Positions 1 to 64,000 of a DNA stretch of 64,000 nucleotides are shown here, piece by piece. Each line of letters opens with the position of its first letter. Position 1 is the first letter of the stretch. The notes under the pieces are model-generated. The model was not told the DNA's origin and did no database searches. It worked only from the letters and a program-made list of their open reading frames with translations. This DNA is from Croceicoccus marinus (GTDB lineage Bacteria; Pseudomonadota; Alphaproteobacteria; Sphingomonadales; Sphingomonadaceae): the NCBI RefSeq assembly GCF_001661675.2, contig NZ_CP019604.1, positions 186,001 to 250,000 of the forward strand, written 5' to 3'. A program made the position numbers and the translations under genes.

Positions 1-1414
1 CGGTAAAGCCCTGCTCGTCGCCTGAGTAGATCGTCGGCACGCCGCGCAGCGTCAGCAGCATGGCGTTTGCCAGCATGGTGCGTTCCAGCAGCTCGGCATC
101 GCTCGCTTGTGGGAAGGCGCGCCGCAACTGGAAGCCAAAGCGGCCATCATCGTGATTGCCGGTGAAGGTCGGCAGGGTAAGCGCGGTGTCGAAACCGTGT
201 TCGTATAGTGCATCGCCGTCAAACAGCGTCTCGAATGCATTGGTGCCAGCCGTGCCGGCGACGGTCTGGACCACCGCCTCGCGGAAGGCGAAGTCGAGCA
301 CGGCCGGTAGCTTGTCGACGCGGGTAAACCTGGCGAGACCCCCCGCATCTAGCGCGTGCAGCGCAACTTCGCCGAAGATGTGAAAATTCGGGATGCCGCG
401 CGTCCGGGCGCGATCGAGCATTGCGGGGACGAAGGCCTGCCAGAACTCCGGGTTCACATGACGTGCCGTGTCGATGCGAAACCCATCGATGCCGAAGCGG
501 TCAATCCAGCCCCCAAAGATATCGATCATGCCCGCGACAACCCGAGGATGTTCCGTCATTACGTCATCAAGCCCGAAGAAATCGCCCATGGTGGAGCTTT
601 CGCCGGCGAAGCTGGTGTTGCCGCGATTATGGTACAGCAGGGGGTCGTTCAGCCATGCAGGGCTCTTGGCGGTCTCCTCGCCGGCGGGAATGTAAGGATG
701 GTATGCCCAAGCCGGATCTGTCAGCCGCGCCCAGTTGGCCGCAGCGGGATCGGCATTGCCGGTGAAGCCGGGGTTGATCGGCTCACCATCGACCCCGCCG
801 GAGGTGGTGTAGGGAAAATCCGCCAGACCGCGATAGCTGCAATCCGCGCCCGCTCCCTTGTTGCCATCGCCATCGCATTCGCGATACCGGATCACGTCGG
901 CCGTGTGATTGACCACGATATCCATGTAGACCTTCAGGCCCCGCCGATGGGCGGCCTCCACCAGCGCGGCGAAGTCGGCATCCGTGCCGAAATGCGGATC
1001 GACATGTTCGAAGTCCGTGATCCAGTAGCCATGATAGCCCGCCGACTGGCGGCCCGGCGGACCCTGCACCGGCTTGTTGCGGAAGATCGGCCCGACCCAC
1101 AACGCCGTCACGCCAAGGGCTTGGAGATAGTCGAGCCGCTGCAGCAGCCCTTTCAGATCACCGCCATGATAGAACCCGGTATCCGCGGGATCATAGCCGG
1201 TGACGGAACGATCGCCGGAGAGACCGCCGCGATCATTGCCCTTGTCGCCATTCTCAAACCGGTCGGGCAGAACGAAGTAGATCACCTCGTCCTGCGGCAG
1301 ACGCTGCTGCAGGGCGGTGGCGGCGGGCGGTACAGCCTGTGCACAGGCGGTAGTGGCGGAGAATAGCAGGGCGAGCGCGGGCAGGGCGGAGCCGATCAGG
1401 CGAGAGGGGGTCAT
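1..1414 (-). CDS. GH13 alpha-amylase family glycosidase, C-terminus beyond window
   Basis: Secreted or periplasmic alpha-glucan hydrolase of family GH13. 471 residues are visible. The N-terminus reads as a signal peptide (hydrophobic residues 5-22 ending in an Ala-rich site). Conserved GH13 blocks are present: VVNH near residue 167, the nucleophile Asp315 in GFRIDTARH, the acid/base Glu349 in FGEV, and GNHDD near 419-423. The ATG at 1414 overlaps the stop of the upstream halogenase gene by 4 bases (ATGA), so the two are translationally coupled. The reading frame runs off the left edge, so the C-terminal domain is unseen. The role in starch or maltodextrin breakdown is inferred from the family and the neighbouring TonB receptor and GH31 enzyme. 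Confidence 0.93.
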   Translation of the reverse strand, partial: MTPSRLIGSALPALALLFSATTACAQAVPPAATALQQRLPQDEVIYFVLPDRFENGDKGNDRGGLSGDRSVTGYDPADTGFYHGGDLKGLLQRLDYLQALGVTALWVGPIFRNKPVQGPPGRQSAGYHGYWITDFEHVDPHFGTDADFAALVEAAHRRGLKVYMDIVVNHTADVIRYRECDGDGNKGAGADCSYRGLADFPYTTSGGVDGEPINPGFTGNADPAAANWARLTDPAWAYHPYIPAGEETAKSPAWLNDPLLYHNRGNTSFAGESSTMGDFFGLDDVMTEHPRVVAGMIDIFGGWIDRFGIDGFRIDTARHVNPEFWQAFVPAMLDRARTRGIPNFHIFGEVALHALDAGGLARFTRVDKLPAVLDFAFREAVVQTVAGTAGTNAFETLFDGDALYEHGFDTALTLPTFTGNHDDGRFGFQLRRAFPQASDAELLERTMLANAMLLTLRGVPTIYSGDEQGFT

Positions 1415-2904
1415 GCGGGCGTCTCCAGTGCGGCAAGGAAGGCTTCGTGCGAGGGCATCCGGTCGACCGTTGCGGCCGAATGGCGCCGTGCGAGGGCAAG
1501 GAACTCGGCCAGTTCGGCAGGGGTAGGGGCATTGGCCAGAGGGTGATGCCGTGCCGGCACGATCCCCTGTCCCACCATCACCTGCAACCAGGCCACTTCG
1601 GTAAACAGGTCGTCGGGGTCGCGCGCGATCTGGCCGGTGGCGCGGAACAGGTCGATACGGTGTTGGAGCCGGTCGGGCAGGGGAGTGGACCTGCGCTCGG
1701 CCCAGAACGGTTCAGGCCGATCATTGGCGTGATAATGCAGGATCAGGAAGTCCCGTACGGCCTGCCATTCGCGTTCCGTCTGCCGGTTGTATTCCGCCGC
1801 CAGGGCAGGTGCGACGTCCGCCGCGGGCAGAAGCTCGAGGAGGCGGGCGATCCCTGACTGGATCAAGTGGATGCTGGTGGATTCGAGCGGTTCGAGGAAG
1901 CCGGCGGCAAGGCCTAGCGCCAAGCAATTTCCGACCCAGGCACGGCGGCGGCGTCCGGCGCGGAAGCGCAGGGGGCGCGGCTGCGAAAGGGGGCGACCGT
2001 CAAGATTGGTGAGGAGCGTGTCGGCCGCCTGCTGATCGTCCATGTGCGCGCTGCTGTAGACCAGGCCGTTGCCGGTCCGGTGCTGCAAGGGGATGCGCCA
2101 CTGCCAGCCTGCCACGCGCGCGGTGGCGCGGGTGTAGGGGGTCAGCGGGCGGACACCTTCGCACTGCACGGCGAGCGCGCGGTCGCAAGGGAGCCAGCGG
2201 CTCCAATCATCGAAGCCGACCCCCAGCTTGCCGCCCAGCAGCATGCTGGCAAAGCCGGTGCAGTCGATAAAGAAACGGCCCGCGATGCTGCGGCCATCGT
2301 CCAGCTGTACCGCCTGTATCAGGCCGCTCGCGCCATCGTGGCGGATATCGGCCACGCGCCCTTCCGTGCGCCGCACGCCGCGCCCTTCAGCATAGCTGCG
2401 CAGGAAGGCGGCGTAGAGCGCGGCATCGAATTGGAATGCCCAGGCAAGGCCAGTGGGCAGGTCAGGCCGGCCCTGATCGGGCGCGAAGCGGTTGGCCCCG
2501 GCGGCCAGTGCGCTGGTAGAGAACGCCCACAAATCCGCATCTGGCTGCTGTGCCTGGTGCCGCAGCCAGTAATGATGGAACGGCACCAGTCCCAGCCTGC
2601 GGCCAATCGTGCCGAACGCGTGGTAGTAGCGGCTGCCATTCTGCGACCAGTCGACGAATTCGATCCCCAGTTTGATCGTGCCATTGGTCTGGCGGATCAG
2701 CTCGGCGTCATCGATCCCCAGGCTCTGATTGAACAGACGGATCTGCGGGATCGTCGCTTCGCCGACGCCGACGGTGCCGATCGCATCTGATTCCACCAGC
2801 GCGACGCTGCGTTCGCGCGGCAGGAAGCGGGCCAGGGCGGCGGCGGCCATCCAGCCGGCGGTGCCGCCCCCCACGATCACGAAATCATGCATGGTCCCTC
2901 CCAT
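1411..2904 (-). CDS. Flavin-dependent tryptophan halogenase-like protein
   Basis: FAD-dependent protein of the tryptophan halogenase (PrnA/RebH-like) family, 497 residues from ATG 2904. The in-frame ATG at 2892 is better placed behind GGGAGG and gives MHDFVIVGGG, so it is the likelier start. Visible features: dinucleotide-binding GGGTAG near the N-terminus, a Lys in NGTIKLGIEF matching the catalytic-lysine region, and the family motif WxWxIP (GWQWRIP). Such proteins are common next to TonB receptors for sugars in sphingomonads and Caulobacter. Their substrate there is unsettled, so halogenation of free tryptophan should not be assumed. It lies 39 bases downstream of the receptor gene and overlaps the amylase start. 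Confidence 0.88.
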   Translation of the reverse strand: MGGTMHDFVIVGGGTAGWMAAAALARFLPRERSVALVESDAIGTVGVGEATIPQIRLFNQSLGIDDAELIRQTNGTIKLGIEFVDWSQNGSRYYHAFGTIGRRLGLVPFHHYWLRHQAQQPDADLWAFSTSALAAGANRFAPDQGRPDLPTGLAWAFQFDAALYAAFLRSYAEGRGVRRTEGRVADIRHDGASGLIQAVQLDDGRSIAGRFFIDCTGFASMLLGGKLGVGFDDWSRWLPCDRALAVQCEGVRPLTPYTRATARVAGWQWRIPLQHRTGNGLVYSSAHMDDQQAADTLLTNLDGRPLSQPRPLRFRAGRRRRAWVGNCLALGLAAGFLEPLESTSIHLIQSGIARLLELLPAADVAPALAAEYNRQTEREWQAVRDFLILHYHANDRPEPFWAERRSTPLPDRLQHRIDLFRATGQIARDPDDLFTEVAWLQVMVGQGIVPARHHPLANAPTPAELAEFLALARRHSAATVDRMPSHEAFLAALETPA

Positions 2905-2943
2905 CGCCCGCCGCCACGCAGGTGGCGGCGGGCGGAGTGATGG

Positions 2944-5793
2944 TCAGAACTTGTAGCTGAACCCGGCCAGGAACCGGCGACCATAGGTCTGATAATCGAT
3001 CACCTGGGACGCTTCCTGGCCATTGATGGTCACGAACGGGGCGTCCGTCAGGTTCTGGCCCTGCAGGAACAGCGACATGCCGTTGAGCGTGCCGGAGGAG
3101 AAGTCGTACCCGACCTGCGCATCCACGATCGTCTCGTCCAGCGCCCGGCGGCGGGTGCGCGCCGCGCCGAAGCCCGACAGCTCGCCCACGAAGGTGGAGC
3201 GGTAGCGGACCGAGCCGCGGACGTTCAGGCCCCACTTCTCAAAGAACGCGGTGCCGTTCAGCACCCAGCGCGAATAGCCGGGAATGTCCTCTGCCTCGCC
3301 GCCGGGGGTCGGGACAATTTCCGTCTTGGTGTACGAACCGCCGCCGGTGACGCCGAAACCGTCCAGCGCGGCGACCAGGTCGCCCAGCTGCATCGTGCTG
3401 GCGAGTTCGACGCCGTAGATGCTGCCGCCTTCGCCATTGATCGGTTGCGTGTTGCGCCCCAGCGTCGGCGTGCCTTCCGGCGCGCCGGTCGGCAGCGGGA
3501 ATCCGGCGAAGTCGAACGGTACTTCCAGATTGTAGACGAAGCTCTTCAGGTCCTTGTAGAAACCCTGTGCCGCGACATAGCCGCTATTGCCGAAGTACTT
3601 CTCCACCGTCACGTCGAACGAATTGGACCGGATCGGTCGCAGATACGGATTGCCACCGGTCCCGCTGATGATCTCTTCCTGCGTGTTGTAGCCATAGCCA
3701 TTGGCGACGCGCATGTCGTCCATCCGCGGGCGCTGCATCTGTCGCGCGGCACCGAGGCGGAACACCCAGTCGCTGGGCAGCCGCAGCGACAGGTTCAAAC
3801 TGGGCAGCACATCGACATAATCGTCGCCCCGCTCCAACTCGCTGAAACCGGCGCCGTTGAACACCTGGCCGGAGGAGGACTGTTCCGTGAACACGGCCTG
3901 CAAGCCGAAATTACCGGTCAGGTCCGCTTCGCCGATCTCCTGATCGATGGTCCCCTGCGCATAGGCGGTGATGACATCCTCGTTGACCCGGAAGGCGGAG
4001 GAGATGACGTCATTCGTCAGGTTCGGCACCCGGTCATAGACGCCGCCATCCAGCAGGGCGCGCGGATCGTAGCTGAGGATCGGCCCCAACCCCAGATAGG
4101 ACACATCGGTCGATTCCAGCACATATTCGGCCGGGATTACCTGGCTCAGCGCATCGTTGGGCAGCACCAGGAAGAATTGCGTCGGCACCAGATCCTTCGT
4201 GCGGACGGTATAGTTCACGCCGGCGCGCATGCTGGCCAGGAATCCGACATCAAGCTCCTTCTCCAGTTCGGCGCGGAACTGCTTGATCTCGTCCTTGATG
4301 TCGCGGTCGTTATAGTAGCCGGCCTGTCGGTTCGCGCCGCCCCAGCCCAGCGGATCGGTCAGCAGGATCAGGTTGGGATCGGAATAATCCAGCGTGGGGC
4401 TGAATGTCGTACCCTCGTCGCCGGAAACGAAGCCGATCGTGTCGGTCGCGCCCGTATTGGGCCCGAAGCCGGTGCCGCCATATGTTTCGAGGACGATCTC
4501 ATTCCGGTCGGTACGCGAGTAGCTGGCATCAAGCTGGGCGCTCCAGCCATTATCGCCTTCCCAGCGGCCGTTCCAGCCGAAGGAGTACAGCTTCGCGCTA
4601 CGCTCGAACCCGTCATTGCGCACCAGCCCTTCGACATTGTTGAACGTGCCGGAGGTGACCAGGCCATCGGTGATCACGGCATCGGTCAGCGGCGACTTGG
4701 GCACGGTGTTGCCGTTCGCATCGGTGATCGTGCCGGCATAGCTGAGCGGCAGTTCGATGCCGCGCTTGATCTGGTCGTCGTTGAAATCGGAATAGAACGC
4801 ATCGAAGGTGGTGGTGATGCTGTCGGTCGGGCGCCATTCCACCGTGCCCTGCAGGCCCAGGCGCGTCAGCGTGGTGGACGTGACGTAGGACTTGGAGCCA
4901 CCGATCACCGCCACGCCCGGCGCGGCGGGATTAGCAGTGTCGAAGCCCCACGCATTGTATTCCTGGATCTGGTACGGCTCGTCCAGATAGGATGCGGACA
5001 GCGCCACGCCGATCGTGTCGTCGGCGAACTGGTCGACATAGGTCGCGCTGACGCGATAGCCCAGGTCCTGCGACCCGGCATTGAGCTTGCCCGCATCGGC
5101 ATAGGTGCCGCGTGCCCCGATGGAAACGACCTGCCGGCCATATTCCAGCGGGCGGATGGTGCGCAGATCGACCGTGCCCGACAGGCCCTGTCCGATCAGC
5201 GAGGCGTCGGCCGTTTTGTAGACGAGCACCTGGTTGACCACTTCGGACGGGTACTGATCATATTCCACCGCCCGGTTGTCGCCGGTGGAGGTCTGTTCGC
5301 GGCCGTTCAGCAGGGTGGTCGAAAAATCGGGCGCGAAGCCGCGAATGGAGATCTGGTTCGATCGGCCGCTGACGCGCTGGCTGGTCAGCCCGGGCAGGCG
5401 CGCGATGGATTCAGCGATGGAGGCGTCGGGCAGCTTGCCGATGTCCTCGGCAGAAATGGATTCCACCACCACGTCCCGCGTACGCTTGGCCGCAACCGCG
5501 TTTTCCAGCGCGGCGCGGAAGCCTGTCACGACGATCTCGGGCGAGCCTGCTGCAACAGCGCCACCCTCTGCCTGCAGCCCGTCGGCGCTGGGCGCCTCGT
5601 TCGGGTTCGCGGCAGTGGCGGAACTGGCGTTGGGATCGGGCAGGTTGGTGGACGCCTGGCCCGCCTGCGCCGCGGCCGGCACCGCCAGCATCAGCGAAGC
5701 GGCGATCGCCACGAAGCTGGTCTCCGCAGCAGCGCGACGCGCACGGGCGGAGGTCACGGCTACAATATTCCCGGTCAGAATTGGATCAATCAT
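2944..5793 (-). CDS. TonB-dependent receptor, probable malto-oligosaccharide transporter
   Basis: Outer-membrane active transporter, 949 residues. The N-terminal extension has a hydrophobic segment ending in VPAAAQA (signal peptide). A plug domain follows with EIVVTGFRAAL (TonB-box-like) and a plug core around SIRGFAPDFSTTLLNGR. The C-terminal beta-barrel ends in the aromatic signature FSYKF expected for barrel insertion. The protein is in the size range of the sphingomonad/Caulobacter sugar receptors that start with IVVTGFR. Substrate is inferred from the adjacent GH13 and GH31 genes. An operator-like palindrome lies 74 bases upstream of the start. The large plus-strand open frame opposite is a codon-bias shadow. 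Confidence 0.95.
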   Translation of the reverse strand: MIDPILTGNIVAVTSARARRAAAETSFVAIAASLMLAVPAAAQAGQASTNLPDPNASSATAANPNEAPSADGLQAEGGAVAAGSPEIVVTGFRAALENAVAAKRTRDVVVESISAEDIGKLPDASIAESIARLPGLTSQRVSGRSNQISIRGFAPDFSTTLLNGREQTSTGDNRAVEYDQYPSEVVNQVLVYKTADASLIGQGLSGTVDLRTIRPLEYGRQVVSIGARGTYADAGKLNAGSQDLGYRVSATYVDQFADDTIGVALSASYLDEPYQIQEYNAWGFDTANPAAPGVAVIGGSKSYVTSTTLTRLGLQGTVEWRPTDSITTTFDAFYSDFNDDQIKRGIELPLSYAGTITDANGNTVPKSPLTDAVITDGLVTSGTFNNVEGLVRNDGFERSAKLYSFGWNGRWEGDNGWSAQLDASYSRTDRNEIVLETYGGTGFGPNTGATDTIGFVSGDEGTTFSPTLDYSDPNLILLTDPLGWGGANRQAGYYNDRDIKDEIKQFRAELEKELDVGFLASMRAGVNYTVRTKDLVPTQFFLVLPNDALSQVIPAEYVLESTDVSYLGLGPILSYDPRALLDGGVYDRVPNLTNDVISSAFRVNEDVITAYAQGTIDQEIGEADLTGNFGLQAVFTEQSSSGQVFNGAGFSELERGDDYVDVLPSLNLSLRLPSDWVFRLGAARQMQRPRMDDMRVANGYGYNTQEEIISGTGGNPYLRPIRSNSFDVTVEKYFGNSGYVAAQGFYKDLKSFVYNLEVPFDFAGFPLPTGAPEGTPTLGRNTQPINGEGGSIYGVELASTMQLGDLVAALDGFGVTGGGSYTKTEIVPTPGGEAEDIPGYSRWVLNGTAFFEKWGLNVRGSVRYRSTFVGELSGFGAARTRRRALDETIVDAQVGYDFSSGTLNGMSLFLQGQNLTDAPFVTINGQEASQVIDYQTYGRRFLAGFSYKF

Positions 5794-5866
5794 GGCTCAT
5801 CCCCTCATGGATCGGACGGTTCCTCCCTGTGGGGGCCGCCGACTCCTTGCATGCGTTGGTCGTTAC

Positions 5867-5878
5867 GTAATCGTTTAC
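5867..5878. promoter_or_regulatory. LacI-type operator upstream of TonB receptor
   Basis: GTAATCGTTTAC, a near-palindrome (one mismatch between half-sites) centred about 80 bases upstream of the receptor start. It differs by one base from the perfect palindrome at 8553-8564 upstream of the GH31 gene. LacI-family proteins typically bind palindromes with a central CG, so the regulator at 8648-9637 is the obvious candidate. Binding itself is inferred. Confidence 0.65.
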
Positions 5879-5994
5879 AGTGATGCCGGTGAGAGAGGCA
5901 AGAACCATCCCGAACCGTCATTGTGCGGTAATGAAACGTGGTATTGCGGCAACACCGGACGGCGGCTTGGTGATCCGCCGCCCGTACCTGCCGG

Positions 5995-8505
5995 TCAGTT
6001 GCGGGCGACGGTGATCTCGGTTGGCCGGCTCGGCGCGTCGAAGGTGAAGCCAACCGTCCGGGTCGCCGCATCGCTGCGGCTGTCGAGCGTGCGGCGGCCC
6101 TGGCGCACCTCCGCCGTCCCGTCCCAGCCGTGCACCGTCACGGCGATCTGTTGCCACCAGGGGCTGAACCGCCCTTCGCGTGCGCCGATGTCGATGCTGA
6201 CCCCTTCGGGCGTGACCGTGCAGGTCAGTTCCTGCCGCACATAACCGCCTTGCTGGAAAGCCATCGAATGCCCGTCATCGGCATAGAGGGTGCCGCGACA
6301 ATCCTCGCCCGGATAGACATCCAGCATCAGCGGGCCAGCCGGCGTTTCCGACAGGCTTTGCACCACGGCCTGCCGCGGCAGGATGGTGCCGGCGCGCACG
6401 AAGATGGGCAGGTGATCCAGGCGGGGTGTCTCGCGCACGATGCTGCTGGGCACGCGCGGGCCGCCGGTCGCCTGCGTGGCAGACAGGATCGGCGCGTCGT
6501 CCTGATCGGCGGCGGGTTCCCCCGCCGGCAGGCCGGTCCAGTAATCGTACCATCCGCCCGCCGGCAGGCACACGTCATATTGCTGCGGCGATTCCGGCTT
6601 GGGCGGCGGCGCCACCAGCATCGCGCCGCCGACGGTGAAGGTCCAGCTTTGATCGCACGCGGCGTTCAGCGCGCCGGGGTAGTCATAGAACACCGGGCGC
6701 AGGATCGGGTCGCCGGTGCGCGCATTCAGTTCCGCCAGGCCATACAGGTATGGCATCAGGCGATACCGTTCTTCGATGAAGCGGCGGCGGATCGCCAGAT
6801 GTTCCGGACCGTCGACCCACGGCTCCACGCGGGGCGTGTCCTTGGCCGAGTGATTGCGGAACACGGGATAGAACGCGCCGATCTGGAACCAGCGGGTCAG
6901 CAGGTCCGCGCTGGGTCCACCGCCAAAGCCGCTGACGTCCGCCCCGGAATAGGAAAAGCCCGACAGGCCCAGATTGATGATCTGCTGGATCGACAGCTTC
7001 AGGTGATCCCAGCTGGCCGTGTTGTCGCCCGTCCAGGTCACGGAGTAGCGCTGCCCGCCGGCATAGCTGGCGCGGGTCATGACATAGGCCCGTTCGTCCG
7101 GGCGCAGCGTGCGCAGGCCATCATAGGTCGCGCGGGTGTTCTCCATCCCATAGACGTTGTGCATCTCCAGCTGGGTGGCGGTGCGCGGCGCGAAATCGTC
7201 ACTGGCGATACGGTGGACATTGTCCAGCGGCATGGTCTTGGTCGGCGTCTCGAAGATCGCCGGCTCGTTCATGTCATTCCAAGCACCCGCGACGCCCCAG
7301 TCCAGCTGTTCCTCGAACAGGGCGCCCCACCAGTCACGCGTGCTTTCCTGCGTGAAATCGGGAAACACGGAAGGACCCGGCCAGACAGGTGCGACATAGG
7401 TCTGCCCGTCGGCGCGCTTCACCCAGTGATCGCCGGCAGTGCCGGTCTCATAAGGGGTGTAGCCTTCGTTCGGGGCGGCGGCGATGTGCAGGTCGGTGAT
7501 GGTGATCACCTTCATGCCGTCGTCACCCAGATCTTCGATGAGGCCGGGCAGGTCAGGGAAGGTCTTTGTGTTAACCGTGAACGGGCGGTTGCGGTCCTGG
7601 AAGTCGATGTCGAGCCACATCACGTCAGTCGGTATGCGTTCGGCACGCAGCCGGGCCGCAACATCGCGCACCTCCTCTGCGGACATGTAGCTGTAACGTG
7701 ACTGCTGGTAGCCCAGCGCCCATTGCGGGGTCAGCGGCGCCTTGCCGGTCAGGTCAGTGTAGCGGCGCACGACCTCTGCCGTGGAGGGGCCGTTGATGAT
7801 GTAATAGTCGATCGGGCCATCCGGGCCGCCGAAAGACAGCACCCCTTCTTCCTTGTGGCCGAAATCGAACCAAGTGCGCCAGGTGTTGTCCAGGAAGATG
7901 CCGTAGCTGCCACCGGCCCCGCCGACTCCGATAAAGAACGGAATGGACTTGTAGATGGGATCGTCAGCCGAGGAGAAGCCGAACGCATCGGTGTTCCAGT
8001 TGACGAAGCTCTTGCCGCGGCGGTCCATCCCGCCAGTCTTGTCGCCCATGCCGAAATAGCGTTCTGACTGAGGCATGGCCTTGCGCAGGGTAAATGCGCT
8101 GCCGTCCAGCGTTACCGAATTCGGGGCGTCTTGCGTGATCACCGCGCCAGACATGTCGGTGACAGTGAGTCGACCGTCCGCAAACGTAACGCGCATCGTG
8201 GCCGTGGAGAAGCCGTCCGACGCAGGCGTTACACGCGCTTCGCGGTCGCGCATCTCTGGCGATACGGCCCAGCTGGCATCTTCCGGCATGGTGCCGTCGC
8301 GGCCGATCGTCACGCGCAGGATGTCGTCGGTGAGGGCGGTGACACGCATCCGCATATCGGCCCGCGCGACCTCCATCCCGGCGGGCTGCGCGGTCATGGC
8401 GGCGGAGACGGTCTGACCCTGCGCAAGGGCCGATTGGGCGGCGGAAGCCAGCACGGTGGCCGACAGAGCGGCGCACAACAGCATGGTCTTGCGATGACGG
8501 AACAT
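5995..8505 (-). CDS. GH31 alpha-glucosidase
   Basis: Exported alpha-glucosidase of family GH31, 836 residues. The GH31 nucleophile block WNDMNEP is present, as is a GADVSGF block matching the acid/base region, and WLDIDF upstream. The start at 8505 is chosen because it follows a strong AGGGAGG at good spacing and begins a clean signal peptide (MFRHRKTMLLCAALSATVLA, Ala-rich cleavage site). A longer frame to 8625 would run through the operator at 8553-8564 and adds residues unlike a signal peptide. Likely releases glucose from malto-oligosaccharides in the periplasm. The 201-base gap downstream carries the receptor promoter region. Confidence 0.94.
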   Translation of the reverse strand: MFRHRKTMLLCAALSATVLASAAQSALAQGQTVSAAMTAQPAGMEVARADMRMRVTALTDDILRVTIGRDGTMPEDASWAVSPEMRDREARVTPASDGFSTATMRVTFADGRLTVTDMSGAVITQDAPNSVTLDGSAFTLRKAMPQSERYFGMGDKTGGMDRRGKSFVNWNTDAFGFSSADDPIYKSIPFFIGVGGAGGSYGIFLDNTWRTWFDFGHKEEGVLSFGGPDGPIDYYIINGPSTAEVVRRYTDLTGKAPLTPQWALGYQQSRYSYMSAEEVRDVAARLRAERIPTDVMWLDIDFQDRNRPFTVNTKTFPDLPGLIEDLGDDGMKVITITDLHIAAAPNEGYTPYETGTAGDHWVKRADGQTYVAPVWPGPSVFPDFTQESTRDWWGALFEEQLDWGVAGAWNDMNEPAIFETPTKTMPLDNVHRIASDDFAPRTATQLEMHNVYGMENTRATYDGLRTLRPDERAYVMTRASYAGGQRYSVTWTGDNTASWDHLKLSIQQIINLGLSGFSYSGADVSGFGGGPSADLLTRWFQIGAFYPVFRNHSAKDTPRVEPWVDGPEHLAIRRRFIEERYRLMPYLYGLAELNARTGDPILRPVFYDYPGALNAACDQSWTFTVGGAMLVAPPPKPESPQQYDVCLPAGGWYDYWTGLPAGEPAADQDDAPILSATQATGGPRVPSSIVRETPRLDHLPIFVRAGTILPRQAVVQSLSETPAGPLMLDVYPGEDCRGTLYADDGHSMAFQQGGYVRQELTCTVTPEGVSIDIGAREGRFSPWWQQIAVTVHGWDGTAEVRQGRRTLDSRSDAATRTVGFTFDAPSRPTEITVARN

Positions 8506-8552
8506 TTTTTCCTCCCTTGTTCGTGAGCCGATTCGGCTTCTCATTAGGCTAC

Positions 8553-8564
8553 GTAATCGATTAC
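8553..8564. promoter_or_regulatory. LacI-type operator upstream of GH31 gene
   Basis: GTAATCGATTAC, a perfect 12-base palindrome in the 142-base gap between the LacI gene and the alpha-glucosidase start, 48 bases upstream of the chosen ATG. Its near copy precedes the TonB receptor, giving two matching sites in one locus. No such site was found before the regulator itself. Confidence 0.7.
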
Positions 8565-8647
8565 GGTGACTGCGAGTACAGAGGTTGGCGGCGAACAACA
8601 AGATGTTGCGTGTCAGGACATGCATGTGGTGATCCGGAGCAGGGCTC

Positions 8648-9637
8648 TCAGGCGGACTGGCGGCGCACCATGTCCAGTGGCAGGCACACGGAACCCGTCG
8701 CCTCGCCTGCCATACGCCTGAACAGCAGATCCAGCATGACCTGCGCCGCGGCGCTCAGATCCTGGCGGATCGTGGTCAACGCCGGCATGATGTGCGCAGC
8801 CAGGGTCACGTCATCATACCCGACAACCGGGACGTCGTCCGGCACCCTCCGGCCACTTTCCACAATCGCCCGGATCACCCCCATCGCAATCACGTCAGAT
8901 GCAGCAACGACGGCGTCGACGTCCGAACTGGTGGCCAGCGCCCCTTCGAGCGAGTTCAGCCGCGGATCGAAGGACAATGGCACCGCGATCTGCGGGCCGG
9001 GGCTGATGCCGCATTCCTGATGAGCCTGCAGGTATCCTGCGTGACGCGCGGCAAGTTCCGGAATGTCGGTCATGCCGGCAAAGGCGATCCGGCGCTTGCC
9101 CAGCTGCAACAGATGTTCGGTTGCCAGTCGCCCACCCATGTGGTTGTCGGTTCCAACACAGCAATAATTGCCATCGACCCCAGCGGTCTCGCCCCAGACA
9201 ATCAAAGGCATGTAACTGCGTCCCACCAGGCGCAGCGCGGCCTCCTGATCCGATTGGCACAGAACGATTATACCATCGACGCGGCCGCTGCGAGCCAGGT
9301 TGTCCAGCCAGTCGGGATCGTGCGGATTGACCGCGGAAAGCAGCATTGCATGCTCGCGTTGAGCAAGTCCGTCCATAAGGTGACCGATCAATGCGGTATA
9401 GAACGGATCGGACACCCGCTGCGCGCTTTCATGGCCCAGCGGGATGACCACACCGATTGATTGCGTGCGCCCCAGACGCAGGTTACGTGCAGCCTGATTG
9501 ACGCGGAAACCGTGATTGTTGGCGATCTCCATGACCTTGCGCCTGGTCTCCAGGCTGATCTGTGCGTGACCCGACAGTGCCCGTGAGACGGTGGCTGCGG
9601 TGACCCCGGCAAGCTCGGCGATATCCGCCAGTTTCAT
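8648..9637 (-). CDS. LacI family transcriptional regulator of the sugar locus
   Basis: DNA-binding repressor of the LacI/GalR family, 329 residues from ATG 9637. The N-terminal helix-turn-helix reads MKLADIAELAGVTAATVSRA with hinge LRLGRTQSIGVVIP. The rest is a periplasmic-binding-protein-like ligand domain. An upstream ATG at 9733 would add 32 residues with no family match, so the internal start is preferred. It is transcribed in the same direction as the glucosidase and probably controls it and the receptor through the two GTAATCG palindromes, with a maltose-type sugar as inducer (inference). Confidence 0.92.
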   Translation of the reverse strand: MKLADIAELAGVTAATVSRALSGHAQISLETRRKVMEIANNHGFRVNQAARNLRLGRTQSIGVVIPLGHESAQRVSDPFYTALIGHLMDGLAQREHAMLLSAVNPHDPDWLDNLARSGRVDGIIVLCQSDQEAALRLVGRSYMPLIVWGETAGVDGNYCCVGTDNHMGGRLATEHLLQLGKRRIAFAGMTDIPELAARHAGYLQAHQECGISPGPQIAVPLSFDPRLNSLEGALATSSDVDAVVAASDVIAMGVIRAIVESGRRVPDDVPVVGYDDVTLAAHIMPALTTIRQDLSAAAQVMLDLLFRRMAGEATGSVCLPLDMVRRQSA

Positions 9638-10397
9638 AACTTCTTTTCGAACGACCAACGGACCACTCTCCCTTTTTCGCGTTGGGCATCTGCCGGGACA
9701 AGTCGCAAGCTTTTTCTGGATTGAACCGAGCATTGAATTGATCTGGACGCTAGATGTGATTTTGCCGGTGCCAACCGTTCAGCTGCGGCACCCGGCCATC
9801 GAGGGTGCACGTTACGGCCACCCATCTTTGGGCCGCGGCAGCGGCACGGTGACAGACCAAGCTTTGATACACTGGGTGTACGATCTGATAATTACGCCGG
9901 TGATTTGTCGCGCATTGCATGCCGGGCGGGTGCGTTTATCGCCCTTTTCCCGGCTAAGCGAAACCTTGTGATTCCGTTCGTTCGCGAAGAGCTAACCGCG
10001 AAAGCGGTTGTCCGCTGACTACACGGTTTTACCATTCTCTAGCCGATTACAGCACCGGAAGCCGGCCTTCGAACCATGATGAATGAACGGCCGGTTTGGA
10101 GAAGCATCAAACTGGCATCGAACGTCCGATATGAGGTCACGCCAGAGGAGCGTCCGGATGGCAGCTCGCGACCAAATCTTGCCCTTTTCAAGACAGCGGC
10201 GCGAATGTCCGCTCACGTTGAAACCGGTCATTTGCGACATTAATAGCTGGCAAGTATGGAGCGCCGCCCGGACATCCAGCGCTGACTTTTTGAGATACGA
10301 ACGCCGCTCTTCAATGAGAGTCCTCGCCCGCGTGGCGCTACAAGAGGCAGATTTGAGATTATCTTGCCGAAGGTTCAGGTCATCCGACCGTGATCGC
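9638..10397. other. Gap without a convincing gene
   Basis: Open frames here lack recognisable domains and look like chance frames. A perfect small stem-loop, AACCGC-GAAA-GCGGTT, lies at 9994-10009 without a T-run. The stretch around 10203-10245 holds GAATGTCCGCT and TTTGCGACATT, fragments of an intergenic repeat that recurs near 12848, 35470-35690 and 38200. Confidence 0.5.
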
Positions 10398-12452
10398 TCA
10401 GCAGGTCGATATCTGCTGAAACGCATCAGCGAGAATCTTCGGGCAAAATTCCGGATAATCCGTGACCGTCACTTCGGAGATCCGTCGCGCCAAGACGCCA
10501 CGATTGCGAGTGTATCGCTTCAACGGGTCGAAGGTCGAAGCGAGGATGCTCTCAAGCACGTGACCGTTAATCGACGCATATCGTTTCCGGATCCGAACTG
10601 ATGCCCCGCCTAGATACGCGATATCAATAAACCTGCCGTCGTCATCGGGCAGCACGATACCGTTCTGCACCGTATCCGCCAGATGCTGCAGTTCCGATGC
10701 GTCCAACGCATCGAGGGCGCGCGGACTCATTTGCAGGTCCTTGACCGGCATTCGCTCAAGAACCATTAGCATGCCGATCAGGAGCGGATCGAGCAGGATG
10801 TTCTCGACCGTATAGTGCGAGCCCGCGCCGATGACCCGCACCCGTTCGGTCGAAACCGCCTTCGCGTCCCAATCGATTAGACCATAGACGGAGCCTACGC
10901 TCCGGGCGGCCAAGTCACCCACGATCTGCCGGACGACAGCCTCCCCTGCGTGCATCTCGTCGCCAGCGCCGACCGTCACGGCCTTGCTCTTGTCGCGAAT
11001 GCTCGTGCCGATAAAATTCAGCTCCTTGTTCAGCGCAAGGCGGGGTTTGATGGCCGCGTAGATCTTCTCGAAGGCCGCCGCGTCGGTATCGCTTTCGCAG
11101 AAAACCTGCCGCCGCCCGGAATAATCGATCGACAGAGTAGGAACGCCGAACGTGAGTTTGTTGATCGCCTCCTGCTTCGACACACGCTGAGGCCGTCCGT
11201 CCACCATCGCGAAGATGGATTTGTCAGGCGACAGAGCGACAGTGGTCGGCGAGTGCGTCGTCAGAATGACCCGGATGCCGAGTTCACCCACGATCCCCCG
11301 TTCGATCGCGCTCAACCAGCGTTGAACCATCTCCGGATGGAGTGAGGCATCCATCTCGTCCAGCAGCAAAAGCATAGGCCGCTGAAAACCGACCATCGCG
11401 GGGTTAGGCCGCATGACGCTGACGGCGAAGCGGAGCAGAACCTGTTCACCGGACGACAGATCGCTGAAGGTCAGTTCATCACCACCGTCGTTCAGACGAA
11501 GCCGGAAGCGAACCGAAAGCGCCATATCGAGTGATGGCGGCACCACCTCGAAAGGAAGGCCCATCGCTGCAAGCAGCTCGGTGACAGTTTCCCAAGGCGG
11601 CGGACCATATTTAATCACGAATTGATCATGGTCGAGAAACTGCGTCCTAGCACCGCGTTTAGCCTGGATTTCGTCCATATCGTTGGTGAACACTCGATCG
11701 CGATAGGCACCGAATAACTCGACTATGTTTGGCTGGAACATCTCCACCGAGATACGAGACCGTAGAGATTCGGCCATCTCTTGCGTCACTTCCAGTGCCG
11801 TGACACCAAACTCCGTCTGCGCGATACTAAGATCGCTGAAGAACATGCTGTTTGTCGGATCTGATGTAGTGGATTGCATCTTGAGAGCTTCCGCGGCCTC
11901 AAGGAAGATATCGATCATTTGTTTAGCACGGGCATCGTGCTCAGCTATTCCGGCGCGCTGTGAAAGCTGGACAGGTCCCAGACGCCAAGGATCTTCTTCC
12001 GGCGTCAAGAGAGCGTCCAAATTTCCGTCAAGCAAATCAGCCAAGCGCTTCCGGACAACAAGCAGCAGCTCCGCTCGCTTATTTTCGAAAGCGTACATCG
12101 GATAGGGCATCGCCTGTGGCGGAGCGGCGGTATTACCAAACCGTTCGCCCAGCTTGCTGGCCCGTTCAGAAGCAAACTGACCGTCCGTATCCGCCCAATT
12201 TCGGATCAACGTAATCTGCGGATGCCCTGACGGTTGCATGGGTGGAACATAGCCGGCGGGCATCCCGGGCATTGGCGCAGGTGGTGCCAATTGACCGAAC
12301 AGATCGCAGCGAATGTTCTGCATGTGCAGGCCATTGAGCAGCTGGCTTTTCCCGCTGCCATTTAGCCCAGTGAGTATGGTCAGCGCCGGAAGATCGATCG
12401 GCTCGAAGGTGGGTATCGCCTTGTACGGTGCAAACGTAGTGATCTTCATCAT
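10398..12452 (-). CDS. AAA ATPase with TOPRIM-like C-terminus (OLD-like)
   Basis: 684-residue protein with an ABC/SMC-type ATPase: Walker A GLNGSGKS at residues 29-36, a signature-like SSGEQVLLRF, and Walker B LLLLDEMDASLHPE. The region after about residue 450 contains CESDTD and later LIDWD, in the order expected for the acidic residues of a TOPRIM nuclease. This layout is that of OLD-family and related overcoming-lysogenisation nucleases, many of which act in phage defence. No UvrD-like helicase partner (as in Gabija) is adjacent. It lies 573 bases from the type I restriction operon, so a defence role is reasonable but inferred. Confidence 0.75.
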   Translation of the reverse strand: MMKITTFAPYKAIPTFEPIDLPALTILTGLNGSGKSQLLNGLHMQNIRCDLFGQLAPPAPMPGMPAGYVPPMQPSGHPQITLIRNWADTDGQFASERASKLGERFGNTAAPPQAMPYPMYAFENKRAELLLVVRKRLADLLDGNLDALLTPEEDPWRLGPVQLSQRAGIAEHDARAKQMIDIFLEAAEALKMQSTTSDPTNSMFFSDLSIAQTEFGVTALEVTQEMAESLRSRISVEMFQPNIVELFGAYRDRVFTNDMDEIQAKRGARTQFLDHDQFVIKYGPPPWETVTELLAAMGLPFEVVPPSLDMALSVRFRLRLNDGGDELTFSDLSSGEQVLLRFAVSVMRPNPAMVGFQRPMLLLLDEMDASLHPEMVQRWLSAIERGIVGELGIRVILTTHSPTTVALSPDKSIFAMVDGRPQRVSKQEAINKLTFGVPTLSIDYSGRRQVFCESDTDAAAFEKIYAAIKPRLALNKELNFIGTSIRDKSKAVTVGAGDEMHAGEAVVRQIVGDLAARSVGSVYGLIDWDAKAVSTERVRVIGAGSHYTVENILLDPLLIGMLMVLERMPVKDLQMSPRALDALDASELQHLADTVQNGIVLPDDDGRFIDIAYLGGASVRIRKRYASINGHVLESILASTFDPLKRYTRNRGVLARRISEVTVTDYPEFCPKILADAFQQISTC

Positions 12453-13025
12453 CAGGTTCTCATCAAGGGTCTATTACACGACCCTATCGATGTAACCAGT
12501 GCTCCGTCCATAGTCAGCGTCGGATGGTGCAGCGCCCCTTAGGATAATAACACGTTCTCTCGCGGATGTTTGAGAAGATGCGGTTGGTATATCGACTAAC
12601 GATTGCCTTAGCGCTGACGCGTGATGGTAGATGGGCGACCTTTCTCATCAACGTGCCGGTAATGCGACATTCCAGAAACGGCCATTCCCGCGCATTCGCA
12701 CAACGATCATCAGCGCTTCAGGAATGGCAGGTGTTGAATGGGCACCTGCCATGCCCGGCAAAGCTCGCGAATGGCGGCTCTGTCCCAATTTAAGCCGGTG
12801 CGAGTGGCTCGTTAGCCCAGCATAGAGCCATAACGTAGGTGAACAAATGTCCGCTTCTGGGAAACGGAAAAGGGGCGCTGAACGTCCAGTTTGGGGTCCT
12901 CGCTACGTCAGAGCCGCCAGACAACTCCTGCCCTACATTCAGCAGTTCAGGGCGAAGGTCAGCAACATTGCTTGGTTCGCTAAGATCTGCCGTATTCCCG
13001 CGACCAGTATCAGCGAAGCAAGCGT
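12453..13025. other. Gap between OLD-like ATPase gene and hsdR
   Basis: No convincing gene. It contains ATGCGACATTCCAGAAACGG near 12660 and AATGTCCGCTTCTGGGAAAC near 12847. These are copies, in both orientations, of the degenerate intergenic repeat also seen at 10200, 35500 and 38200. Confidence 0.5.
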
Positions 13026-16000
13026 TCACCATCGCTCTGCTAGCAACTCGGCCTGCTGGATGACTGTTTGAACGGCGACGTCCTGAAGGTCAGGGGGGAA
13101 ACCGTATTTGCGCAGGATCCGCTTAACCAGCACCCGCATGCGCGCGCGGGCGCTTTCGCGATGAGACCAATCGACTGTAGCACCCGCGCGTAAGGTGTTC
13201 ACCAGCTCTGCGGCGATTACCTTCAGACTGTCGTTGCCTATGATGTCTACGGCGCTCTCGTTGTCGGCCAGCGCGTCGTAGAAGGCAATCTCGTCACGGG
13301 TCAGGCCTTCTGCCTCGCCGCGCGCCTGTTCGGCGCGGATCTGCTTGGCCAGATCGATCAGCGTCTGCAGCACCTCGACCGTGCTAACGGCGTTGGTGTG
13401 GTAACGGGCGATGGCGTCGGTCAGGCGTTCGGAATAGCGTCGGCTCTCGACCGCGTTGGTGCGGCTGCGCGAGCGGATCTGGTCGCCAAGCAGCTTCTTC
13501 AACGCCTCCAGCGCCAGGTTCGGTCGATCCATCGCCTTCACCTCGGCAAGGAAGTCATCGGACAGGATCGAGATGTCGGGCGTACTCAGCCCTGCAGCTT
13601 GCAGGATGTCGACAATCTCGGTCGATACCACCGACTTGTCGATGAGCTGCTGGACGGCGAAGTCGCGGTCGCTGGTCGAGCCGCTGCCGCTACCTGTCTT
13701 GGCAAGCGCGGCGCGGATCGTCTGGTAGAAGGCGATATCGTCACGGATCGCGCGGGCCTCGACGTTGGCGGCGGCGAGCGCGAAAGCCTTGGTCAGCGCG
13801 AGCACCGCGTCTTGGAAGCGGCGGTGCGCAGCTTTACGGGCGTCGTCATTCGTCTCCTTCGCGGCCGCTTCATGCTGGCGGGCAAGGACGAACTCGATTG
13901 CCTCGGCGAGGCACTTCAGCCGCTCAACCGGCGTGCCGGATATTCCGGGCGTGCAGTCGAAGCCGTGGAACATCGCCTGGACCACGTCAAACTTCTCGAG
14001 CAGCACCGCGACCGCCTGCGCCTCATCGATTCCTGTCTCGGCGGCGTCGGAGGCGGAATACTGGCCAAGCGCCTTCTTCAGGTTCTGCGCGACGCCGATG
14101 TAATCAACCACCAGTCCGGCCGGCTTGTCGCGGAACACCCGGTTCACCCGTGCGATGGCCTGCATCAGGCCGTGGCCGCGCATCGGCTTGTCGATATACA
14201 TGGTGTGCATCGACGGCGCGTCGAAGCCGGTCAGCCACATATCGCGCACAATCACGAGCCGCAGCGGATCGGCCGGGTCCTTGGCCCGCTTGGCCAACAA
14301 ATCACGCCGCGCCTTGTTGCCGATGTGGGGCTGCCACGCGGGCAGATCGGCGGCGGAGCCGGTCATGACGACCTTAACCGTGCCCTGCCTGTCGTCTTCA
14401 TCGTGCCATTCGGGCCGTAGCGCGATGAGCTCGTAGTATAGCGCCACGCAGATGCGGCGGCTCATGCAGACGACCATCGCTTTGCCATCCATCGCTGTCA
14501 GCCGGTCCTCCAGATGGGCGACCAGATCGGCGGCGACCATCTCAAGCCGTTTCTTCGATCCAACCAGCTTCTCCACTGCAGACCAGCGTTGCTTCAGCCG
14601 CTCTTGCTCGCTTGTCGCCTCGTCCTCGGTAAGTCCGTCGATCTCGGCATCAATGACGGGCAGCTCTTCGGGTGGCAGTTCGATGCGGGCGAGGCGGCTC
14701 TCGTAGTAGATCGGCACAGTCGCGCCGTCCTCGACAGCGCGGGAGATGTCGTAGATGTCGACATAATCGCCGAACACGGCGGGCGTGTTGACGTCGTCCT
14801 TCTCGATCGGCGTCCCCGTGAAGCCGATGAATGAGGCGTTTGGCAGTGCGTCGCGGAGATACTTGGCGAAGCCATAGGCCAGCTCACCCGTCTTGCGGTC
14901 AATCCGTGCACGGAAACCGTATTGCGATCGGTGGGCCTCGTCCGCGATAACGATGACGTTGCGACGATTGCTGACCACGGGATAGTCGCTCGTCCCCGCC
15001 GCCGGCGCGAACTTCTGCATGGTGGTGAAGATCACCCCGCCGGACGCGCGGTCGAGCCGGTCGGTCAGGTCCTCGCGGCTGTCGATCTGGATGGGCGTCT
15101 GACGGATCAGGTCGGCGCACATCGAGAAGGTGGCGAAGAGCTGGTCGTCCAGGTCGTTGCGATCGGTGATGACGACGATCGTCGGGTTCTCCAGCGCCGG
15201 CTCCCGCACCAGTAGCCCGGCATAGAAGGCCATCAGGAAGCTCTTGCCACTACCTTGCGTGTGCCAGATGACGCCGATCCGGCGGTCGCCGTCAGGATGC
15301 AACGCGGCGTCGGGCAGACCGTAGCGTAACGGGCTTTCGCGCACCGCCTTTGCAGCCGAGATGCCCGGCACGGCCCGCAGGGTCGCGGCGACGGCACGCT
15401 GTGCGGCATAGAACTGGTGATAGCCGGCGATGATCTTGACGACGCCACGCCCGGCATCGCCGAACACCGTGAAGTCCCGGATCAGCATCAGGAGGCGTTG
15501 CTGGTCGAGCACGCCGGCGATCATCACCTCCAGCTCGGGCAGGCCCTTGGGCGCGATGTCCTCGCCATCCACGGTGCGCCACGGCATAAACCGCTCCTCG
15601 TCCGCGGTCAGCGAACCTACTCGCGCGGTCATGCCGTCGGAGGCGATCAGCAGCGCGTTGGTGCGGAACAGCGATCCAATCTCGCGCTTGTAGGTCTGGA
15701 GCTGGTTGTAGGCGCCGGAGACGGTGGCGTTCTCGTCGCCCGGATTCTTCAGCTCGATCACCGCGATGGGCAGGCCATTGAGGAACAGCACGATATCGGG
15801 CCGGCGGGTATGACCGCGCTCGATGACGGTGAACTGGTTGATGGCCAGCCAGTCGTTCATGTCGAGGCCGCATCCGGCAGGGCTGAAGTCGACCAGCCGC
15901 ACGCGGTCGCCACGGATAGCGCCATCGGCGGCGCGATATTCTACCGGCACCCCTTCGACGATCAGCCCGTGGAGACGCCGGTTCTCCTCCACCTGGCCCG

Positions 16001-16238
16001 GCATCTCGACCGCCATGACCTTGCGGACCGCATCGGCGCGTGCGTCGGCGGGTATGTGCGGGTTCAGTCGATCGACAGCGGCGGTAAGGCGCGCAGCAAG
16101 GATGACGTCGCTGTTGGCGGCACGCTCGGGCGCCTTACCGTCAGGCGAGGCGTCGATGCCGAAGGCGACCTGCCAGCCCCGCTCTGCCAGCCAGGCGAGC
16201 GCGGCCTCCTCGACAACGGATTCGGTGAGCTTAGCCAA
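13026..16238 (-). CDS. hsdR: Type I restriction enzyme R subunit HsdR
   Basis: Motor and nuclease subunit of a type I restriction-modification complex. The N-terminal nuclease region has [19 protein letters not shown] (PD-(D/E)xK pattern). The translocase follows with Walker A HTQGSGKS and DEAH box IADEAH, then helicase motifs such as FTGTP. The start is set at TTG 16238, giving [16 protein letters not shown], the usual HsdR N-terminus, with only 8 bases of overlap with orf134. The ATG at 16331 would add 31 residues and a 101-base overlap. 1070 residues is normal for the family. It is the last gene of the operon and depends on an hsdS that is now interrupted. Confidence 0.93.
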
Positions 16239-16635
16239 AGGTGGACGACCAGGATCGAGGCGGAAAGGCGCGATCCATGGCGCATCGATCCAGAGCCGAT
16301 CGTACCTGATCCGACGCAGTTCGGTCGCCATCCACGTCGTTCAGGCGATCGATCAAGTCTCGCTCAGGGCGCGACAACGTTGCCAGTGCGTGATCGATAT
16401 ACGGCGTGATGGTCCCGTCCCACGCGGACTCCAGCGCCTCATGCGGGCCATGATGCCGCTTGTGGCAATATTCATCCCACAGCGTGCGACAGCCATGGTC
16501 ATCGCCGAAGATGCCTGTTGCTTCGAAGCGCTGCATTGCGTGCACCACCTTGCGGGCCAGCCGGTCGTAGGTCCAGTCGGCAAAATGATCAGCGGCGCGG
16601 ATCACATCGTCATACGGGTCCTCGCTGTTGGTCAT
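16231..16635 (-). CDS. Hypothetical protein inside the type I R-M operon
   Basis: 134-residue protein of unknown function, rich in acidic residues and His/Trp ([25 protein letters not shown]). Its ATG overlaps the hsdS stop by 4 bases, and its TAA overlaps the preferred TTG start of hsdR, so it is translationally coupled on both sides. That coupling is the main evidence that it is a real gene. I recognise no domain. The operon position between hsdS and hsdR resembles that of accessory or anti-restriction-guard genes in other type I loci. Confidence 0.65.
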
Positions 16636-17769
16636 GCTGCCAGGGCTTCAGCATCTCGAACGCGGATCTCGCCTGACATCAGCTTCGGGAGGAGCGCGTC
16701 GCGGGTGGTGACGAGCTTGCGGGTTTCTGCCCGGTTCTGAAGCATCAGCTTCATCATCGGCCCTACCGTGCGCTCAAATGCCTCGAACAAGGTTGAGGAT
16801 CCGACCAACGCCTCGACTGCGCGCAATGCAGGCGGAGAGATGCGCTGATGGCTCTTCGACGTGCCGGTGACCATGCCTTCCATGGTCTGGCGGAAGGCAT
16901 TGTCACTAAACAGGGCGAAGAGCAGACTACCGCTTGCAGGCGCCTTGGGCACGAAGGCGAGGAACTCCGTCGATGCGATCTGACGCATTTCGCCCTTTTC
17001 GTTCGGCACCCAAACCCGTGAGATTTCAGGGTTGAGCTTCGAGAGCAATACGGCACCGGCCGGCACCAGTGTCTTGTTGCTCTTGATGCTGTTACCCGTA
17101 TCTAACGCAGGCGAACCGCCGGCGTCGAATGCCGGCAAGCTGTAATGCTCGAACACCTCTTCGCCAGTCGCACCCGGATTGATGGTGGCGGTATGCTGGT
17201 GCGCAAGATCGCTCAAGGTGTGGCTGTGCCATCCCTTGGGCGCGCTATCCTCGCCTAGGCTGTCGGGGAAAAGGGACCAAAGGTCTGGGGCGAGATAGGC
17301 GGAGCGGCCTTCGGCCTTGGCGCGGGTGGGGCCGAAATCGACGAACCAGTCCCGGAACAACGCCCGCGCGCTCGCCTCCAGCGTTTCGTTCATCCGGCGA
17401 TTGAGTTCGATCTTGTTATCGAGAGCCGAGAGGACGGCGGATATTCTTTGCTGCTCGGCAACCGGCGGCAGCTTGAAACTGTAGGACAGTATACGTCCGG
17501 GCGACGTATGCTTTACAGTCGACCCGGTGGCACTTCCCAAAACTTCATGACGATAGCCATTAGTCCGCATGAGCCAAGCGATGAACGATAAGTCTGCACT
17601 GTGATCTTTAAGAGTTACCTTACCAACACGTTGGTTATGCAGAAAGCGGAAATCGCTGTCGGGAACTGTGGCGGAATAGCCCAGCGTATCGGCTTGCTTG
17701 CTGAGGTCCGTCATGGTCACGATGACGTCGCCCGGTGACAGGACATATTCGGCCGGCACTGGGCCATCG
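16632..17769 (-). pseudogene. hsdS: HsdS specificity subunit, 3' part cut off by an IS element
   Basis: C-terminal piece of the DNA-recognition subunit. The frame resumes at YDGPVPAEYVLSPGD, continues with IVTMTDLSKQADTLGY and the conserved LPPVAEQQRISAVLSALDNKI spacer, and then the second target-recognition domain. Removing the IS5-family element and one TAA copy joins it in frame to the 5' fragment at 18683-18843 (KVKS-YDGP). The frame stays open into the IS left end up to ATG 17867, so a shortened fusion protein could in principle be made. As it stands the first recognition domain is broken. Confidence 0.9.
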
Positions 17770-17772
17770 TAA

Positions 17773-18679
17773 GAGGCTGTGTCGAAAAGGGTTGAGTGGC
17801 CGGGATTTGGCTGATTCCAGAGGGTTGCTGAGACCAATCCGGAGCCTTGCATGTGGACCCCGACCACCCGTCGGCATCATAGCCGACAAACGCCGCGCTA
17901 TGCGAGCGATCTTACCGATGCCGAGTGGGATCTGATCGCGCCGTATCTGCCACCGCCGGAGCGCAAGGGGCGGCCACGAGCACATGCCATGCGCGAGATC
18001 GTCAATGGTATCTTCTACGTGCTGCGGACCGGCTGCCCCTGGCGGCTGATCCCGTCGGACCTGCCACCATGGTCGACGCTGTGGCGCTGGTTCCGGCACT
18101 GGCGGGACGAGGGGCTGTTTGCACAGATCAGCCATCGCCTGGTGATCCGCGAGCGCGAACGTTGGGGACGCGAACCATCACCCTCGGCCGCCGTGATCGA
18201 CAGCCAGTCGGTCAAGACGACCGAGAGCGGCGGGCCACGCGGCTACGATGCCGCCAAGAAGATCCTTGGCCGCAAGCGGCAGGCGATGGTCGATACCGAC
18301 GGCCGGTTGCTCGGGCTGCAGGTCGACCCTGCCGATGTGCAGGATCGCGACGGCGCGGTGCCGCTGCTCAAGGCATCGCGTGCCCGACATCCGTTCGTCG
18401 CCAAGGCGTTCGCCGACAGCGCCTACAATGCCGACCGGGTTGCCAGCGCCACCAGCATCGATGTGCAGATCGTCCGCAAGATCGCCGACCAGACCGGCTT
18501 CGTCGTCCATCCCCGCCGCTGGGTTGTCGAGCGCACCTTCGCCTGGCTCGGCCGCAACCGCCGCCTCGCCAAGGACTTCGAGGCGACCGTCGCATCTGCA
18601 ACAGCCTTCATCTACGCCGCTTCAGCCATGCTCCTCACCCGCCGACTGGCGCGGCCGAAGTGACTTTCGACACAGACTC
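17773..18679 (+). mobile_element. IS5-family insertion sequence in hsdS
   Basis: 907-bp element. Ends are imperfect inverted repeats: the left begins GAGGCTGTGTCGAAAAG and the right, reverse-complemented, GAGTCTGTGTCGAAAGT. Both ends are flanked by TAA (17770-17772 and 18680-18682), a 3-bp TNA-type target duplication as made by the IS427-like group of IS5. It carries one transposase gene. Precise excision with one TAA restores hsdS, so insertion is recent or at least unscarred. Confidence 0.92.
17851..18663 (+). CDS. IS5 family transposase
   Basis: 270-residue DDE transposase. The N-terminal DUF4096-like segment reads DLTDAEWDLIAPYLPPPERK. Catalytic Asp lie in VIDSQSVKTTE and FADSAYNADR, and the Glu in VERTFAWLGRNRR. 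Full length and uninterrupted, so the element is probably active. It is read opposite to the host hsd operon. Confidence 0.93.
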   Translation: MWTPTTRRHHSRQTPRYASDLTDAEWDLIAPYLPPPERKGRPRAHAMREIVNGIFYVLRTGCPWRLIPSDLPPWSTLWRWFRHWRDEGLFAQISHRLVIRERERWGREPSPSAAVIDSQSVKTTESGGPRGYDAAKKILGRKRQAMVDTDGRLLGLQVDPADVQDRDGAVPLLKASRARHPFVAKAFADSAYNADRVASATSIDVQIVRKIADQTGFVVHPRRWVVERTFAWLGRNRRLAKDFEATVASATAFIYAASAMLLTRRLARPK

Positions 18680-18682
18680 TAA

Positions 18683-18843
18683 GACTTCACTTTGCCGAGC
18701 TGAAATCCTCCGCCGATTGCGAAATTCCCAGGAGTAACCAGCACGTCGCTGGTCACATAATCGACAAAATATTCTCCCTTGAAGGCAAAGCCATGCTGGA
18801 CGGTGATAAGATCATCGAGGCGAACCTGAGCCCAGTTATCCAT
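18683..18843 (-). pseudogene. hsdS: HsdS specificity subunit, 5' fragment
   Basis: First 53 residues of HsdS, beginning MDNWAQVRLDDLITVQHG and reaching GNFAIGGGFQLGKVKS. It then meets a stop codon created at the IS junction. The ATG overlaps the fic stop by one base (TGATG), showing that hsdS was translationally coupled to fic. Too short to be annotated by length alone. Identified by matching the family and by exact in-frame joining to 17769. Confidence 0.85.
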
Positions 18844-20039
18844 CACGCCGCCCCACCCACAAACAGCGCAACCAGTCGCTGGTTCATATAGTAGTTACTC
18901 CGCCCGAACCGCTGCTTGTCCAAGAACCCCGCCTCTGCCAACATGTCGAGATACTTGGTCGCGGTTGGTCGCGATACGCCCAGCTCCCTCTCGACGTAGT
19001 CGATCCGCGTATAGGGATGGCGGAACATGTTGTTGAGCAGGTCCTGCGAGTAGATCTTCGGATGCTCGGCGCGGATGCGTTGCTTGTACTCGGCCATCAG
19101 CACGCGCATTCCCTCGATCAGCGCCAGCGTGCCCTTCGCCGTCTCGGCGACACCGCGGATCATGTACAGCAGCCATGCCTCCCATGCCTCCGCCGCGCCC
19201 TCGCTGTCGCGCACGGCTTGGAGCAGCCGGTAATATTCGCCTTTCCGCCCGGTGATCCATCGGCTGAGATACAGCACCGGCACGTCAAGCAGCCCGGAAT
19301 GCGTCAGATACAGCACGTTGATGATCCGCCCCAGTCGGCCGTTGCCGTCGCTGAAGGGGTGGATGCTTTCGAACTGGTGGTGGACGATCGCCATCTTCAC
19401 CAGCGGGTCAAGGTCGCTCGTCTCGTCCTCGTTGATGAACCGCTCCAGCGCCGCCATGTGCGCGCGCACGGCGCTGCCTTCCTGCGGCGGGACATAGACC
19501 ATCTCGCCGGTCTGGTCGTTCTTCAGCGCGGTGCCTGGTGTGTTGCGGAACTCCTCGTCGGTTCGCTTCAACATCTGGAACATGGCGATGATCATGTTGT
19601 TGGTCAGCAGCCCGCCCAGCCGCCGCTGTTCGACAAAGCCATGGCGCAGCGCGTCGGCATAGCGCGCCACCTCCTTCGCCGCGGGGGAGGCGGGGTTCTC
19701 CGGAAAGGCATTGGCCTGGAACAGCTCATCCTGGGTGGTGACGATGTTCTCGATCTCCGAACTCGCCTTCGCCTCCTGCAAGGCAAGCGTGTCGATCAGG
19801 ATGCCTTGATTGGGTATCGAGGCAGCTCGGCCCTTCAGCTCGGCGAGGTGCCGGTGCGCCTGCGCCAGTGCGCGCAGCACCGCTGGCGTCTCCTCCACGC
19901 CGGGCGGCGGCAGGTTCGGGATGGCGTAGCTAGCCTTCAGCACCGGTCGGCGGTTCCTTGAAACGACATGCAGAATTTTTTGCACATCGCGTGGGACGTG
20001 TAAAGAAAACGGCGTTTCCTTTTCACGTCGTGCATACAT
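18843..20039 (-). CDS. Fic family protein within the type I R-M operon
   Basis: 398-residue Fic-domain protein, expected to transfer AMP (or another nucleotide) to a hydroxyl side chain of a target. The Fic core HPFSDGNGRLGR carries catalytic His and the nucleotide-binding loop. An upstream SSEIEN fits the inhibitory helix motif [S/T]xxxE[G/N], placing it with self-inhibited class II Fic proteins. A C-terminal winged-helix segment reads YTRIDYVERELGVSRPTATKYLDML, so it may bind DNA. It starts 13 bases after hsdM and its stop overlaps the hsdS start, so it is an integral cistron of the restriction operon. Target unknown. Confidence 0.9.
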   Translation of the reverse strand: MYARREKETPFSLHVPRDVQKILHVVSRNRRPVLKASYAIPNLPPPGVEETPAVLRALAQAHRHLAELKGRAASIPNQGILIDTLALQEAKASSEIENIVTTQDELFQANAFPENPASPAAKEVARYADALRHGFVEQRRLGGLLTNNMIIAMFQMLKRTDEEFRNTPGTALKNDQTGEMVYVPPQEGSAVRAHMAALERFINEDETSDLDPLVKMAIVHHQFESIHPFSDGNGRLGRIINVLYLTHSGLLDVPVLYLSRWITGRKGEYYRLLQAVRDSEGAAEAWEAWLLYMIRGVAETAKGTLALIEGMRVLMAEYKQRIRAEHPKIYSQDLLNNMFRHPYTRIDYVERELGVSRPTATKYLDMLAEAGFLDKQRFGRSNYYMNQRLVALFVGGAA

Positions 20040-20052
20040 GCAAAGACGCTGA

Positions 20053-21609
20053 CTATTCCGCTGGCACGATCACGCTGGCGAGCCGCTGGCGGATGACATC
20101 GGTCAGCCGGGCACTCTCGGCGAACTGTTCCTCCAACGTCGCCTGCAGCTCGCCGAAGCGCTCGGCAAAGGGAACCGCATCCGCCTCTACGGCCTCGGCA
20201 CCGACATAGCGGCCAGGCGTGAGGACGTAGCCATGGCCGGCAATGGTGTCGTGACTGGCCGCGCAGGCGAAGCCGGGAACGTCGGCATAGCCGTCGCCCT
20301 CACGCCAGGCGTGATACGTGCCGGCGATCTTGGCGATGTCGGCACCGCTGAACTCGCGCCGGGTGCGGTCAATCATGTGGCCGAGCTTGCGCGCATCAAT
20401 AAACAGGATCTCGCCACGACGGTCACGCAGCTTCTTGTCGCGGCCAACGCCGTTCGACTTGTCCTTCGCCAGGAACCAGACGCACACGGGGATTTGGGTC
20501 GAGTAGAAGAGTTGGCCGGGCATGGCGATCATGCAGTCGATCACGTCTCCGTCTACCATCGCCCGGCGGATGTCGCCCTCGCCATTCTGGGTCGAGGACA
20601 TTGATCCGTTGGCGAGGATCACGCCGGCAGTGCCCGTGGGCGCTAGGTGATGCAGGATGTGCTGGAGCCAGGCGAAGTTGGCGTTGCCCGCCGGTGGTGC
20701 GCCGAACTGCCAGCGCGCATCCTCCTTGATCCGGTCGCCGCCCCAATCGGAGATGTTGAACGGCGGATTGGCGAGCACATAATCGGCGCGCAGGTCCGGC
20801 ATTTCATCTTTGTGGAAGCTGCCCTCGCTGTTCCAGCGGATGTCGGCGTCAATGCCGCGCACCACCAGGTTCATCATCGCCAGCCGCCACGTCGTGTGGT
20901 TCGACTCCTGGCCATAGATGGCTATGTCGCCGATCCGGCCGCCGTGGCTCTCGACGAACTTCTCGGACTGGACAAACATGCCGCCGGAGCCGCAGCACGG
21001 ATCGTACACGCGCCCCTTATAAGGTTCGAGCATCTCCACCATCGTCCGGACGACGGAGCGCGGCGTGTAGAACTCGCCACCGCGCTTGCCCTCGCTGCCG
21101 GCGAACTGGCCCAGGAAATATTCGTAAACCCGGCCGAGCAGGTCGCGCGACGCATTGCCGGCGTCCTTGAAGCCGATACCGGATATCAGGTCGATCAGCT
21201 CGCCCAGCATCACGGCATTCAGCCCGGGCCGGGCATAGTCCTTCGGCAGCACGCCTTTGAGCCCTGGATTGACCTTCTCGATCTCCAGCATGGCGTCGTC
21301 GATGATCTTGCCAATGCCGGGCTGCTTGGCGCTCGCCTGCAAGTGTGACCAGCGCGCGCCTTTAGGCACCCAGAAGATGTTCTCGGCGCGATACTCATCC
21401 TCATCCTCGGCGCCTTCCGGATACTCGGCGAGCAGCTGCGTATGCTTCTCCTCAAACCCCTCGGAGATGTGCTTGAGGAAGATCAGGCCGAGCGCGACAT
21501 GCTTGTAGTCCGACGGCTCCATGTTGCCGCGCAGCTTGTCCGCCGCTCTGAACAGCTCTGCCTCGAACCCGAGATCCCCGCCTGCCGTCGTCTTAGATAC
21601 CCGTGCCAT
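20053..21609 (-). CDS. hsdM: Type I restriction-modification DNA methylase HsdM
   Basis: N6-adenine methyltransferase subunit, 518 residues from ATG 21609 (AGGA upstream). A longer frame to 21738 adds residues without family match. N-terminal HsdM_N helical domain ([19 protein letters not shown]). Motif I is [12 protein letters not shown] and catalytic motif IV is NPPF. First gene of the hsdM-fic-hsdS-orf134-hsdR operon. It modifies adenines only with a working HsdS, which is interrupted here. Confidence 0.94.
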
Positions 21610-21797
21610 GCTCGTCCTGATTGATGCCTTACCGCTTGATAGCCATTGCGCACTGCAGCGGCCAGCATCAACCAGCTGGTCACCAAGCCGGAGCCTTTGC
21701 CGGTGACGCGGAACTGGCGCCTGACTCTTCCGTGTCAATGGTTATAGAATTGAGACCACTAAAGTCGACACTAAGGGCTACAAACAGGAGCTTTGCC

Positions 21798-22130
21798 GTG
21801 AACGCTCATACCGGTTTTCGCATGAAGAATCCTGCCCATCCGGGTGGCTTCATCAAGTACGACATTATTGAGCCGCTGGACCTGACGGTGACCGCCGCGG
21901 CCGAGGTGCTGGGGGTTACCCGCGCAGCATTGTCGGCGCTCCTCAACGAGCGGGCAAACCTGTCGCCGGAAATGGCCCTCCGGGTGGAGAAGGCGTTCGG
22001 TGTTTCAATGGACACTTTGATGCGCATGCAGAGCAGCTTCGACATCGCCCAGACGAGGCGGCGGGAAGGCGAAATCAAGGTGACCCCGTTCCAGGGTAAG
22101 CCGCGGGATCAGGGCGTCTCTGCAACGTGA
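21798..22130 (+). CDS. HigA-type antitoxin / addiction-module antidote, orphan
   Basis: 110-residue helix-turn-helix protein of the HigA (VapI-like) family: HPGGFIKYDIIEPLDLTVT, then HTH AAEVLGVTRAALSALLNERANLSPEMALRVEKAFG. Start is taken as GTG 21798, which sits 7 bases after AGGAG. An internal ATG at 21831 would lose little. There is no room for a HigB toxin in the 59 bases between it and other frames, and none follows, so it is orphaned. Similar in layout to the complete HigA at 37486-37788. It is divergent from hsdM, and might regulate the shared 190-base intergenic region (inference). Confidence 0.82.
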   Translation: MNAHTGFRMKNPAHPGGFIKYDIIEPLDLTVTAAAEVLGVTRAALSALLNERANLSPEMALRVEKAFGVSMDTLMRMQSSFDIAQTRRREGEIKVTPFQGKPRDQGVSAT

Positions 22131-22800
22131 TTTGAACAGGAAGCCACCGCGATTTGCTCGTCTGCTTCAGCCCACCGCGGGGACGCATAGCGCAGCGTCG
22201 CCGGTGACGAAATCAGACGTCAGGAATGCCGCAGCATTCGCCCTCGCGGCTCATGTTTGAAGGCAGTACCTGCTGGCGCGACCGGTCGCGCCATCCGTAC
22301 CGCGCGCCCAGCTTGAACTCCCTCATCTGCAATCCGCGAAGGTTAGCCTCGTCCGGGGCAGTCCGACTTAGGCGCAGCGCGGCACCTCCCGTGCCGTTGA
22401 TGGCTATTTGGTCCCCAAACCGGAACATTCACGGAACTCAGCTCGGTTTGGGCTTAGCAGTCTCACGGCCGACGGCCTCGCCGCACCGACCGGAAGCTAA
22501 TATAATCAGCAGGTTAGCGCCTCTGCAGCGGCCACGGCAAATCAGCCGATCAGTCCCTAATTGACAAGCACACCCTACACGGCGACCGTCAGTGTTAAGT
22601 GTCTGAGATCGTTCATGTTATCAGGTGATATCATGATATACCCGGATATCATGCCCGTAGAGCGCCCTCTAACCTACTGAAAATGCGTCCTAATCCGATT
22701 ATATTCGGGTATATCACAATCCCACTTCCAAGCTCCCATCGCCCTTGGTATAAGAGAGCTTCGAAAGCCCCACCATCCACTACCAACCAGTGGATGTGTG
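22131..22800. other. Gap between orphan higA and RHH gene
   Basis: No gene that I recognise. Overlapping frames on both strands around 22213-22564 have no family features. The right half holds AT-rich operator-like repeats listed separately. AT content is higher here than in the flanking genes. Confidence 0.45.
22627..22717. repeat. Operator-like repeats upstream of RHH gene
   Basis: GATATCATG occurs twice at 22627-22635 and 22645-22653, 18 bp apart, bracketing ATGATATACCCGGATAT (22633-22649). A near copy, GTGATATACCCGAATAT, lies in inverted orientation at 22701-22717 (15 of 17 bases match). Likely operators for the adjacent RHH-like protein, or small iterons. This is inference from spacing and position. 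Confidence 0.55.
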
Positions 22801-23094
22801 ATGACAGAATCAATGACTGCTTTCATCGGCTTGCGGGTCTGCACCGATGATCTCGCCCAGATAGACGCACTGGCCGCCAAGCACGGCTGCTCGCGTGCCG
22901 AAGCTGCGCGCAATGTCCTTCGGCTAGGCTTGCCTCTGGCCCAAAAAGGCCATTCCATCGACCTGCAGCGAATGATCCTCCTGATCGAGCACATGCAGGC
23001 TTCGATCGACGTTATAATTCACCGTGAGCATGCTGACGCAGCGGAACAGCTCGTCACGATAGCGCAAGAACGCATGGCGCAATTCCATGCGTAA
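22801..23094 (+). CDS. Ribbon-helix-helix (CopG/Arc-like) DNA-binding protein
   Basis: 97 residues from ATG 22801 (GTG 22798 is also in frame). The N-terminal half has the RHH pattern: beta strand TAFIGLRVC, helix DDLAQIDALAAKHG, turn, helix SRAEAARNVLRLGL. The C-terminal half is helical (LLIEHMQASIDVIIHREHADA) and may mediate oligomerisation. GATATACCC repeats 80-170 bases upstream are plausible autoregulatory sites. RHH proteins serve as antitoxins, plasmid copy or relaxosome regulators. Which applies here is not clear. Confidence 0.65.
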   Translation: MTESMTAFIGLRVCTDDLAQIDALAAKHGCSRAEAARNVLRLGLPLAQKGHSIDLQRMILLIEHMQASIDVIIHREHADAAEQLVTIAQERMAQFHA

Positions 23095-23224
23095 GAACGA
23101 CATCCGCTTCAGCGGCAAAGCCGCCACCATCGAGCATCATTCCGCACGCGGTAAGGTCACACGAAACGCGGGCAATTTCAGCCGTGGCTCGCTCTTGCGG
23201 GCCGGACCTGCTGAGTGGGGATAG
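23087..23224 (+). CDS. Small basic protein coupled to the RHH gene
   Basis: 45-residue frame starting MRKNDIRFSGKAATIEHHS and ending at TAG 23222-23224. Its ATG overlaps the end of the RHH gene by 8 bases. Basic N-terminal half. No family recognised. The coupling supports it, but it could also be the start of a gene truncated when the next module was joined. Confidence 0.35.
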   Translation: MRKNDIRFSGKAATIEHHSARGKVTRNAGNFSRGSLLRAGPAEWG

Positions 23225-23231
23225 TGCGCGA

Positions 23232-23537
23232 CTAATCGGTCGTGCGGAAGAATTCGACATGGAAACGCACGGGGCCCAGGGGCTCGACATGATGGCGTAT
23301 CGTCGGCTCGATGATGCCGGGCCCGCTTTCAGGCGTCAGCACGGTTTCGAACGCGGCGCGGCGCGGGTCGGTGACACGGTAGGCGAGCCGGCCGCTTTCG
23401 ACGTGTACGAGGCCCCAGCTACCGTCCTTCGTCGCATGATCGGCCAGCAATGCGGTCGGGACGCTTTCCTCAGTGAAGTCGCCGCTGCGCCTGACGCTGC
23501 GCAAGCCATCGGGAAGGCTGCGGGCGGGCGGATTCAC
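23232..23537 (-). CDS. DUF1971 (TehB-like cupin) protein
   Basis: 101-residue small beta-rich protein of the DUF1971 type, similar to the N-terminal domain fused to some tellurite-resistance methyltransferases (FTEESVPTALLADHATKDGSWGL pattern). Starts within the globin stop (ATGA overlap), forming a two-gene operon. Families of this kind often travel with nitric-oxide responsive haem proteins. Exact role unknown. Confidence 0.75.
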   Translation of the reverse strand: MNPPARSLPDGLRSVRRSGDFTEESVPTALLADHATKDGSWGLVHVESGRLAYRVTDPRRAAFETVLTPESGPGIIEPTIRHHVEPLGPVRFHVEFFRTTD

Positions 23538-23983
23538 GCGCTGTCCTCCGTGGCGTAGAGCGTCTCTTCACGTCCGATGAGAATGTCAGCGAGGAACCAG
23601 TAGGCCTCGCCCCATGCCTCCAGCACCTCGTCCGCCGCGGCGTCGCCGAGGATGTCGCGGATCGCGGGCAGAAGCGCGTCGGCGACGGCGGGATAATGTT
23701 CGGGTTTCACATGCGTTGCCACATGGCGCTGCGCAATGCGCTCGATCGCGGGTTTCAGCGCATCGAGCTTGTCGACGTTCTTGGCGAACGCAAGGATGGC
23801 GGCCGCAAGCCGCCGCGGCTGTTCGCCGGATTCCTGCGCGGCCATGTCGAACAGCGTCTTGATTTCGGGGTCGACGAACAACCGCTCATACATGCGCGTC
23901 GTGATGGCGACGCCATGCTGCTCAAGCGCTGGCGCGGTCGATTTCACGATCGCCAGGGTTTCGGGGGAAAGGGGCTTGGTCAT
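23534..23983 (-). CDS. Single-domain haemoglobin (flavohaemoglobin-type globin)
   Basis: 149-residue globin like Vitreoscilla haemoglobin or the N-terminal domain of Hmp. It starts MTKPLSPETLAIVKSTAPAL, with Phe in the CD region (LFDMAAQE) and proximal His in QRHVATHVKPEHY. No FAD/NAD reductase domain follows. Start 23983 is chosen for its AAGGA ribosome-binding site and family fit. A longer frame to 24055 would cover the regulator sites. It is divergent from nsrR, so it is probably induced by nitric oxide and acts in NO binding or detoxification. Confidence 0.9.
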   Translation of the reverse strand: MTKPLSPETLAIVKSTAPALEQHGVAITTRMYERLFVDPEIKTLFDMAAQESGEQPRRLAAAILAFAKNVDKLDALKPAIERIAQRHVATHVKPEHYPAVADALLPAIRDILGDAAADEVLEAWGEAYWFLADILIGREETLYATEDSA

Positions 23984-24009
23984 GGCGTCATCCTTCGCGG
24001 CTTGCGTTA

Positions 24010-24032
24010 AACATGCATATTCAGTGCATCTA
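24010..24032. promoter_or_regulatory. Probable NsrR site, globin-proximal
   Basis: AACATGCATATTCAGTGCATCT contains inverted TGCAT/ATGCA half-sites 5 bases apart. The reverse strand reads AGATGCACTGAATATGCATG, close to the NsrR consensus AAGATGCATnnnnATGCATCTT. Lies 27 bases upstream of the globin start in the divergent gap. Confidence 0.6.
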
Positions 24033-24047
24033 TACGGCTGCGAAGAA

Positions 24048-24071
24048 AGATGCAATTAGAAGTCATGTTTA
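24048..24071. promoter_or_regulatory. Probable second NsrR site, nsrR-proximal
   Basis: AAGATGCA-N8-CATGTTT, one strong and one weak half-site of the same type as 24010-24032, ending 16 bases upstream of nsrR. Could mediate autoregulation. Confidence 0.45.
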
Positions 24072-24087
24072 ACCGGCAGAAATCGCC

Positions 24088-24531
24088 ATGCGGCTGACGC
24101 GCTACACCGACTATGGTCTGCGCGTGTTGCTCTACCTGGCCGAACGGCCCGATACGCTTCCCTCGATCGCGGCGATGGCCGAGTTCCACAAGATTTCGCG
24201 CAATCACCTGATGAAGGTCGTGCACGATCTGGGCCGCGCCGGTTTCGTCAGCACCGTACGAGGGCGGTTGGGCGGCGTACGCCTCGCGCGGCCGCCCGGC
24301 GAAATCAATGTCGGCGCGGTGGTGCGCCGGATGGAGGACGATTTCCATATCGTCGATTGTCCCTCATGCCGCATCGCGGGCCATTGCGGCTTGCGCGGTG
24401 CGTTGGGCGAGGCGCTGGCGGCATTTCTGGCCGTGCTCGACGGCTATACGGTCGCGGATCTGGTGGCCAAGCAGCCTGGGCCGCAGGCACTGTTCCCGGA
24501 ACTGGACGAGGCAACCGATCCTTTCGGATAG
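24088..24531 (+). CDS. nsrR: Rrf2 family regulator, NsrR-like
   Basis: 147-residue iron-sulfur sensor repressor. The winged helix starts MRLTRYTDYGLRVLLYLAERP and the wing is GRLGGVRLARPP. Three cysteines in DCPSCRIAGHCGL (Cx2Cx5C) are in the cluster-binding position of NsrR. NsrR loses repression when NO attacks its Fe-S cluster. The divergent globin and two TGCAT sites in the 104-base gap match that model. IscR is less likely given the cysteine spacing and context. Confidence 0.85.
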   Translation: MRLTRYTDYGLRVLLYLAERPDTLPSIAAMAEFHKISRNHLMKVVHDLGRAGFVSTVRGRLGGVRLARPPGEINVGAVVRRMEDDFHIVDCPSCRIAGHCGLRGALGEALAAFLAVLDGYTVADLVAKQPGPQALFPELDEATDPFG

Positions 24532-24710
24532 GCAAAATCCCGGTCGAATATCAGGAGCATATTTCTACTCCCTATGACGGCAATGAGTACGCAAAGCTGC
24601 GAACCCCGATCGCCGCGGGGACGACCGGCATCTGAAGTGTGCCACCCAATACCTGCCATGCCGCAAACCACCCAGTGGCAGTCATCAGCATAAGGCACAT
24701 TCCACTGTGT

Positions 24711-25670
24711 TCAAAGCCGCACCCGCTCCACCTCCGCCAGCGTGATGTCGTCCTTGCGTCGGTCGTAAAGCTGAGTGGTGCGGGTGGAGCTGTGATTGGC
24801 CATGGCGGCGGCGTTTTCCAGCGTGCCGCCATTCTTCAGGTAAGTGGTGATCCCGGTCGCGCGGAAGGTGTGGTTGCCGATCGCGGTATCGATTCCCGCA
24901 GCCTTTGCCCGGCGCCGCACCATGGCCCAGGCATTGGCCTGCGGCAGCGGGGTCTCGCTCAGCTGTTTGGTGGCCCGCGAGATGGTGCGGAACAGGGGCG
25001 AGCGCGGGTCGGTCAGGCCGCAGCCGTCGATATAGGCCTGGAGATATTCTTCCAATTGGTGGTGGCATGGCATTTCGTGTCGTTTGCCGCCCTTTTCGTG
25101 CAGCCGGACCCATAGCCGGCGGTTTTGCACGAACACATCCTCGACACGGCAAGCCAGCGCCGCACCAATGCGCGCGAAACTGTAGACCATCAATCCGATC
25201 AGCGCCCGGTCACGCAGGCCGGCGTCACCCGCAATATCGATGCTCTCGATCAACGCCTTTGCCTCGCTCGCCTCGAGCACCGGCGTACGCCCGCGGCGCA
25301 CCACATGCGCCGGGCCACGCACCGAGGCGGCCGGATTGTGAGGCACGATCTGACCGACCACCAACCAGTCGAACAGATGACGGATCGCGGCGAGCCGTTG
25401 CTTGACCGTCGGCGCCGCGACTTCGCGGCCCAATTCCTCGATCCATGCCGCCACATGCATCGGTACGATCGCTGCCAAGCTGCCGACGCCATGGCTCTCG
25501 CACCAGGTGAGGAAGTCGCCCGCGGCGCGCGCATAGGCCCGGCGCGTGTTCGCGTTGCGGATCTCGGCGGCGAAGAATTCGAGAAAGCGGATGCGGGTGC
25601 GCCCGTCTGCCGCAGTGACCAGCGCCGGCAGCTGCAAAGAGCCACCGGGCAGTACGACTGGCGCGTTCAT
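24711..25670 (-). CDS. Tyrosine recombinase / site-specific integrase
   Basis: 319-residue phage-type integrase. N-terminal SAM-like core-binding domain (residues about 27-115), then the catalytic domain with Arg in FARIGAAL, Lys in EKGGKRHEMPCH, HTFRATG, a second His in ANHSSTRTTQLYDRR and Tyr in QLYDRR. Overlaps the upstream nuclease-like gene by 4 bases. No clear direct-repeat att sites or tRNA were found near it, so the element it once mobilised is not delimited. Confidence 0.9.
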   Translation of the reverse strand: MNAPVVLPGGSLQLPALVTAADGRTRIRFLEFFAAEIRNANTRRAYARAAGDFLTWCESHGVGSLAAIVPMHVAAWIEELGREVAAPTVKQRLAAIRHLFDWLVVGQIVPHNPAASVRGPAHVVRRGRTPVLEASEAKALIESIDIAGDAGLRDRALIGLMVYSFARIGAALACRVEDVFVQNRRLWVRLHEKGGKRHEMPCHHQLEEYLQAYIDGCGLTDPRSPLFRTISRATKQLSETPLPQANAWAMVRRRAKAAGIDTAIGNHTFRATGITTYLKNGGTLENAAAMANHSSTRTTQLYDRRKDDITLAEVERVRL

Positions 25671-26098
25671 TTATCCGGCGCCTGGGCGGCGGCAGCGTCG
25701 GCAACCCCGGCGATCTCGGCCATTCGCCAAGTCCACCAGCTGCCGATGGTTTCCAAGGTCGGGCGCGGCTTCGAACAGGCGCCGCCATCGATCCAGGATG
25801 CGGTCTTCGTAATGCCTTCGGCTTCCGCCTGCGCCACCATCTCGTCATGGGGCATAAGATACCAGTCATCGCTATGAGGAAAGGCGATCCAGATGTCGCG
25901 ACCGACATAATTGCGATCGATTGTCCATCGGCTCTTCAGCTGAACCTTGCGGATCACGCCGTCGCTTTCGCGATAAAGAATGAAATCGACCCCACCATCA
26001 TAGACCGGCAGGAAGGCGTTGAAGTCCTGCTCGAGCGCGAGGCTGATTACCGTATTGCGGTTGATAGCCTCGCGGACCTGTGATCGATAGCGGCTCAT
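25667..26098 (-). CDS. PD-(D/E)xK nuclease-like protein coupled to integrase
   Basis: 143 residues from ATG 26098 (a longer frame starts at 26140). VYDGGVDFILYR followed by RKVQLKSRW fits the D...(E/Q)xK signature of restriction-endonuclease-fold proteins, as in the group I intron endonuclease-like family. Its end overlaps the integrase start (ATGA), so they are one transcript. The upstream region has a TGATAA-AGGACA-TTATCA palindrome at 26128-26145 that could be an operator. Function of the pair is unknown. Confidence 0.6.
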   Translation of the reverse strand: MSRYRSQVREAINRNTVISLALEQDFNAFLPVYDGGVDFILYRESDGVIRKVQLKSRWTIDRNYVGRDIWIAFPHSDDWYLMPHDEMVAQAEAEGITKTASWIDGGACSKPRPTLETIGSWWTWRMAEIAGVADAAAAQAPDK

Positions 26099-26230
26099 GG
26101 CACCGATAATAGCTACCTGGCAGTATTTGATAAAGGACATTATCAGATATTCCTACGATGCTCGCAATCGGTTCGCGCAGGTCTTCGAAGAACCGAGTGA
26201 CCAGACGCACGACAAACGGGTTGCATTCAT

Positions 26231-26249
26231 ATATATGGCTAGCTATATA
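26231..26249. promoter_or_regulatory. Palindrome upstream of ohr, possible OhrR operator
   Basis: ATATATGGCTAGCTATATA, a near-perfect palindrome around GCTAGC, 33 bases upstream of the ohr start and overlapping the expected promoter. OhrR proteins bind AT-rich palindromes in this position. The assignment is by position only. Confidence 0.5.
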
Positions 26250-26281
26250 ATGGCTTCACATTTAAAGAAGGAATTTCCCCG

Positions 26282-26707
26282 ATGAGCGCACTTTATACCA
26301 CCAAGGTCACTGCCACCGGCGGGCGCAGCGGGCGCATCGCCAGCGACGACGGACTGCTCGAACTCGATCTCGCCATGCCGAGCGGCCTGGGCGGCAAGGG
26401 CGGCGCCACCAATCCCGAACAGCTGTTCGCCGCAGGCTACGCCGCCTGCTTCGGCAATGCCGTGATCCATGTCACCCGCAACACCCACAAGATCGCCGAT
26501 GACGACGTGACCGTGATCGGCACCGTCTCGCTGGCTCCCAACGCCGATGGCGGCTTTGCCCTGTCGGTCGCGCTCGACGTGGCGATTGCCGGCGTCGATC
26601 AGAACACCGCGGAAAAGATCGTCGATCAGGCGCACAAGGTGTGTCCCTATTCCAATGCGGTGCGCGGCAATATCGATGTCGAACTCTCGGTTCGGGCCGA
26701 CGCCTGA
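26282..26707 (+). CDS. ohr: Organic hydroperoxide resistance protein Ohr
   Basis: 141-residue OsmC/Ohr-family thiol peroxidase that reduces organic hydroperoxides. Full family length. Both catalytic cysteines are present: AACFGNA (about residue 60) and VCPYSNAVRGN (about 125). An AAGGAA ribosome-binding site precedes the ATG. First gene of ohr-ohrR-gst, preceded by the GCTAGC palindrome. Confidence 0.96.
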   Translation: MSALYTTKVTATGGRSGRIASDDGLLELDLAMPSGLGGKGGATNPEQLFAAGYAACFGNAVIHVTRNTHKIADDDVTVIGTVSLAPNADGGFALSVALDVAIAGVDQNTAEKIVDQAHKVCPYSNAVRGNIDVELSVRADA

Positions 26708-26717
26708 GAATCCGCGG

Positions 26718-27209
26718 ATGACGGACGATCGCCATCTATCGGAACAGGAGGGGGATGAATTGCTGCGCCTCGACCGCCAGCTCTGCTTCCCCCTCTATGC
26801 CGCGACCAACCTGCTCCAGCGCCTCTATCGCCCGATGCTGGAGCCGCTCGGCCTGACCTATTCGCAATATCTGGTGATGCTGGTCCTGTGGGAGCGCGAG
26901 CCGGTTACGGTGGGCGAGTTGCAGAGCTGCCTGCGTCTCGATGTCGGCACACTAAGCCCGATGCTGAAACGCATGGAGCGCGCCGGGCTGGTGACGCGGA
27001 TACGCGACCCGCGGGACGAGCGTCGGGTGCTGATCGCGCCGACGCCGAAAGGTCGCGACCTTAAAATCGAGGCGCGCGGCATCCCGCATGCCCTGGCCAA
27101 GCAGGTGGGGGTCGACGCAGAGCGGATCCACGCCCTGCGAGAGTTGACCCACGCCCTTGTCGGCCAGCTTGGCGAAGCGGCGGAGCGGGAAAGCCATCCC
27201 GCCGCCTGA
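26718..27209 (+). CDS. ohrR: MarR family peroxide regulator OhrR
   Basis: 163-residue MarR-type repressor. Sensing cysteine in LDRQLCFPLYAATN (about residue 22), the conserved OhrR position, with the winged helix at LDVGTLSPMLKRMERAGLV and RIRDPRDERRV. Start ATG 26718 is 10 bases after ohr. An upstream frame extension overlaps ohr and is not needed. Expected to repress ohr until its cysteine is oxidised. Confidence 0.93.
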   Translation: MTDDRHLSEQEGDELLRLDRQLCFPLYAATNLLQRLYRPMLEPLGLTYSQYLVMLVLWEREPVTVGELQSCLRLDVGTLSPMLKRMERAGLVTRIRDPRDERRVLIAPTPKGRDLKIEARGIPHALAKQVGVDAERIHALRELTHALVGQLGEAAERESHPAA

Positions 27210-27249
27210 TCGCTCCGCACCCAGTCACATTCTCAAAAAGGATTTCCGC

Positions 27250-27882
27250 ATGATCGTTGTCCATCACCTTGAAACATCGCGCTCGACGCGCATCCTCTGG
27301 CTGCTTGAGGAGCTGGGGCTCGAATACGAAATGCACCGCCACGCGCGGGTCAATGGCCGGGCCCCCGAAAACCTCAAGCATATCCATCCGCTGGGCAAGG
27401 CACCCTTCATCGTCGATGGCGATCTGGTGCTGGCGGAATCGAGTGCCATCCTGCGCTACATCGATGCCCGCTATGGCGGCGGCCGGCTTTCCCCGTTGGC
27501 TGGCACCGCCGAGGGTGCGATGCACGACCAGTGGCTCGACCTGGCCGAAGGCTCGGCAAGCTTTCCGCTCCTGCTGCCGCTGCTGGGCCAGATGATGGGC
27601 GGATTGCCCGATCCGATGGCGCAATTCGCCGCGGCCCGGGCCAAGGACTTGCTTGCCTATATCGCCGAAGGCGTGGGCGAAGGGCCTTACCTGATGGGTG
27701 AGCGGCTCACGCTTGCCGACATCCAGATGGTCTATACGCTCGAAATGGCCAACATGGCCGGGGCGCTCGATGGCTATCCGGCGCTGCAGTCCTATCGCGA
27801 CAGGCTTCACCGGGAGCCGGGCCTCATCAAGGCTATAGAGGTAGGCGGATCGTTGGTGCCGTCCAGCTGGTCACGCGGTTGA
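27250..27882 (+). CDS. Glutathione S-transferase
   Basis: 210-residue GST. Thioredoxin-fold N-terminus with SRSTRILWLLEELG and the glutathione-binding LAESSAILRYI, then an all-helical C-terminal domain with LTLADIQM. Start 27250 follows AAAAGGA. It lies 40 bases after ohrR, probably the third gene of the peroxide-response operon, conjugating or reducing peroxidation products (inference from context). Confidence 0.92.
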   Translation: MIVVHHLETSRSTRILWLLEELGLEYEMHRHARVNGRAPENLKHIHPLGKAPFIVDGDLVLAESSAILRYIDARYGGGRLSPLAGTAEGAMHDQWLDLAEGSASFPLLLPLLGQMMGGLPDPMAQFAAARAKDLLAYIAEGVGEGPYLMGERLTLADIQMVYTLEMANMAGALDGYPALQSYRDRLHREPGLIKAIEVGGSLVPSSWSRG

Positions 27883-28037
27883 ATAACTTGCTACGCACGA
27901 GAAGAACTACATGACGACCATGGCCCTAAGGCTTGTTCAGGATACGTTCTCGCTTAGCGTACGTAGAATGCACTTTCGTGTAGTCACACCAGCTAGCACC
28001 AGCTTCAATTGCAACTGAATGTTTTGGAGATTCAATC

Positions 28038-28787
28038 ATGATCAATATTGAACCTCTCGGGCCTGCTGCATCTGCGGTTACGATCACCGATACCGTAGAG
28101 AGCGCTGACATGACCAAGCTGGTCGATTTTGCGAGAGACATCGCGGCCAGGGACGGAAAGTCAGACCTTCTGTTCGATATCAACCAGGTGCGCGGTCTTG
28201 ATGCGGGTGCCATCGGCAAGGAACTGGCCCATCTGCCAACGATGATCGCGATGCTCAGAAAGCTCGACCGGATCGCTGTCGTGGCCGACGAGGATTGGTT
28301 GCGAACTGGCGCTCGACTGGAAAGCGCGCTCTTGCCGGGAGTCGTGTACGAGGTGTTTGACCGCGATCGGGCAGACAGGGCGCGCCGGTGGATCACCAGG
28401 CAGTCCGACGACCCGCACGTAGACAGCATCCGTCTGGTCGACGTCCCGGCTTCCGGTGTGATCGCATTCGAGCTCGATGGCCGGATCACTGGCGAAAATG
28501 CCCGAAAGGTCATCAAGCAAGCCAGCGAAGCGCTCGAAAGCTCCGGCGCGACGCGCATGATGGCCAGGATCAGGCGCTGGGATGGTTTCGACATGGACGC
28601 GCTGGCGAAAGCCGGCGTGCTGGAAACCAAGATCTCGCTGGCGAAGAAGATCGAACGCTATGCGATCGTAGGCGGACCCGAATGGATCGGCTCAATGGGG
28701 AAGGTGTTCGCGCCGTTGACAGGTCTCGAGATGCGGCAGTTCGAGCACGATGACGAAGACAAGGCTCTGCGCTGGTTGTCCGAGTAA
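28038..28787 (+). CDS. Tandem SpoIIAA/STAS-like protein
   Basis: 249 residues with two SpoIIAA-like (DUF3478) domains. The first covers about 1-120 (TKLVDFARDIAARDGKSDLLFDINQ) and the second about 135-249 (GVIAFELDGRITGENARKVIKQ, then ARIRRWDGFD). These soluble proteins of unknown role can bind nonpolar ligands and occur in stress and membrane contexts. Standalone, with a 155-base upstream gap. No signal peptide. Confidence 0.8.
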   Translation: MINIEPLGPAASAVTITDTVESADMTKLVDFARDIAARDGKSDLLFDINQVRGLDAGAIGKELAHLPTMIAMLRKLDRIAVVADEDWLRTGARLESALLPGVVYEVFDRDRADRARRWITRQSDDPHVDSIRLVDVPASGVIAFELDGRITGENARKVIKQASEALESSGATRMMARIRRWDGFDMDALAKAGVLETKISLAKKIERYAIVGGPEWIGSMGKVFAPLTGLEMRQFEHDDEDKALRWLSE

Positions 28788-28815
28788 GCCGCCCGCAAGG
28801 TTCGCCTCATGGCGG

Positions 28816-29159
28816 GGCTCTGTTGCAAAGTTTCGCGTGCTGGCAGAAGCGCCTCCAATGGGAGAAATGAGCGAGTGCGATGAGCGACTTCAAGGGACGA
28901 CATTTCGAAGGTGAGGTAATCCTGTGGTCGGTCCGTTGGTATTGTCGCTCTCCCATCAGCTATCGGGATCTCGAGGAGATGCTGACTGAACACGGCCTTG
29001 AGGTCGATGATGCGAAGATCTACCGCTGGGTGCAGCGCTATAGGGCCCTCAGCCTTGGCCGAAACGATTCGAATTGCTCAACCAGCATTTCCCCGGAGCC
29101 GCTTGATCACCATGGAGCAGTGGCCTCTCCCGGTCGCTGGCCATCTTTGCAACAGAGCT
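28816..29159 (+). mobile_element. Internally deleted IS6-family element
   Basis: 344-bp remnant bounded by IS6-type inverted repeats: GGCTCTGTTGCAAAG at 28816-28830 and CTTTGCAACAGAGCT ending at 29159 (last base mismatched). Full IS6 elements are about 0.8-0.9 kb, so roughly 0.5 kb is missing from the middle. The 8-base flanks differ (CATGGCGG and CACGCTAG), so no target duplication survives. Confidence 0.8.
28880..29050 (+). pseudogene. IS6 family transposase, N-terminal remnant
   Basis: About 57 residues match the start of IS6 transposases (MSDFKGRHFEGEVILWSVRW, YRDLEEMLTEHGLEVDDAKI, YRWVQRY). The frame then passes into unrelated residues and the right terminal repeat. The DDE catalytic core is absent. 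Confidence 0.85.
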
Positions 29160-29197
29160 CACGCTAGTGTGTCTCTGCGCAAAACGGAGACATCGCT

Positions 29198-30226
29198 ATG
29201 AAAGCTGTTCGCTTCCTGGAAGTTGGACGTCCTGCCGAGATTGTCGATCTGCCGAAGCCGACACCGGCGCCGGGTGAGGTGCTGGTGCGTATTGCAGGAG
29301 CCGGAGTATGTCATTCCGATCTGCACGTGCTGGACGAAGGCATCGGTATCGCAGGACCCTTTACGCTGGGTCACGAGAACGCTGGCTGGATCGCGGCACT
29401 CGGGGAAGGCGTCACCGGATGGAAGGAAGGCGACCCGGTGGCGGTCTATGGTCCGTGGGGCTGCGGCGCCTGTCACACATGCCAGACGTCCGCGGAGAAC
29501 TACTGCGAACGTCATGCCACGATTCCCACCTACGGCGGGGGCCTGGGCTCGGATGGCGGCATGGCCGAATATATGATCGTGCCATCGGCCCGGCTGCTCG
29601 TTCCGCTGGGCAAGCTCGATCCGGTTACCACGGCGCCCCTCAGTGATGCCGCGCTGACGCCCTACCATGCGATCAAGACGGCGCTGCCGCTCCTGACGCC
29701 GGATGCGACGGTGCTGGTGCTCGGGGTCGGCGGTCTCGGCCACATGGCAGTTCAGATCTTGCGCGCGCTTACGCCCGCCCGCCTGATTGCCGGCGATATC
29801 GATGACGTTAAACTTTCCCATGCCCGCGAACTAGGCGCCACTCACACGATCAACACGCGTGAGAAGACGGCTACTGAGGAAATACGGGATCTGGTCGGCC
29901 AGCGTGGCGTCACGGTCGCGCTCGATTTCGTCGGCGCGCAGGCGACGATCGACATCGCCGCCAGCGTCGTGGGCCGTAACAGCCGGCTATCGATTGTCGG
30001 TCTGGCCGGGGGCACGTTGCACTATGCAGCCAACAACCCGCCTTACGGCACCCAGGTGACGGTCCCCTATTGGGGCTCACGCACCGAGTTGATGGAAGTC
30101 ATCGCGCTCGCGCAATCGGGCCGGATCAAGGCGACCGTTGAGACATTCCCCCTCGAACAGGCGAATGACGTTTACCAGCGTTTACGCGACGGGAAGATCC
30201 AGGGACGTGCCATACTGATACCCTGA
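29198..30226 (+). CDS. Zinc-dependent alcohol dehydrogenase
   Basis: 342-residue medium-chain dehydrogenase. Catalytic zinc ligands are in GVCHSD and GHENAGW, structural zinc cysteines in GCGACHTCQTSAENYC, and the NAD(P)-binding Rossmann motif is LGVGGLGHMAVQ. Family members oxidise primary or secondary alcohols with NAD(P). Substrate cannot be told. It lies directly after the IS6 remnant and alone on its strand. Confidence 0.93.
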   Translation: MKAVRFLEVGRPAEIVDLPKPTPAPGEVLVRIAGAGVCHSDLHVLDEGIGIAGPFTLGHENAGWIAALGEGVTGWKEGDPVAVYGPWGCGACHTCQTSAENYCERHATIPTYGGGLGSDGGMAEYMIVPSARLLVPLGKLDPVTTAPLSDAALTPYHAIKTALPLLTPDATVLVLGVGGLGHMAVQILRALTPARLIAGDIDDVKLSHARELGATHTINTREKTATEEIRDLVGQRGVTVALDFVGAQATIDIAASVVGRNSRLSIVGLAGGTLHYAANNPPYGTQVTVPYWGSRTELMEVIALAQSGRIKATVETFPLEQANDVYQRLRDGKIQGRAILIP

Positions 30227-30268
30227 ACCTTGGGGCTTGGACCCCGGATTCACTGACGAAAAGGCTGC

Positions 30269-30353
30269 GCTACCGATGCGAACGGGTAATTTGTGCGGGG
30301 TCCTTCAAAGCTGAGGGATTGTTACCGTCCAGCTACTCGTTCGCATCGGTAGC
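30269..30353. repeat. 16-bp perfect inverted repeat
   Basis: GCTACCGATGCGAACG at 30269-30284 and its exact reverse complement at 30338-30353, separated by 53 bases, 43 bases after the adh stop. No T-run follows, so a simple terminator is unlikely. It could be a recombination site, a MITE-like remnant or a structured RNA. No coding frame lies inside. Confidence 0.6.
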
Positions 30354-30438
30354 CGGCATAGCAAAACAGTAGCTGGTGGCGCCTTCTGCCAATCCAGCTT
30401 TCCCGAAAGTGGAGAGTTTTGAGAGAGGCAAGCTTCGT

Positions 30439-30466
30439 ATTTTGATGGGGATAATCACATCAAAAT
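30439..30466. repeat. 28-bp palindrome upstream of vsr remnant
   Basis: ATTTTGATG and CATCAAAAT, perfect 9-base arms around a 10-base spacer. AT-rich, 39 bases upstream of the vsr fragment. Could be an operator or a promoter hairpin. Confidence 0.5.
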
Positions 30467-30504
30467 CCTAGGCATCCGCAGAGCCGAGACGGCACAATGA
30501 CCTC

Positions 30505-30549
30505 ATGACAGACACTCTCACGCCGGCCGAACGCAGCGAGCGCATGTGA
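30505..30549 (+). pseudogene. vsr: Very-short-patch repair endonuclease (vsr), 5' fragment
   Basis: Fourteen codons reading MTDTLTPAERSERM match the N-terminus of Vsr mismatch endonucleases. The frame then hits TGA exactly where an IS3 left end (TGAGGTGG...) begins. The rest of the gene is not found nearby. Vsr genes usually accompany a cytosine-5 methylase, and none is present here. Confidence 0.5.
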
Positions 30550-30609
30550 GGTGGTGCCGGTTTTCTGGACAGGAGGCTAAGCTATCCCGGACGTGAGGGA
30601 TGGACGACA

Positions 30610-30894
30610 ATGAAGACGACGCGGAAGCGGTATACGGGCGAGTTCAAGGCCAGGGTGGCGCTGGAGGCGATTAGAGGCGACCTGACGCTAGCGGAGCTGG
30701 CGGCCAAGCACGGCATCCACCCGACGATGATCGCGACGTGGAAGCGGCAGGCGATCGCTGGCATGGCGGCGACCTTCTCGGGAGCGACCGAAGCGGCCAA
30801 GGCTGCGGGCGACACCGAGATCGAGAAGCTGTACGCGAAGATCGGGCAGCTGGTGGTGGAACGGGATTTTTTGTCCAAGGGGTTCGCGCGATGA
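30610..30894 (+). CDS. IS3 family transposase OrfA
   Basis: 94-residue helix-turn-helix subunit (KRYTGEFKARVALEAIRGD, LAELAAKHGIHPTMIATWKRQ) with a C-terminal leucine-zipper-like helix. Its stop overlaps orfB (ATGA), the usual site of -1 frameshifting in IS3 elements. Intact, but its partner orfB is truncated. Confidence 0.9.
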   Translation: MKTTRKRYTGEFKARVALEAIRGDLTLAELAAKHGIHPTMIATWKRQAIAGMAATFSGATEAAKAAGDTEIEKLYAKIGQLVVERDFLSKGFAR

Positions 30895-31284
30895 GCGTCG
30901 AGCGGCGGCGGCAGATGATCGAGCGGGAGCATGCCAGCCTGTCGATTGCGGCGCAGTGCCGGCTGGTGTCGATCAGCCGGTCGTCGTTTTACTATGCGCC
31001 GATGCCGGAGGCGGCCGAGACGCTGGCGCTGATGGCGGTGATCGACGCCTCGTTCCTCGACCACCCCTGGTATGGCAGCCGCCAAATGGCGCGGCACCTG
31101 TGCCGCCTCGGCCATGCGGTCGGGCGTCGGCGGGTGCGACGGCTGATGGCGAAGATGGGGCTTGCGCCCATCTACCAGCGCCCACGGACGAGCGATCCGC
31201 ACCCGGAGCACCGGATCTACCCGTACCTGCTGCGCGATCTGGAGATCACCCGGCCGGGTCACGTCTGGTGCGCCGACATTACCT
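30891..31284 (+). pseudogene. IS3 family transposase OrfB, N-terminal part
   Basis: About 131 residues including the HTH_21 segment (HPWYGSRQMARHL, RRVRRLMAKMGL) and the start of the rve catalytic domain, HVWCADIT. It is cut right after the first catalytic Asp by an inserted IS5-type element. Remaining DDE residues are missing. Confidence 0.88.
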
Positions 31285-32581
31285 GGACACCCGCAACAAC
31301 CATGATTTTGGCGCCGTGATTGGGCGGGTTGCGGGGATTGCCGCGAGAGACGCTATTGGAAAGGTTGGATTGGCCAATTTTCGGTGATGTCTTTGGGCTT
31401 CCGGGCCTTTTTGTCGATTTCAGGCGCACCTATCCCGTGGCTGCACATCGCTCATGGAAGATCAGGCGGTCGAAGTTGTAGGCGAGATTAGCCAGCGTGA
31501 GTTTTGCCTGCGCCCTGGCGAGCCCGATGGTCCGGATGAATAGACCATAGCGATTCTTCTGGTGCGCAAAGACGTGCTCCACCTTGGCCCGCACGGCCGA
31601 TTTCGCGGCATTGGCGCGCGCGATGCGCTCGGGCATCGGTTTGCCCTTGGGCTTTCTGCGATGGATGCGGCTCGTGAGCATGTTGCGCGCCAGCCATGTC
31701 TCGTTCTTCTGGCTGCGATAGGCGCTGTCGGCCCAGACATCGCCAGCGGTGTTGGCGGTGTCGATCACCCGGCGCAACTGGCGCCCGTCGCTGTCGGCGG
31801 CCGATGTCACCGCTGCTTTGCGAATAAAGCCGAAGCGCCGGTCGATGCTGATATGCGACTTGTAGCCAAACACGGGTGTGGCGATCTGCGGCAGCGGGGT
31901 GCCGTCGGGACGATAGCGGACCTTGCCGCCGATCTTCAACGTCCAGCGTGCATCGACATCCTTCTGGTGAGCCTTGTTCGGCTTGCTGCGCCAGATCTGC
32001 CTGGCTGACTTGCCGGCTTTGATCGCGGCCTTCTCGTCCTCGGTGTTGCGCTGCTTGGGCGCGGGCACCAGCGTGGCATCGACGATCTGACCGCCCATCG
32101 CCAGGTATCCTGCCTCGCGCAGTTGCTGTTCGAACGCCTGCATCAACGCCTCAAGCGTGCCGCTCTCGGTGAGCCGGTTGCGATAGTGACGGATGGTGTT
32201 CTCGTCCGGCATCGCGCCGCCAAGGTCGAAGCCGAAGAAGCGCATCCAGCTCAGGCGATCTCTGATCATGAACTCCATGCGCGCATCCGACAGATTATGC
32301 TGCGCCTGAACCACCAGCACTTTGAACATCGCCACGGGATCGAAGGCCGGGCGACCGCCCTTGGCGCCATCGCTATAGCCAAGCCCGCGGGTCAGAAGCG
32401 GCCGGAAGCGTTCAAACTCAACCGTGCCCGCCAAAACCTCCAGCGGATCGCCGTCCTTGCTCAGCCGGTCCAAGTGCTCCGCAAGCGAAAACAGGCTGTG
32501 TGGCTGCATCGATGCTCTCCTTCCAATGCCCCGAGTGAATCACAGCACGTGCCTCAAAGCGAGGGGTTTTTGCGGGTGTCC
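31285..32581 (-). mobile_element. IS5-type insertion sequence A, complete
   Basis: 1297-bp element with terminal inverted repeats GGACACCCGCAAnAACC at both ends (left at 31285; right ends at 32581). One intact transposase on the minus strand. Flanks differ: IS3 orfB on the left and a second IS5-type element on the right, so no target duplication can be shown. Confidence 0.8.
31430..32509 (-). CDS. IS5 family transposase
   Basis: 359-residue DDE transposase. N-terminal DUF772-like region (FERFRPLLTRGLGYSDGAKGGRPAFDP). Catalytic residues lie in GGQIVDATLVPAPKQRN (first D), VWADSAYRS (second D) and KVEHVFAHQKNRYG (E). Full length, so element A is probably active. It is about half identical by eye to the truncated neighbour at 32582-33286. 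Confidence 0.93.
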   Translation of the reverse strand: MQPHSLFSLAEHLDRLSKDGDPLEVLAGTVEFERFRPLLTRGLGYSDGAKGGRPAFDPVAMFKVLVVQAQHNLSDARMEFMIRDRLSWMRFFGFDLGGAMPDENTIRHYRNRLTESGTLEALMQAFEQQLREAGYLAMGGQIVDATLVPAPKQRNTEDEKAAIKAGKSARQIWRSKPNKAHQKDVDARWTLKIGGKVRYRPDGTPLPQIATPVFGYKSHISIDRRFGFIRKAAVTSAADSDGRQLRRVIDTANTAGDVWADSAYRSQKNETWLARNMLTSRIHRRKPKGKPMPERIARANAAKSAVRAKVEHVFAHQKNRYGLFIRTIGLARAQAKLTLANLAYNFDRLIFHERCAATG

Positions 32582-33286
32582 AGCTGCGGATCAGCCCATG
32601 CGCACGGTCGATGCCGATATGGTTCTTGTAGCCGAACATCGGGATGGCAAGATCGACCGGCTTGAAGCCCTGGGGTCGCCGCCCTCCTTCACCTTGGCCT
32701 TGGAGTATTTGACCGTCCAGCGCGCGTCACGGTCTTTCTGCCGGACCTTGGCGGGCCTGGCCTTCCAGCGCTCCGGGATCTTGCCCTCTTTGATCGCCGC
32801 CTTCTCTTCGTCGGTGTTGCGCTGCTTGGGCGCCGGCACCACGGTCGCATCGATGATCTGCCCGCCCATCGCCAGATAACCGCGGTCAGTCAGCGCTGCA
32901 TCGAAGCGCGCAAAAAGCTTGTCGATCGCCTTTGCCTGCACCAGCTTCTCCCGGAACAGCCACACCGTCGTTGCGTCAGGCACCCTGCCATCGAGCCCCA
33001 GCCCCAGGAACCGCTGGAACGAGAGCCGGTCCTTGATCTGGAACTCGCATCCCTCGTCCGACAGCGAGTAGAGCGCCTGCAGCACCAGGATCTTGAACAT
33101 CATCACCGGATCGAACGGAGGCCTGCCGCCTTTTCCCCGAGCGCTCCGCCGCAGCACTGTCACAAGCGGCCCGCGGAACACCTCGAAATCCACCACCGCC
33201 GCCAACCGCTCCAGCGGATCCCCCGCCGCGCTCAGCGCTGTATAGCGGTCCGACAAATCAAAAAAACCGGGCTGAGCCACCATCAT
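32582..33286 (-). pseudogene. IS5 family transposase, frameshifted and truncated
   Basis: N-terminal 200 residues are in frame (LSDRYTALSAAGDPLERL to ARWTVKYSKAKVKEGG, with GGQIIDATVVPAPKQRN). A frameshift near 32677 then moves the sequence GFKPVDLAIPMFGYKNHIGI to another frame. The gene ends at the junction with element A, before the second catalytic Asp. Confidence 0.85.
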
Positions 33287-33356
33287 CGCCTCCGCTCAAT
33301 TCAAGGGAGATTGAATCAGATTAGCCCATCAAAGGCGAGGGTTTTTCGAGGTGTCC
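32582..33356 (-). mobile_element. IS5-type insertion sequence B, truncated
   Basis: Retains the transposase-start end, whose inverted repeat read inward is GGACACCTCGAAAAACCC (outer end 33356). It lacks the other end, replaced by element A at 32581. Related to element A but a distinct IS. Confidence 0.78.
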
Positions 33357-33430
33357 GATATAGGTCACATCCGCACACCATACCCGGTTCGACCGCTTGA
33401 CCACCAGTTTCCGCTACAAGTTAGGGATAT
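33357..33430 (-). pseudogene. IS3-type transposase OrfB fragment
   Basis: Read on the minus strand, the sequence next to element B gives RKLVVKRSNRVWCADVTYI, the same catalytic-core motif at which the plus-strand IS3 orfB at 31284 is broken. A stop codon interrupts it just upstream. It is from a different IS3 element (residues differ). Confidence 0.65.
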
Positions 33431-33514
33431 ATGCGATGCTACGGATGCGGATCGCTGGCCGCCAGTGACAAAACGCCCTCATGCATGCTCAATCACAGTT
33501 CTGCCAAGGTAGTA

Positions 33515-34921
33515 CTAAAAATAGCGGCGCTTCAGACGTTTCAGTGCACGATAAAGTTTACCGGCAATCATTAGGGGAATTGGTCTACTGTACAAGCCGC
33601 GCATTTCAGAGATATGTGGTGCTAAACTTTCCCGGAAAACGTTAAAGTCTCGAGCAGATACTGCCTGGCTCCAATACGAATGACTAAGCTGTCTTAGTTT
33701 GCTCCGCTGTTCATAAATCCTTTTGCGCTTCTCTGACAACGCATCGGAGGGTAGCACTCGTTTTTTGGGTGTCCATGCTCCCGCAGCATGCTTTTGAAAT
33801 AATCGAAAAGCTAGGCCCTCACGACGGTCACGCAACCCGCCCGCCTGAGATTGCGCCATATGATCGGCCGAAAGTACATCTAAACTCAGGCGCCCGTCGG
33901 CGCGGGCCCGAGCAACAATTTGCGCAAGGGCGATGGACCTCACTACAACAACAGAGTTTCCTTCCGTATCGTTGCTATAGTTCGGCAGCCATGCATCGCC
34001 AACTGCGATATCGGCGGTCTCCGCAAAAACATCATCGCAGTAATCGCAAGCACTATAACGAAAGAAATTCAATCCCCAGTCGCCACTTATCGAAGCCCTA
34101 ACCGGTGAAACACTTTCTTTTTCTTCTGACCGGAGATAAACACCGTAGTCGCTAGCGTCTCGCTCGGAAAGTTTTACGCGGAAGTCGATTTCTTTCAGTT
34201 CTCCCGGCGGTATATCTTGTTCCCAAGCGAGAGCGTCAGAAAAGGATGCGCTCTTAAGATGCCCACAAACCAGTCCTACCGTGTAGACGACTCTCTCACG
34301 AATTACTTGGTCTTGTTCTGCTAAGCGGCGAACAGTTTTTACAAAGCAAGGAAGTCCCACAAAAACGTATTTGCCTGGCACGCGGCGGACTTCTGCGATC
34401 ACCTCAGAGATCTCAACCGGGTAATAGCGAGACTTCGCCCTTGAAGTGATCTCTTCTTCGGTTCGGGAGATGCTGTACCTGAAAAGTGCTCCCGTTTCCT
34501 GTCGATCCGCTGGTCGGACATGGATGACTGCGTCAACCAAACCGTCCTTCAACAACTGCGCGAGGATCCAAGTAGTGAATCCGCCAGAAGCGCCGCGCTT
34601 CCGAAAGGATCCTTCTGCGACATAGCCCGCATAAAGGGCCTCGTGCCAACCCAATCGCGAGTCATGACTGGCGTTCTCCCCGAAGAACATCCTGCCAAGA
34701 GCATCTTCATGGAAGCCATTGTCGCTGAACGGACAAACCGAAAGTGCCTTTTCTGTCTCGATAACAGATATTTTTGGAAGGCTAGCTTTGTATTGCCCAC
34801 AGCCTTCGGACGTTATTTCGATATCAGGAGAGACAGCTGCGCAACCGCCACATCCGATACAGTATCCTCCATCAATGACAGTTGATAACGTTCCTTTATC
34901 CCTAACTATTTCCATGGTCAT
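33515..34921 (-). CDS. FrhB/FdhB-like iron-sulfur protein, probably polysaccharide-related
   Basis: 468-residue protein of the coenzyme F420 hydrogenase/dehydrogenase beta-subunit family. N-terminal ferredoxin-like cluster CIGCGGCAAVSP and later CP (SVCPFSD), then the FrhB N- and C-terminal domains (KRGASGGFTTWIL, FVGLPCFVKTVRRL, CDYCDDVFAETADIAVGDAW). In non-methanogens such proteins commonly sit in exopolysaccharide clusters. A fragment of an acyltransferase lies just upstream, which fits. Codon use is visibly more AT-rich than neighbours, suggesting transfer. Flanked by IS debris on the left. Confidence 0.85.
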   Translation of the reverse strand: MTMEIVRDKGTLSTVIDGGYCIGCGGCAAVSPDIEITSEGCGQYKASLPKISVIETEKALSVCPFSDNGFHEDALGRMFFGENASHDSRLGWHEALYAGYVAEGSFRKRGASGGFTTWILAQLLKDGLVDAVIHVRPADRQETGALFRYSISRTEEEITSRAKSRYYPVEISEVIAEVRRVPGKYVFVGLPCFVKTVRRLAEQDQVIRERVVYTVGLVCGHLKSASFSDALAWEQDIPPGELKEIDFRVKLSERDASDYGVYLRSEEKESVSPVRASISGDWGLNFFRYSACDYCDDVFAETADIAVGDAWLPNYSNDTEGNSVVVVRSIALAQIVARARADGRLSLDVLSADHMAQSQAGGLRDRREGLAFRLFQKHAAGAWTPKKRVLPSDALSEKRKRIYEQRSKLRQLSHSYWSQAVSARDFNVFRESLAPHISEMRGLYSRPIPLMIAGKLYRALKRLKRRYF

Positions 34922-35169
34922 CGATAAAATCTCTCAGACTTACCCTTAATAATTTCCGATCTGAACAACCGAAAGCTGTCGCAACTAGGCCTCACCGATG
35001 AGGGACGACAAAATGCGTAGCTCTGCGTTGTTGACGTCAAGCGGCAATGCCTACGTCGTGAGCATCGAAATGCCGTAGGTATCGTTCCCAACTGAGGCAA
35101 GCGCGACCGAATTGTTCCAGGGGTAAAAGGTAGGGAAGAAGTGGGAAACTGACGCGAGATTGCACTGCG

Positions 35170-35289
35170 AAGTTTGGACAGAATGTCGATATGTGCCACC
35201 ATCACTGCGATCGCGGCGAACCCTCGCAGACCATCCATGCTGGGAAAATACTGACGCTGTCTCGTATCAAACTGCACCCCCAATGGCAT
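35170..35289 (-). pseudogene. Acyltransferase-3 (OafA-like) N-terminal fragment
   Basis: The first 40 residues, with FPSMDGLRGFAAIAVMVAHI, match the start of membrane O-acyltransferases (acyltransferase 3, OafA/NodX type). The catalytic His in VAHI is retained, but the rest of the frame to 34918 has no transmembrane character. Probably the remnant of a polysaccharide O-acetylation gene linked to the FrhB-like gene. Confidence 0.65.
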
Positions 35290-35597
35290 GGCGAATCTGC
35301 TTATATCTGCGTTGTGTAGCGAAGGAGCAGTAGATCTCGACGCTGGACAGTCATAGCGTTCCGTCGTGCGGGCCGCGACAGTGAGGCGATCAGAAGGGGC
35401 CTTCCCTCCAATGTCTGTATCGAACCAATCGGTATTCTTTTCAACATTTCCGCCGCGACCGCGTTCCTATTAGGTTTTGAATGTCGGCTTGGCGACCGCT
35501 GAATGTCGGTTTCTGGCAAGAGCTGCCGTTCGGCGATATGCTGTGAACGGCAGCAATGTCCCAAAATCCGGCAATCGACTTCGATAGGCAGCCTTGT

Positions 35598-35642
35598 CCG
35601 CTTTCGGGCAATCGAAAGCTGATTAGTATTGACCGAAAGCGG
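35598..35642. repeat. Inverted repeat within intergenic repeat family
   Basis: CCGCTTTCGG at 35598-35607 and CCGAAAGCGG at 35633-35642, 25 bases apart. Part of the degenerate GTCCGCTTTCGG repeat scattered in the gaps of this window. Confidence 0.5.
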
Positions 35643-35780
35643 GCGCGTAGCTGACGCCCGGATAAATCCGCTGGAATGTCCGCTATCCGCATCTGTCGTC
35701 CGAAAGCTGATGGGGTGGACGCCCCCCGACGGCCTTTATGGCAAAGTGGAGGTGTTGAAGCACCACTAGAGGAGGCGTCC

Positions 35781-36815
35781 GTGTCACAGGTTACCACGAT
35801 TGGTCTGGATATCGCGAAGAACGTTTTTCATGCCCATGGCGCGGATGAGCGTGGAGCGATGGTTTTCAGTCGCAAACTGACCCGAGCCAAGTTGCTCGAC
35901 TTCTTTGCCAAGCAACCCACGTGTGTAGTCGCACTCGAGGCATGTGGCGGTGCGCATCACTGGGCACGCGAGTTAGCCGCGTTGGGGCACGACGCTCGAC
36001 TGATCCCGCCATCCTACGTGAAGCCGTTCGTGAAGCGGAACAAAAGCGATGCCTTGGATGCGGAAGCGATCTGCGAGGCAGCGCAGCGCCCCGGTATGCG
36101 CTATGTGGCGGTGAAGTGCGAGGAGCAACAGGCGGCCGGCCTCGTGTTCCGCACGCGCGATCTGATGGTTCGCCAGCGCACGCAGCTGATCAATGCGATC
36201 CGCGGTCATCTGAGCGAATATGGTTGGGTCGCTCCTCGCGGAACGGCGCACATGGCGATGTTGGCCGATCTTCTCGAAGAAGAGGCAATGGCCGCCACTC
36301 TTCCGCAAGCGGCGCGACCAATGTTCAAGCTGATGGTCGAGCACCTGAATGAACTCGAAAAGCGCGTCGCAGAGTTGGACCGCGAAATCGCCCGCCGTGC
36401 GAAGGAAGACGAAGATGCCCGGCGGCTCATGACCATTCCCGGTGTCGGTCCGATCGCGGCAACGGCAATTCTCGCGCTCGCACCGCCGATCGAGACTTTC
36501 CGCAAGAGCCGCGACTTCGCGGCATGGCTGGGTCTGACACCGCGCCAGCACTCAACCGGTGGTAAGCAACGCCTTGGCAGCATATCACGAATGGGCGAAC
36601 GGAGCATTCGACGACTGCTGATCATCGGCGGCAGCTCGATAGTTCGCCAGGCAAGACGCTTCGGGGCGCCGGAAGGTTCGTGGCTGGAACGCATGCTGGC
36701 TCGTAAGCCGCGCATGCTGGTCTCGGTGGCGCTTGCCAACAAAATGGCGCGCATGGTCTGGGCCCTGCTTACCAAGCGCGAAGATCATAGAGCTCCGGCG
36801 GCCCTCGCGGTGTAA
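35781..36815 (+). CDS. IS110 family transposase (DEDD recombinase)
   Basis: 344 residues from GTG 35781, which follows AGAGGAGG. The RuvC-like N-terminal domain has Asp in TIGLDIAKNVFHAHG, Glu in VVALEACGG and the Asp pair in KSDALDAEAICEA. The C-terminal Tnp (transposase_20) domain has MTIPGVGPIAATAIL and the Ser region RRLLIIGGSS. Apparently intact. Works with a guide RNA from the element's noncoding end. Confidence 0.93.
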   Translation: MSQVTTIGLDIAKNVFHAHGADERGAMVFSRKLTRAKLLDFFAKQPTCVVALEACGGAHHWARELAALGHDARLIPPSYVKPFVKRNKSDALDAEAICEAAQRPGMRYVAVKCEEQQAAGLVFRTRDLMVRQRTQLINAIRGHLSEYGWVAPRGTAHMAMLADLLEEEAMAATLPQAARPMFKLMVEHLNELEKRVAELDREIARRAKEDEDARRLMTIPGVGPIAATAILALAPPIETFRKSRDFAAWLGLTPRQHSTGGKQRLGSISRMGERSIRRLLIIGGSSIVRQARRFGAPEGSWLERMLARKPRMLVSVALANKMARMVWALLTKREDHRAPAALAV

Positions 36816-37063
36816 GTCGCGAACGGCAGCCAGAGGCGTCGGAGGACGTAGGCGATCGAAGGAGGGTATGGCACAACCGTCGGCGAGACGGGGCTGGAAG
36901 AACCAGAGAATGGCAGGGCGCTAGCCAAGCGCGCAAAGCTGAAATGGATCCAGTCCGCGAACTCCCATACTGGCCCGCAGCTATGGTGCTGCTCATCGAG
37001 GCCGGACAGATGACAGCATCCGACTACGTGCCAACATACCCGAATTTATTGCTTGCATCCCAT
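36816..37063 (+). ncRNA. Possible bridge/seek RNA region of the IS110-type element
   Basis: About 250 bases without a gene between the transposase stop and the right inverted repeat. IS1111-subgroup elements encode their target-guiding RNA in this position. Short stems are visible (for example GGCGCTAGCCAAGCGC near 36917) but I have not folded it. Presence is inferred from the family and layout. Confidence 0.35.
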
Positions 37064-37144
37064 GGGGCGTCCACAGATGACTTTCCGGATCGTCCGACAA
37101 TCACGCCATTCACTCTAGCCCTGGGGAGACCTGCTTGCCACACC

Positions 37145-37165
37145 CTGTAATGGAGAACGTTACAG
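37145..37165. promoter_or_regulatory. HigA operator O1
   Basis: CTGTAATG-GAGAA-CGTTACAG, a 21-base inverted repeat with one mismatch, 35 bases centre-to-centre from O2. Confidence 0.65.
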
Positions 37166-37179
37166 TCCCTTGACCAACT

Positions 37180-37200
37180 TTGTAATGCATGGCATTACAA
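37180..37200. promoter_or_regulatory. HigA operator O2 overlapping the higBA promoter
   Basis: TTGTAATGC-ATG-GCATTACAA, perfect 9-base arms, ending 5 bases before higB. A candidate -35 TTGACC at 37170-37175 lies 17 bases from CATTAC (37193-37198), so O2 covers the -10 region. This is typical of autorepression by the antitoxin. Confidence 0.72.
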
Positions 37201-37204
37201 CTCC

Positions 37205-37486
37205 TTGGAGATCGAAAGCATCGATCATAAGAACCTTCGCAAGTTTTTCACGAGCGGGAAGGCGAGGGGGCTCATGGAGGTGGAACGCCTGCGCAGGATG
37301 CTCGCGTTTATCGATGCCGCGGGTTCATTTGCCGAGTTAGGCATCCCGCCGAACTTCGGTTTCCATGCGCTGACAGGCGATCGCGATGGGCGGTTTGCAA
37401 TGACGGTGACGAAGAACTGGCGGCTCGTGTTCACCAAGGTTGACGAGACCACCATCGCCAATCTCGACTTGGAGGATTATCACTGA
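37205..37486 (+). CDS. higB: HigB-type RelE/ParE toxin
   Basis: 93-residue mRNA interferase toxin of the HigB family. N-terminus KNLRKFFTSGKARGL and FHALTGDRDGRFAMTVTKNWRLVF with the conserved NWR, ending LEDYH. The family N-terminus requires a start near 37205, where only TTG is available and no ribosome-binding site precedes it. With the promoter proposed at 37170-37198, the transcript would begin about at this TTG. Stop overlaps higA by one base. Confidence 0.88.
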   Translation: MEIESIDHKNLRKFFTSGKARGLMEVERLRRMLAFIDAAGSFAELGIPPNFGFHALTGDRDGRFAMTVTKNWRLVFTKVDETTIANLDLEDYH

Positions 37487-37788
37487 TGGCTCTCAAGATG
37501 CATCGCACGCTGGCGGTTCACCCCGGCACCTGGCTCAAGGAAGAGATGGTGGTGCCTTATGGCGTTACTGTCACTGACCTGGCCGAGCGCTTCGGTGTAT
37601 CGCGGCCGCCATTGAGCAATCTGCTCAACGGCAAGGCGGGACTGTCGCCTGAAATGGCGATCCGTTTCGAAAAGGCTTTCGGTGTTTCTGCGGCAACGCT
37701 GCTACGCATGCAGGCGACCTATGATCTCGCGCGCGCGGAGAAATTGGCCGACGGTATCAAGGTCGATCGTATCCCGGAGCCTGTCTAA
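37486..37788 (+). CDS. higA: HigA antitoxin
   Basis: 100-residue XRE-type antitoxin: HPGTWLKEEMVVPYGVTVTDLAERFGVSRPPLSNLLNGKAGLSPEMAIRFEKAFG is the standard HigA N-terminus and helix-turn-helix. Coupled to higB by TGATG. Binds the toxin and, through the HTH, probably the two TGTAATG palindromes upstream. Confidence 0.93.
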   Translation: MALKMHRTLAVHPGTWLKEEMVVPYGVTVTDLAERFGVSRPPLSNLLNGKAGLSPEMAIRFEKAFGVSAATLLRMQATYDLARAEKLADGIKVDRIPEPV

Positions 37789-38224
37789 GCGACATAGCGA
37801 GCGTCGGCCTTCGGAACCGCTTCGGGGGCGAACTTCTGCATTTCTGAGGCTTGCACCAGTTTCTGCAAGTTAGAGAAGACACTATTTTCGCCAGACAGAG
37901 ATGCCACGCTTTGATGCAGCAGGGGCACCGCGTAGTCTCGCGAAATTGCGCAGCACTGCCCCTGCGGGTGCGCAGGCTTGGCTGTGACGAACCCCTTGGA
38001 CCCGCTGCGCATGCAGCGAGCACGGTCAGGTCCGTGTGACAATGCAAGCCATTCAGTCTAACGTGTATTGATAGAGTCTTCATCGTCGTCAGCGTTCTGA
38101 ATGTTCCGCTGCCATATCTACTTTGAGGTTCCGCCGCTGCATGGGCCGAGCAAGCAATTTGACATTCAATTGGTAGCAGCGCACGGGATCTCCCTTGCGA
38201 CATTCAATTTCCCGACGGATAATC
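37789..38224. other. Gap between higA and MucR-like gene
   Basis: An 85-residue minus-strand frame (37785-38042) ends in LQKLVQASEMQKFAPEAVPK. It has a protein-like composition but no recognised family, and could be a decayed gene. The right part holds TTTGACATTCAATT and TTGCGACATTCAATT, two copies of the ACATTC intergenic repeat, just upstream of the MucR-like start. Confidence 0.4.
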
Positions 38225-39361
38225 ATGAACGATTTTGACGCGCGCCGTGCTTCGCTGGAACTGGTTACCGCCTTTGTAAATAACAACAGGCTCACGGCTG
38301 CCGAGCTTCCGAAATTGCTCGGCGATGTATTTAAAGCAATTTCGGATTTCGAGGCTAAATCCGGGGAAGAGGCTGACCTCGACGAAAAGCAGTTCGAGGC
38401 TGATGCGCCAATCGCACCTGCTCCCGCCGCGACCCTCGGAACCGCATCGACAGCAATTGCCGAGCTCTCCGAAAGTCAAACCCCGGCAATTGACGATGGC
38501 CCGCAGGCACCTACGGCCCAAGAGCCTGCCGTGTCGGTCGAAACCTCGCTTGCCGATCCGAGTGTCATCGTCTCGCTGATCACTGGCGAGAAGTTCAAGA
38601 TGCTCAAACGACACCTGAAAAAGCACGGCGTGACTGAGGCGGAATACAGGAAGCGTTTTGATTTGCCCGACGATTATCCGATGGTCGCGCCCGCCTATTC
38701 GAAGCTCCGCCGCGAAGTGGCGACAAAGATGCATCAGAATGGCAAAGAGGGCGGTTCGGAGAGCAAGGCTGCGGAAGAACCAGGGGCTGCAACCGTTGAT
38801 GAGCCATCCAAGGCGCCGAAACGGAAAGTCGCTACGGCCAATAAGACCTCTCAAGGAAAGGTGACTTCTTCACAAAAGAAAGCGCGCGCGAGCAGAGCCG
38901 CTTCCGCAAGGGCTTTAAAGCGAGACAAGGGGCCTGAGGAGACTGAGACCACCGAAACCCGTGCCGCCCCGGAGAATGCCCCCGACGTGTCGTCGGTCGC
39001 TCACGGCGCCCCGGACGCTAACCCGGCTTCGAACTCGCTGCCTGAAGGCATGCAGACTGACATGGCAAACGCGGACAACAAGCCCTTGGAGCCAGCAACT
39101 GAGAAGCCTGTGCGGAAACGGCGCATGGCCCGGCAACCGGCTGACGAAAGTCTTGCTGCCAATACAACCCCGGCTCTTACGGACAAGCCTGAGAATGCGG
39201 ATGCCAGTTCGGCTGACACAGGTGCAAAAGCCAAGTCTGCAGGCCGCAAGACCAGCAAGGCGAGGGGAGGGGGCGCGACGAAAACGACATCGGCCGGCGC
39301 CGGTGTGGAGCCGAAATCGGCGAGCAAGGACCGCAAGAAACTCTCACCGGTATTTCGCTGA
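38225..39361 (+). CDS. MucR/Ros-like protein with long low-complexity tail
   Basis: 378 residues from ATG 38225. Residues 1-45 resemble the MucR oligomerisation domain (LELVTAFVNNNRLTAAELPKLLGDV). An Ala/Pro/Glu linker to about 115 follows, then the MucR DNA-binding core ITGEKFKMLKRHLKKHG, EYRKRFDLPDDYPMVAPAYS. The usual zinc-ligand Cys before the KFKxLKRHL block is Ser here. The last 190 residues are Lys/Ala/Glu/Pro-rich, histone-H1-like. MucR proteins are H-NS-like nucleoid organisers and silencers. This looks like an enlarged version encoded on mobile DNA, and may silence or package the element. Confidence 0.75.
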   Translation: MNDFDARRASLELVTAFVNNNRLTAAELPKLLGDVFKAISDFEAKSGEEADLDEKQFEADAPIAPAPAATLGTASTAIAELSESQTPAIDDGPQAPTAQEPAVSVETSLADPSVIVSLITGEKFKMLKRHLKKHGVTEAEYRKRFDLPDDYPMVAPAYSKLRREVATKMHQNGKEGGSESKAAEEPGAATVDEPSKAPKRKVATANKTSQGKVTSSQKKARASRAASARALKRDKGPEETETTETRAAPENAPDVSSVAHGAPDANPASNSLPEGMQTDMANADNKPLEPATEKPVRKRRMARQPADESLAANTTPALTDKPENADASSADTGAKAKSAGRKTSKARGGGATKTTSAGAGVEPKSASKDRKKLSPVFR

Positions 39362-39484
39362 GAATTGTGGCGGCAGCAAACAGCGGACGCCAGAGCAAAG
39401 GACGAACCTAGCAGGAGTTGGGGCAGGGCAAGAAGGTAGCCGCCGCCCTACCGCAGAACTGCAATCAGCTGTTGTTCCGCCGCT

Positions 39485-39760
39485 TCAGAGTCGGTCAAAC
39501 ACCGAGCCCATGCGAGGTGAGAACAGCCGCTCGTAGGTTTTGAGAAGGTGCGTGTCGGTCATGGCGGCGATATAGTCGCAAATGATCCGCGGGTCGCCGT
39601 GAGCCGCGGTGAATTTCGCCAGCACCTCTCGGGGCAGCAGACGATCCGGATCAGCCTCCATTGCTTCGAAGACGGCGACGACCATGCTTTGCCCCTTGTA
39701 TTCAAAGTGTTGCACTGAAGGGCTGGTGATCACTTCGCGCACGACGAAGTCCTGCAGAAC
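39485..39760 (-). pseudogene. dGTP triphosphohydrolase-like C-terminal fragment
   Basis: About 91 residues, open from the transposon repeat (39760) to the stop at 39485. They match the end of HD-type dGTPases: REVITSPSVQHFEYKGQ, then ICDYIAAMTDTHLLKTYERLF. The HD catalytic domain is absent, removed at the Tn3-family left end. An internal ATG at 39742 could only give a non-enzymatic peptide. Confidence 0.7.
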
Positions 39761-39798
39761 GGGGGCCGGTGAGAGAATGTTCGAAAACGTACGCTAAG
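39761..39798 (+). repeat. Tn3-family terminal inverted repeat, left
   Basis: 38 bp starting GGGGGCCGGTGAGAG and ending GTACGCTAAG. It overlaps the tnpA stop by 5 bases. Differs from the right copy only at position 5. Confidence 0.92.
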
Positions 39799-42763
39799 CA
39801 TCCCGACCGTTCCGATGGAGGCGGAGCGGCCTGAACCGCTCGCGGGGCTTGTCCATCTCGCTCCACAGATAGTCGCCAGTGAGGCCGATATGCTCCCAGC
39901 CCAATGGCGCGACATGGGCAAGCAGTTCGTCCAGCACCTCGACACCGCTGGCGCGCAAATGCCGGACGGCGCGGTCGAGATAGACGGTGTTCCAGAGCGT
40001 GACGGCCGCGGTGAGCAGGGTCAGGCCAGAGGCACGATGGCGCTGGTTCTCGAAGGTGCGGTCGCGCAGTTCGCCGAGGCGGTTGAAGAAGATGGCGCGG
40101 GCGAGCGCGTTGCGGGCCTCACCCTTGTTGAGGATGCTGCCGGTGCGACGCCGCTGTTCGGGATCGTCGAACCAGTCGAGCATGAACAGTGTGCGCTCAA
40201 TCCGCCCGATCTCACGCAGCGCGCGGGCGACGGGGTTTTGACGCGGGAAACCCGCCAGCTTGCGCAGCATGACCGAGGCACTGACGGTGCCGGCGCGGAT
40301 CGAGGCGGCGAGCCGCAGCGTCTCGTCCCAATCCTCTTCGATCGCGCGAACGTTGACCGGGCCCGCGACAAGTTGGCGCAGCGTCGGCCAAGGATCGAGC
40401 GACGACAGGCTATACAGGCGGCGTTCGTTGAGGTCGCGAATACGCGGTGCGAAGCGGAAGCCGAGCAGATGGCACAAGCCGAAGACATGATCGACCGCCC
40501 CGGCGGTATCGGTCGCATGTTCGCGGATCACCAGTTCACTCTCATGATCGAGCAGGCCGTCGAGGACATGCGCGGCCTCACCAGCATTGGCGGCTATGAC
40601 CTTGGTATGGAACGGCGTGAAGCGGTCGGTGACGTGGGTGTAGAACAGCACGCCGGGTTCGCTGCCGTAGCGGGCGTTGCGATCGGCGCGCGCCTCGCCC
40701 TGACCGCCGGCGCGGAAGAACTGCCCGTCCGAGGACGATGTGTCGCCCGGTCCCCAGACCTAGGCGAGCGGATGCGCGGTGTGGCAGTCTACGATCGCCG
40801 CCAGCGCCGACAGGTACGTTTCATCGCGCACATGCCATTCCGCAGTCCAGCGCAGGCGTGACAATGTCAGCCCACGCGAGCTTTCCGCCATGCGCCCGAG
40901 GCCGAGATTGGTCGCATCGGCGAGGATCGACCCCATCAGCGCGGACTGGTCAGAGGCCGGCTCGCCACTGCGGGCATGAACGAAACGGTCGGCAAAGCCC
41001 GACCACGCGGCGACCTCAACCAGCAGGTCCGTAATGCGGACACGCGGCAGCATCGCGTAGAGCCGGGCCTTCAGCGCCTCGGCATCGTCGGACGGAGATC
41101 GCCGGATCGGCGAGATCAACAACTGCCCGCGCTCGATCGTTACGTCGACCAGTTCGCCGGCCGCGGCTGCGCGCTCCACCTCGGTCATGCGCTGGGTCAG
41201 CATCGCGCGCCGTTCCTCATACCATTGAGAAAAACGGGACGGCACGGCGAGGCGCAGATCGCTATCGGTGCGCATCGTCTCAAAGGCGGGCACCGGCAGC
41301 AGGTAATCGTCCAGCGTGCGATAGGCGCGGCTGCCATCTACCCAGATGCTGCCTGATCCGAGCCGTTCGCGCAGGTGGACGATCACCGCGATCTCATAGG
41401 CGCGGCGGTCGATTGTCCCTTCGGCCGGCTGCACGACCTTGTGCCAGCGTGGCTTGATGAAGCTGGTCGGCACACGCTTCGGCAGGACCGATCGGCCGTC
41501 GCGGTACATCGTTCGCAGCGCCTCGATCGCGCCGAGCAGCGGATCGCCCGATCTCGCGGTCCGGAAGGTGAAGGCGGCGAGGAAGGTCGGGGCGAACCGC
41601 CGCACGGCAGGGTAGCGTTCGACCACTTCCTCCAGACCGTCATCGGCCGCACGCGTCAGATCCTCGGCGAAGCGGATGCTGCGTTCGAGCTGATCCCAGC
41701 CCACCCGGTCATCGATCGTGCGAAAGGCGTCGCGTCCGCTCGCGCGTGCATCGACCAGCAAGCGGCCGAGCCGGACATGAAAGCGCGCCGTGTCTTTCAG
41801 CATCCGTGCCTGCCCGAGCAGCCGGTCGGACCGGGTACGGTCGGCGCGGCGGAACAGCGCCCCCACCATCTTCTCGACCATGACCAAGGCGGCATCGGTC
41901 AGCGCCGCCTCCATCTCGATCATGGAGGCGACCAGCATCGCGAGTCGGCGCGGGCGTTCGAGACGCCGGAGGTGTTGCGCAGTGACGATGCCGGCGGTCC
42001 GGGCGATGACGGCATAGCGGGCGGCATGGATACGTCGTGCCCGATCGGTTGCGATCCCGATGCCGCGCACCGCGTCGAGCCGTTCGACGATCCCCTTCAG
42101 GTTCGACGCCGATGGCGCTTCCGGCCATTCGCGTAGCCATCCCAGACGGGTGCGACCATTGTCATCGGATGCGATCAGGCGTTCGAGTGCCGCTTCCTGA
42201 TCGGCCGAGCAATCGCGGATCAGTCCGGCATGGGCGGCCTTGCGTGCATGGGCCCGCACGATGAGGGCGAGCCGTTCCAGCGTCGATGCCGCAGGCAGAA
42301 CAATCCGGTCGAGCCGCAGGCGATTGACCATGCCGGCGACGATCGCCTCGCCCCGATCGGTCGAGGTGGCGATCTCTGATCCCAGTGCCAGCGTCGATCG
42401 TACGTCGATCCGGTCAAAGGCGCGCAGACCAAGATACGCTTCGATCTCGGCGCGATGCTCGCGCAGCGTCGTCGCACGGGCAGAATAGTCGGCGAAGTCG
42501 TCGATCCGGCAACCGATCTGGTCGGCGAGCAGCGACAGCATGAGGGCGGGCACTGCTTCACTCGGCAGCAGCGCACGCCCCGGATGACGCAGGTAGCAGA
42601 GCTGCACGGCATAGCCGAGCCGGTTCGCTCTGCGCCGACGACGCGCTACCTGCGCGAGGTCATCGGGGCCGAGAGTGAAGAGCCGCTCGATCGTCGCGCT
42701 GTCAGAAGGCGGATCGAAGATCACAGCGCGCTGCGCAGGCGATAATATTGTTCTGGACGGCAT
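39794..42763 (-). pseudogene. tnpA: Tn3 family transposase with in-frame amber codon
   Basis: Full-length Tn3 transposase frame of about 990 codons from ATG 42763 (AGGA upstream). One in-frame TAG at 40760-40762 lies in HPLA-stop-VWGPGD, immediately before the catalytic block SSSDGQFF. Everything else is open, and the downstream part [10 protein letters not shown] to the C-terminus is intact. A single C-to-T change would convert CAG (Gln) to TAG. Without suppression the product lacks the catalytic domain. Residues before the stop include the DUF4158 N-terminal domain (LSPAQRAVIFDPPSD). Confidence 0.92.
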
Positions 42764-42892
42764 CGGCTTCCTGTTTGTCACGCAACAGGGATGTGGCCCT
42801 GTTCATGGAGCATAGACGAGGAGACGGGTTATGTGACATTATGCAGATTGATCGACGGGCAATGCCGCTCCGTCACGCAGACGGACGTATAT
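42764..42892. promoter_or_regulatory. Probable res site and divergent tnpA/tnpR promoters
   Basis: 129-base gap between divergent tnpA and tnpR starts. Contains TATGTGACA twice (42832-42840 and 42889-42898 region) and TGTCACGCA/CGTCACGCA in the opposite sense at about 42778 and 42872. This is a set of inverted motifs as expected for resolvase subsites. Confidence 0.6.
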
Positions 42893-43534
42893 GTGACAAC
42901 GCAGCTCGGTTACGCGCGAGTGTCCAAGGCGGATGGCAGCCAGGTTCACGACCTTCAGCACGACGCGCTGGTCGCGGCCGGCGTCGATCCCGAGCATATC
43001 TATGAGGATGCCGCGTCGGGCCGGCTCGACAAGCGGCCGGGGCTGGATGCCTGCCTGAAGGCACTGCGCCGTGATGACACGCTGGTCATATGGAAGCTCG
43101 ACCGCCTCGGTCGCGACCTGCGCCACCTCGTTAACACAGTCGGCGACCTGACCAAGCGTGGCATCGGCCTCAAGGTGCTGGCCGGCGAAGGCGCGTCGAT
43201 CGACACCACCACCGCCAACGGTCGGTTGATCTTTGCGATTTTTGCCGGCCTCGCCGAGTTTGAGCGCGAGTTGATCGTCGAGCGCACCCGCGCCGGTCTG
43301 GAATCGGCACGTGCGCGCGGCCGACATGGCGGTCGCCCGTTCAAGATGACGCCCGCCAAACTGCGGCTTGCCCAGGCGGCTATGGGCAAACCCGAAACCA
43401 AGGTCGCCGAGCTGTGCGCCGAGCTGGGCATCACGCGTCAGACGCTCTACCGGCATGTTACGCCGAACGGAGAGATCAGGACGGACGGACAGAAGCTTCT
43501 CGCTCGAAAAGCGCGCCCATCGATCAAGGCATGA
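42893..43534 (+). CDS. tnpR: Serine recombinase / Tn3 resolvase
   Basis: 213 residues from GTG 42893, which begins VTTQLGYARVSKADG with the catalytic Ser in YARVS. Conserved WKLDRLGRDLRHL and FAGLAEFERELIVERTRAGL follow, then a C-terminal HTH (AELCAELGITRQTLYRHV). Resolves cointegrates at the adjacent res. Longer starts (ATG 42791) would cover the res site and are disfavoured. Stop overlaps the passenger gene by 4 bases. Confidence 0.92.
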   Translation: MTTQLGYARVSKADGSQVHDLQHDALVAAGVDPEHIYEDAASGRLDKRPGLDACLKALRRDDTLVIWKLDRLGRDLRHLVNTVGDLTKRGIGLKVLAGEGASIDTTTANGRLIFAIFAGLAEFERELIVERTRAGLESARARGRHGGRPFKMTPAKLRLAQAAMGKPETKVAELCAELGITRQTLYRHVTPNGEIRTDGQKLLARKARPSIKA

Positions 43535-44652
43535 CGAATTTGAACAATCTCACGTTCGTATTCATCGGAGGGGAGCATCAGGTCCTGCATCTCGCGCCGG
43601 TCGCCGCAGAACTTAGCCTGAGCCATCCGGATATCACGGTCCGCTGCATCTGCGCCGACGACCGCACCGCCGCCGCCTTGCGCGCAGTGGCTGCGGCGAT
43701 GAGAGCCAGCACGATGACCGTGACGCAGATCGCCTGGCCTTGGGCGGGCAGGATTGCAGCGCGCATAACGGGCAGCCGCTCGGCGGCGAAGGGGCCCCTG
43801 CTGGCGCGGATCCGATGGCAGGCCCGCAAGACCCAGGCCATCATCGTTCCCGAGCGCACCTCTGCGGCGTTGCGATGGCTCGGATGGAAGCGTCCGCTGG
43901 TACATTTCCGCCACGGCGCTGGCGACCGTGCACCATCCTCCGAAGCCAAGCAGAGAGCCTTCGATGCCATCTTCGTTCCCGGACAGAAAGACATCGAGCG
44001 TGCCGTCGCGCAAGGCCTCAGCCGTAAGCGGCTTTCGGCCGTGGGCTATATAAAGATCGACTATTTGCAGGCCTTGCCCACCGGACCGCAATTGTTCGAC
44101 AACGATCGCCCGACCGTCTTCTACAACCCTCATTTTGATCCTGCGCTGTCCTCGATCGGGATCGCTCGCGATGTCATCGCCCGTTTCCGCCAACAGGAGC
44201 GGTACAACTTGGTCTTCGCCCCTCATGTCCGCGCGTTCGAAAACCTCGATCCGATCGCGCGAGCGCGGTGGCTGGAACTTGCCGTGCCAGAGCACATCGC
44301 GGTCGATCTGGATTCTCCCAAGCTGTTCGACATGAGCTATGCGCGGGCCGCCGACATCTATCTGGGCGACATGTCGAGCCAGCTTTACGAATTCCTCGCT
44401 AAGCCGCGGCCCGTCGCTTTCGTGAATGCGCATGGCGCTAACTGGCAGGACGATCCAAGGTACGCTGGTTGGCATCTGGGAGAGGTCGCATCAGGTGCCG
44501 ACGATGTGCTTGCTGCAGTAGATCGAGCCTTCGAACGGCATCCCGACATGATCCAAAGACAGGCGAAAGCGACAGCGTTCGCGTTCGGCCGCTACGATGG
44601 CGCAATCAAACGGGCCTCATACCAACTGCTCCACACCCTGCAATCGCTCTGA
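43531..44652 (+). CDS. CDP-glycerol glycerophosphotransferase-like GT-B protein (transposon passenger)
   Basis: 373 residues. It starts MTNLNNLTFVFIGGEHQV, with LVHFRHGAGDRA (acceptor His region), GYIKIDYLQ, VFYNPHFDPALSS, FAPHVR and then YLGDMSSQLYEFLAKPRPVAFVN. These resemble the D-x-S-S-x-x-x-E pattern of TagF-like glycerophosphotransferases and related GT-B enzymes. Coupled to tnpR by ATGA and ending 3 bases before the right inverted repeat, so it is an integral part of the transposon. Could modify a surface glycan. Substrate unknown. Confidence 0.75.
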   Translation: MTNLNNLTFVFIGGEHQVLHLAPVAAELSLSHPDITVRCICADDRTAAALRAVAAAMRASTMTVTQIAWPWAGRIAARITGSRSAAKGPLLARIRWQARKTQAIIVPERTSAALRWLGWKRPLVHFRHGAGDRAPSSEAKQRAFDAIFVPGQKDIERAVAQGLSRKRLSAVGYIKIDYLQALPTGPQLFDNDRPTVFYNPHFDPALSSIGIARDVIARFRQQERYNLVFAPHVRAFENLDPIARARWLELAVPEHIAVDLDSPKLFDMSYARAADIYLGDMSSQLYEFLAKPRPVAFVNAHGANWQDDPRYAGWHLGEVASGADDVLAAVDRAFERHPDMIQRQAKATAFAFGRYDGAIKRASYQLLHTLQSL

Positions 44653-44655
44653 TCC

Positions 44656-44693
44656 CTTAGCGTACGTTTTCGAACATTCTCTCACCGGACCCC
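44656..44693 (-). repeat. Tn3-family terminal inverted repeat, right
   Basis: 38 bp, reverse complement begins GGGGTCCGGTGAGAG and ends GTACGCTAAG. Pairs with 39761-39798. Confidence 0.92.
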
Positions 44694-45014
44694 AAGGACG
44701 TCGCCAAGCTGCTCACCACGCTCGGGGTCAAGCAGACGGCCGCGCTGCCGCCCGAACAGATCGCCGCTGCAGTCTTGGGCGGCGCCAGTGTTTCGTTGCA
44801 GCAGCCCTTCCCCTGCGAACTAAAGCGTTCACGTGCTAACACGTCCACACGTGTGGAAATCGTCGGAGCCCCGGCCAGCCAACTCCCTTGGCTCAAGTCC
44901 CTCGGCTGCTTCTCCGAGGTGATTTCGTACCGCACCCGAGTTTTCCTCCCTGTGGACCAGGTGCCGGACATCCTCGTGCGCCTGCTCGCCTCAACGGCGG
45001 CCGAAACGACCTGA
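44694..45014 (+). pseudogene. C-terminal remnant of a plasmid/ICE protein cut by the transposon
   Basis: Open frame from the transposon end to TGA 45014, reading KDVAKLLTTLGVKQTAALPP, then LPWLKSLGCFSEVISYRTRVFLP. No start codon before 44775 (TTG), so only a C-terminus remains. Family not recognised with certainty. It carries repeat cluster 1 inside its frame. It lies 75 bases upstream of the parB-like gene and was probably the preceding operon member. Confidence 0.6.
44826..44856. repeat. ACGTG repeat cluster 1
   Basis: GTTCACGTG, AACACGTCC and the palindrome CCACACGTGTGG in 31 bases, inside the reading frame of the upstream remnant. The reverse strand shares CACGTGAACG and CACACGTGTG with cluster 2. 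Confidence 0.7.
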
Positions 45015-45089
45015 AGAGAAAGGGAAGGAGGACCGGAGAAGGTGTCCGGCGAGGATTTCGCCGGTCCATTCCTACCAGGAGACCTTGTC

Positions 45090-47171
45090 ATGAACCAGAT
45101 GATCCCGCTGGCGAAGCTCCGGCTTTCGCCCATCAACGTCCGCACCGTGTCGGACGAAAAGCTCAACATTCCCTCCATGGCTGCCGACATCGCGGCGCGC
45201 GGCGTCCTGCAGAACCTGCTCGCCACGCCAGTCAAGAAGCCGCGCGGCAGCTTCGAGGTGTTCGACGGCGGACGGCGGCTTCGTGCGCTGAACCTGCTCG
45301 CCGAACAAGGCACGATCGACGCCGCGACCTTCGAGGTTCCGGTGCTCGTCGTGAAAGCCGAGGACGCCGAACTTAGCGAGACCTCGCTTGCCGCCAACTT
45401 CCACCAGCTCAAGCTCACGCCCGCCGAGGAATGCCGCGCCTTCCAGCACTTCCTGGGAGTCGACGGAGACATCGACGCGGTGGCCAAGCGGTTTGGGCAG
45501 ACTCGGCGGTTCATTGAGGGACGCCTGCGCCTCGCCGGGCTCGCAGACCCCGTGTTCGAGGCCCTCGCCAAGGGCGACATAACCCTCGACATGGCGAAGG
45601 CCTACGCATCGACCGACGATCACACCAAACAGGTGCGGATCTTCGAACAGTACGGCCACTACAGCTACACCACGCCCGACCAAATTCGACGGTCGATCGC
45701 CGGCGACGCGCTGAAGGCGAGCGATCCGATCGCAATCCTCGTGGGCGAAGACGCCTATGTCGCCGCCGGCGGCAGCGTCGAGCGCGAGCTGTTCAGCGAG
45801 GACGGTGACCGTTGGGCGGACCCCGAGATCGCGCGCGAGCTCGCCGGCAAGCTGATGGAAGCCGAAGCCCAGCGCCTCGGCGAGGAAACCGGGCTTGCCT
45901 GGATCCGTCCGATCGCCAGCTCGCATATCTACAACGCGACCGCCGATCTTCACCGGGTCAGTCTCCCCACTGTCCCGTTTACCGACGAGGAGCAGCAGCG
46001 GATCGACACCATCGCCGAGCGTATGGACGAGATCGCCGGGCAGATCGACAGCGGCCAGGTCGAGGACGAGGCGGCCGCCACCCTCGAGGACGAGTACCGC
46101 ACGCTCGACGCCGAGTACGACGAGCTCAACGATCGGCCCACGATCCTGCCCGACGACCTGAAGGCACAGGTCGGCACCTTCCTCATCCTCGCACCCGACG
46201 GCTCGATGAAGCTGGAAACCAGCTACTTCAGCGAGACGCCGATCCGCAGCGAGGACGACGATCAGGGCTCGACCGGAGGCGCGATCAAGAGCAACGGCTC
46301 GCCGACGGAACCGGAGGCGACCGCTCCCGGCGGCAAGCCGTTGAGCGCGCGTCTTTCGGACGAACTGGCGATGCAGCGGCGCGATATTCTCGCGGCCTCG
46401 ATCCTCGCCAACCCCGCCCTCGCCCTCGATTACGCTCTGTTCGCAATGATCGACGGGAACCGCGGCTACGATCGCTACGGCACGACGATGAAGGCATCGC
46501 GCCCACAGGATCCGGCACTCGGCAGCGAGATGGAGCCCACCCAGGCCCGCATCGCGATCGAACAGGCACGCGAAGCGCTCGATGCGAGATGGACCGAGGC
46601 CGGTGACGTGACCGCGCGTTTCGAGGCGTTCCGCACCCTCGACGACGAGGCCAAGGCGGCCTGGCTCGCGCTGATGGTGGCGGGCTCGCTCGAGGCCAAG
46701 CCCGAGTATTCGGCGACGACCAACCCGCTGCACGCGCGGCTCGCGTCGATCCTCGAAATCGACGTCGCGCAATGGTGGCGGCCGACTTCGGCGAACTTCT
46801 TCGACCGCGTCGCCAAGGGCGCCCTGCTCGCGCTGCTCACCGAGATCGGCGGCACGACGCTCGCGGCGCGCTACAGCGCTTCGAAGAAAGGGGACGTATC
46901 CTCGGCCTGCGAAAAGCTCTTCGCTGGCGAGGCAATCACCGAAACCGACACCAAGGAAGCGGCCCTTGCATGGGTGCCCGACGCGATGCGCTTCGACGTC
47001 GAACGCCCCGCCCTCGAAGACTCGCCCGACGACAAGGATGACGACGAAACGGGTGTCGACAAGGACGACGAGGGTCTCGATCCCGACGACGATCCTGCCG
47101 ACGACTTCGGTGACGACGTCAACGACTTCGACGTCGAGCATCCCGAAGAAGCCCTCGAACCCGCCGAATAG
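45090..47171 (+). CDS. ParB/RepB/Spo0J-type partition-like protein, large
   Basis: 693 residues from ATG 45090 (AGGAGA upstream). N-terminal ParB/Srx nuclease-like domain (IPLAKLRLSPINVRTVSDEK, GGRRLRALNLLAEQG, SLAANFHQLKLTPAEECRAF), then the HTH-like KRFGQTRRFIEGRLRLAGL. A long C-terminal extension (about 400 residues) ends in a strongly acidic Asp-rich tail. Large ParB-like proteins of this form are typical of alphaproteobacterial plasmids and ICEs next to ardC. They need not act in classical partition. No ParA is in the window. Confidence 0.88.
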   Translation: MNQMIPLAKLRLSPINVRTVSDEKLNIPSMAADIAARGVLQNLLATPVKKPRGSFEVFDGGRRLRALNLLAEQGTIDAATFEVPVLVVKAEDAELSETSLAANFHQLKLTPAEECRAFQHFLGVDGDIDAVAKRFGQTRRFIEGRLRLAGLADPVFEALAKGDITLDMAKAYASTDDHTKQVRIFEQYGHYSYTTPDQIRRSIAGDALKASDPIAILVGEDAYVAAGGSVERELFSEDGDRWADPEIARELAGKLMEAEAQRLGEETGLAWIRPIASSHIYNATADLHRVSLPTVPFTDEEQQRIDTIAERMDEIAGQIDSGQVEDEAAATLEDEYRTLDAEYDELNDRPTILPDDLKAQVGTFLILAPDGSMKLETSYFSETPIRSEDDDQGSTGGAIKSNGSPTEPEATAPGGKPLSARLSDELAMQRRDILAASILANPALALDYALFAMIDGNRGYDRYGTTMKASRPQDPALGSEMEPTQARIAIEQAREALDARWTEAGDVTARFEAFRTLDDEAKAAWLALMVAGSLEAKPEYSATTNPLHARLASILEIDVAQWWRPTSANFFDRVAKGALLALLTEIGGTTLAARYSASKKGDVSSACEKLFAGEAITETDTKEAALAWVPDAMRFDVERPALEDSPDDKDDDETGVDKDDEGLDPDDDPADDFGDDVNDFDVEHPEEALEPAE

Positions 47172-47244
47172 CGGCCCCTCGCCTGTCTCCTGGGCGACAC
47201 TCGCGGCAGCCGGTTGCGATCGGCTGCCGCTTTCTTGTCACCAT

Positions 47245-47280
47245 TCAACACGTTCACGTGTTCACACGTGTGCATGTTGC
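47245..47280. repeat. ACGTG repeat cluster 2
   Basis: Between parB-like gene and ardC. Contains CACGTGTTCACACGTG at 47255-47270, the exact reverse complement of 48198-48213. Its reverse strand also has GTGAACGTGTTGA, found again at 49144-49156. Confidence 0.75.
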
Positions 47281-47301
47281 ATTCAGCCGAAAGGTTCCAT
47301 C

Positions 47302-48297
47302 ATGCGCAAGCATTCCCGCGCCCCTCGCCCGCGCCGCGACATCGCCAACGAGATCACCGCCCTTATTCTTTCTAAACTCGAAACCGGCGTTCTGCCCTGG
47401 GCACGCCCGTGGGACCGTTCTGGCGGTGGCGGGCGCCCGCTGCGCCATTGCGGCACCCCCTATACCGGGATCAACACCCTGTTCCTGTGGGCTATGGCCG
47501 ATGCGTGCGGCTTCAATAGCCGGTACTGGATGACGTATCGCCAAGCCCATGCCATGGGCGCGCAGGTCCGCAAGGGCGAAACATCCTCGCTCAGCGTCTA
47601 CTACTCGCAGATCAGCAAGACCGACACCGACAAGGTCACCGGCGAGGAGCACAACCGCAGCATCCGCTTCCTGAAGGCTTACAACGTCTTCAACGCCGAC
47701 CAGGTCGACGGCTTGCCGACGCATTACTACCCGGAGCTTGTTCCGCCGGAGCCCCGGCAGGAATCACAACACCGCGAAGCGATCGACGGCTTCTTCGCCA
47801 ACCTTCCGGTCGAGGTCCGGCACGGTGGCAACGCCGCCTATTTCTCACCTGTCGGCGATTACATCCAGATGCCCGAGCGCGGCGCGTTTCATTCGGACGA
47901 CCTCTACGCAAGCACCCGCGCGCACGAGTCGATTCACTGGTCAGGCGGGGCAGGGCGGCTCGAGCGCAAATTCGGCAAGCGCTTCGGTGATGCCGCCTAC
48001 GCCTTCGAGGAACTCGTGGCCTCGATCGGCCAATGCCTCGTTTGCGCCGACCTGGGTCTACCCGCAGAGCTGCACGACAACCACGCCAGTTATATCGACC
48101 ATTGGCTGAAGATCCTGAAGGGTGACGCGAGCGCGATCATCCACGCCGCCTCTAAGGCGGAACAGGCTTTCGGTTATCTCAAGAGTTTCAGCACGTCCAC
48201 GTGTGAACACGTGGGCAGGTTCAGAACCGTGTCCGACGCAGGCGGCGACGCAATCGGAACCGACGGGGTGCGCGAGACGGTCGACCTGGCCGCGTGA
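47302..48297 (+). CDS. ardC: ArdC-type antirestriction protein
   Basis: 331 residues from ATG 47302. N-terminal ssDNA-binding ArdC domain (LETGVLPWARPWD, YTGINTLFLW, FNSRYWMTYRQA) and C-terminal zincin-like metallopeptidase domain with HESIHW and EELVASIGQ. ArdC proteins shield incoming conjugative DNA from host restriction. The C-terminus contains repeat cluster 3, read as STSTCEHVGR, an odd insertion in an otherwise normal end. Preceded by repeat cluster 2 in the gap after parB-like. Confidence 0.93.
   Translation: MRKHSRAPRPRRDIANEITALILSKLETGVLPWARPWDRSGGGGRPLRHCGTPYTGINTLFLWAMADACGFNSRYWMTYRQAHAMGAQVRKGETSSLSVYYSQISKTDTDKVTGEEHNRSIRFLKAYNVFNADQVDGLPTHYYPELVPPEPRQESQHREAIDGFFANLPVEVRHGGNAAYFSPVGDYIQMPERGAFHSDDLYASTRAHESIHWSGGAGRLERKFGKRFGDAAYAFEELVASIGQCLVCADLGLPAELHDNHASYIDHWLKILKGDASAIIHAASKAEQAFGYLKSFSTSTCEHVGRFRTVSDAGGDAIGTDGVRETVDLAA
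48191..48216. repeat. ACGTG repeat cluster 3
   Basis: GCACGTC-CACGTGTGAACACGTG-GGC inside the 3' end of ardC. The 16-base core at 48198-48213 is identical, in inverse orientation, to cluster 2. Confidence 0.75.
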
Positions 48298-48360
48298 TGG
48301 CACGACCGGCGCGAAAGGGGAGGGGGAGGGGAAGTGGCACCTTTCCAAGGGAGATACGCC

Positions 48361-49026
48361 ATGCCTCCGATCCCCGCTTACGATCTCGCGTTCCGCTTCG
48401 AACGGGCGCTGCAGCCCGACGCACTGCGGATCGTCACCACATGCGCGCGCGCCGTCAACGAGGCGATGGACGACGCTCATCTCGCAGGCCTCTACCCCGG
48501 AACCGATCCCGCCGTCCTGCTTCTAGCCCGGCACATGGGGCGGATCGCCGCCGGTGACGATCCCGAAGCCAGGCACCCCCAGGACGCGGTGCTTCGCGCA
48601 TCCTGCATGGAACGGATCAGACAACTGCGCTCGGCCGATGTTCTCGTGCCGCTGGTGCGCCGCGGCGTCGGACACGATCCGCATCTCGTCCGCGTCTACA
48701 AGGACGCCGCCCGATCGCGGCTACGTGCCTTGGCGCATGAACTCGGGTTCTACGGCGAGACCTACGATCTGCGCAGCCTCGCAGCGGGATCGGCGCCGCC
48801 GCCGCGCTTCGAGCTGGCCACCGACCGCTTTCGCCTGCAGCTCGATCCCGACCGGATGATGCCCGGTCGCGAGGTCACCTACATGCGCGCCGAACAGCGG
48901 CAGGGAGGATGGACCGGCTCGCTCACGCGCGTGGAGATCGGCGTCCTCGGCGACATCGCCAAGTTCGCCCGCACCCTTCGCCGCGAGCTGCATCTCGCGG
49001 CGCCCGCCCCAACCACCGCACTGTGA
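48361..49026 (+). CDS. Hypothetical protein of the ParB/ArdC module
   Basis: 221 residues from ATG 48361, which follows AAGGGAGA. Mostly helical with many Arg and Ala (RIVTTCARAVNEAMDDAHLAG, LVPLVRRGVGHDPHLV). No domain recognised. Colinear with ardC and the next gene, with short gaps, so part of the same plasmid/ICE operon. Confidence 0.7.
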   Translation: MPPIPAYDLAFRFERALQPDALRIVTTCARAVNEAMDDAHLAGLYPGTDPAVLLLARHMGRIAAGDDPEARHPQDAVLRASCMERIRQLRSADVLVPLVRRGVGHDPHLVRVYKDAARSRLRALAHELGFYGETYDLRSLAAGSAPPPRFELATDRFRLQLDPDRMMPGREVTYMRAEQRQGGWTGSLTRVEIGVLGDIAKFARTLRRELHLAAPAPTTAL

Positions 49027-49040
49027 AGAAAGGACCCATC

Positions 49041-49703
49041 ATGGGATGGCTCTCCATGCCGTTGTCGAGCATGTACCCGCACTCGACACCGAAGGCGTAT
49101 CTCGACGCCCAATTCACCTACGAACACGTTTATAGTCCAACAGGTGAACGTGTTGACACGTTAAAAACAGCACCCACGCTGCCCGATGGCCACCAACGGC
49201 GGGGCTTGCGGGTGCTGGCATCGTCCTGCCTGCACAACAAGGTGTATTATGCGGCGGTTGTGCCGATAACCGACGGGATCGCGGGCACGGCTTTCGCCGT
49301 CGTCTGCCTCGTCCGCTGGACCCCGCGCGCGAAGGATGGTTACGTCTTCGCCTTCAAGGACATGGATGAAACCGCCCGTCCTTACGAGGACGATTGTCCC
49401 GAGCGGATCCTCACGCTGCTCGGAGAGACCGACGACCCTGCCGCGCTCAATTGGCGCAGGCGCTGCATCCGCAATCTGGCCCGTGCGACACGCAAGCTCG
49501 AGGACGGAATGCGAATCCGCTTCGCGTCACCGATCAGGTTCGTCGACGGGCATGAAGGGACGGACTTCGTCATCCGCAAACAAGGCCGCCGCACCGCTCT
49601 CGCGCTGACCGATAGCGGGCCCGCGCGATACCGAGTCAGCAACCTTGCCAAGATGACGTTCTCGATCGTGCCCCAGACCAAGGTTCACGCCACGCAGTTC
49701 TAG
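49041..49703 (+). CDS. Conserved plasmid/ICE hypothetical protein (DUF6927-like)
   Basis: 220 residues from ATG 49041 (AAAGGA upstream). It begins MGWLSMPLSSMYPHSTPKAY, reminiscent of a conserved family found with ArdC in alphaproteobacterial mobile elements (DUF6927 by memory, not verified). The segment EHVYSPTGERVDTLKTA is encoded by repeat cluster 4 and looks like an insertion in the N-terminal part. Function unknown. Confidence 0.7.
   Translation: MGWLSMPLSSMYPHSTPKAYLDAQFTYEHVYSPTGERVDTLKTAPTLPDGHQRRGLRVLASSCLHNKVYYAAVVPITDGIAGTAFAVVCLVRWTPRAKDGYVFAFKDMDETARPYEDDCPERILTLLGETDDPAALNWRRRCIRNLARATRKLEDGMRIRFASPIRFVDGHEGTDFVIRKQGRRTALALTDSGPARYRVSNLAKMTFSIVPQTKVHATQF
49121..49168. repeat. 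ACGTG repeat cluster 4
   Basis: GAACACGTT, then GTGAACGTGTTGACACGTT inside the coding sequence of the DUF6927-like gene. GTGAACGTGTTGA at 49144-49156 matches the reverse strand of cluster 2 over 13 bases. Confidence 0.7.
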
Positions 49704-49729
49704 CGCGCCCGAATGCAACATGGCAGACC

Positions 49730-49960
49730 ATGAACAAGAAAGACCCGACCATGACCGACCCCCTCGCGGCTTCCGCCAACCTCAGCCCGAAACGGCATGA
49801 CCTGTGCAGCCGCACGCATGCGCAGCGGCTCGCAGGACGGCTGATGGACCAACTCGGCCGCCCAATGGCGGTTATTCACACCGGCAATCCGCTTCAACCC
49901 TTTCGCGTCGGCAAGTGCGACGGTGCGGAGGGCAGGGTGGTGGTCGAGGTTCGCTCGTGA
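49730..49960 (+). CDS. Small hypothetical protein
   Basis: 76 residues (MNKKDPTMTDPLAASANLSP start; an ATG at 49751 is also possible). Ends VGKCDGAEGRVVVEVRS. Its TGA overlaps the GTG start of the nuclease gene, supporting an operon. No domain recognised. Confidence 0.55.
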   Translation: MNKKDPTMTDPLAASANLSPKRHDLCSRTHAQRLAGRLMDQLGRPMAVIHTGNPLQPFRVGKCDGAEGRVVVEVRS

Positions 49961-49990
49961 ACGTGTGCACGCTCTCACTTGTTATCACAT
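49956..49990. repeat. ACGTG repeat cluster 5
   Basis: CGTGAACGTGTGCACG followed by TCACTTGTTATCAC over the start codon of the nuclease gene. CGTGAACGTGT matches cluster 2 (reverse strand) over 11 bases. Weakest of the five. Confidence 0.6.
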
Positions 49991-50397
49991 TGGCTGCATG
50001 CGCACCGCCGCCGCTCCCGCCGGAAGAAGCGCTGGCCGACTGCAGCGTCTCCGACGGTGACACGATCCGCTGCGGCGAGGAGCGCATACGGCTTCTCGGC
50101 ATCGACGCACCCGAGCTTCCCGGACACTGCCGGCCCGGGCGCGCCTGTGCGCCCGGAGATCCGTCCACAAGCGCAGACAGTCTCAGCTCCGCCATGACGG
50201 GACGCCTCGCCATCCGTCGCTTCGGAAAGGATCGCTACGGGCGCACGCTCGCGATGGTTTCAGCCGATGGCACGGACCTTTCCTGTCACCAGCTGAGCGC
50301 AGGGCAGGCGCTTTATCGTTCCGATTGGGACGATCTCTCGGCCATCATGCGCATCTGCCCCGACGCCATCACGGCGTCGCCCGATCTCATTCGGTGA
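49957..50397 (+). CDS. Thermonuclease (SNase) family lipoprotein
   Basis: 146 residues from GTG 49957. The N-terminus VNVCTLSLVITLAACAPP is a short lipoprotein signal with lipobox LAAC. The staphylococcal-nuclease-like fold follows: VSDGDTIRCGEERIRLLGIDAPELP with the metal Asp and catalytic Arg, then DRYGRTLAMV with the second conserved Arg/Gly. Extra cysteines suggest disulfides in the periplasm. SNase-like proteins occur on conjugative plasmids (ParB/YncB type). A role during DNA transfer or entry is inferred. Confidence 0.85.
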   Translation: MNVCTLSLVITLAACAPPPLPPEEALADCSVSDGDTIRCGEERIRLLGIDAPELPGHCRPGRACAPGDPSTSADSLSSAMTGRLAIRRFGKDRYGRTLAMVSADGTDLSCHQLSAGQALYRSDWDDLSAIMRICPDAITASPDLIR

Positions 50398-50872
50398 GCG
50401 CCGGATCTGCCGACCAGGACGCGCCCTGCACGAAATCGTCGAGAGGGCGGACCACTGGCCCATCGGGCTCCGCCGCGACGTAGGGATTCACCAGCGGCAT
50501 CGTCGTGACCCCACGCCTAGGCAGCTTACCCGCAACATGCCCGCGGGCCTCGAGCAGCTCCTCAAGCCACATGAGATCGTCCAGCATCTGCACGACACCG
50601 CGGCCCGCGAGGATGTAGTAGAGGCACCGCTGGTAGTCGTCACAACTGTTGCCCAGGATCGTCGACAGCTTGCGTTTACCGCCCGAGACACCCTCGTGGA
50701 CCCACTCGACCGCCTCGCGCAGCTCCACGGCCGCGAAATACGCGTCCTCGACGTCCATTCCTATCGCAGCCGCCGCGAGCATGCGCTGGGTCGGCCGATT
50801 GGCAGGATCAACGCTCGCATCGCGCAGTGTGATGTCGAGATCGAACCGGTTGAGATACGCAGATCGCTTCAT
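50387..50872 (-). CDS. Hypothetical protein, convergent with nuclease gene
   Basis: 161 residues on the opposite strand (MKRSAYLNRFDLDITLRDAS, then LSTILGNSCDDYQRCLYYIL). Overlaps the end of the nuclease gene by 11 bases. Upstream it has CTGTGAACATAGAGTGAACAG, a repeated GTGAACA that may be part of its promoter or a degenerate relative of the ACGTG repeats. No family recognised. Confidence 0.6.
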   Translation of the reverse strand: MKRSAYLNRFDLDITLRDASVDPANRPTQRMLAAAAIGMDVEDAYFAAVELREAVEWVHEGVSGGKRKLSTILGNSCDDYQRCLYYILAGRGVVQMLDDLMWLEELLEARGHVAGKLPRRGVTTMPLVNPYVAAEPDGPVVRPLDDFVQGASWSADPALTE

Positions 50873-50946
50873 GTCACAGGTCTCCCTACTGTGAACATAG
50901 AGTGAACAGACTAGACCGTCAACGCGGTTTCGGCTAGGAACAAGGC

Positions 50947-52245
50947 ATGTGGTTGGTGCCTCGCCAGTCGAGAGGCCTGTCTCTCCGTTCGGACGTCCCT
51001 CAAGTGGTCCGCGACGCGCTCGTGCGCTGGTACGAAGGGGAGGGCACCGATGCCGACCACCGCGCCAGCGTCACCATGGTCGTCAAGGCACGGACGCATG
51101 GGCAATGGATCGCGTGCGATTGCCTCGGCGCGGACACGCCCCCACCGCTCATGTCGCCAGCCTATCTCTCGGAAGCCGAAACCTACTATCTGCGACGCCT
51201 CACCAGCGAACGCCAGAAGCGCCCCGAACACGAGAACGACTGCCCATTTTTCCGCGAGCAGGCGCCCCAGCGCTTCCGCGAGAAGCGCAGCGCCGTCCCG
51301 CCGACGATCGACGAACCGCACGGGCTGTTCACGGCCCACAGGCTTGCCCCGGAGAAGCTCGCCGGCATGCCCGACGAGAGCGAACCCGACGACCGGACCC
51401 GCGGCGTCGCGATACCGCGGCTCGCGCGCCTGCTCTGGCTGCTGATGGAAATGTCGGCGGTGAACGTGGTCGAGCCGCTCCCGGCGGACAGCGGCCGCGA
51501 CAGCTCGATGGCAAAGGAGTTCGCGCGCCTGCGCAGCGCCGCCGAACGTCTGTTCGTTGCCCCGGGCATTCCGCTCTCAAAGCATTTCTACACCCACATC
51601 GAGCCCTACGAGCGCAATGTCGTGTTCGCGCGTCTGCGCAAAGCGGCGCAGACCTGGCCCACCGGACTTGCGCCGCAGGCCTTCCTTGCCCTCTACGCGC
51701 TCGACATTTCAGGAACGACGATCACGCTCGCTCAGGGCCATGCACTGGAGATCAAGACCCGCGTCCAATATTCGGGCGCTCTCGCCGGCCCCCCATATCT
51801 TGTCCTTGTCGTGGTCGGCGAACACAATCCACGCGACGGCTATGCTGCGTTGCGCGCCTACGCCCGGCCACTCGCGCGCGCCACGAACTTCGTGGCGGTC
51901 CACAACCAGGCCGAGCGCGACGCCGTGACCGGTCTTCTCGACCTCCAGTATCGCTGGCGCCGCCGCGATATCGCGATCGGCTTCAAGCGCCCGCTGTTCG
52001 ACCTCGCGTCGCGGATCGGGCCGATCCGACCGGATCTCGTTCTCGACATTCAGGACGACAGCACCGGCGAGCTCATCGAAGCGGCTATCGAGGTGATCGC
52101 AAAGGACGACCCCGACTATCTCGACGCCAAGCAGCACAAGATCGCGGCGCTGGCCGAGCTCGGACCAACCGTATTTGCCCGAGCCGCGACGATCCGAGAT
52201 CACGGCATGGCGGCGATCCTGAAGGCGAACCTGGGCATCGGCTGA
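50947..52245 (+). CDS. Hypothetical protein with zinc-like Cys/His motif (DUF1173-like)
   Basis: 432 residues. N-terminal QWIACDCLG...PEHENDCPFF gives CxC...HxxxxC, suggesting a small zinc site as in DUF1173-type plasmid proteins. The C-terminal part has RPDLVLDI...ELIEAAIEVIAKDD, which could be a restriction-endonuclease-like core. Common neighbour type in alphaproteobacterial mobile elements. Function unknown. The long frame beginning two bases later is an out-of-frame shadow. Confidence 0.65.
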   Translation: MWLVPRQSRGLSLRSDVPQVVRDALVRWYEGEGTDADHRASVTMVVKARTHGQWIACDCLGADTPPPLMSPAYLSEAETYYLRRLTSERQKRPEHENDCPFFREQAPQRFREKRSAVPPTIDEPHGLFTAHRLAPEKLAGMPDESEPDDRTRGVAIPRLARLLWLLMEMSAVNVVEPLPADSGRDSSMAKEFARLRSAAERLFVAPGIPLSKHFYTHIEPYERNVVFARLRKAAQTWPTGLAPQAFLALYALDISGTTITLAQGHALEIKTRVQYSGALAGPPYLVLVVVGEHNPRDGYAALRAYARPLARATNFVAVHNQAERDAVTGLLDLQYRWRRRDIAIGFKRPLFDLASRIGPIRPDLVLDIQDDSTGELIEAAIEVIAKDDPDYLDAKQHKIAALAELGPTVFARAATIRDHGMAAILKANLGIG

Positions 52246-53014
52246 AAGGGATCCGGCCTATGTCCGATCGAGTTCAGATCGACCGGAACTCTCGGCCAGT
52301 AGCGTCAGCTTTGCGCCCCAAATTCGGTCATTTTACGGGCAGAATGCTGATCCCGGAAGCGGGCATTCCGGGAAGACATCTTCACACGATGAACGAGAGC
52401 GAATTGCCGAAATTGTGAAGCAGAACCGGCAGGAGCAGGCTTCCGGTGCGCAAACGCAGCCAGACCGCGATAAAGGCTGGGATTGCCGTCAGCGCCATCG
52501 TGATGGGATCGAAGGCAAAGCTGTCGTCCGAGAAGCCACAGGCATGTGCCAATCCGAACAGGAAGCACGACAGGACCGCGCCCCATCCCCAATCGACCCG
52601 AGGAACCGTCTCCTTCCGGTGAAAGCCTGATCCAGCGCGAACAGCAGGATGCCACGATAGAAGAGCTCCTCCTCCAAACCCGGCATGGTGAGCTGAAACG
52701 CGATATCTTCGCCGCTAGCCGGGTTTCCAGGGAAGATGAGAGCTATGACGTAGTGTCGCCGAAGCCGTTCGGTCTTCATGCGACCGCCATGCCTACCGCT
52801 GCTTAGTCAACTGAGGTAGATCGACGCCAAAGACAGATACGCTGATCTTAGATGCGGTTTGGCTTCGAGCGCTTCCTGCGATCAAGTGCAAGCTAGGTCG
52901 CGACAACTTGCAGGTGATGGATAGCGAGGCCAGGCGAGCCTTCGAATGGTCCTAGATGGCGGTGCGGGAGCATGCTTTCATCATGGTCAACTATTTGAAT
53001 ATTGGCTGAGACCG
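52246..53014. other. Junction region between ICE-like module and chromosome-like operon
   Basis: Apart from the CPBP protease pseudogene at 52382-52779, no gene is supported. The stretch 52800-53014 shows nothing recognisable. Confidence 0.5.
52382..52779 (-). pseudogene. CPBP (CAAX-like) intramembrane protease, frameshifted and truncated
   Basis: The first frame encodes LTMPGLEEELFYRGILLFAL with the EExxxR catalytic motif of CPBP glutamic proteases. Near 52610 the coding moves to another frame: WGWGAVLSCFLFGLAHA, later LLLPVLLHNFGNSLSF with the second and third motif His/Asn, ending at 52382. The N-terminal transmembrane part is missing. One frameshift plus truncation make it non-functional. 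Confidence 0.75.
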
Positions 53015-54367
53015 CTACTTGTCATCGGGCCGCCCGCTTTCTGGGTCGCTGAGCGGCGGCTGCCGGGCATCGCTTGTGGTTGATCCCGTCAACAACCGCG
53101 CCCCGCGTCCGTAAGTAAACCATGCCCAAGCCCAGTTGACATAGACGACCAGGCGGCTGCGAAAGTCCACAAGCAGCATCAAATGTATAAGTGACCAGAC
53201 CAGCCAGGCGAGAAATCCCGTGAGCCGGAGCCTGCCGAATTGCGCCGCCGCACGCGAGCGCCCGATCACCGCCATGGTACCATAGTCGCGGTAGCGGAAG
53301 GCGCCGGGCTCGCGCCGACCGGCGATACGGGCCGCGAGCAGCTTCCCGACATATGTGCCCTGCTGCTTGGCAACTGGTGCAAGAGCCGGCAAGCGCTCGT
53401 CGCCGCCTGCTTCGAAACTTGCGACGTCCCCGATCGCAAAGATGTTTGGATGACCCGGCACCGAACAATCGGACCGGACCGTTACAGCCCCGTTGCGGAC
53501 CCCATCGATTCCAAGCCATTCAGCAGCCGGACGGGCCTCAGTGCCGGCACACCACAGCACGGCTCCGGTATCTATCCGCTCGCTACCGAGCACCACCCCG
53601 GTGGGATCGATTGCCTCGACGGCCGTGCCAATCCGCACCTCCACCCCCATCGAGGTTAGAGCTTCGGTCGCATAGGTCGAAAGCGCGGGATCGAAACCCG
53701 ACAGCAAACGGCCGCCCGCCTCGCATAGGACCACACGCGTGTCGCGCGGATCGATGCGAGAGAAATCGCGCGCCAAAGTCGCGCGTGCGAGTTCGGAGAT
53801 GGTCCCAGCCAGTTCCACGCCAGTTGGGCCGCCCCCAACAATAGCAAAGGTCAGGAGGCGTCGTATCTCTGCGTCGTCGGTCGACTGCTCGGCCCGCTCG
53901 AACGCTTCCAGCAACCGCGCGCGGATGGCAAGCGCATCCTCAATCGTCTTGAGAACCAGCGTGTGTTCGCGCCAGTTGTCCTGTCCAAAAAAGCTCGAGG
54001 CCGATCCCGTGGCGAGTACGAGATAATCGTATGGCAACCGATGCCCATCGCGCAGCAGCACCGAGCGCGCCCTGATATCGACGCCTGTAACCTCCGCCAT
54101 CAACACACTTAGGTTTGACCCGCCGCGCATCAGCACACGGGTGGCCGTAGCGATATCGGACGGGGAAAGCGCCGCAGTCGCGACCTGGTATAGCAGCGGT
54201 TGAAACAGGTGATGATTGGTTTGGTCGATCAGCGTCACTTCCGCGGCATTGCCGCGAAGAGCGCGCGCCGCAGCCATGCCGCCGAAACCGGCGCCGACGA
54301 TGACGACCCGGGGGCGGTTCGTCGATTCGGGATGAGACAGGTTCAGCGAAAGCGTTTGGCCTTGCAA
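53015..54367 (-). CDS. ndh: Type II NADH dehydrogenase (NDH-2)
   Basis: Single-subunit NADH:quinone oxidoreductase at the inner face of the membrane. Two Rossmann folds: FAD-binding VVIVGAGFGGMAAAR at the N-terminus and NADH-binding FAIVGGGPTGVELAG mid-protein, with a C-terminal membrane-associated helix (LTGFLAWLVWSLIHLMLLVDF). Start TTG 54367 is preferred (AGGAAG 6 bases upstream; 450 residues). An ATG at 54418 adds 17 basic residues and would leave only 9 bases to the divergent efflux operon. Confidence 0.9.
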   Translation of the reverse strand: MQGQTLSLNLSHPESTNRPRVVIVGAGFGGMAAARALRGNAAEVTLIDQTNHHLFQPLLYQVATAALSPSDIATATRVLMRGGSNLSVLMAEVTGVDIRARSVLLRDGHRLPYDYLVLATGSASSFFGQDNWREHTLVLKTIEDALAIRARLLEAFERAEQSTDDAEIRRLLTFAIVGGGPTGVELAGTISELARATLARDFSRIDPRDTRVVLCEAGGRLLSGFDPALSTYATEALTSMGVEVRIGTAVEAIDPTGVVLGSERIDTGAVLWCAGTEARPAAEWLGIDGVRNGAVTVRSDCSVPGHPNIFAIGDVASFEAGGDERLPALAPVAKQQGTYVGKLLAARIAGRREPGAFRYRDYGTMAVIGRSRAAAQFGRLRLTGFLAWLVWSLIHLMLLVDFRSRLVVYVNWAWAWFTYGRGARLLTGSTTSDARQPPLSDPESGRPDDK

Positions 54368-54475
54368 TTGGGTCTTCCTATTGCGACGAGCGATGATATG
54401 TAAACTTATTCGTTTCATTTTGGGCGCATGTCAAAGTCTGATTCGCGCCGAACCATTTTCAGACCCAAATTCTTC

Positions 54476-55516
54476 ATGCTGCGCATATTCGTTTCGCTAA
54501 TTTTCGCATGCCTTGTTGCAGGTTGCGACGATGCTCCCATTCCGGAGGAGGCCGATCGGCGTCCGGTCAAACTCTACACCGTGGCGGCAGGCGGTCAGGC
54601 GAGGACTTACGAGTTTCCCGCGATCATCGAGGCAAGCACATCTTCGGATCTAACCTTCGATGTGCCGGGCAAGATCGTCCGGCTGACGGTGGACCAGGGC
54701 GATTTCGTCAGGGCCGGCACGGTGATCGCGCAGCTCGACCAGACCATCGCGCGCAACCAGCTCGTCCAGGCACGCGAACAGTACGAGGCGGCACAGGATG
54801 CATTCCGCCGCGCCGACGCGCTGGTCGGCGAAGGCGCGATTCCGCGGGCAGTGCACGTTCAGCGCGAAACGCAGCGCGACACTGCGCGAGCCGAACTTGA
54901 CAATGCGCGCGAGCAGTTGGAGAAGACCGTCTTGCGGGCGCCCTTTTCGGGCCGCGTGGCCAGGCGACTGACCGAGCCGTTCGAATATGTTTCGCCGCAG
55001 CAGCCGGTCGTGACCTTACAGACCGCCGGTTCCGCCAAGGTGGTGGTCCAGGTTCCCTCGTCCATCGTTGCCAATGCCGAGCAGCGGGCCCCGATCAACG
55101 CGGCGATCGCGCTCGACAGTCTTCCCGACAGGCGGTTCGCGGCCCGGTTCGGCTCGTTCGCCACCGACGCCACGCGTCAGTCGCTCACCTACGAGGCGAC
55201 GTTCCTGTTCGATCCGCCTTCCGGCGCGCTGATCCTGCCGGGCATGACGGGAACACTGCATGTCGAGCTCGATACCGATGATGCCGAGATGCCGGCTGTG
55301 CCACTGGAAGCGATCGTTGGGCGTGACGAAAAGACATTCGTCTGGCGCGTGGACCGCAGGACCGGAGCCATCGCGCTGCGCCGCGTCACCGTAGGCAAGG
55401 GAGCAGGCGGAATGCTGCCTGTAACTGCCGGCATCGGCCGCGGAGACCTGATAGTGGCTGCTGGCGTGGCCAATCTCGAAGAGGGGATGAAAGTCCGCCC
55501 CTACGAGCGGGACTGA
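54476..55516 (+). CDS. RND efflux periplasmic adaptor (membrane fusion) lipoprotein
   Basis: 346 residues from ATG 54476, giving signal MLRIFVSLIFACLVAGC with lipobox LVAGC. An ATG at 54428 adds 16 charged residues. HlyD-type adaptor: barrel-sandwich hybrid halves around VPGKIVRLTVDQGDFVRAG and VLRAPFSGRVARRL, coiled-coil hairpin between (QLVQAREQYEAAQDAFRRAD), then a beta-barrel. First gene of the MFP-RND-OMF operon. No local TetR or MarR regulator is present, so control lies elsewhere. Confidence 0.92.
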   Translation: MLRIFVSLIFACLVAGCDDAPIPEEADRRPVKLYTVAAGGQARTYEFPAIIEASTSSDLTFDVPGKIVRLTVDQGDFVRAGTVIAQLDQTIARNQLVQAREQYEAAQDAFRRADALVGEGAIPRAVHVQRETQRDTARAELDNAREQLEKTVLRAPFSGRVARRLTEPFEYVSPQQPVVTLQTAGSAKVVVQVPSSIVANAEQRAPINAAIALDSLPDRRFAARFGSFATDATRQSLTYEATFLFDPPSGALILPGMTGTLHVELDTDDAEMPAVPLEAIVGRDEKTFVWRVDRRTGAIALRRVTVGKGAGGMLPVTAGIGRGDLIVAAGVANLEEGMKVRPYERD

Positions 55517-55519
55517 GCC

Positions 55520-58500
55520 ATGTCGTTTAATCCCGCCGTCTTCTCGATCAGGAATCGCCTGCTCATCCTGCTCGTCATCATCGGGACGATCGTTGCCGGG
55601 ATGGCGGCCTATGGGTCGCTGCCGCGCTTCGAGGATCCCGAGTTCACCATCCGCCGCGCTGTCGTGGTAACACCCTATCCTGGCGGATCGCCGATGGAGG
55701 TCGCCACCGAGGTCACCCAGCGTCTCGAGCGGGAGATCGGGCAGATGCAGGAGGTGAAGGAGATTGTTTCGACCTCCGAGGCGGGCCAGTCGCGCATCGA
55801 GGTGGAGATCAAGTACGAGTTCGGGCGCAACAAGGAACAGCTCCAGATCGTCTGGACCAAGCTGCGCAACCGCGTGGCCGATGCCGCCCGGCTGCTTCCG
55901 CCCGGGGCAGGTCCCTCGATCGTCAACGACGATTTCGGCGACGTCTTCGGCATCTTCTACATGCTAACCGCCGATGGTTATTCGCCGGCCGAGCTGTACG
56001 ACTATGCCGAAAAGCTGCGCACCGACCTGAGCGGTGTGGAGGGTGTGGGCAAGGTGGTGCTGTCGGGCGAGCAACGCGAGGCCTTCTATGTCGAGATCAT
56101 GCGCGAGCGGGTCGCGGCGCTGGGGCTGTCGGTGCAGAGCGTCTATCAGGATCTAGCACAGCAGAATTCCGTCGTCGCAGCGGGCAGCGTGCGCGTCGGC
56201 GACCAGCGTCTGGAGATCGTTCCCACCGGCGAGATCGATTCGGTCGAGGAATTGCGCGATCTGCCGGTGATGACCGGCCAGGAAGGCGCGGTCGTGAGAC
56301 TGGGCGATCTGGCCCGCGTGACGCGCGGCTATGTCGATCCGCCGATGCAGATCCTGCGCTACAATGGCAGGCCGGCGGTGGGCATGGGCATCTCGAATGC
56401 GACCGGCACAAATGTGGTCGAGGTCGGCGAGGCGATCGAAGCCAAGCTGCGCGCGAGCGAGAGCGACCGCCCGATCGGCATCGAGATCCACGAATTCTAC
56501 CACCAGGGCAAGGTGGTGTCGGACGCGATCGGCGATTTCGTGATCAATGTCGCGACGGCGCTCGTCATCGTGGTGGTCACGCTGCTGATCTTCATGGGCT
56601 GGCGCTCGGCCGTGGTCATCGGCGCCGTGCTCATGCTCACCGTCGCGGCGACGCTGGCTGGGATGAATGCCGGCGGGATACCGATGCACCGCATCTCGCT
56701 GGGCGCGCTGATCATCGCGCTGGGAATGATGGTGGACAACGCCATCGTCGTGGTCGAGGGGATGCTCGTCGGCCTCAAGCAGGGCAAAAACAGGCTGGAG
56801 GCGGCGCGCGCGATCGTGGGCCAGATGCTGTGGCCGCTACTAGGAGGCACGCTGGTCGGCATCATCGCCTTCGCCCCGATCGGCCTCGCCCCCGGGCAGG
56901 TCGCCGAATACACCAATCACCTGTTCTGGGTGGTGATGATCTCGCTCTTGTTCTCGTGGTTCTTCGCGGTCACCGTAGCGCCTTTTCTCGCCAACTGGCT
57001 GTTCGAGAAGGAGGAGGATGCTGCCGCTTCCGGCACTGATCGGGAGACAGGATTCGATGCAGGCCACGACGGTCTCGAGGACGAGGCCGCCCCGCAGCGC
57101 GAAGCCGGCCGGATCGGCACCGCCTATCGCGAATGGCTCGCGCGCGCGCTGCGCCATCGCTGGCGTACCATGGGCCTGACCGGGGGGTTGTTCGCCGTCT
57201 CCCTTGTGGGCTTCGCGTTCGTGGAACAGGGTTTCTTTCCCGCCTCCACCACGCCGCATTTGATGGTCGATTACTGGCTGCCTGCGGGCACCGATATCGA
57301 GCGGACCAATGCCGACCTGGAGGAGATTGAGGAGGATCTGGCGACGATGGACGGCGTTACTGACGTTCAGACCGTGGTCGGCATGGGTACCTTGCGTTAC
57401 AAGCTGGTCTATCAGCCCGAGGCGCCGACATCCTCCTTCGGCCAGATGATCCTGCGGGTTGAGGACGCCTCGACGCTCGAGCGGCTGCAGGCAGATGTGC
57501 ATGCCTATTTGCAAAAGAACGCCCCCGAAGCGCGCGCCAAGGTCTGGCTGTTCGAACTGGGGCCGGGTGGCGGCTCGAAGATCGAGGCGCAGTTTTCGGG
57601 GCCCGATCCGGCGGTTCTGCAGAGCCTGGCGCAGCAGGCCAAGGATGTCTTCGCCGAGGACGAAGCGGCCATCCTCGTGAAGGATGACTGGCGCGAGCAG
57701 GTGCCGGTCATCCACCCGCTCTATTCCGAAACGCGCGCGCGTCGCCTTGGCGTCAGCCGCGAGGACGTGGCCGAGGCCTTGCAGGGCACGTTCGCGGGCC
57801 GTCCGATAGGCGTCTTCCGCGAGGGCGACGACCTGATCCCGATCATCGCCCGCTCGCCCGAAAGCGAAACGCGCGACGCGCAGAACATGGAAGCAATCCA
57901 GGTGTTCAGCGCCAGCGGCGCCTCGCTTCCGCTGCAGGAAGTGATCGACGGTTTCGAGACCCGCTGGCGTCATTCGCAGATTCAGCGGATCGATCAGCGC
58001 TGGGCAATCAACGCCCAGGCCGATCCCGCGCCGGGCGAAACCGCCAACCGTCTGCTCGATCGCGTGCGCGGAGACGTCGAGGCGATCGAACTGCCTTCCA
58101 GCTACCATTTCGAATGGGACGGCCAGGAAGGAACGAGCACCGAGGCGATCGATTCGCTGATTGGCGTGGTCCCGCTCGGTGTCATCGGCATGGTGCTGGT
58201 GGTAATCGTGCTGTTCAACGCAGTGCGCCAGCCGGTGATCATTTTCATGATCGTGCCGCTGGCGATCATCGGCGTAACCATCGGCCTGCTCATCACCGGC
58301 ATAGCGATGGAGTTCATCGCCATTCTCGGTGTGCTCTCGCTCTCGGGCCTGCTGATCAAGAACGCGATCGTGCTGGTCGATCAGATGGATATCGAGATCG
58401 GCGAGGGCAAACCGCGTTTCGATGCCATCATTGAGGCAGCCTATGATCGCGCCCGCCCGGTCATCCTGAGTTCGCTGACGACGGTACTCGGCGTCATCCC

Positions 58501-58660
58501 ACTGCTGTTCGACGCCTTCTTCAAGGCGATGGCCGTGGTCCTGGCCTTCGGGCTGGCCTTCGGGACGGTACTGACCCTGTTCGTGGTGCCGGTCCTCTAT
58601 GCAATCTTCTTCAAGATCGGCCCTGACGAGACCGCAGCCGAGCCACAGGGGGCAAGTTGA
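55520..58660 (+). CDS. RND efflux transporter permease
   Basis: 1046-residue inner-membrane proton-driven pump of the AcrB/MexF superfamily. Twelve expected transmembrane segments: TM1 at about 10-32 and two clusters, for example LIIALGMMVDNAIVVVEGM (TM4 with the proton-relay Asp) and ILGVLSLSGLLIKNAIVLVDQ. Large periplasmic loops between TM1-2 and TM7-8. An acidic cytoplasmic insert EKEEDAAASGTDRETGFDAG sits mid-protein. Starts 3 bases after the adaptor gene. Confidence 0.95.
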   Translation: MSFNPAVFSIRNRLLILLVIIGTIVAGMAAYGSLPRFEDPEFTIRRAVVVTPYPGGSPMEVATEVTQRLEREIGQMQEVKEIVSTSEAGQSRIEVEIKYEFGRNKEQLQIVWTKLRNRVADAARLLPPGAGPSIVNDDFGDVFGIFYMLTADGYSPAELYDYAEKLRTDLSGVEGVGKVVLSGEQREAFYVEIMRERVAALGLSVQSVYQDLAQQNSVVAAGSVRVGDQRLEIVPTGEIDSVEELRDLPVMTGQEGAVVRLGDLARVTRGYVDPPMQILRYNGRPAVGMGISNATGTNVVEVGEAIEAKLRASESDRPIGIEIHEFYHQGKVVSDAIGDFVINVATALVIVVVTLLIFMGWRSAVVIGAVLMLTVAATLAGMNAGGIPMHRISLGALIIALGMMVDNAIVVVEGMLVGLKQGKNRLEAARAIVGQMLWPLLGGTLVGIIAFAPIGLAPGQVAEYTNHLFWVVMISLLFSWFFAVTVAPFLANWLFEKEEDAAASGTDRETGFDAGHDGLEDEAAPQREAGRIGTAYREWLARALRHRWRTMGLTGGLFAVSLVGFAFVEQGFFPASTTPHLMVDYWLPAGTDIERTNADLEEIEEDLATMDGVTDVQTVVGMGTLRYKLVYQPEAPTSSFGQMILRVEDASTLERLQADVHAYLQKNAPEARAKVWLFELGPGGGSKIEAQFSGPDPAVLQSLAQQAKDVFAEDEAAILVKDDWREQVPVIHPLYSETRARRLGVSREDVAEALQGTFAGRPIGVFREGDDLIPIIARSPESETRDAQNMEAIQVFSASGASLPLQEVIDGFETRWRHSQIQRIDQRWAINAQADPAPGETANRLLDRVRGDVEAIELPSSYHFEWDGQEGTSTEAIDSLIGVVPLGVIGMVLVVIVLFNAVRQPVIIFMIVPLAIIGVTIGLLITGIAMEFIAILGVLSLSGLLIKNAIVLVDQMDIEIGEGKPRFDAIIEAAYDRARPVILSSLTTVLGVIPLLFDAFFKAMAVVLAFGLAFGTVLTLFVVPVLYAIFFKIGPDETAAEPQGAS

Positions 58661-58663
58661 ACC

Positions 58664-60151
58664 ATGCGCATCGTCCCTCTCACCGCCATGTTGCTCGGCC
58701 TGATGCTGGTGTCAGGCTGCTCGCATCCCGACAGGGTCGGCGATGGTCCGGTCGCACCCGCCCGCGCGGCCCTGCCGCCTTTGCCGGAACGCTGGCGGGC
58801 AGTCGCCGATGCCGCAGGGCCGGTCGCGGACGGATGGGTCGCCGCCTTCGGCGACCCGCGCCTCGCCGCGCTCGTGGCCGAAGCGCAGGAGAAGAACAGT
58901 GATCTTCAGGCCGCCGCGGCGCAGGTCCAGCGCGCCGCAGCACTTGCCCGTCAGGCGCGTTCCGGGCTGCGTCCGGCCGTTCAGGCGGTCGGCCTGGGTT
59001 CGCGCAGCCATATCGAGATCGATGATATCGAAATCGGCGGGCAGGCCGGACTGCCGGTGCCGTCCAGCATCGAATATGACAGCACCAGCTTTCTGGGACT
59101 GGCGCAGGCGAGTTGGGAAATCGACCTGTGGGGCAGGATCAGCGATGGCTGGTATGCCGCGCTCGAGAACGAGGCGGCTGCCCGCGCCGACTATTTCGCG
59201 GCCCGGCAATCGATTGCCGCGGGCGTGGCGCGCGCCTATCTGGTCTCGATCGAGGCTTCGCGGCAGGTGGGGCTGGCCGAGGAAGCGGTTGATACGCTCG
59301 AACATCTGCATCGCCTGGTGGGTCTGCAGGTCCGCGAGGGCGTCGCGATGGATGGCGATCTGGCACTGATCCGCGCCAATCTCGAACAGGCGCGCGAGGC
59401 TCTCGCACGGGCACAGGGCGCGCGGCGCGAGGCGATCCGTGCTCTCGAACTACTGGTCGGGCGCTATCCCGCGGCCGAGTTCGCCTCGGGAATTGACTTG
59501 CCGCCCATGCCAACGCCGCCGCCTGCCGGGCTGCCTTCGACGCTGCTCGAGCGGCGGCCCGATCTGGTCGCGGCCGAGCGGCGCGTCGCCGCCGCACTGC
59601 ATGCCGAGGACCAGGCCAGCAAGGCGCGCCTGCCGCGCCTGTCGCTCACGGGGCTGGCGGGCGCGGTGTCGGACGCCCTTGAAAATATCTTCGATCCTAC
59701 CGCGACCCTGTTCAGCATTGGCGGCAATGTCGCGGCGCCGATCTACCAGGGCGGCGCGCTGGCTGCCGGCGAAAACATTGCCGATGCCGAACTGCGCGCG
59801 GCGATCGCGCAATATGCCGGCGCCGCGCTGGCCGCTTTCGAGGAGGTGGAAACCGCGCTCGACAGCGGCGTGGTGCTTCGCCGCCGCCGGGACGCGGCCG
59901 TCATCCGCGTGCGCGAGATAGAGGAAGCGCTCAGGATCGAGGATCTGCGGTACAGGGTCGGCGAAAGCAGCCTGCTTGACGTGTTGCAGATCCGGCAGCA
60001 GGCGATCACTGCGCGCAGCGATCTGGCGACGATCGAGCGCATGGAACGCGAGCAGTTCGTCACGCTCAATCTGGCGCTCGGCGGAAGCTGGAACGCGCCG
60101 GAGGCTGATCCCCCAGAGATTTCCGAGAAGGATGGCGATGCGAACCCGTAA
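58664..60151 (+). CDS. RND efflux outer-membrane channel, NodT family lipoprotein
   Basis: 495-residue TolC-like protein. Lipoprotein signal ends in LMLVSGC. OEP repeats are present: EKNSDLQAAAAQVQRAAALARQ, WEIDLWGRISDGWYAALEN, LLERRPDLVAAERRVAAALHAE, and LRYRVGESSLLDVLQ near the C-terminus. Starts 3 bases after the permease stop. Completes a tripartite pump. The patatin gene overlaps its end. Confidence 0.94.
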   Translation: MRIVPLTAMLLGLMLVSGCSHPDRVGDGPVAPARAALPPLPERWRAVADAAGPVADGWVAAFGDPRLAALVAEAQEKNSDLQAAAAQVQRAAALARQARSGLRPAVQAVGLGSRSHIEIDDIEIGGQAGLPVPSSIEYDSTSFLGLAQASWEIDLWGRISDGWYAALENEAAARADYFAARQSIAAGVARAYLVSIEASRQVGLAEEAVDTLEHLHRLVGLQVREGVAMDGDLALIRANLEQAREALARAQGARREAIRALELLVGRYPAAEFASGIDLPPMPTPPPAGLPSTLLERRPDLVAAERRVAAALHAEDQASKARLPRLSLTGLAGAVSDALENIFDPTATLFSIGGNVAAPIYQGGALAAGENIADAELRAAIAQYAGAALAAFEEVETALDSGVVLRRRRDAAVIRVREIEEALRIEDLRYRVGESSLLDVLQIRQQAITARSDLATIERMEREQFVTLNLALGGSWNAPEADPPEISEKDGDANP

Positions 60152-61370
60152 AGAACTCCGCCTGACCATGATGCCGGGACAGGCCATCGACCTGGTGCGA
60201 ACGCTCGTCCTGGGAGTGCTCGGCCCCGCATTGCTGCTTGGCGGTTGTGCCAGCTTCGACCGGCAACCGTTCGAGGCCGCGCAGATCGAAGCCGCGCACG
60301 CGCCGGATTCGCCGAAAATCCGCCATTGGGCCAATTCCCCCGACCTGTTGACACAGATCTCGATCGCCCCGCCACCGCCGGGCGCGCCACTGCGCGTGCT
60401 CGCGCTGTCGGGCGGTGGGGATGACGGGGCCTATGGTGCGGGTTTTCTCAACGGATGGTCGCAAACCGGCAAGCGACCTGAATTTGCCGTGGTCACTGGA
60501 GTCAGCACCGGGGCTCTCATCGCCCCCTTCGCGCTGCTCGGGCCGGACTACGACGACGAGCTGAAACGCGCCTATACCGAGATCACGCCCGACGACATTT
60601 ACAAGGACCGCTTCGCGTTGGCGATCCCGTTCTCGACCAGCGTCGCGACGACCGGGCCGCTCGAGGCTCTAATCGCCCGCTTCGCCACTGATGCGGTGAT
60701 CGATGCCATCGGCGAAGAGCACCGCAAGGGCCGGCGCCTGTTCGTCGGCACCGTCAGCCTCGACCGCCCCGGCAATGCGATCTGGGACATGGGAGCGATC
60801 GCGGCCGGTGATGCGCCCGGTCGCTATGCCCTTTTCCGGCGCATCCTGCTCGCCAGCAGCTCCGTCCCGGTGCAGTTCCCCCCGGTGCTGATCGAGATGG
60901 AAGCGCAGGGAGAGCGAATCAGCGAACTCCATGTCGATGGCGGCACCATTGCGACCCTGATGGCCGCTCCGCCGGTCGCGAACGACCAGATCCTGCGAGA
61001 CAGCCAGTCCCCAACGGAGCTGTATCTGCTGGTCAACGGCAAGATGGCAGGCGAGTTCGAGCTGATCGAAGCAGGTCTCTCCAGCATCGCCAAGCGGACG
61101 CTTGAGGCGATGCTCTTCTCCAGCCTCCAGGACCGTGTGGCCTCGGCCTATGTCTGGGCGAGATCGACCGGCGCCGGATATCACTTGACCTTTATCGAGC
61201 AGGACTTCGACGCGGACGAGCACGATCTTTTCGAGCAGGATTATATGCGCACGCTGTTCGACTATGGCGTGGAGCGCGGTCGGGCACAGGCATGGCAGGA
61301 TAGTCCGCCATCGTCGGATCCGGACACTGTCGCATCAGCCGTGCCCGAAACGACGAGTTCCGAGGATTAG
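60138..61370 (+). CDS. Patatin-like phospholipase, lipoprotein
   Basis: 410 residues from ATG 60138 (GAGAAGG upstream; ATGs at 60132 and 60168 are alternatives). Hydrophobic leader with lipobox-like LLLGGC. Patatin hydrolase domain: oxyanion loop LSGGGDDGAYG, nucleophile GVSTGAL, and catalytic Asp in VDGGT. Overlaps the NodT-type gene by 14 bases, so co-translated with the efflux pump. Probably acts on phospholipids at the envelope. Its link to efflux is by context only. Confidence 0.88.
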   Translation: MRTRKELRLTMMPGQAIDLVRTLVLGVLGPALLLGGCASFDRQPFEAAQIEAAHAPDSPKIRHWANSPDLLTQISIAPPPPGAPLRVLALSGGGDDGAYGAGFLNGWSQTGKRPEFAVVTGVSTGALIAPFALLGPDYDDELKRAYTEITPDDIYKDRFALAIPFSTSVATTGPLEALIARFATDAVIDAIGEEHRKGRRLFVGTVSLDRPGNAIWDMGAIAAGDAPGRYALFRRILLASSSVPVQFPPVLIEMEAQGERISELHVDGGTIATLMAAPPVANDQILRDSQSPTELYLLVNGKMAGEFELIEAGLSSIAKRTLEAMLFSSLQDRVASAYVWARSTGAGYHLTFIEQDFDADEHDLFEQDYMRTLFDYGVERGRAQAWQDSPPSSDPDTVASAVPETTSSED

Positions 61371-61402
61371 CGCCCGTCATGGCACCGGGACGAACATACC
61401 GC

Positions 61403-61560
61403 ATGAGCTTCGCCTTTTCCGATATCCCCCATCAATCCGGACGGCCGGCCGTCGTTAACGGCGCCAATAGCGGCACCGGCTACGAGATCGCCCCGCACCT
61501 GGCGATGAAAGGCGTGCGCGTGCTGCTGGCGTGTCGCGATGCCGAGCACGGCACTTTGCG
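61403..61560 (+). pseudogene. Short-chain dehydrogenase N-terminal remnant
   Basis: SDIPHQSGRPAVVNGANSGT, followed by EIAPHLAMKGVRVLLACRDAE, matches the first 50 residues of protochlorophyllide-reductase-like SDRs. The cofactor motif TGANSGIG is altered to NGANSGTG, and homology stops within about 20 further residues. The open frame to 61792 continues without SDR features. The 61561-61797 remainder shows no gene. Confidence 0.6.
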
Positions 61561-61797
61561 TGTCTTACAGGCCGTGACCGATCCGCAAGCGGAAGGCGGC
61601 GGCCATCCCGGTCCTTGCGGTCTCATGGGGATGCGTGGCCAGACTTCGGGTCGCGCGGTCGTGACAGACCCGACTCGCGACCGGGAGATGACGAGAAAGC
61701 TGTGCAACAGGTCGGTTGCACTAACCGGAACAGAACCGGACATTGGCCCTGCTGTTCCGTCGCAGACAACGCCTCCCGACAGCGCACCGTAACGCGG

Positions 61798-63303
61798 ATG
61801 CGCGACCGGCACCCTCCGTTCATGATACAGCGCGCAGCTTCTCATGCGTTCGGAAATACGGCACTTTCCGCAATCGGCTTGAGTGTCGCTAAGCACGCGG
61901 TGGGCCATCCCGGCCTGACGGGCGTTGCACTTGTCGAGGACGGCATAGACGCGTTTGCCATCCGCTCTCGACTCATCGCCGCGGCCGAAAGATCGATCGA
62001 CCTGCAATATTACATCTGGCGCGACGATCTGACCGGTAATCTCCTGCTGGAAGACTTGCGCAGAGCGGCAGCGCGGGGTGTACGGGTCCGTCTGCTGGTT
62101 GACGATAACGGCATTCCCGGCCTCGACCGCAAATTGCGCTGGCTGGCCAGCGACCGCAATTTCGAAATCCGCATTTTCAATCCGTTTCGAAACCGACACT
62201 TCAAGCCGCTCGATTTCCTGCTGGATTTCCACCGCGTCAATCGCAGGATGCATTCGAAAAGCTTTACAGTCGACAATCAGATAACCTGTGTCGGCGGGCG
62301 TAATGTCGGAGACGAGTACTTCGCCAACCGAGAGCAGGGGATTTTTGCCGATGTGGATGCGCTTTGCGTAGGCGCGGTGGTGCAAGAAGTCTCCGAATGT
62401 TTCGATGCGTTCTGGAATTTTCCCGCTGCAGTCGAAATCGACTGCATCGTGAAGGAAGATCCGAAGCAGTACGCGGCAAGCGGGGCAACTGATTTCACGC
62501 GGTCAGTTTCCGGCCCCTCCGCGACCGATTATCTAAGCCGTGCCGCCGGATCTGTTTTGCTTGAGCGTGCGCGGGCCGGACGGATTGAATTCGAATGGGT
62601 GCCCGTCGAGCTGGTCAGCGATCGGCCCGCCAAGGTTCTCGGACAATCGCGTCAAGGCGATCTCATGGCTAGCGTCCTCAGGGGTCTCATCGGTCAACCG
62701 GAAAGGGAATTGCTCGTCGTTTCGGGCTATTTCGTGCCGACCTCATCAGGTGCCAGGGCCTTTGCGCAAATGGCACGCAACGGGGTCGATGTGCGCGTCC
62801 TGACCAATTCCTTTGCTTCGACCGATGTCGCTATGGTTCATGCCGGATATGCAAAGCATCGGCATTTTCTCGTGAAGTCGGGGGTGCGTCTGTATGAGAT
62901 GCCTGCCCCTGGAGACCGGCCCAAGACCACCCGCAAATCTCTGCGTCGACCTTCGCCGCGCAACACAAACGAGAATGCCACCCTGCATGCCAAGATGTTC
63001 GCTGTAGACGGCCGTCGGGTCTTTGTCGGTTCTTTCAATTTCGATCCGCGCTCTTTCGCTCTCAATACTGAGCTCGGGATCGTCATCCAGAGTGAGAATC
63101 TGGCGGCACAGATGCACCACGCCTTCGATACCATGATCGCGTCCGGCTCCTACAAAATCGTCGTGGATGACAAAGGCCGACTGAACTGGATGGACATGCG
63201 CGACGATGTCCGTCAATGTGAACTGGCCGAGCCTGGAACCACATGGTGGTCGCGAGTGCTCACTCGCCTTCTCAGCAAAACGCCGATCGATTGGCTGCTG
63301 TGA
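61798..63303 (+). CDS. Phospholipase D / cardiolipin synthase-like protein
   Basis: 501 residues from ATG 61798 (GCGG upstream is weak; ATG 61822 is an alternative). Two HKD motifs: MHSKSFTVDN at about 151-160 with GGRNVGDEY, and LHAKMFAVDG followed by GSFNFDPRS near 395. Two PLDc domains in one chain as in cardiolipin synthases and secreted PLDs. No clear transmembrane anchor, unlike classical ClsA. Likely makes or remodels phospholipids. It follows the patatin gene on the same strand. Confidence 0.9.
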   Translation: MRDRHPPFMIQRAASHAFGNTALSAIGLSVAKHAVGHPGLTGVALVEDGIDAFAIRSRLIAAAERSIDLQYYIWRDDLTGNLLLEDLRRAAARGVRVRLLVDDNGIPGLDRKLRWLASDRNFEIRIFNPFRNRHFKPLDFLLDFHRVNRRMHSKSFTVDNQITCVGGRNVGDEYFANREQGIFADVDALCVGAVVQEVSECFDAFWNFPAAVEIDCIVKEDPKQYAASGATDFTRSVSGPSATDYLSRAAGSVLLERARAGRIEFEWVPVELVSDRPAKVLGQSRQGDLMASVLRGLIGQPERELLVVSGYFVPTSSGARAFAQMARNGVDVRVLTNSFASTDVAMVHAGYAKHRHFLVKSGVRLYEMPAPGDRPKTTRKSLRRPSPRNTNENATLHAKMFAVDGRRVFVGSFNFDPRSFALNTELGIVIQSENLAAQMHHAFDTMIASGSYKIVVDDKGRLNWMDMRDDVRQCELAEPGTTWWSRVLTRLLSKTPIDWLL

Positions 63304-63324
63304 ATACCATCTGGGCGCGGCGAC

Positions 63325-64000
63325 CTACGCGCCGACGTCATTCTCCTGGGTCACCAAATGGACCGTCCGCGTCGGGTAGGCGATAGCGAGACCGGCTGCC
63401 TTCAACCTCTCGAAAATGGCCAGCAGCAGTTCCTGCCGGATCAGTCGGCTTTCCGCGTAATCGGCAACCATGATGTAGGACCAGATCTCGATATCCAGCG
63501 AGCTCTCGCCGAAATGAGCAAATCGAGCACGGAGGCCATCCTTTTCAATCAGGTGGTGATCGCGCAGGATCTGCTCGATAATCTCCACGGCCCGGCGCAG
63601 CTGGCCTGCGGAGATACCGTATTCGACGCCGATCGTGGGATTGAAGAGAAAGCGGTCGCGCTTGGCGAAGTTTTCGATCTCGCGGGAGGAAAAATCACCG
63701 TTCGGGATGGTGACGAGCGTGCGTTCATTCGTGCGAATCCTCGTCGAGCGCATACCGATATCCTCTACGGTGCCGACAATATCTCCCGCGCGGCAGAAGT
63801 CTCCGACCTGAACAGGGCGGTCTGCGATGACGTTCAGGCTGCCGATCAAATTCTCCACGGCCTTCTGTGCGCCTAACGCCAAGGCGATGCCGCCAATGCC
63901 CAATGCGGCAATGCCCGTGGTCACATCGACCCCCAGCGTGTCGAGGACCGCTACCGTCGCCAATAGGAAGAGCACTATCTTTGCCGTACGCCGCAACAGG
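63325..64000 (-). CDS. Small-conductance mechanosensitive channel MscS family, N-terminus beyond window
   Basis: At least 225 residues. Conserved pore helix TM3 (GIAALGIGGIALALGAQKAVENLIGS) and the beta domain VQVGDFCRAGDIVGTVEDIGMRSTRIRT, then the C-terminal alpha/beta cytoplasmic vestibule. The frame stays open through the right edge, so earlier membrane helices lie outside. Convergent with the PLD gene. Protects against hypo-osmotic shock. Confidence 0.92.
   Translation of the reverse strand, partial: LLRRTAKIVLFLLATVAVLDTLGVDVTTGIAALGIGGIALALGAQKAVENLIGSLNVIADRPVQVGDFCRAGDIVGTVEDIGMRSTRIRTNERTLVTIPNGDFSSREIENFAKRDRFLFNPTIGVEYGISAGQLRRAVEIIEQILRDHHLIEKDGLRARFAHFGESSLDIEIWSYIMVADYAESRLIRQELLLAIFERLKAAGLAIAYPTRTVHLVTQENDVGA

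Follow-up and report, generated by a model that had tools for sequence, protein, structure and literature searches.

Tandem ACRYGT arrays of period 8 dispersed through a Croceicoccus marinus module are candidate recognition sites of a ParA-partner ribbon-helix-helix protein

Dimers of the ribbon-helix-helix (RHH) protein MetJ, the chromosomal methionine repressor, step 8 bp along tandem met boxes (box AGACGTCT) and do so without a ParA. On plasmid RK2, many dispersed operators belong to KorB, a CTPase clamp of the HTH ParB type that has a 13-bp palindrome as its site. Among plasmid partition systems, that of pSM19035 uses the 7-bp repeat WATCACW, with 7-10 repeats per site and six sites overlapping the promoters of three genes, and its omega protein follows the rule that activation of ParA needs four or more repeats (PMC9499535). 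In a type Ib par system of Paracoccus, three 13-bp repeats stand before parA (PMC3832669).

Here we describe five clusters of short repeats in a 64-kb window (the whole stretch of DNA that was analysed). Judging from sequence, we consider it likely that they are recognition arrays of the parS/operator type for an RHH partner of ParA, in a type Ib-like plasmid partition system. The arrangement resembles delta/omega of pSM19035 in its pairing of a small RHH centromere-binding protein with ParA, in having multiple arrays in which short repeats stand in tandem, in either orientation, over the promoters of several genes, and in the cooperation of neighbouring dimers through which the arrays act there and, as we propose, here (PMC9499535). 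It differs in that the unit is ACRYGT with a period of 8 bp and not the 7-bp WATCACW (period 7 yields zero sites), that arrays away from the par locus mostly have 3-4 contiguous units, and that many sites lie in coding sequence. If the omega rule held, arrays of 3-4 contiguous units would be poor activators of ParA, which counts against our reading. With ParF/ParG of TP228 it shares the type Ib plan of an RHH protein, a ParA and repeats upstream of the par operon (though weak in plas2, see below), and a binding protein that doubles as repressor, the latter again being proposed here; on the other hand, that account (PMC5016525) has one continuous centromere and operator before the operon and no dispersed arrays. 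The likeness to KorB lies in a DNA-binding protein of the partition type by which plasmid genes are silenced at a distance (PMC11790492), whereas we propose an RHH protein and arrays with 8-bp steps.

Each of the five clusters consists of tandem ACRYGT hexamers, mostly ACACGT or ACGTGT, with an exact period of 8 bp. Array 1 (44823..44852, AAGCGT tc ACGTGC ta ACACGT cc ACACGT) lies in the frame of the 3' remnant of a strawberry-notch gene (44661..45014, + strand, 117 codons), the counterpart of which has 1417 aa in the relative L021. The next gene encodes a 693-aa ParB-like protein (45090..47171, +) that matches HTH_ParB with 31 bits, over the cut-off, and ParB_N with 19.6 bits, under it. Array 2 (47248..47277, ACACGT tc ACGTGT tc ACACGT gt GCATGT) is found 25 bp upstream of the start codon of ardC, which encodes an ArdC-like anti-restriction protein (47302..48297, +, 331 aa, ArdcN and MPTase-PolyVal) and holds array 3 (48191..48220, GCACGT cc ACGTGT ga ACACGT gg GCAGGT) within its 3' tail. 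Beyond a 221-aa protein without a Pfam match (48361..49026, +), array 4 (49124..49161, ACACGT tt ATAGTC ca ACAGGT ga ACGTGT tg ACACGT) lies in the 5' part of the gene for a 220-aa DUF6927 protein (49041..49703, +). Its second unit, ATAGTC, is off-pattern, 22 bp are identical to the Croceicoccus plasmid plas2, and the protein loop that holds it is longer than in 9 of 10 aligned homologs. Array 5, the weakest (49953..49982, GCTCGT ga ACGTGT gc ACGCTC tc ACTTGT), spans the GTG start codon of an SNase-like nuclease (49957..50397, +, 146 aa). The module adjoins Tn3-family genes (40760..44652, three ORFs with 100% amino acid identity to plas2 83858-88716); these and the arrays are given without strand. 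Rfam gave zero matches in the window.

The preliminary description of this DNA had reported the five clusters, and they are real: the 16-base CACGTGTGAACACGTG is identical in clusters 2 and 3 (47255-47270 on the - strand and 48198-48213 on the + strand), the 13-base GTGAACGTGTTGA in clusters 2 and 4 (at about 47245 and 49144), and both CGTGAACGTGT, common to clusters 2 and 5, and the palindrome CCACACGTGTGG in cluster 1 can be read directly. It had rightly placed clusters 3 and 4 inside reading frames but missed that cluster 1 is inside one as well.

In a scan of the 5.8-kb module, period 8 gave three-unit scores of at least 15/18 at all five clusters; periods 6, 7, 9, 11 and 12 gave zero such sites, and period 10 a single one, within cluster 1. 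Scores of at least 16/18 occur at four sites in the 64-kb window, which are clusters 1-4, and a Markov-1 null for such sites has a mean of 0.07 and a maximum of 1 (60 runs). The four-unit scores of the clusters are 23, 22, 21, 19 and 19 of 24. Since 19 or 20 was reached somewhere in 21 of 100 shuffles, clusters 4 and 5 are unremarkable on this score, and cluster 5 (15/18 with three units) depends on its kept position in two relatives. Allowing at most 3 mismatches, we found 7 matches to CACGTGTGAACACGTG against 0.45 expected, a number seen in none of 100 shuffles. Across the genome (4.1 Mb), eight forward places fit the three-unit pattern with at most 2 mismatches, seven in this module and one on C1; apart from the latter, the repeats are restricted to the module. 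With 3 mismatches there are 20 forward places versus 28 for a backwards control, so that this level is noise. Word counts and mismatch-word searches, run on ten homologs (L008-L017) as well as on the module of the window, were swamped by G+C-rich words and were abandoned.

Because the units step by 8 bp, an RHH protein was suggested as the binder, and this prediction from the DNA preceded our sighting of such a protein on plas2 of Croceicoccus marinus. There, a ParA ATPase and an RHH protein are encoded in one operon with arrays on both flanks. The ParA (224 aa) reaches 183.1 bits with NF041546 (cut-off 180), as expected of a short partition-type ATPase, and the RHH protein encoded directly after it (WP_185886215.1, 93 aa) reaches 72 bits with PF20605 (cut-off 27.2). 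Another such RHH protein is that of pSY3 (WP_046766318.1). A near-perfect array starts 5 bp past the RHH gene. The array upstream of parA is weak: it has 15/18, its scan score of 16.6 compares with up to 20.2 in 20 shuffles, and autocorrelation is not raised at lag 8, a point against our reading.

On further sphingomonad plasmids, operons homologous to this parA-RHH pair have ACRYGT arrays that precede parA. We surveyed 16 parA-RHH loci, of which 15 have readable upstream DNA. All eight loci with the ribbon KKA[IV][AS]AYF carry period-8 ACRYGT arrays before parA, with 15-17 of 18 (three of them, L104, L105 and L116, hardly differ from one another there); the arrays are clear, with 16-17/18, on the seven plasmids other than plas2. 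At seven loci with a different ribbon the scores are 11-16, and ribbon and array unit do not match one to one, which likewise counts against our reading. Autocorrelation over seven promoters peaks at lags 8, 16 and 24 (z of 6.8, 5.8 and 3.7, each reached in 0 of 2000 controls), and period 8 holds also where the unit differs. A search by sequence for solved structures of the RHH family gave nothing convincing (best E 0.03, a COP9 subunit; RHH chains at E 0.5-0.7). We rejected as binder the product of a second RHH gene, which the window has in common with plas2 and the L021 contig: in none of the three is an ACRYGT array nearby, and on plas2 and in the window the repeats upstream of it do not look like these arrays. 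Neither this RHH family nor period-8 ACRYGT arrays are described in the titles and abstract openings among the literature matches listed, an absence that is weak evidence.

The arrays are kept in relatives. Arrays 1 and 5 are found at the same positions in L008 and L021 (the second unit of array 1 being ACGTGT there), and plas2 and the L021 contig share arrays at eight orthologous places across about 46 kb, also inside conjugation and anti-restriction genes. The summed score of these eight is 133 versus 115.1 +/- 3.7 expected (0 of 3000 simulations), so that with sequences about 17% diverged their form is still kept. Among 60 genomes of L021's genus, the pattern with at most 1 mismatch occurs in L021's own genome only. 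When the plas2 transfer region was compared with the plasmid collection, coverage of at least 80% was reached by two records, one being plas2 itself. At the five corresponding places of the 75% clade (L009, L022, L023) we found no convincing divergent motif. Separately, we observed that a ParA-like gene occurs in this clade and that between ardC and the gene after it lies a repeat field that is different and has short steps.

The window's genome has neither a PF20605 match nor a match to a nine-sequence RHH profile at E <= 1. The sole ParA-like match of C3 lies in a 406-codon frame, and the window's own plasmid carries no recognisable cognate parA-RHH genes of a type Ib system. Since no recognisable cognate RHH gene is present and the module is a fragment adjoining a Tn3 element, its arrays look orphaned and are most likely relics. 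The cognate RHH protein is also absent from the L021 genome (which may be incomplete). That the proposed binder is missing from two of the three carriers of array-bearing modules counts against our explanation.

RHH binding, segregation and regulation at the arrays are what we infer, as follows. One RHH dimer would occupy each 8-bp step (ACRYGT + 2), with cooperative binding between adjacent dimers. In the source plasmid family, arrays stand at the parA-RHH operon and at many backbone places (conjugation, anti-restriction and other genes), and there the RHH protein would most likely mark the plasmid for ParA-driven segregation and most likely also repress or tune nearby genes. The window's plasmid holds a backbone fragment cut off beside a Tn3 element, and its arrays, most likely orphans, would be readable only by such an RHH protein from another plasmid.

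The arrays may instead be operators only, through which the RHH protein or another plasmid regulator represses backbone genes without a role in segregation. We consider this unlikely, as the RHH family adjoins a ParA that exceeds the partition-ATPase cut-off and as one array, on the AP4-R1 plasmid, is flanked by convergent genes, although most dispersed arrays have just 3-4 contiguous units and the midpoints of plas2 arrays are closer to a start codon (median 102 bp, versus 248 bp for random points, P = 0.027).

Less probable still is that the 693-aa ParB-like protein binds the clusters as its own parS, the candidate named in the preliminary description. The arrays surround its gene, which all three modules with arrays contain, and the protein carries a ParB HTH domain. 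However, of 13 homologous modules in which the gene occurs, two have arrays and 11 have none (L012 and L015 among these 11 are nearly one module), four plasmids with ACRYGT arrays at the par locus (W03-W06) have no homolog of its residues 1-394, and plas2 arrays reach far beyond the gene. A search of viral contigs did not find the gene. Because homologous parA-RHH operons carry the arrays, four plasmids doing so without a ParB-like gene, we take the arrays for probable parS/operator sites of the RHH protein and not for ParB-like sites. The concern raised earlier, that homologous modules may lack the repeats, is borne out for distant modules; it does not apply to the two closest relatives, which have sites at the same places. 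What is supported of the earlier proposal is its DNA-level role as centromere-like or regulator sites, with a ParA-partner RHH protein as the better candidate.

A functionless, mobile short palindromic repeat that spread across the module is very improbable: arrays do point either way and lie in coding as well as noncoding DNA, and array 4 sits in a lengthened loop, but array 1 arose by base changes in conserved codons without insertion, relatives keep arrays at the same places, and copies elsewhere in the genome (at most 2 mismatches) amount to the one place on C1. Chance clustering of CACGTG-like words, within reach of which cluster 5 alone would be, is already refuted for clusters 1-4 by the shuffle and Markov-1 nulls and the positions kept in two relatives.

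Returning to the RHH explanation, we tentatively put forward a wider one, which may well not hold: on F-type conjugative plasmids of Erythrobacteraceae, the RHH partition protein might be a plasmid-wide organiser that unites a dispersed centromere with global repression, as a counterpart of KorB among RHH proteins. It would read about ten 8-bp-step arrays over some 46 kb, many in the codons of backbone genes, those for transfer and anti-restriction included, and orphan arrays left after backbone break-up could tie other replicons to, or make them incompatible with, an incoming plasmid that bears the protein. If the RHH explanation is true, sites of type Ib partition proteins would extend beyond one centromere beside parA and would be dispersed and conserved through the plasmid backbone, even within protein-coding sequence. 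Segregation would be tied to how conjugation and anti-restriction genes are controlled, and incompatibility and past membership in a plasmid family would be readable from DNA alone, as ACRYGT with period 8.

The repeats claimed in the preliminary description are present in the window, as seen both by direct reading and by a match search. An exact search for the core ACGTGTTNACACGT gave three matches in the window's genome; the remaining 396 genomes of the family sample had none. All five clusters (near 44823, 47248, 48191, 49124 and 49953) are built alike, from three or four contiguous units of the hexamer ACRYGT (usually ACACGT or ACGTGT) set at an exact 8-bp step, some units being imperfect. 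In the 5.8-kb module of ParB-like and ardC genes, a three-unit score of at least 15 of 18 matched bases detects the five clusters at period 8, no site at periods 6, 7, 9, 11 and 12, and one place at period 10, within cluster 1. At 16 or more of 18 there are four sites in the 64-kb window, compared with a mean of 0.07 and a maximum of 1 in 60 runs of a Markov-1 null. The four-unit scores of the clusters are, in order, 23, 22, 21, 19 and 19 of 24; since the maxima of 100 shuffles were 17 (29 times), 18 (50), 19 (16) and 20 (5), clusters 4 and 5 are unremarkable by this measure. Across the whole 4.1-Mb genome, allowing the three-unit pattern up to two mismatches gives eight forward places, seven in the module and one on contig C1; at three mismatches the count is 20, against 28 for a backwards control, so this level is noise.

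Next, we compared 13 homologous modules (L008-L017 and L021-L023). Arrays occur in two of them: L008, on plasmid plas2 of Croceicoccus marinus OT19 (ParB-like protein 91% identical), and L021, on contig CANMTU010000002.1 of an uncultured Erythrobacter (97% identical). All five clusters share their positions with both relatives. The arrays are missing from the other 11 modules (two of which, L012 and L015, are almost one module), including the 75-76% identical clade L009, L022 and L023; whole-record searches of W02, G398, G399 and W09-W15 gave none either. Array 1 is embedded in conserved codons: the peptide of the 75% clade is nearly the same (KRSRVNGSPR versus KRSRVNTSTR), and at this position the clade has different codons and no array. 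Array 3 lies within the variable ArdC tail, and array 4 in a loop that exceeds the length of its counterpart in nine of ten aligned homologs, L009 being intermediate among the nine. Between ardC and the next gene, L009 (6594-7870), L022 and L023 have a ParA-like gene with a partner of 124 aa, and a tract of GCAAGC/TTGCGC-like repeats at short steps. This clade perhaps holds a different par system within the same module.

Small palindrome-like boxes at an 8-bp step are reminiscent of MetJ and other ribbon-helix-helix (RHH) proteins. Because the arrays step in this way, an RHH reader was predicted from the DNA, before the parA-RHH stretch of plas2 was inspected. There, parA (36360-37034) and an RHH gene (37034-37315; PF20605 match, 72 bits) lie immediately upstream of the toprim, strawberry-notch, ParB-like and ardC genes, and the ParA scores above the NCBIfam cut-off for partition ATPases. 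A near-perfect array starts 5 bp past the end of the RHH gene, and a weak one ends 12 bp 5' of parA.

A search for this RHH protein gave 99 plasmid records, plas2 among them. We fetched 16 further loci; without L108, which has no adjacent parA, and with plas2 added, 16 parA-RHH loci result, 15 of them with readable DNA upstream of parA (L117 starts at parA). All eight loci with the ribbon KKA[IV][AS]AYF (plas2, L104-L107, L116, L118 and L120) score 15-17 of 18 upstream of parA, where L104, L105 and L116 are nearly identical and hence not independent; the seven with other ribbons score 11-16. The autocorrelation of the 90 bp upstream of parA in seven loci (plas2, L104, L106, L107, L109-L111) peaks at lags 8, 16 and 24 (z = 6.8, 5.8 and 3.7), each matched by none of 2000 controls. 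Lags 14 and 22 are slightly raised (44 and 33 of 2000 controls), and plas2 alone has little lag-8 signal. Nostoc and Acetobacter loci retain the 8-bp step with different units.

Searched as whole records with up to two mismatches, the three-unit pattern is present in 8/8 plasmids with the KKA[IV][AS]AYF ribbon (in W16, 12 matches versus 3 for the control). Among the seven other-ribbon plasmids searched in this way, it occurs in three (W07 and W22 at one place each, W23 at four) and was not found in W08, W17, W19 and W21. Residues 1-394 of the ParB-like protein have a homolog in W08 and none in W03-W07, the six records that this check covered. The small plasmids of loci L104, L105, L116 and L118 have a second RHH gene behind the parA-RHH pair (at 3386-3577, 3327-3518, 1767-2018 and 1492-1749, respectively); in pSY3 a further array lies directly past it.

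Scans of the whole of plas2 (130,419 bp), the L021 contig (129,780 bp) and C3, the window's contig, showed how far the arrays spread. On plas2 they occur, besides the five of the module, at 16998 (traH start), 24509 (inside gene 24185-24625), 36326 (preceding parA), 37320 (following the RHH gene), 54613 (inside gene 54432-55724) and 63429 (inside gene 63125-63628). Three of these, the traH, 24185 and 63125 sites, recur on the L021 contig and together with the five module arrays make eight orthologous places; over its whole length the contig gave no counterpart of 36326 and 37320, because the parA-RHH segment is absent from it, or of 54613. C3 has the module's five arrays only. Shuffled 20 times, plas2 reached a score of at most 20.2 (mean of the maxima 12.9), the L021 contig 16.6 (11.8) and C3 18.8 (14.2). 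Since plas2 36326 (16.6), 47492 (17.6) and 63429 (18.1) and C3 235961 (16.2) score below these maxima, they depend on orthology or position; low scores at plas2 9063 and L021 contig 124111 were left out. Array midpoints on plas2 lie a median of 102 bp from start codons (random points 248 bp, P = 0.027, with a gene table compiled by hand and one start moved by homology), which is a hint towards regulation, as a suggestion only.

The matches of pSY3, NBWT7 and pA46BH3 fall at the par locus, the parA 3' end included. Dispersal is not unique to plas2: pSAMIE_4 has one extra array about 1.1 kb 5' of parA, the Sphingomonas sp. AP4-R1 plasmid (22 kb) has further arrays at 2902, where two genes converge, and at 6905, 5' of an ArsR-family gene, and S. 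hankookensis pSZ.B2R2_2 has four matches across 24 kb, one immediately 5' of parA (W23, NZ_CP117027.1: period-8 arrays at 41321, 43438, 49223 and 65340, with a differing unit, ACNNGTCG). Among the plasmids examined, dispersal is widest in plas2.

To quantify sequence constraint, we compared the eight orthologous places of plas2 and the L021 contig. Their flanks differ at 17.4% (669/3850 positions), and the arrays at 15/116 AC..GT, 13/58 RY and 11/42 spacer positions. Adding up the best three-unit scores gives 131 for plas2 and 133 for the L021 contig; plas2 sites mutated at local rates gave 115.1 +/- 3.7 and reached 133 in 0/3000 runs, with some ascertainment bias remaining because scanning of both sequences located the sites. 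Between the window and L021, lineages lacking the proposed reader, the arrays differ at 7/160 positions and the remainder at 205/5238, and constraint appears not to be visible in these small numbers.

C3 is a 346,204-bp contig of a three-contig genome. Its strawberry-notch gene is a 117-codon 3' remnant (1417 aa in L021) adjoining Tn3-family genes with 100% protein identity to genes of plas2. Among these genes (40760-44652), the transposase frame is probably truncated, as it has 673 aa versus 995 aa in plas2. The transfer-gene ORFs listed for plas2 (15554-32409) have no matches in C3 at the search settings used, and the sole C3 match to plas2 ParA is inside a 406-codon frame. PF20605 and a nine-sequence RHH profile have no matches in the window's whole genome (E <= 1); in the L021 genome PF20605 has none and the profile one, at E 0.42. 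Since no such RHH gene is recognisable in the window's genome, the reader of its arrays has most likely been lost. A 98-aa RHH gene at 22798-23094, 60% identical to the RHH beside the plas2 coupling-protein gene, is preceded by GATATC-like repeats. As the coupling-protein and relaxase ORFs of plas2 are unmatched in C3, 22580-23110 may be a stranded transfer-origin fragment.

Among the papers listed by a literature search, no description of ACRYGT period-8 arrays was found. What is directly observed of the arrays is their architecture, places, association and conservation, and the absence of a recognisable gene. RHH dimers would sit on successive 8-bp steps, and the arrays would act as centromere copies and operators. 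The nearest worked example is omega of pSM19035, with six parS sites of 7-10 heptads each over promoters and at least four contiguous repeats needed for full ParA stimulation (PMC9499535). By this yardstick, many dispersed arrays might bind the protein but activate ParA poorly; if so, a regulatory role would be favoured for them. In summary, the 8-bp-step arrays are real and conserved, and they most likely belong to the RHH protein of a type Ib-like partition system and are dispersed across the backbone of a family of conjugative plasmids; in the window they are present as what is most likely an orphan fragment of that backbone.
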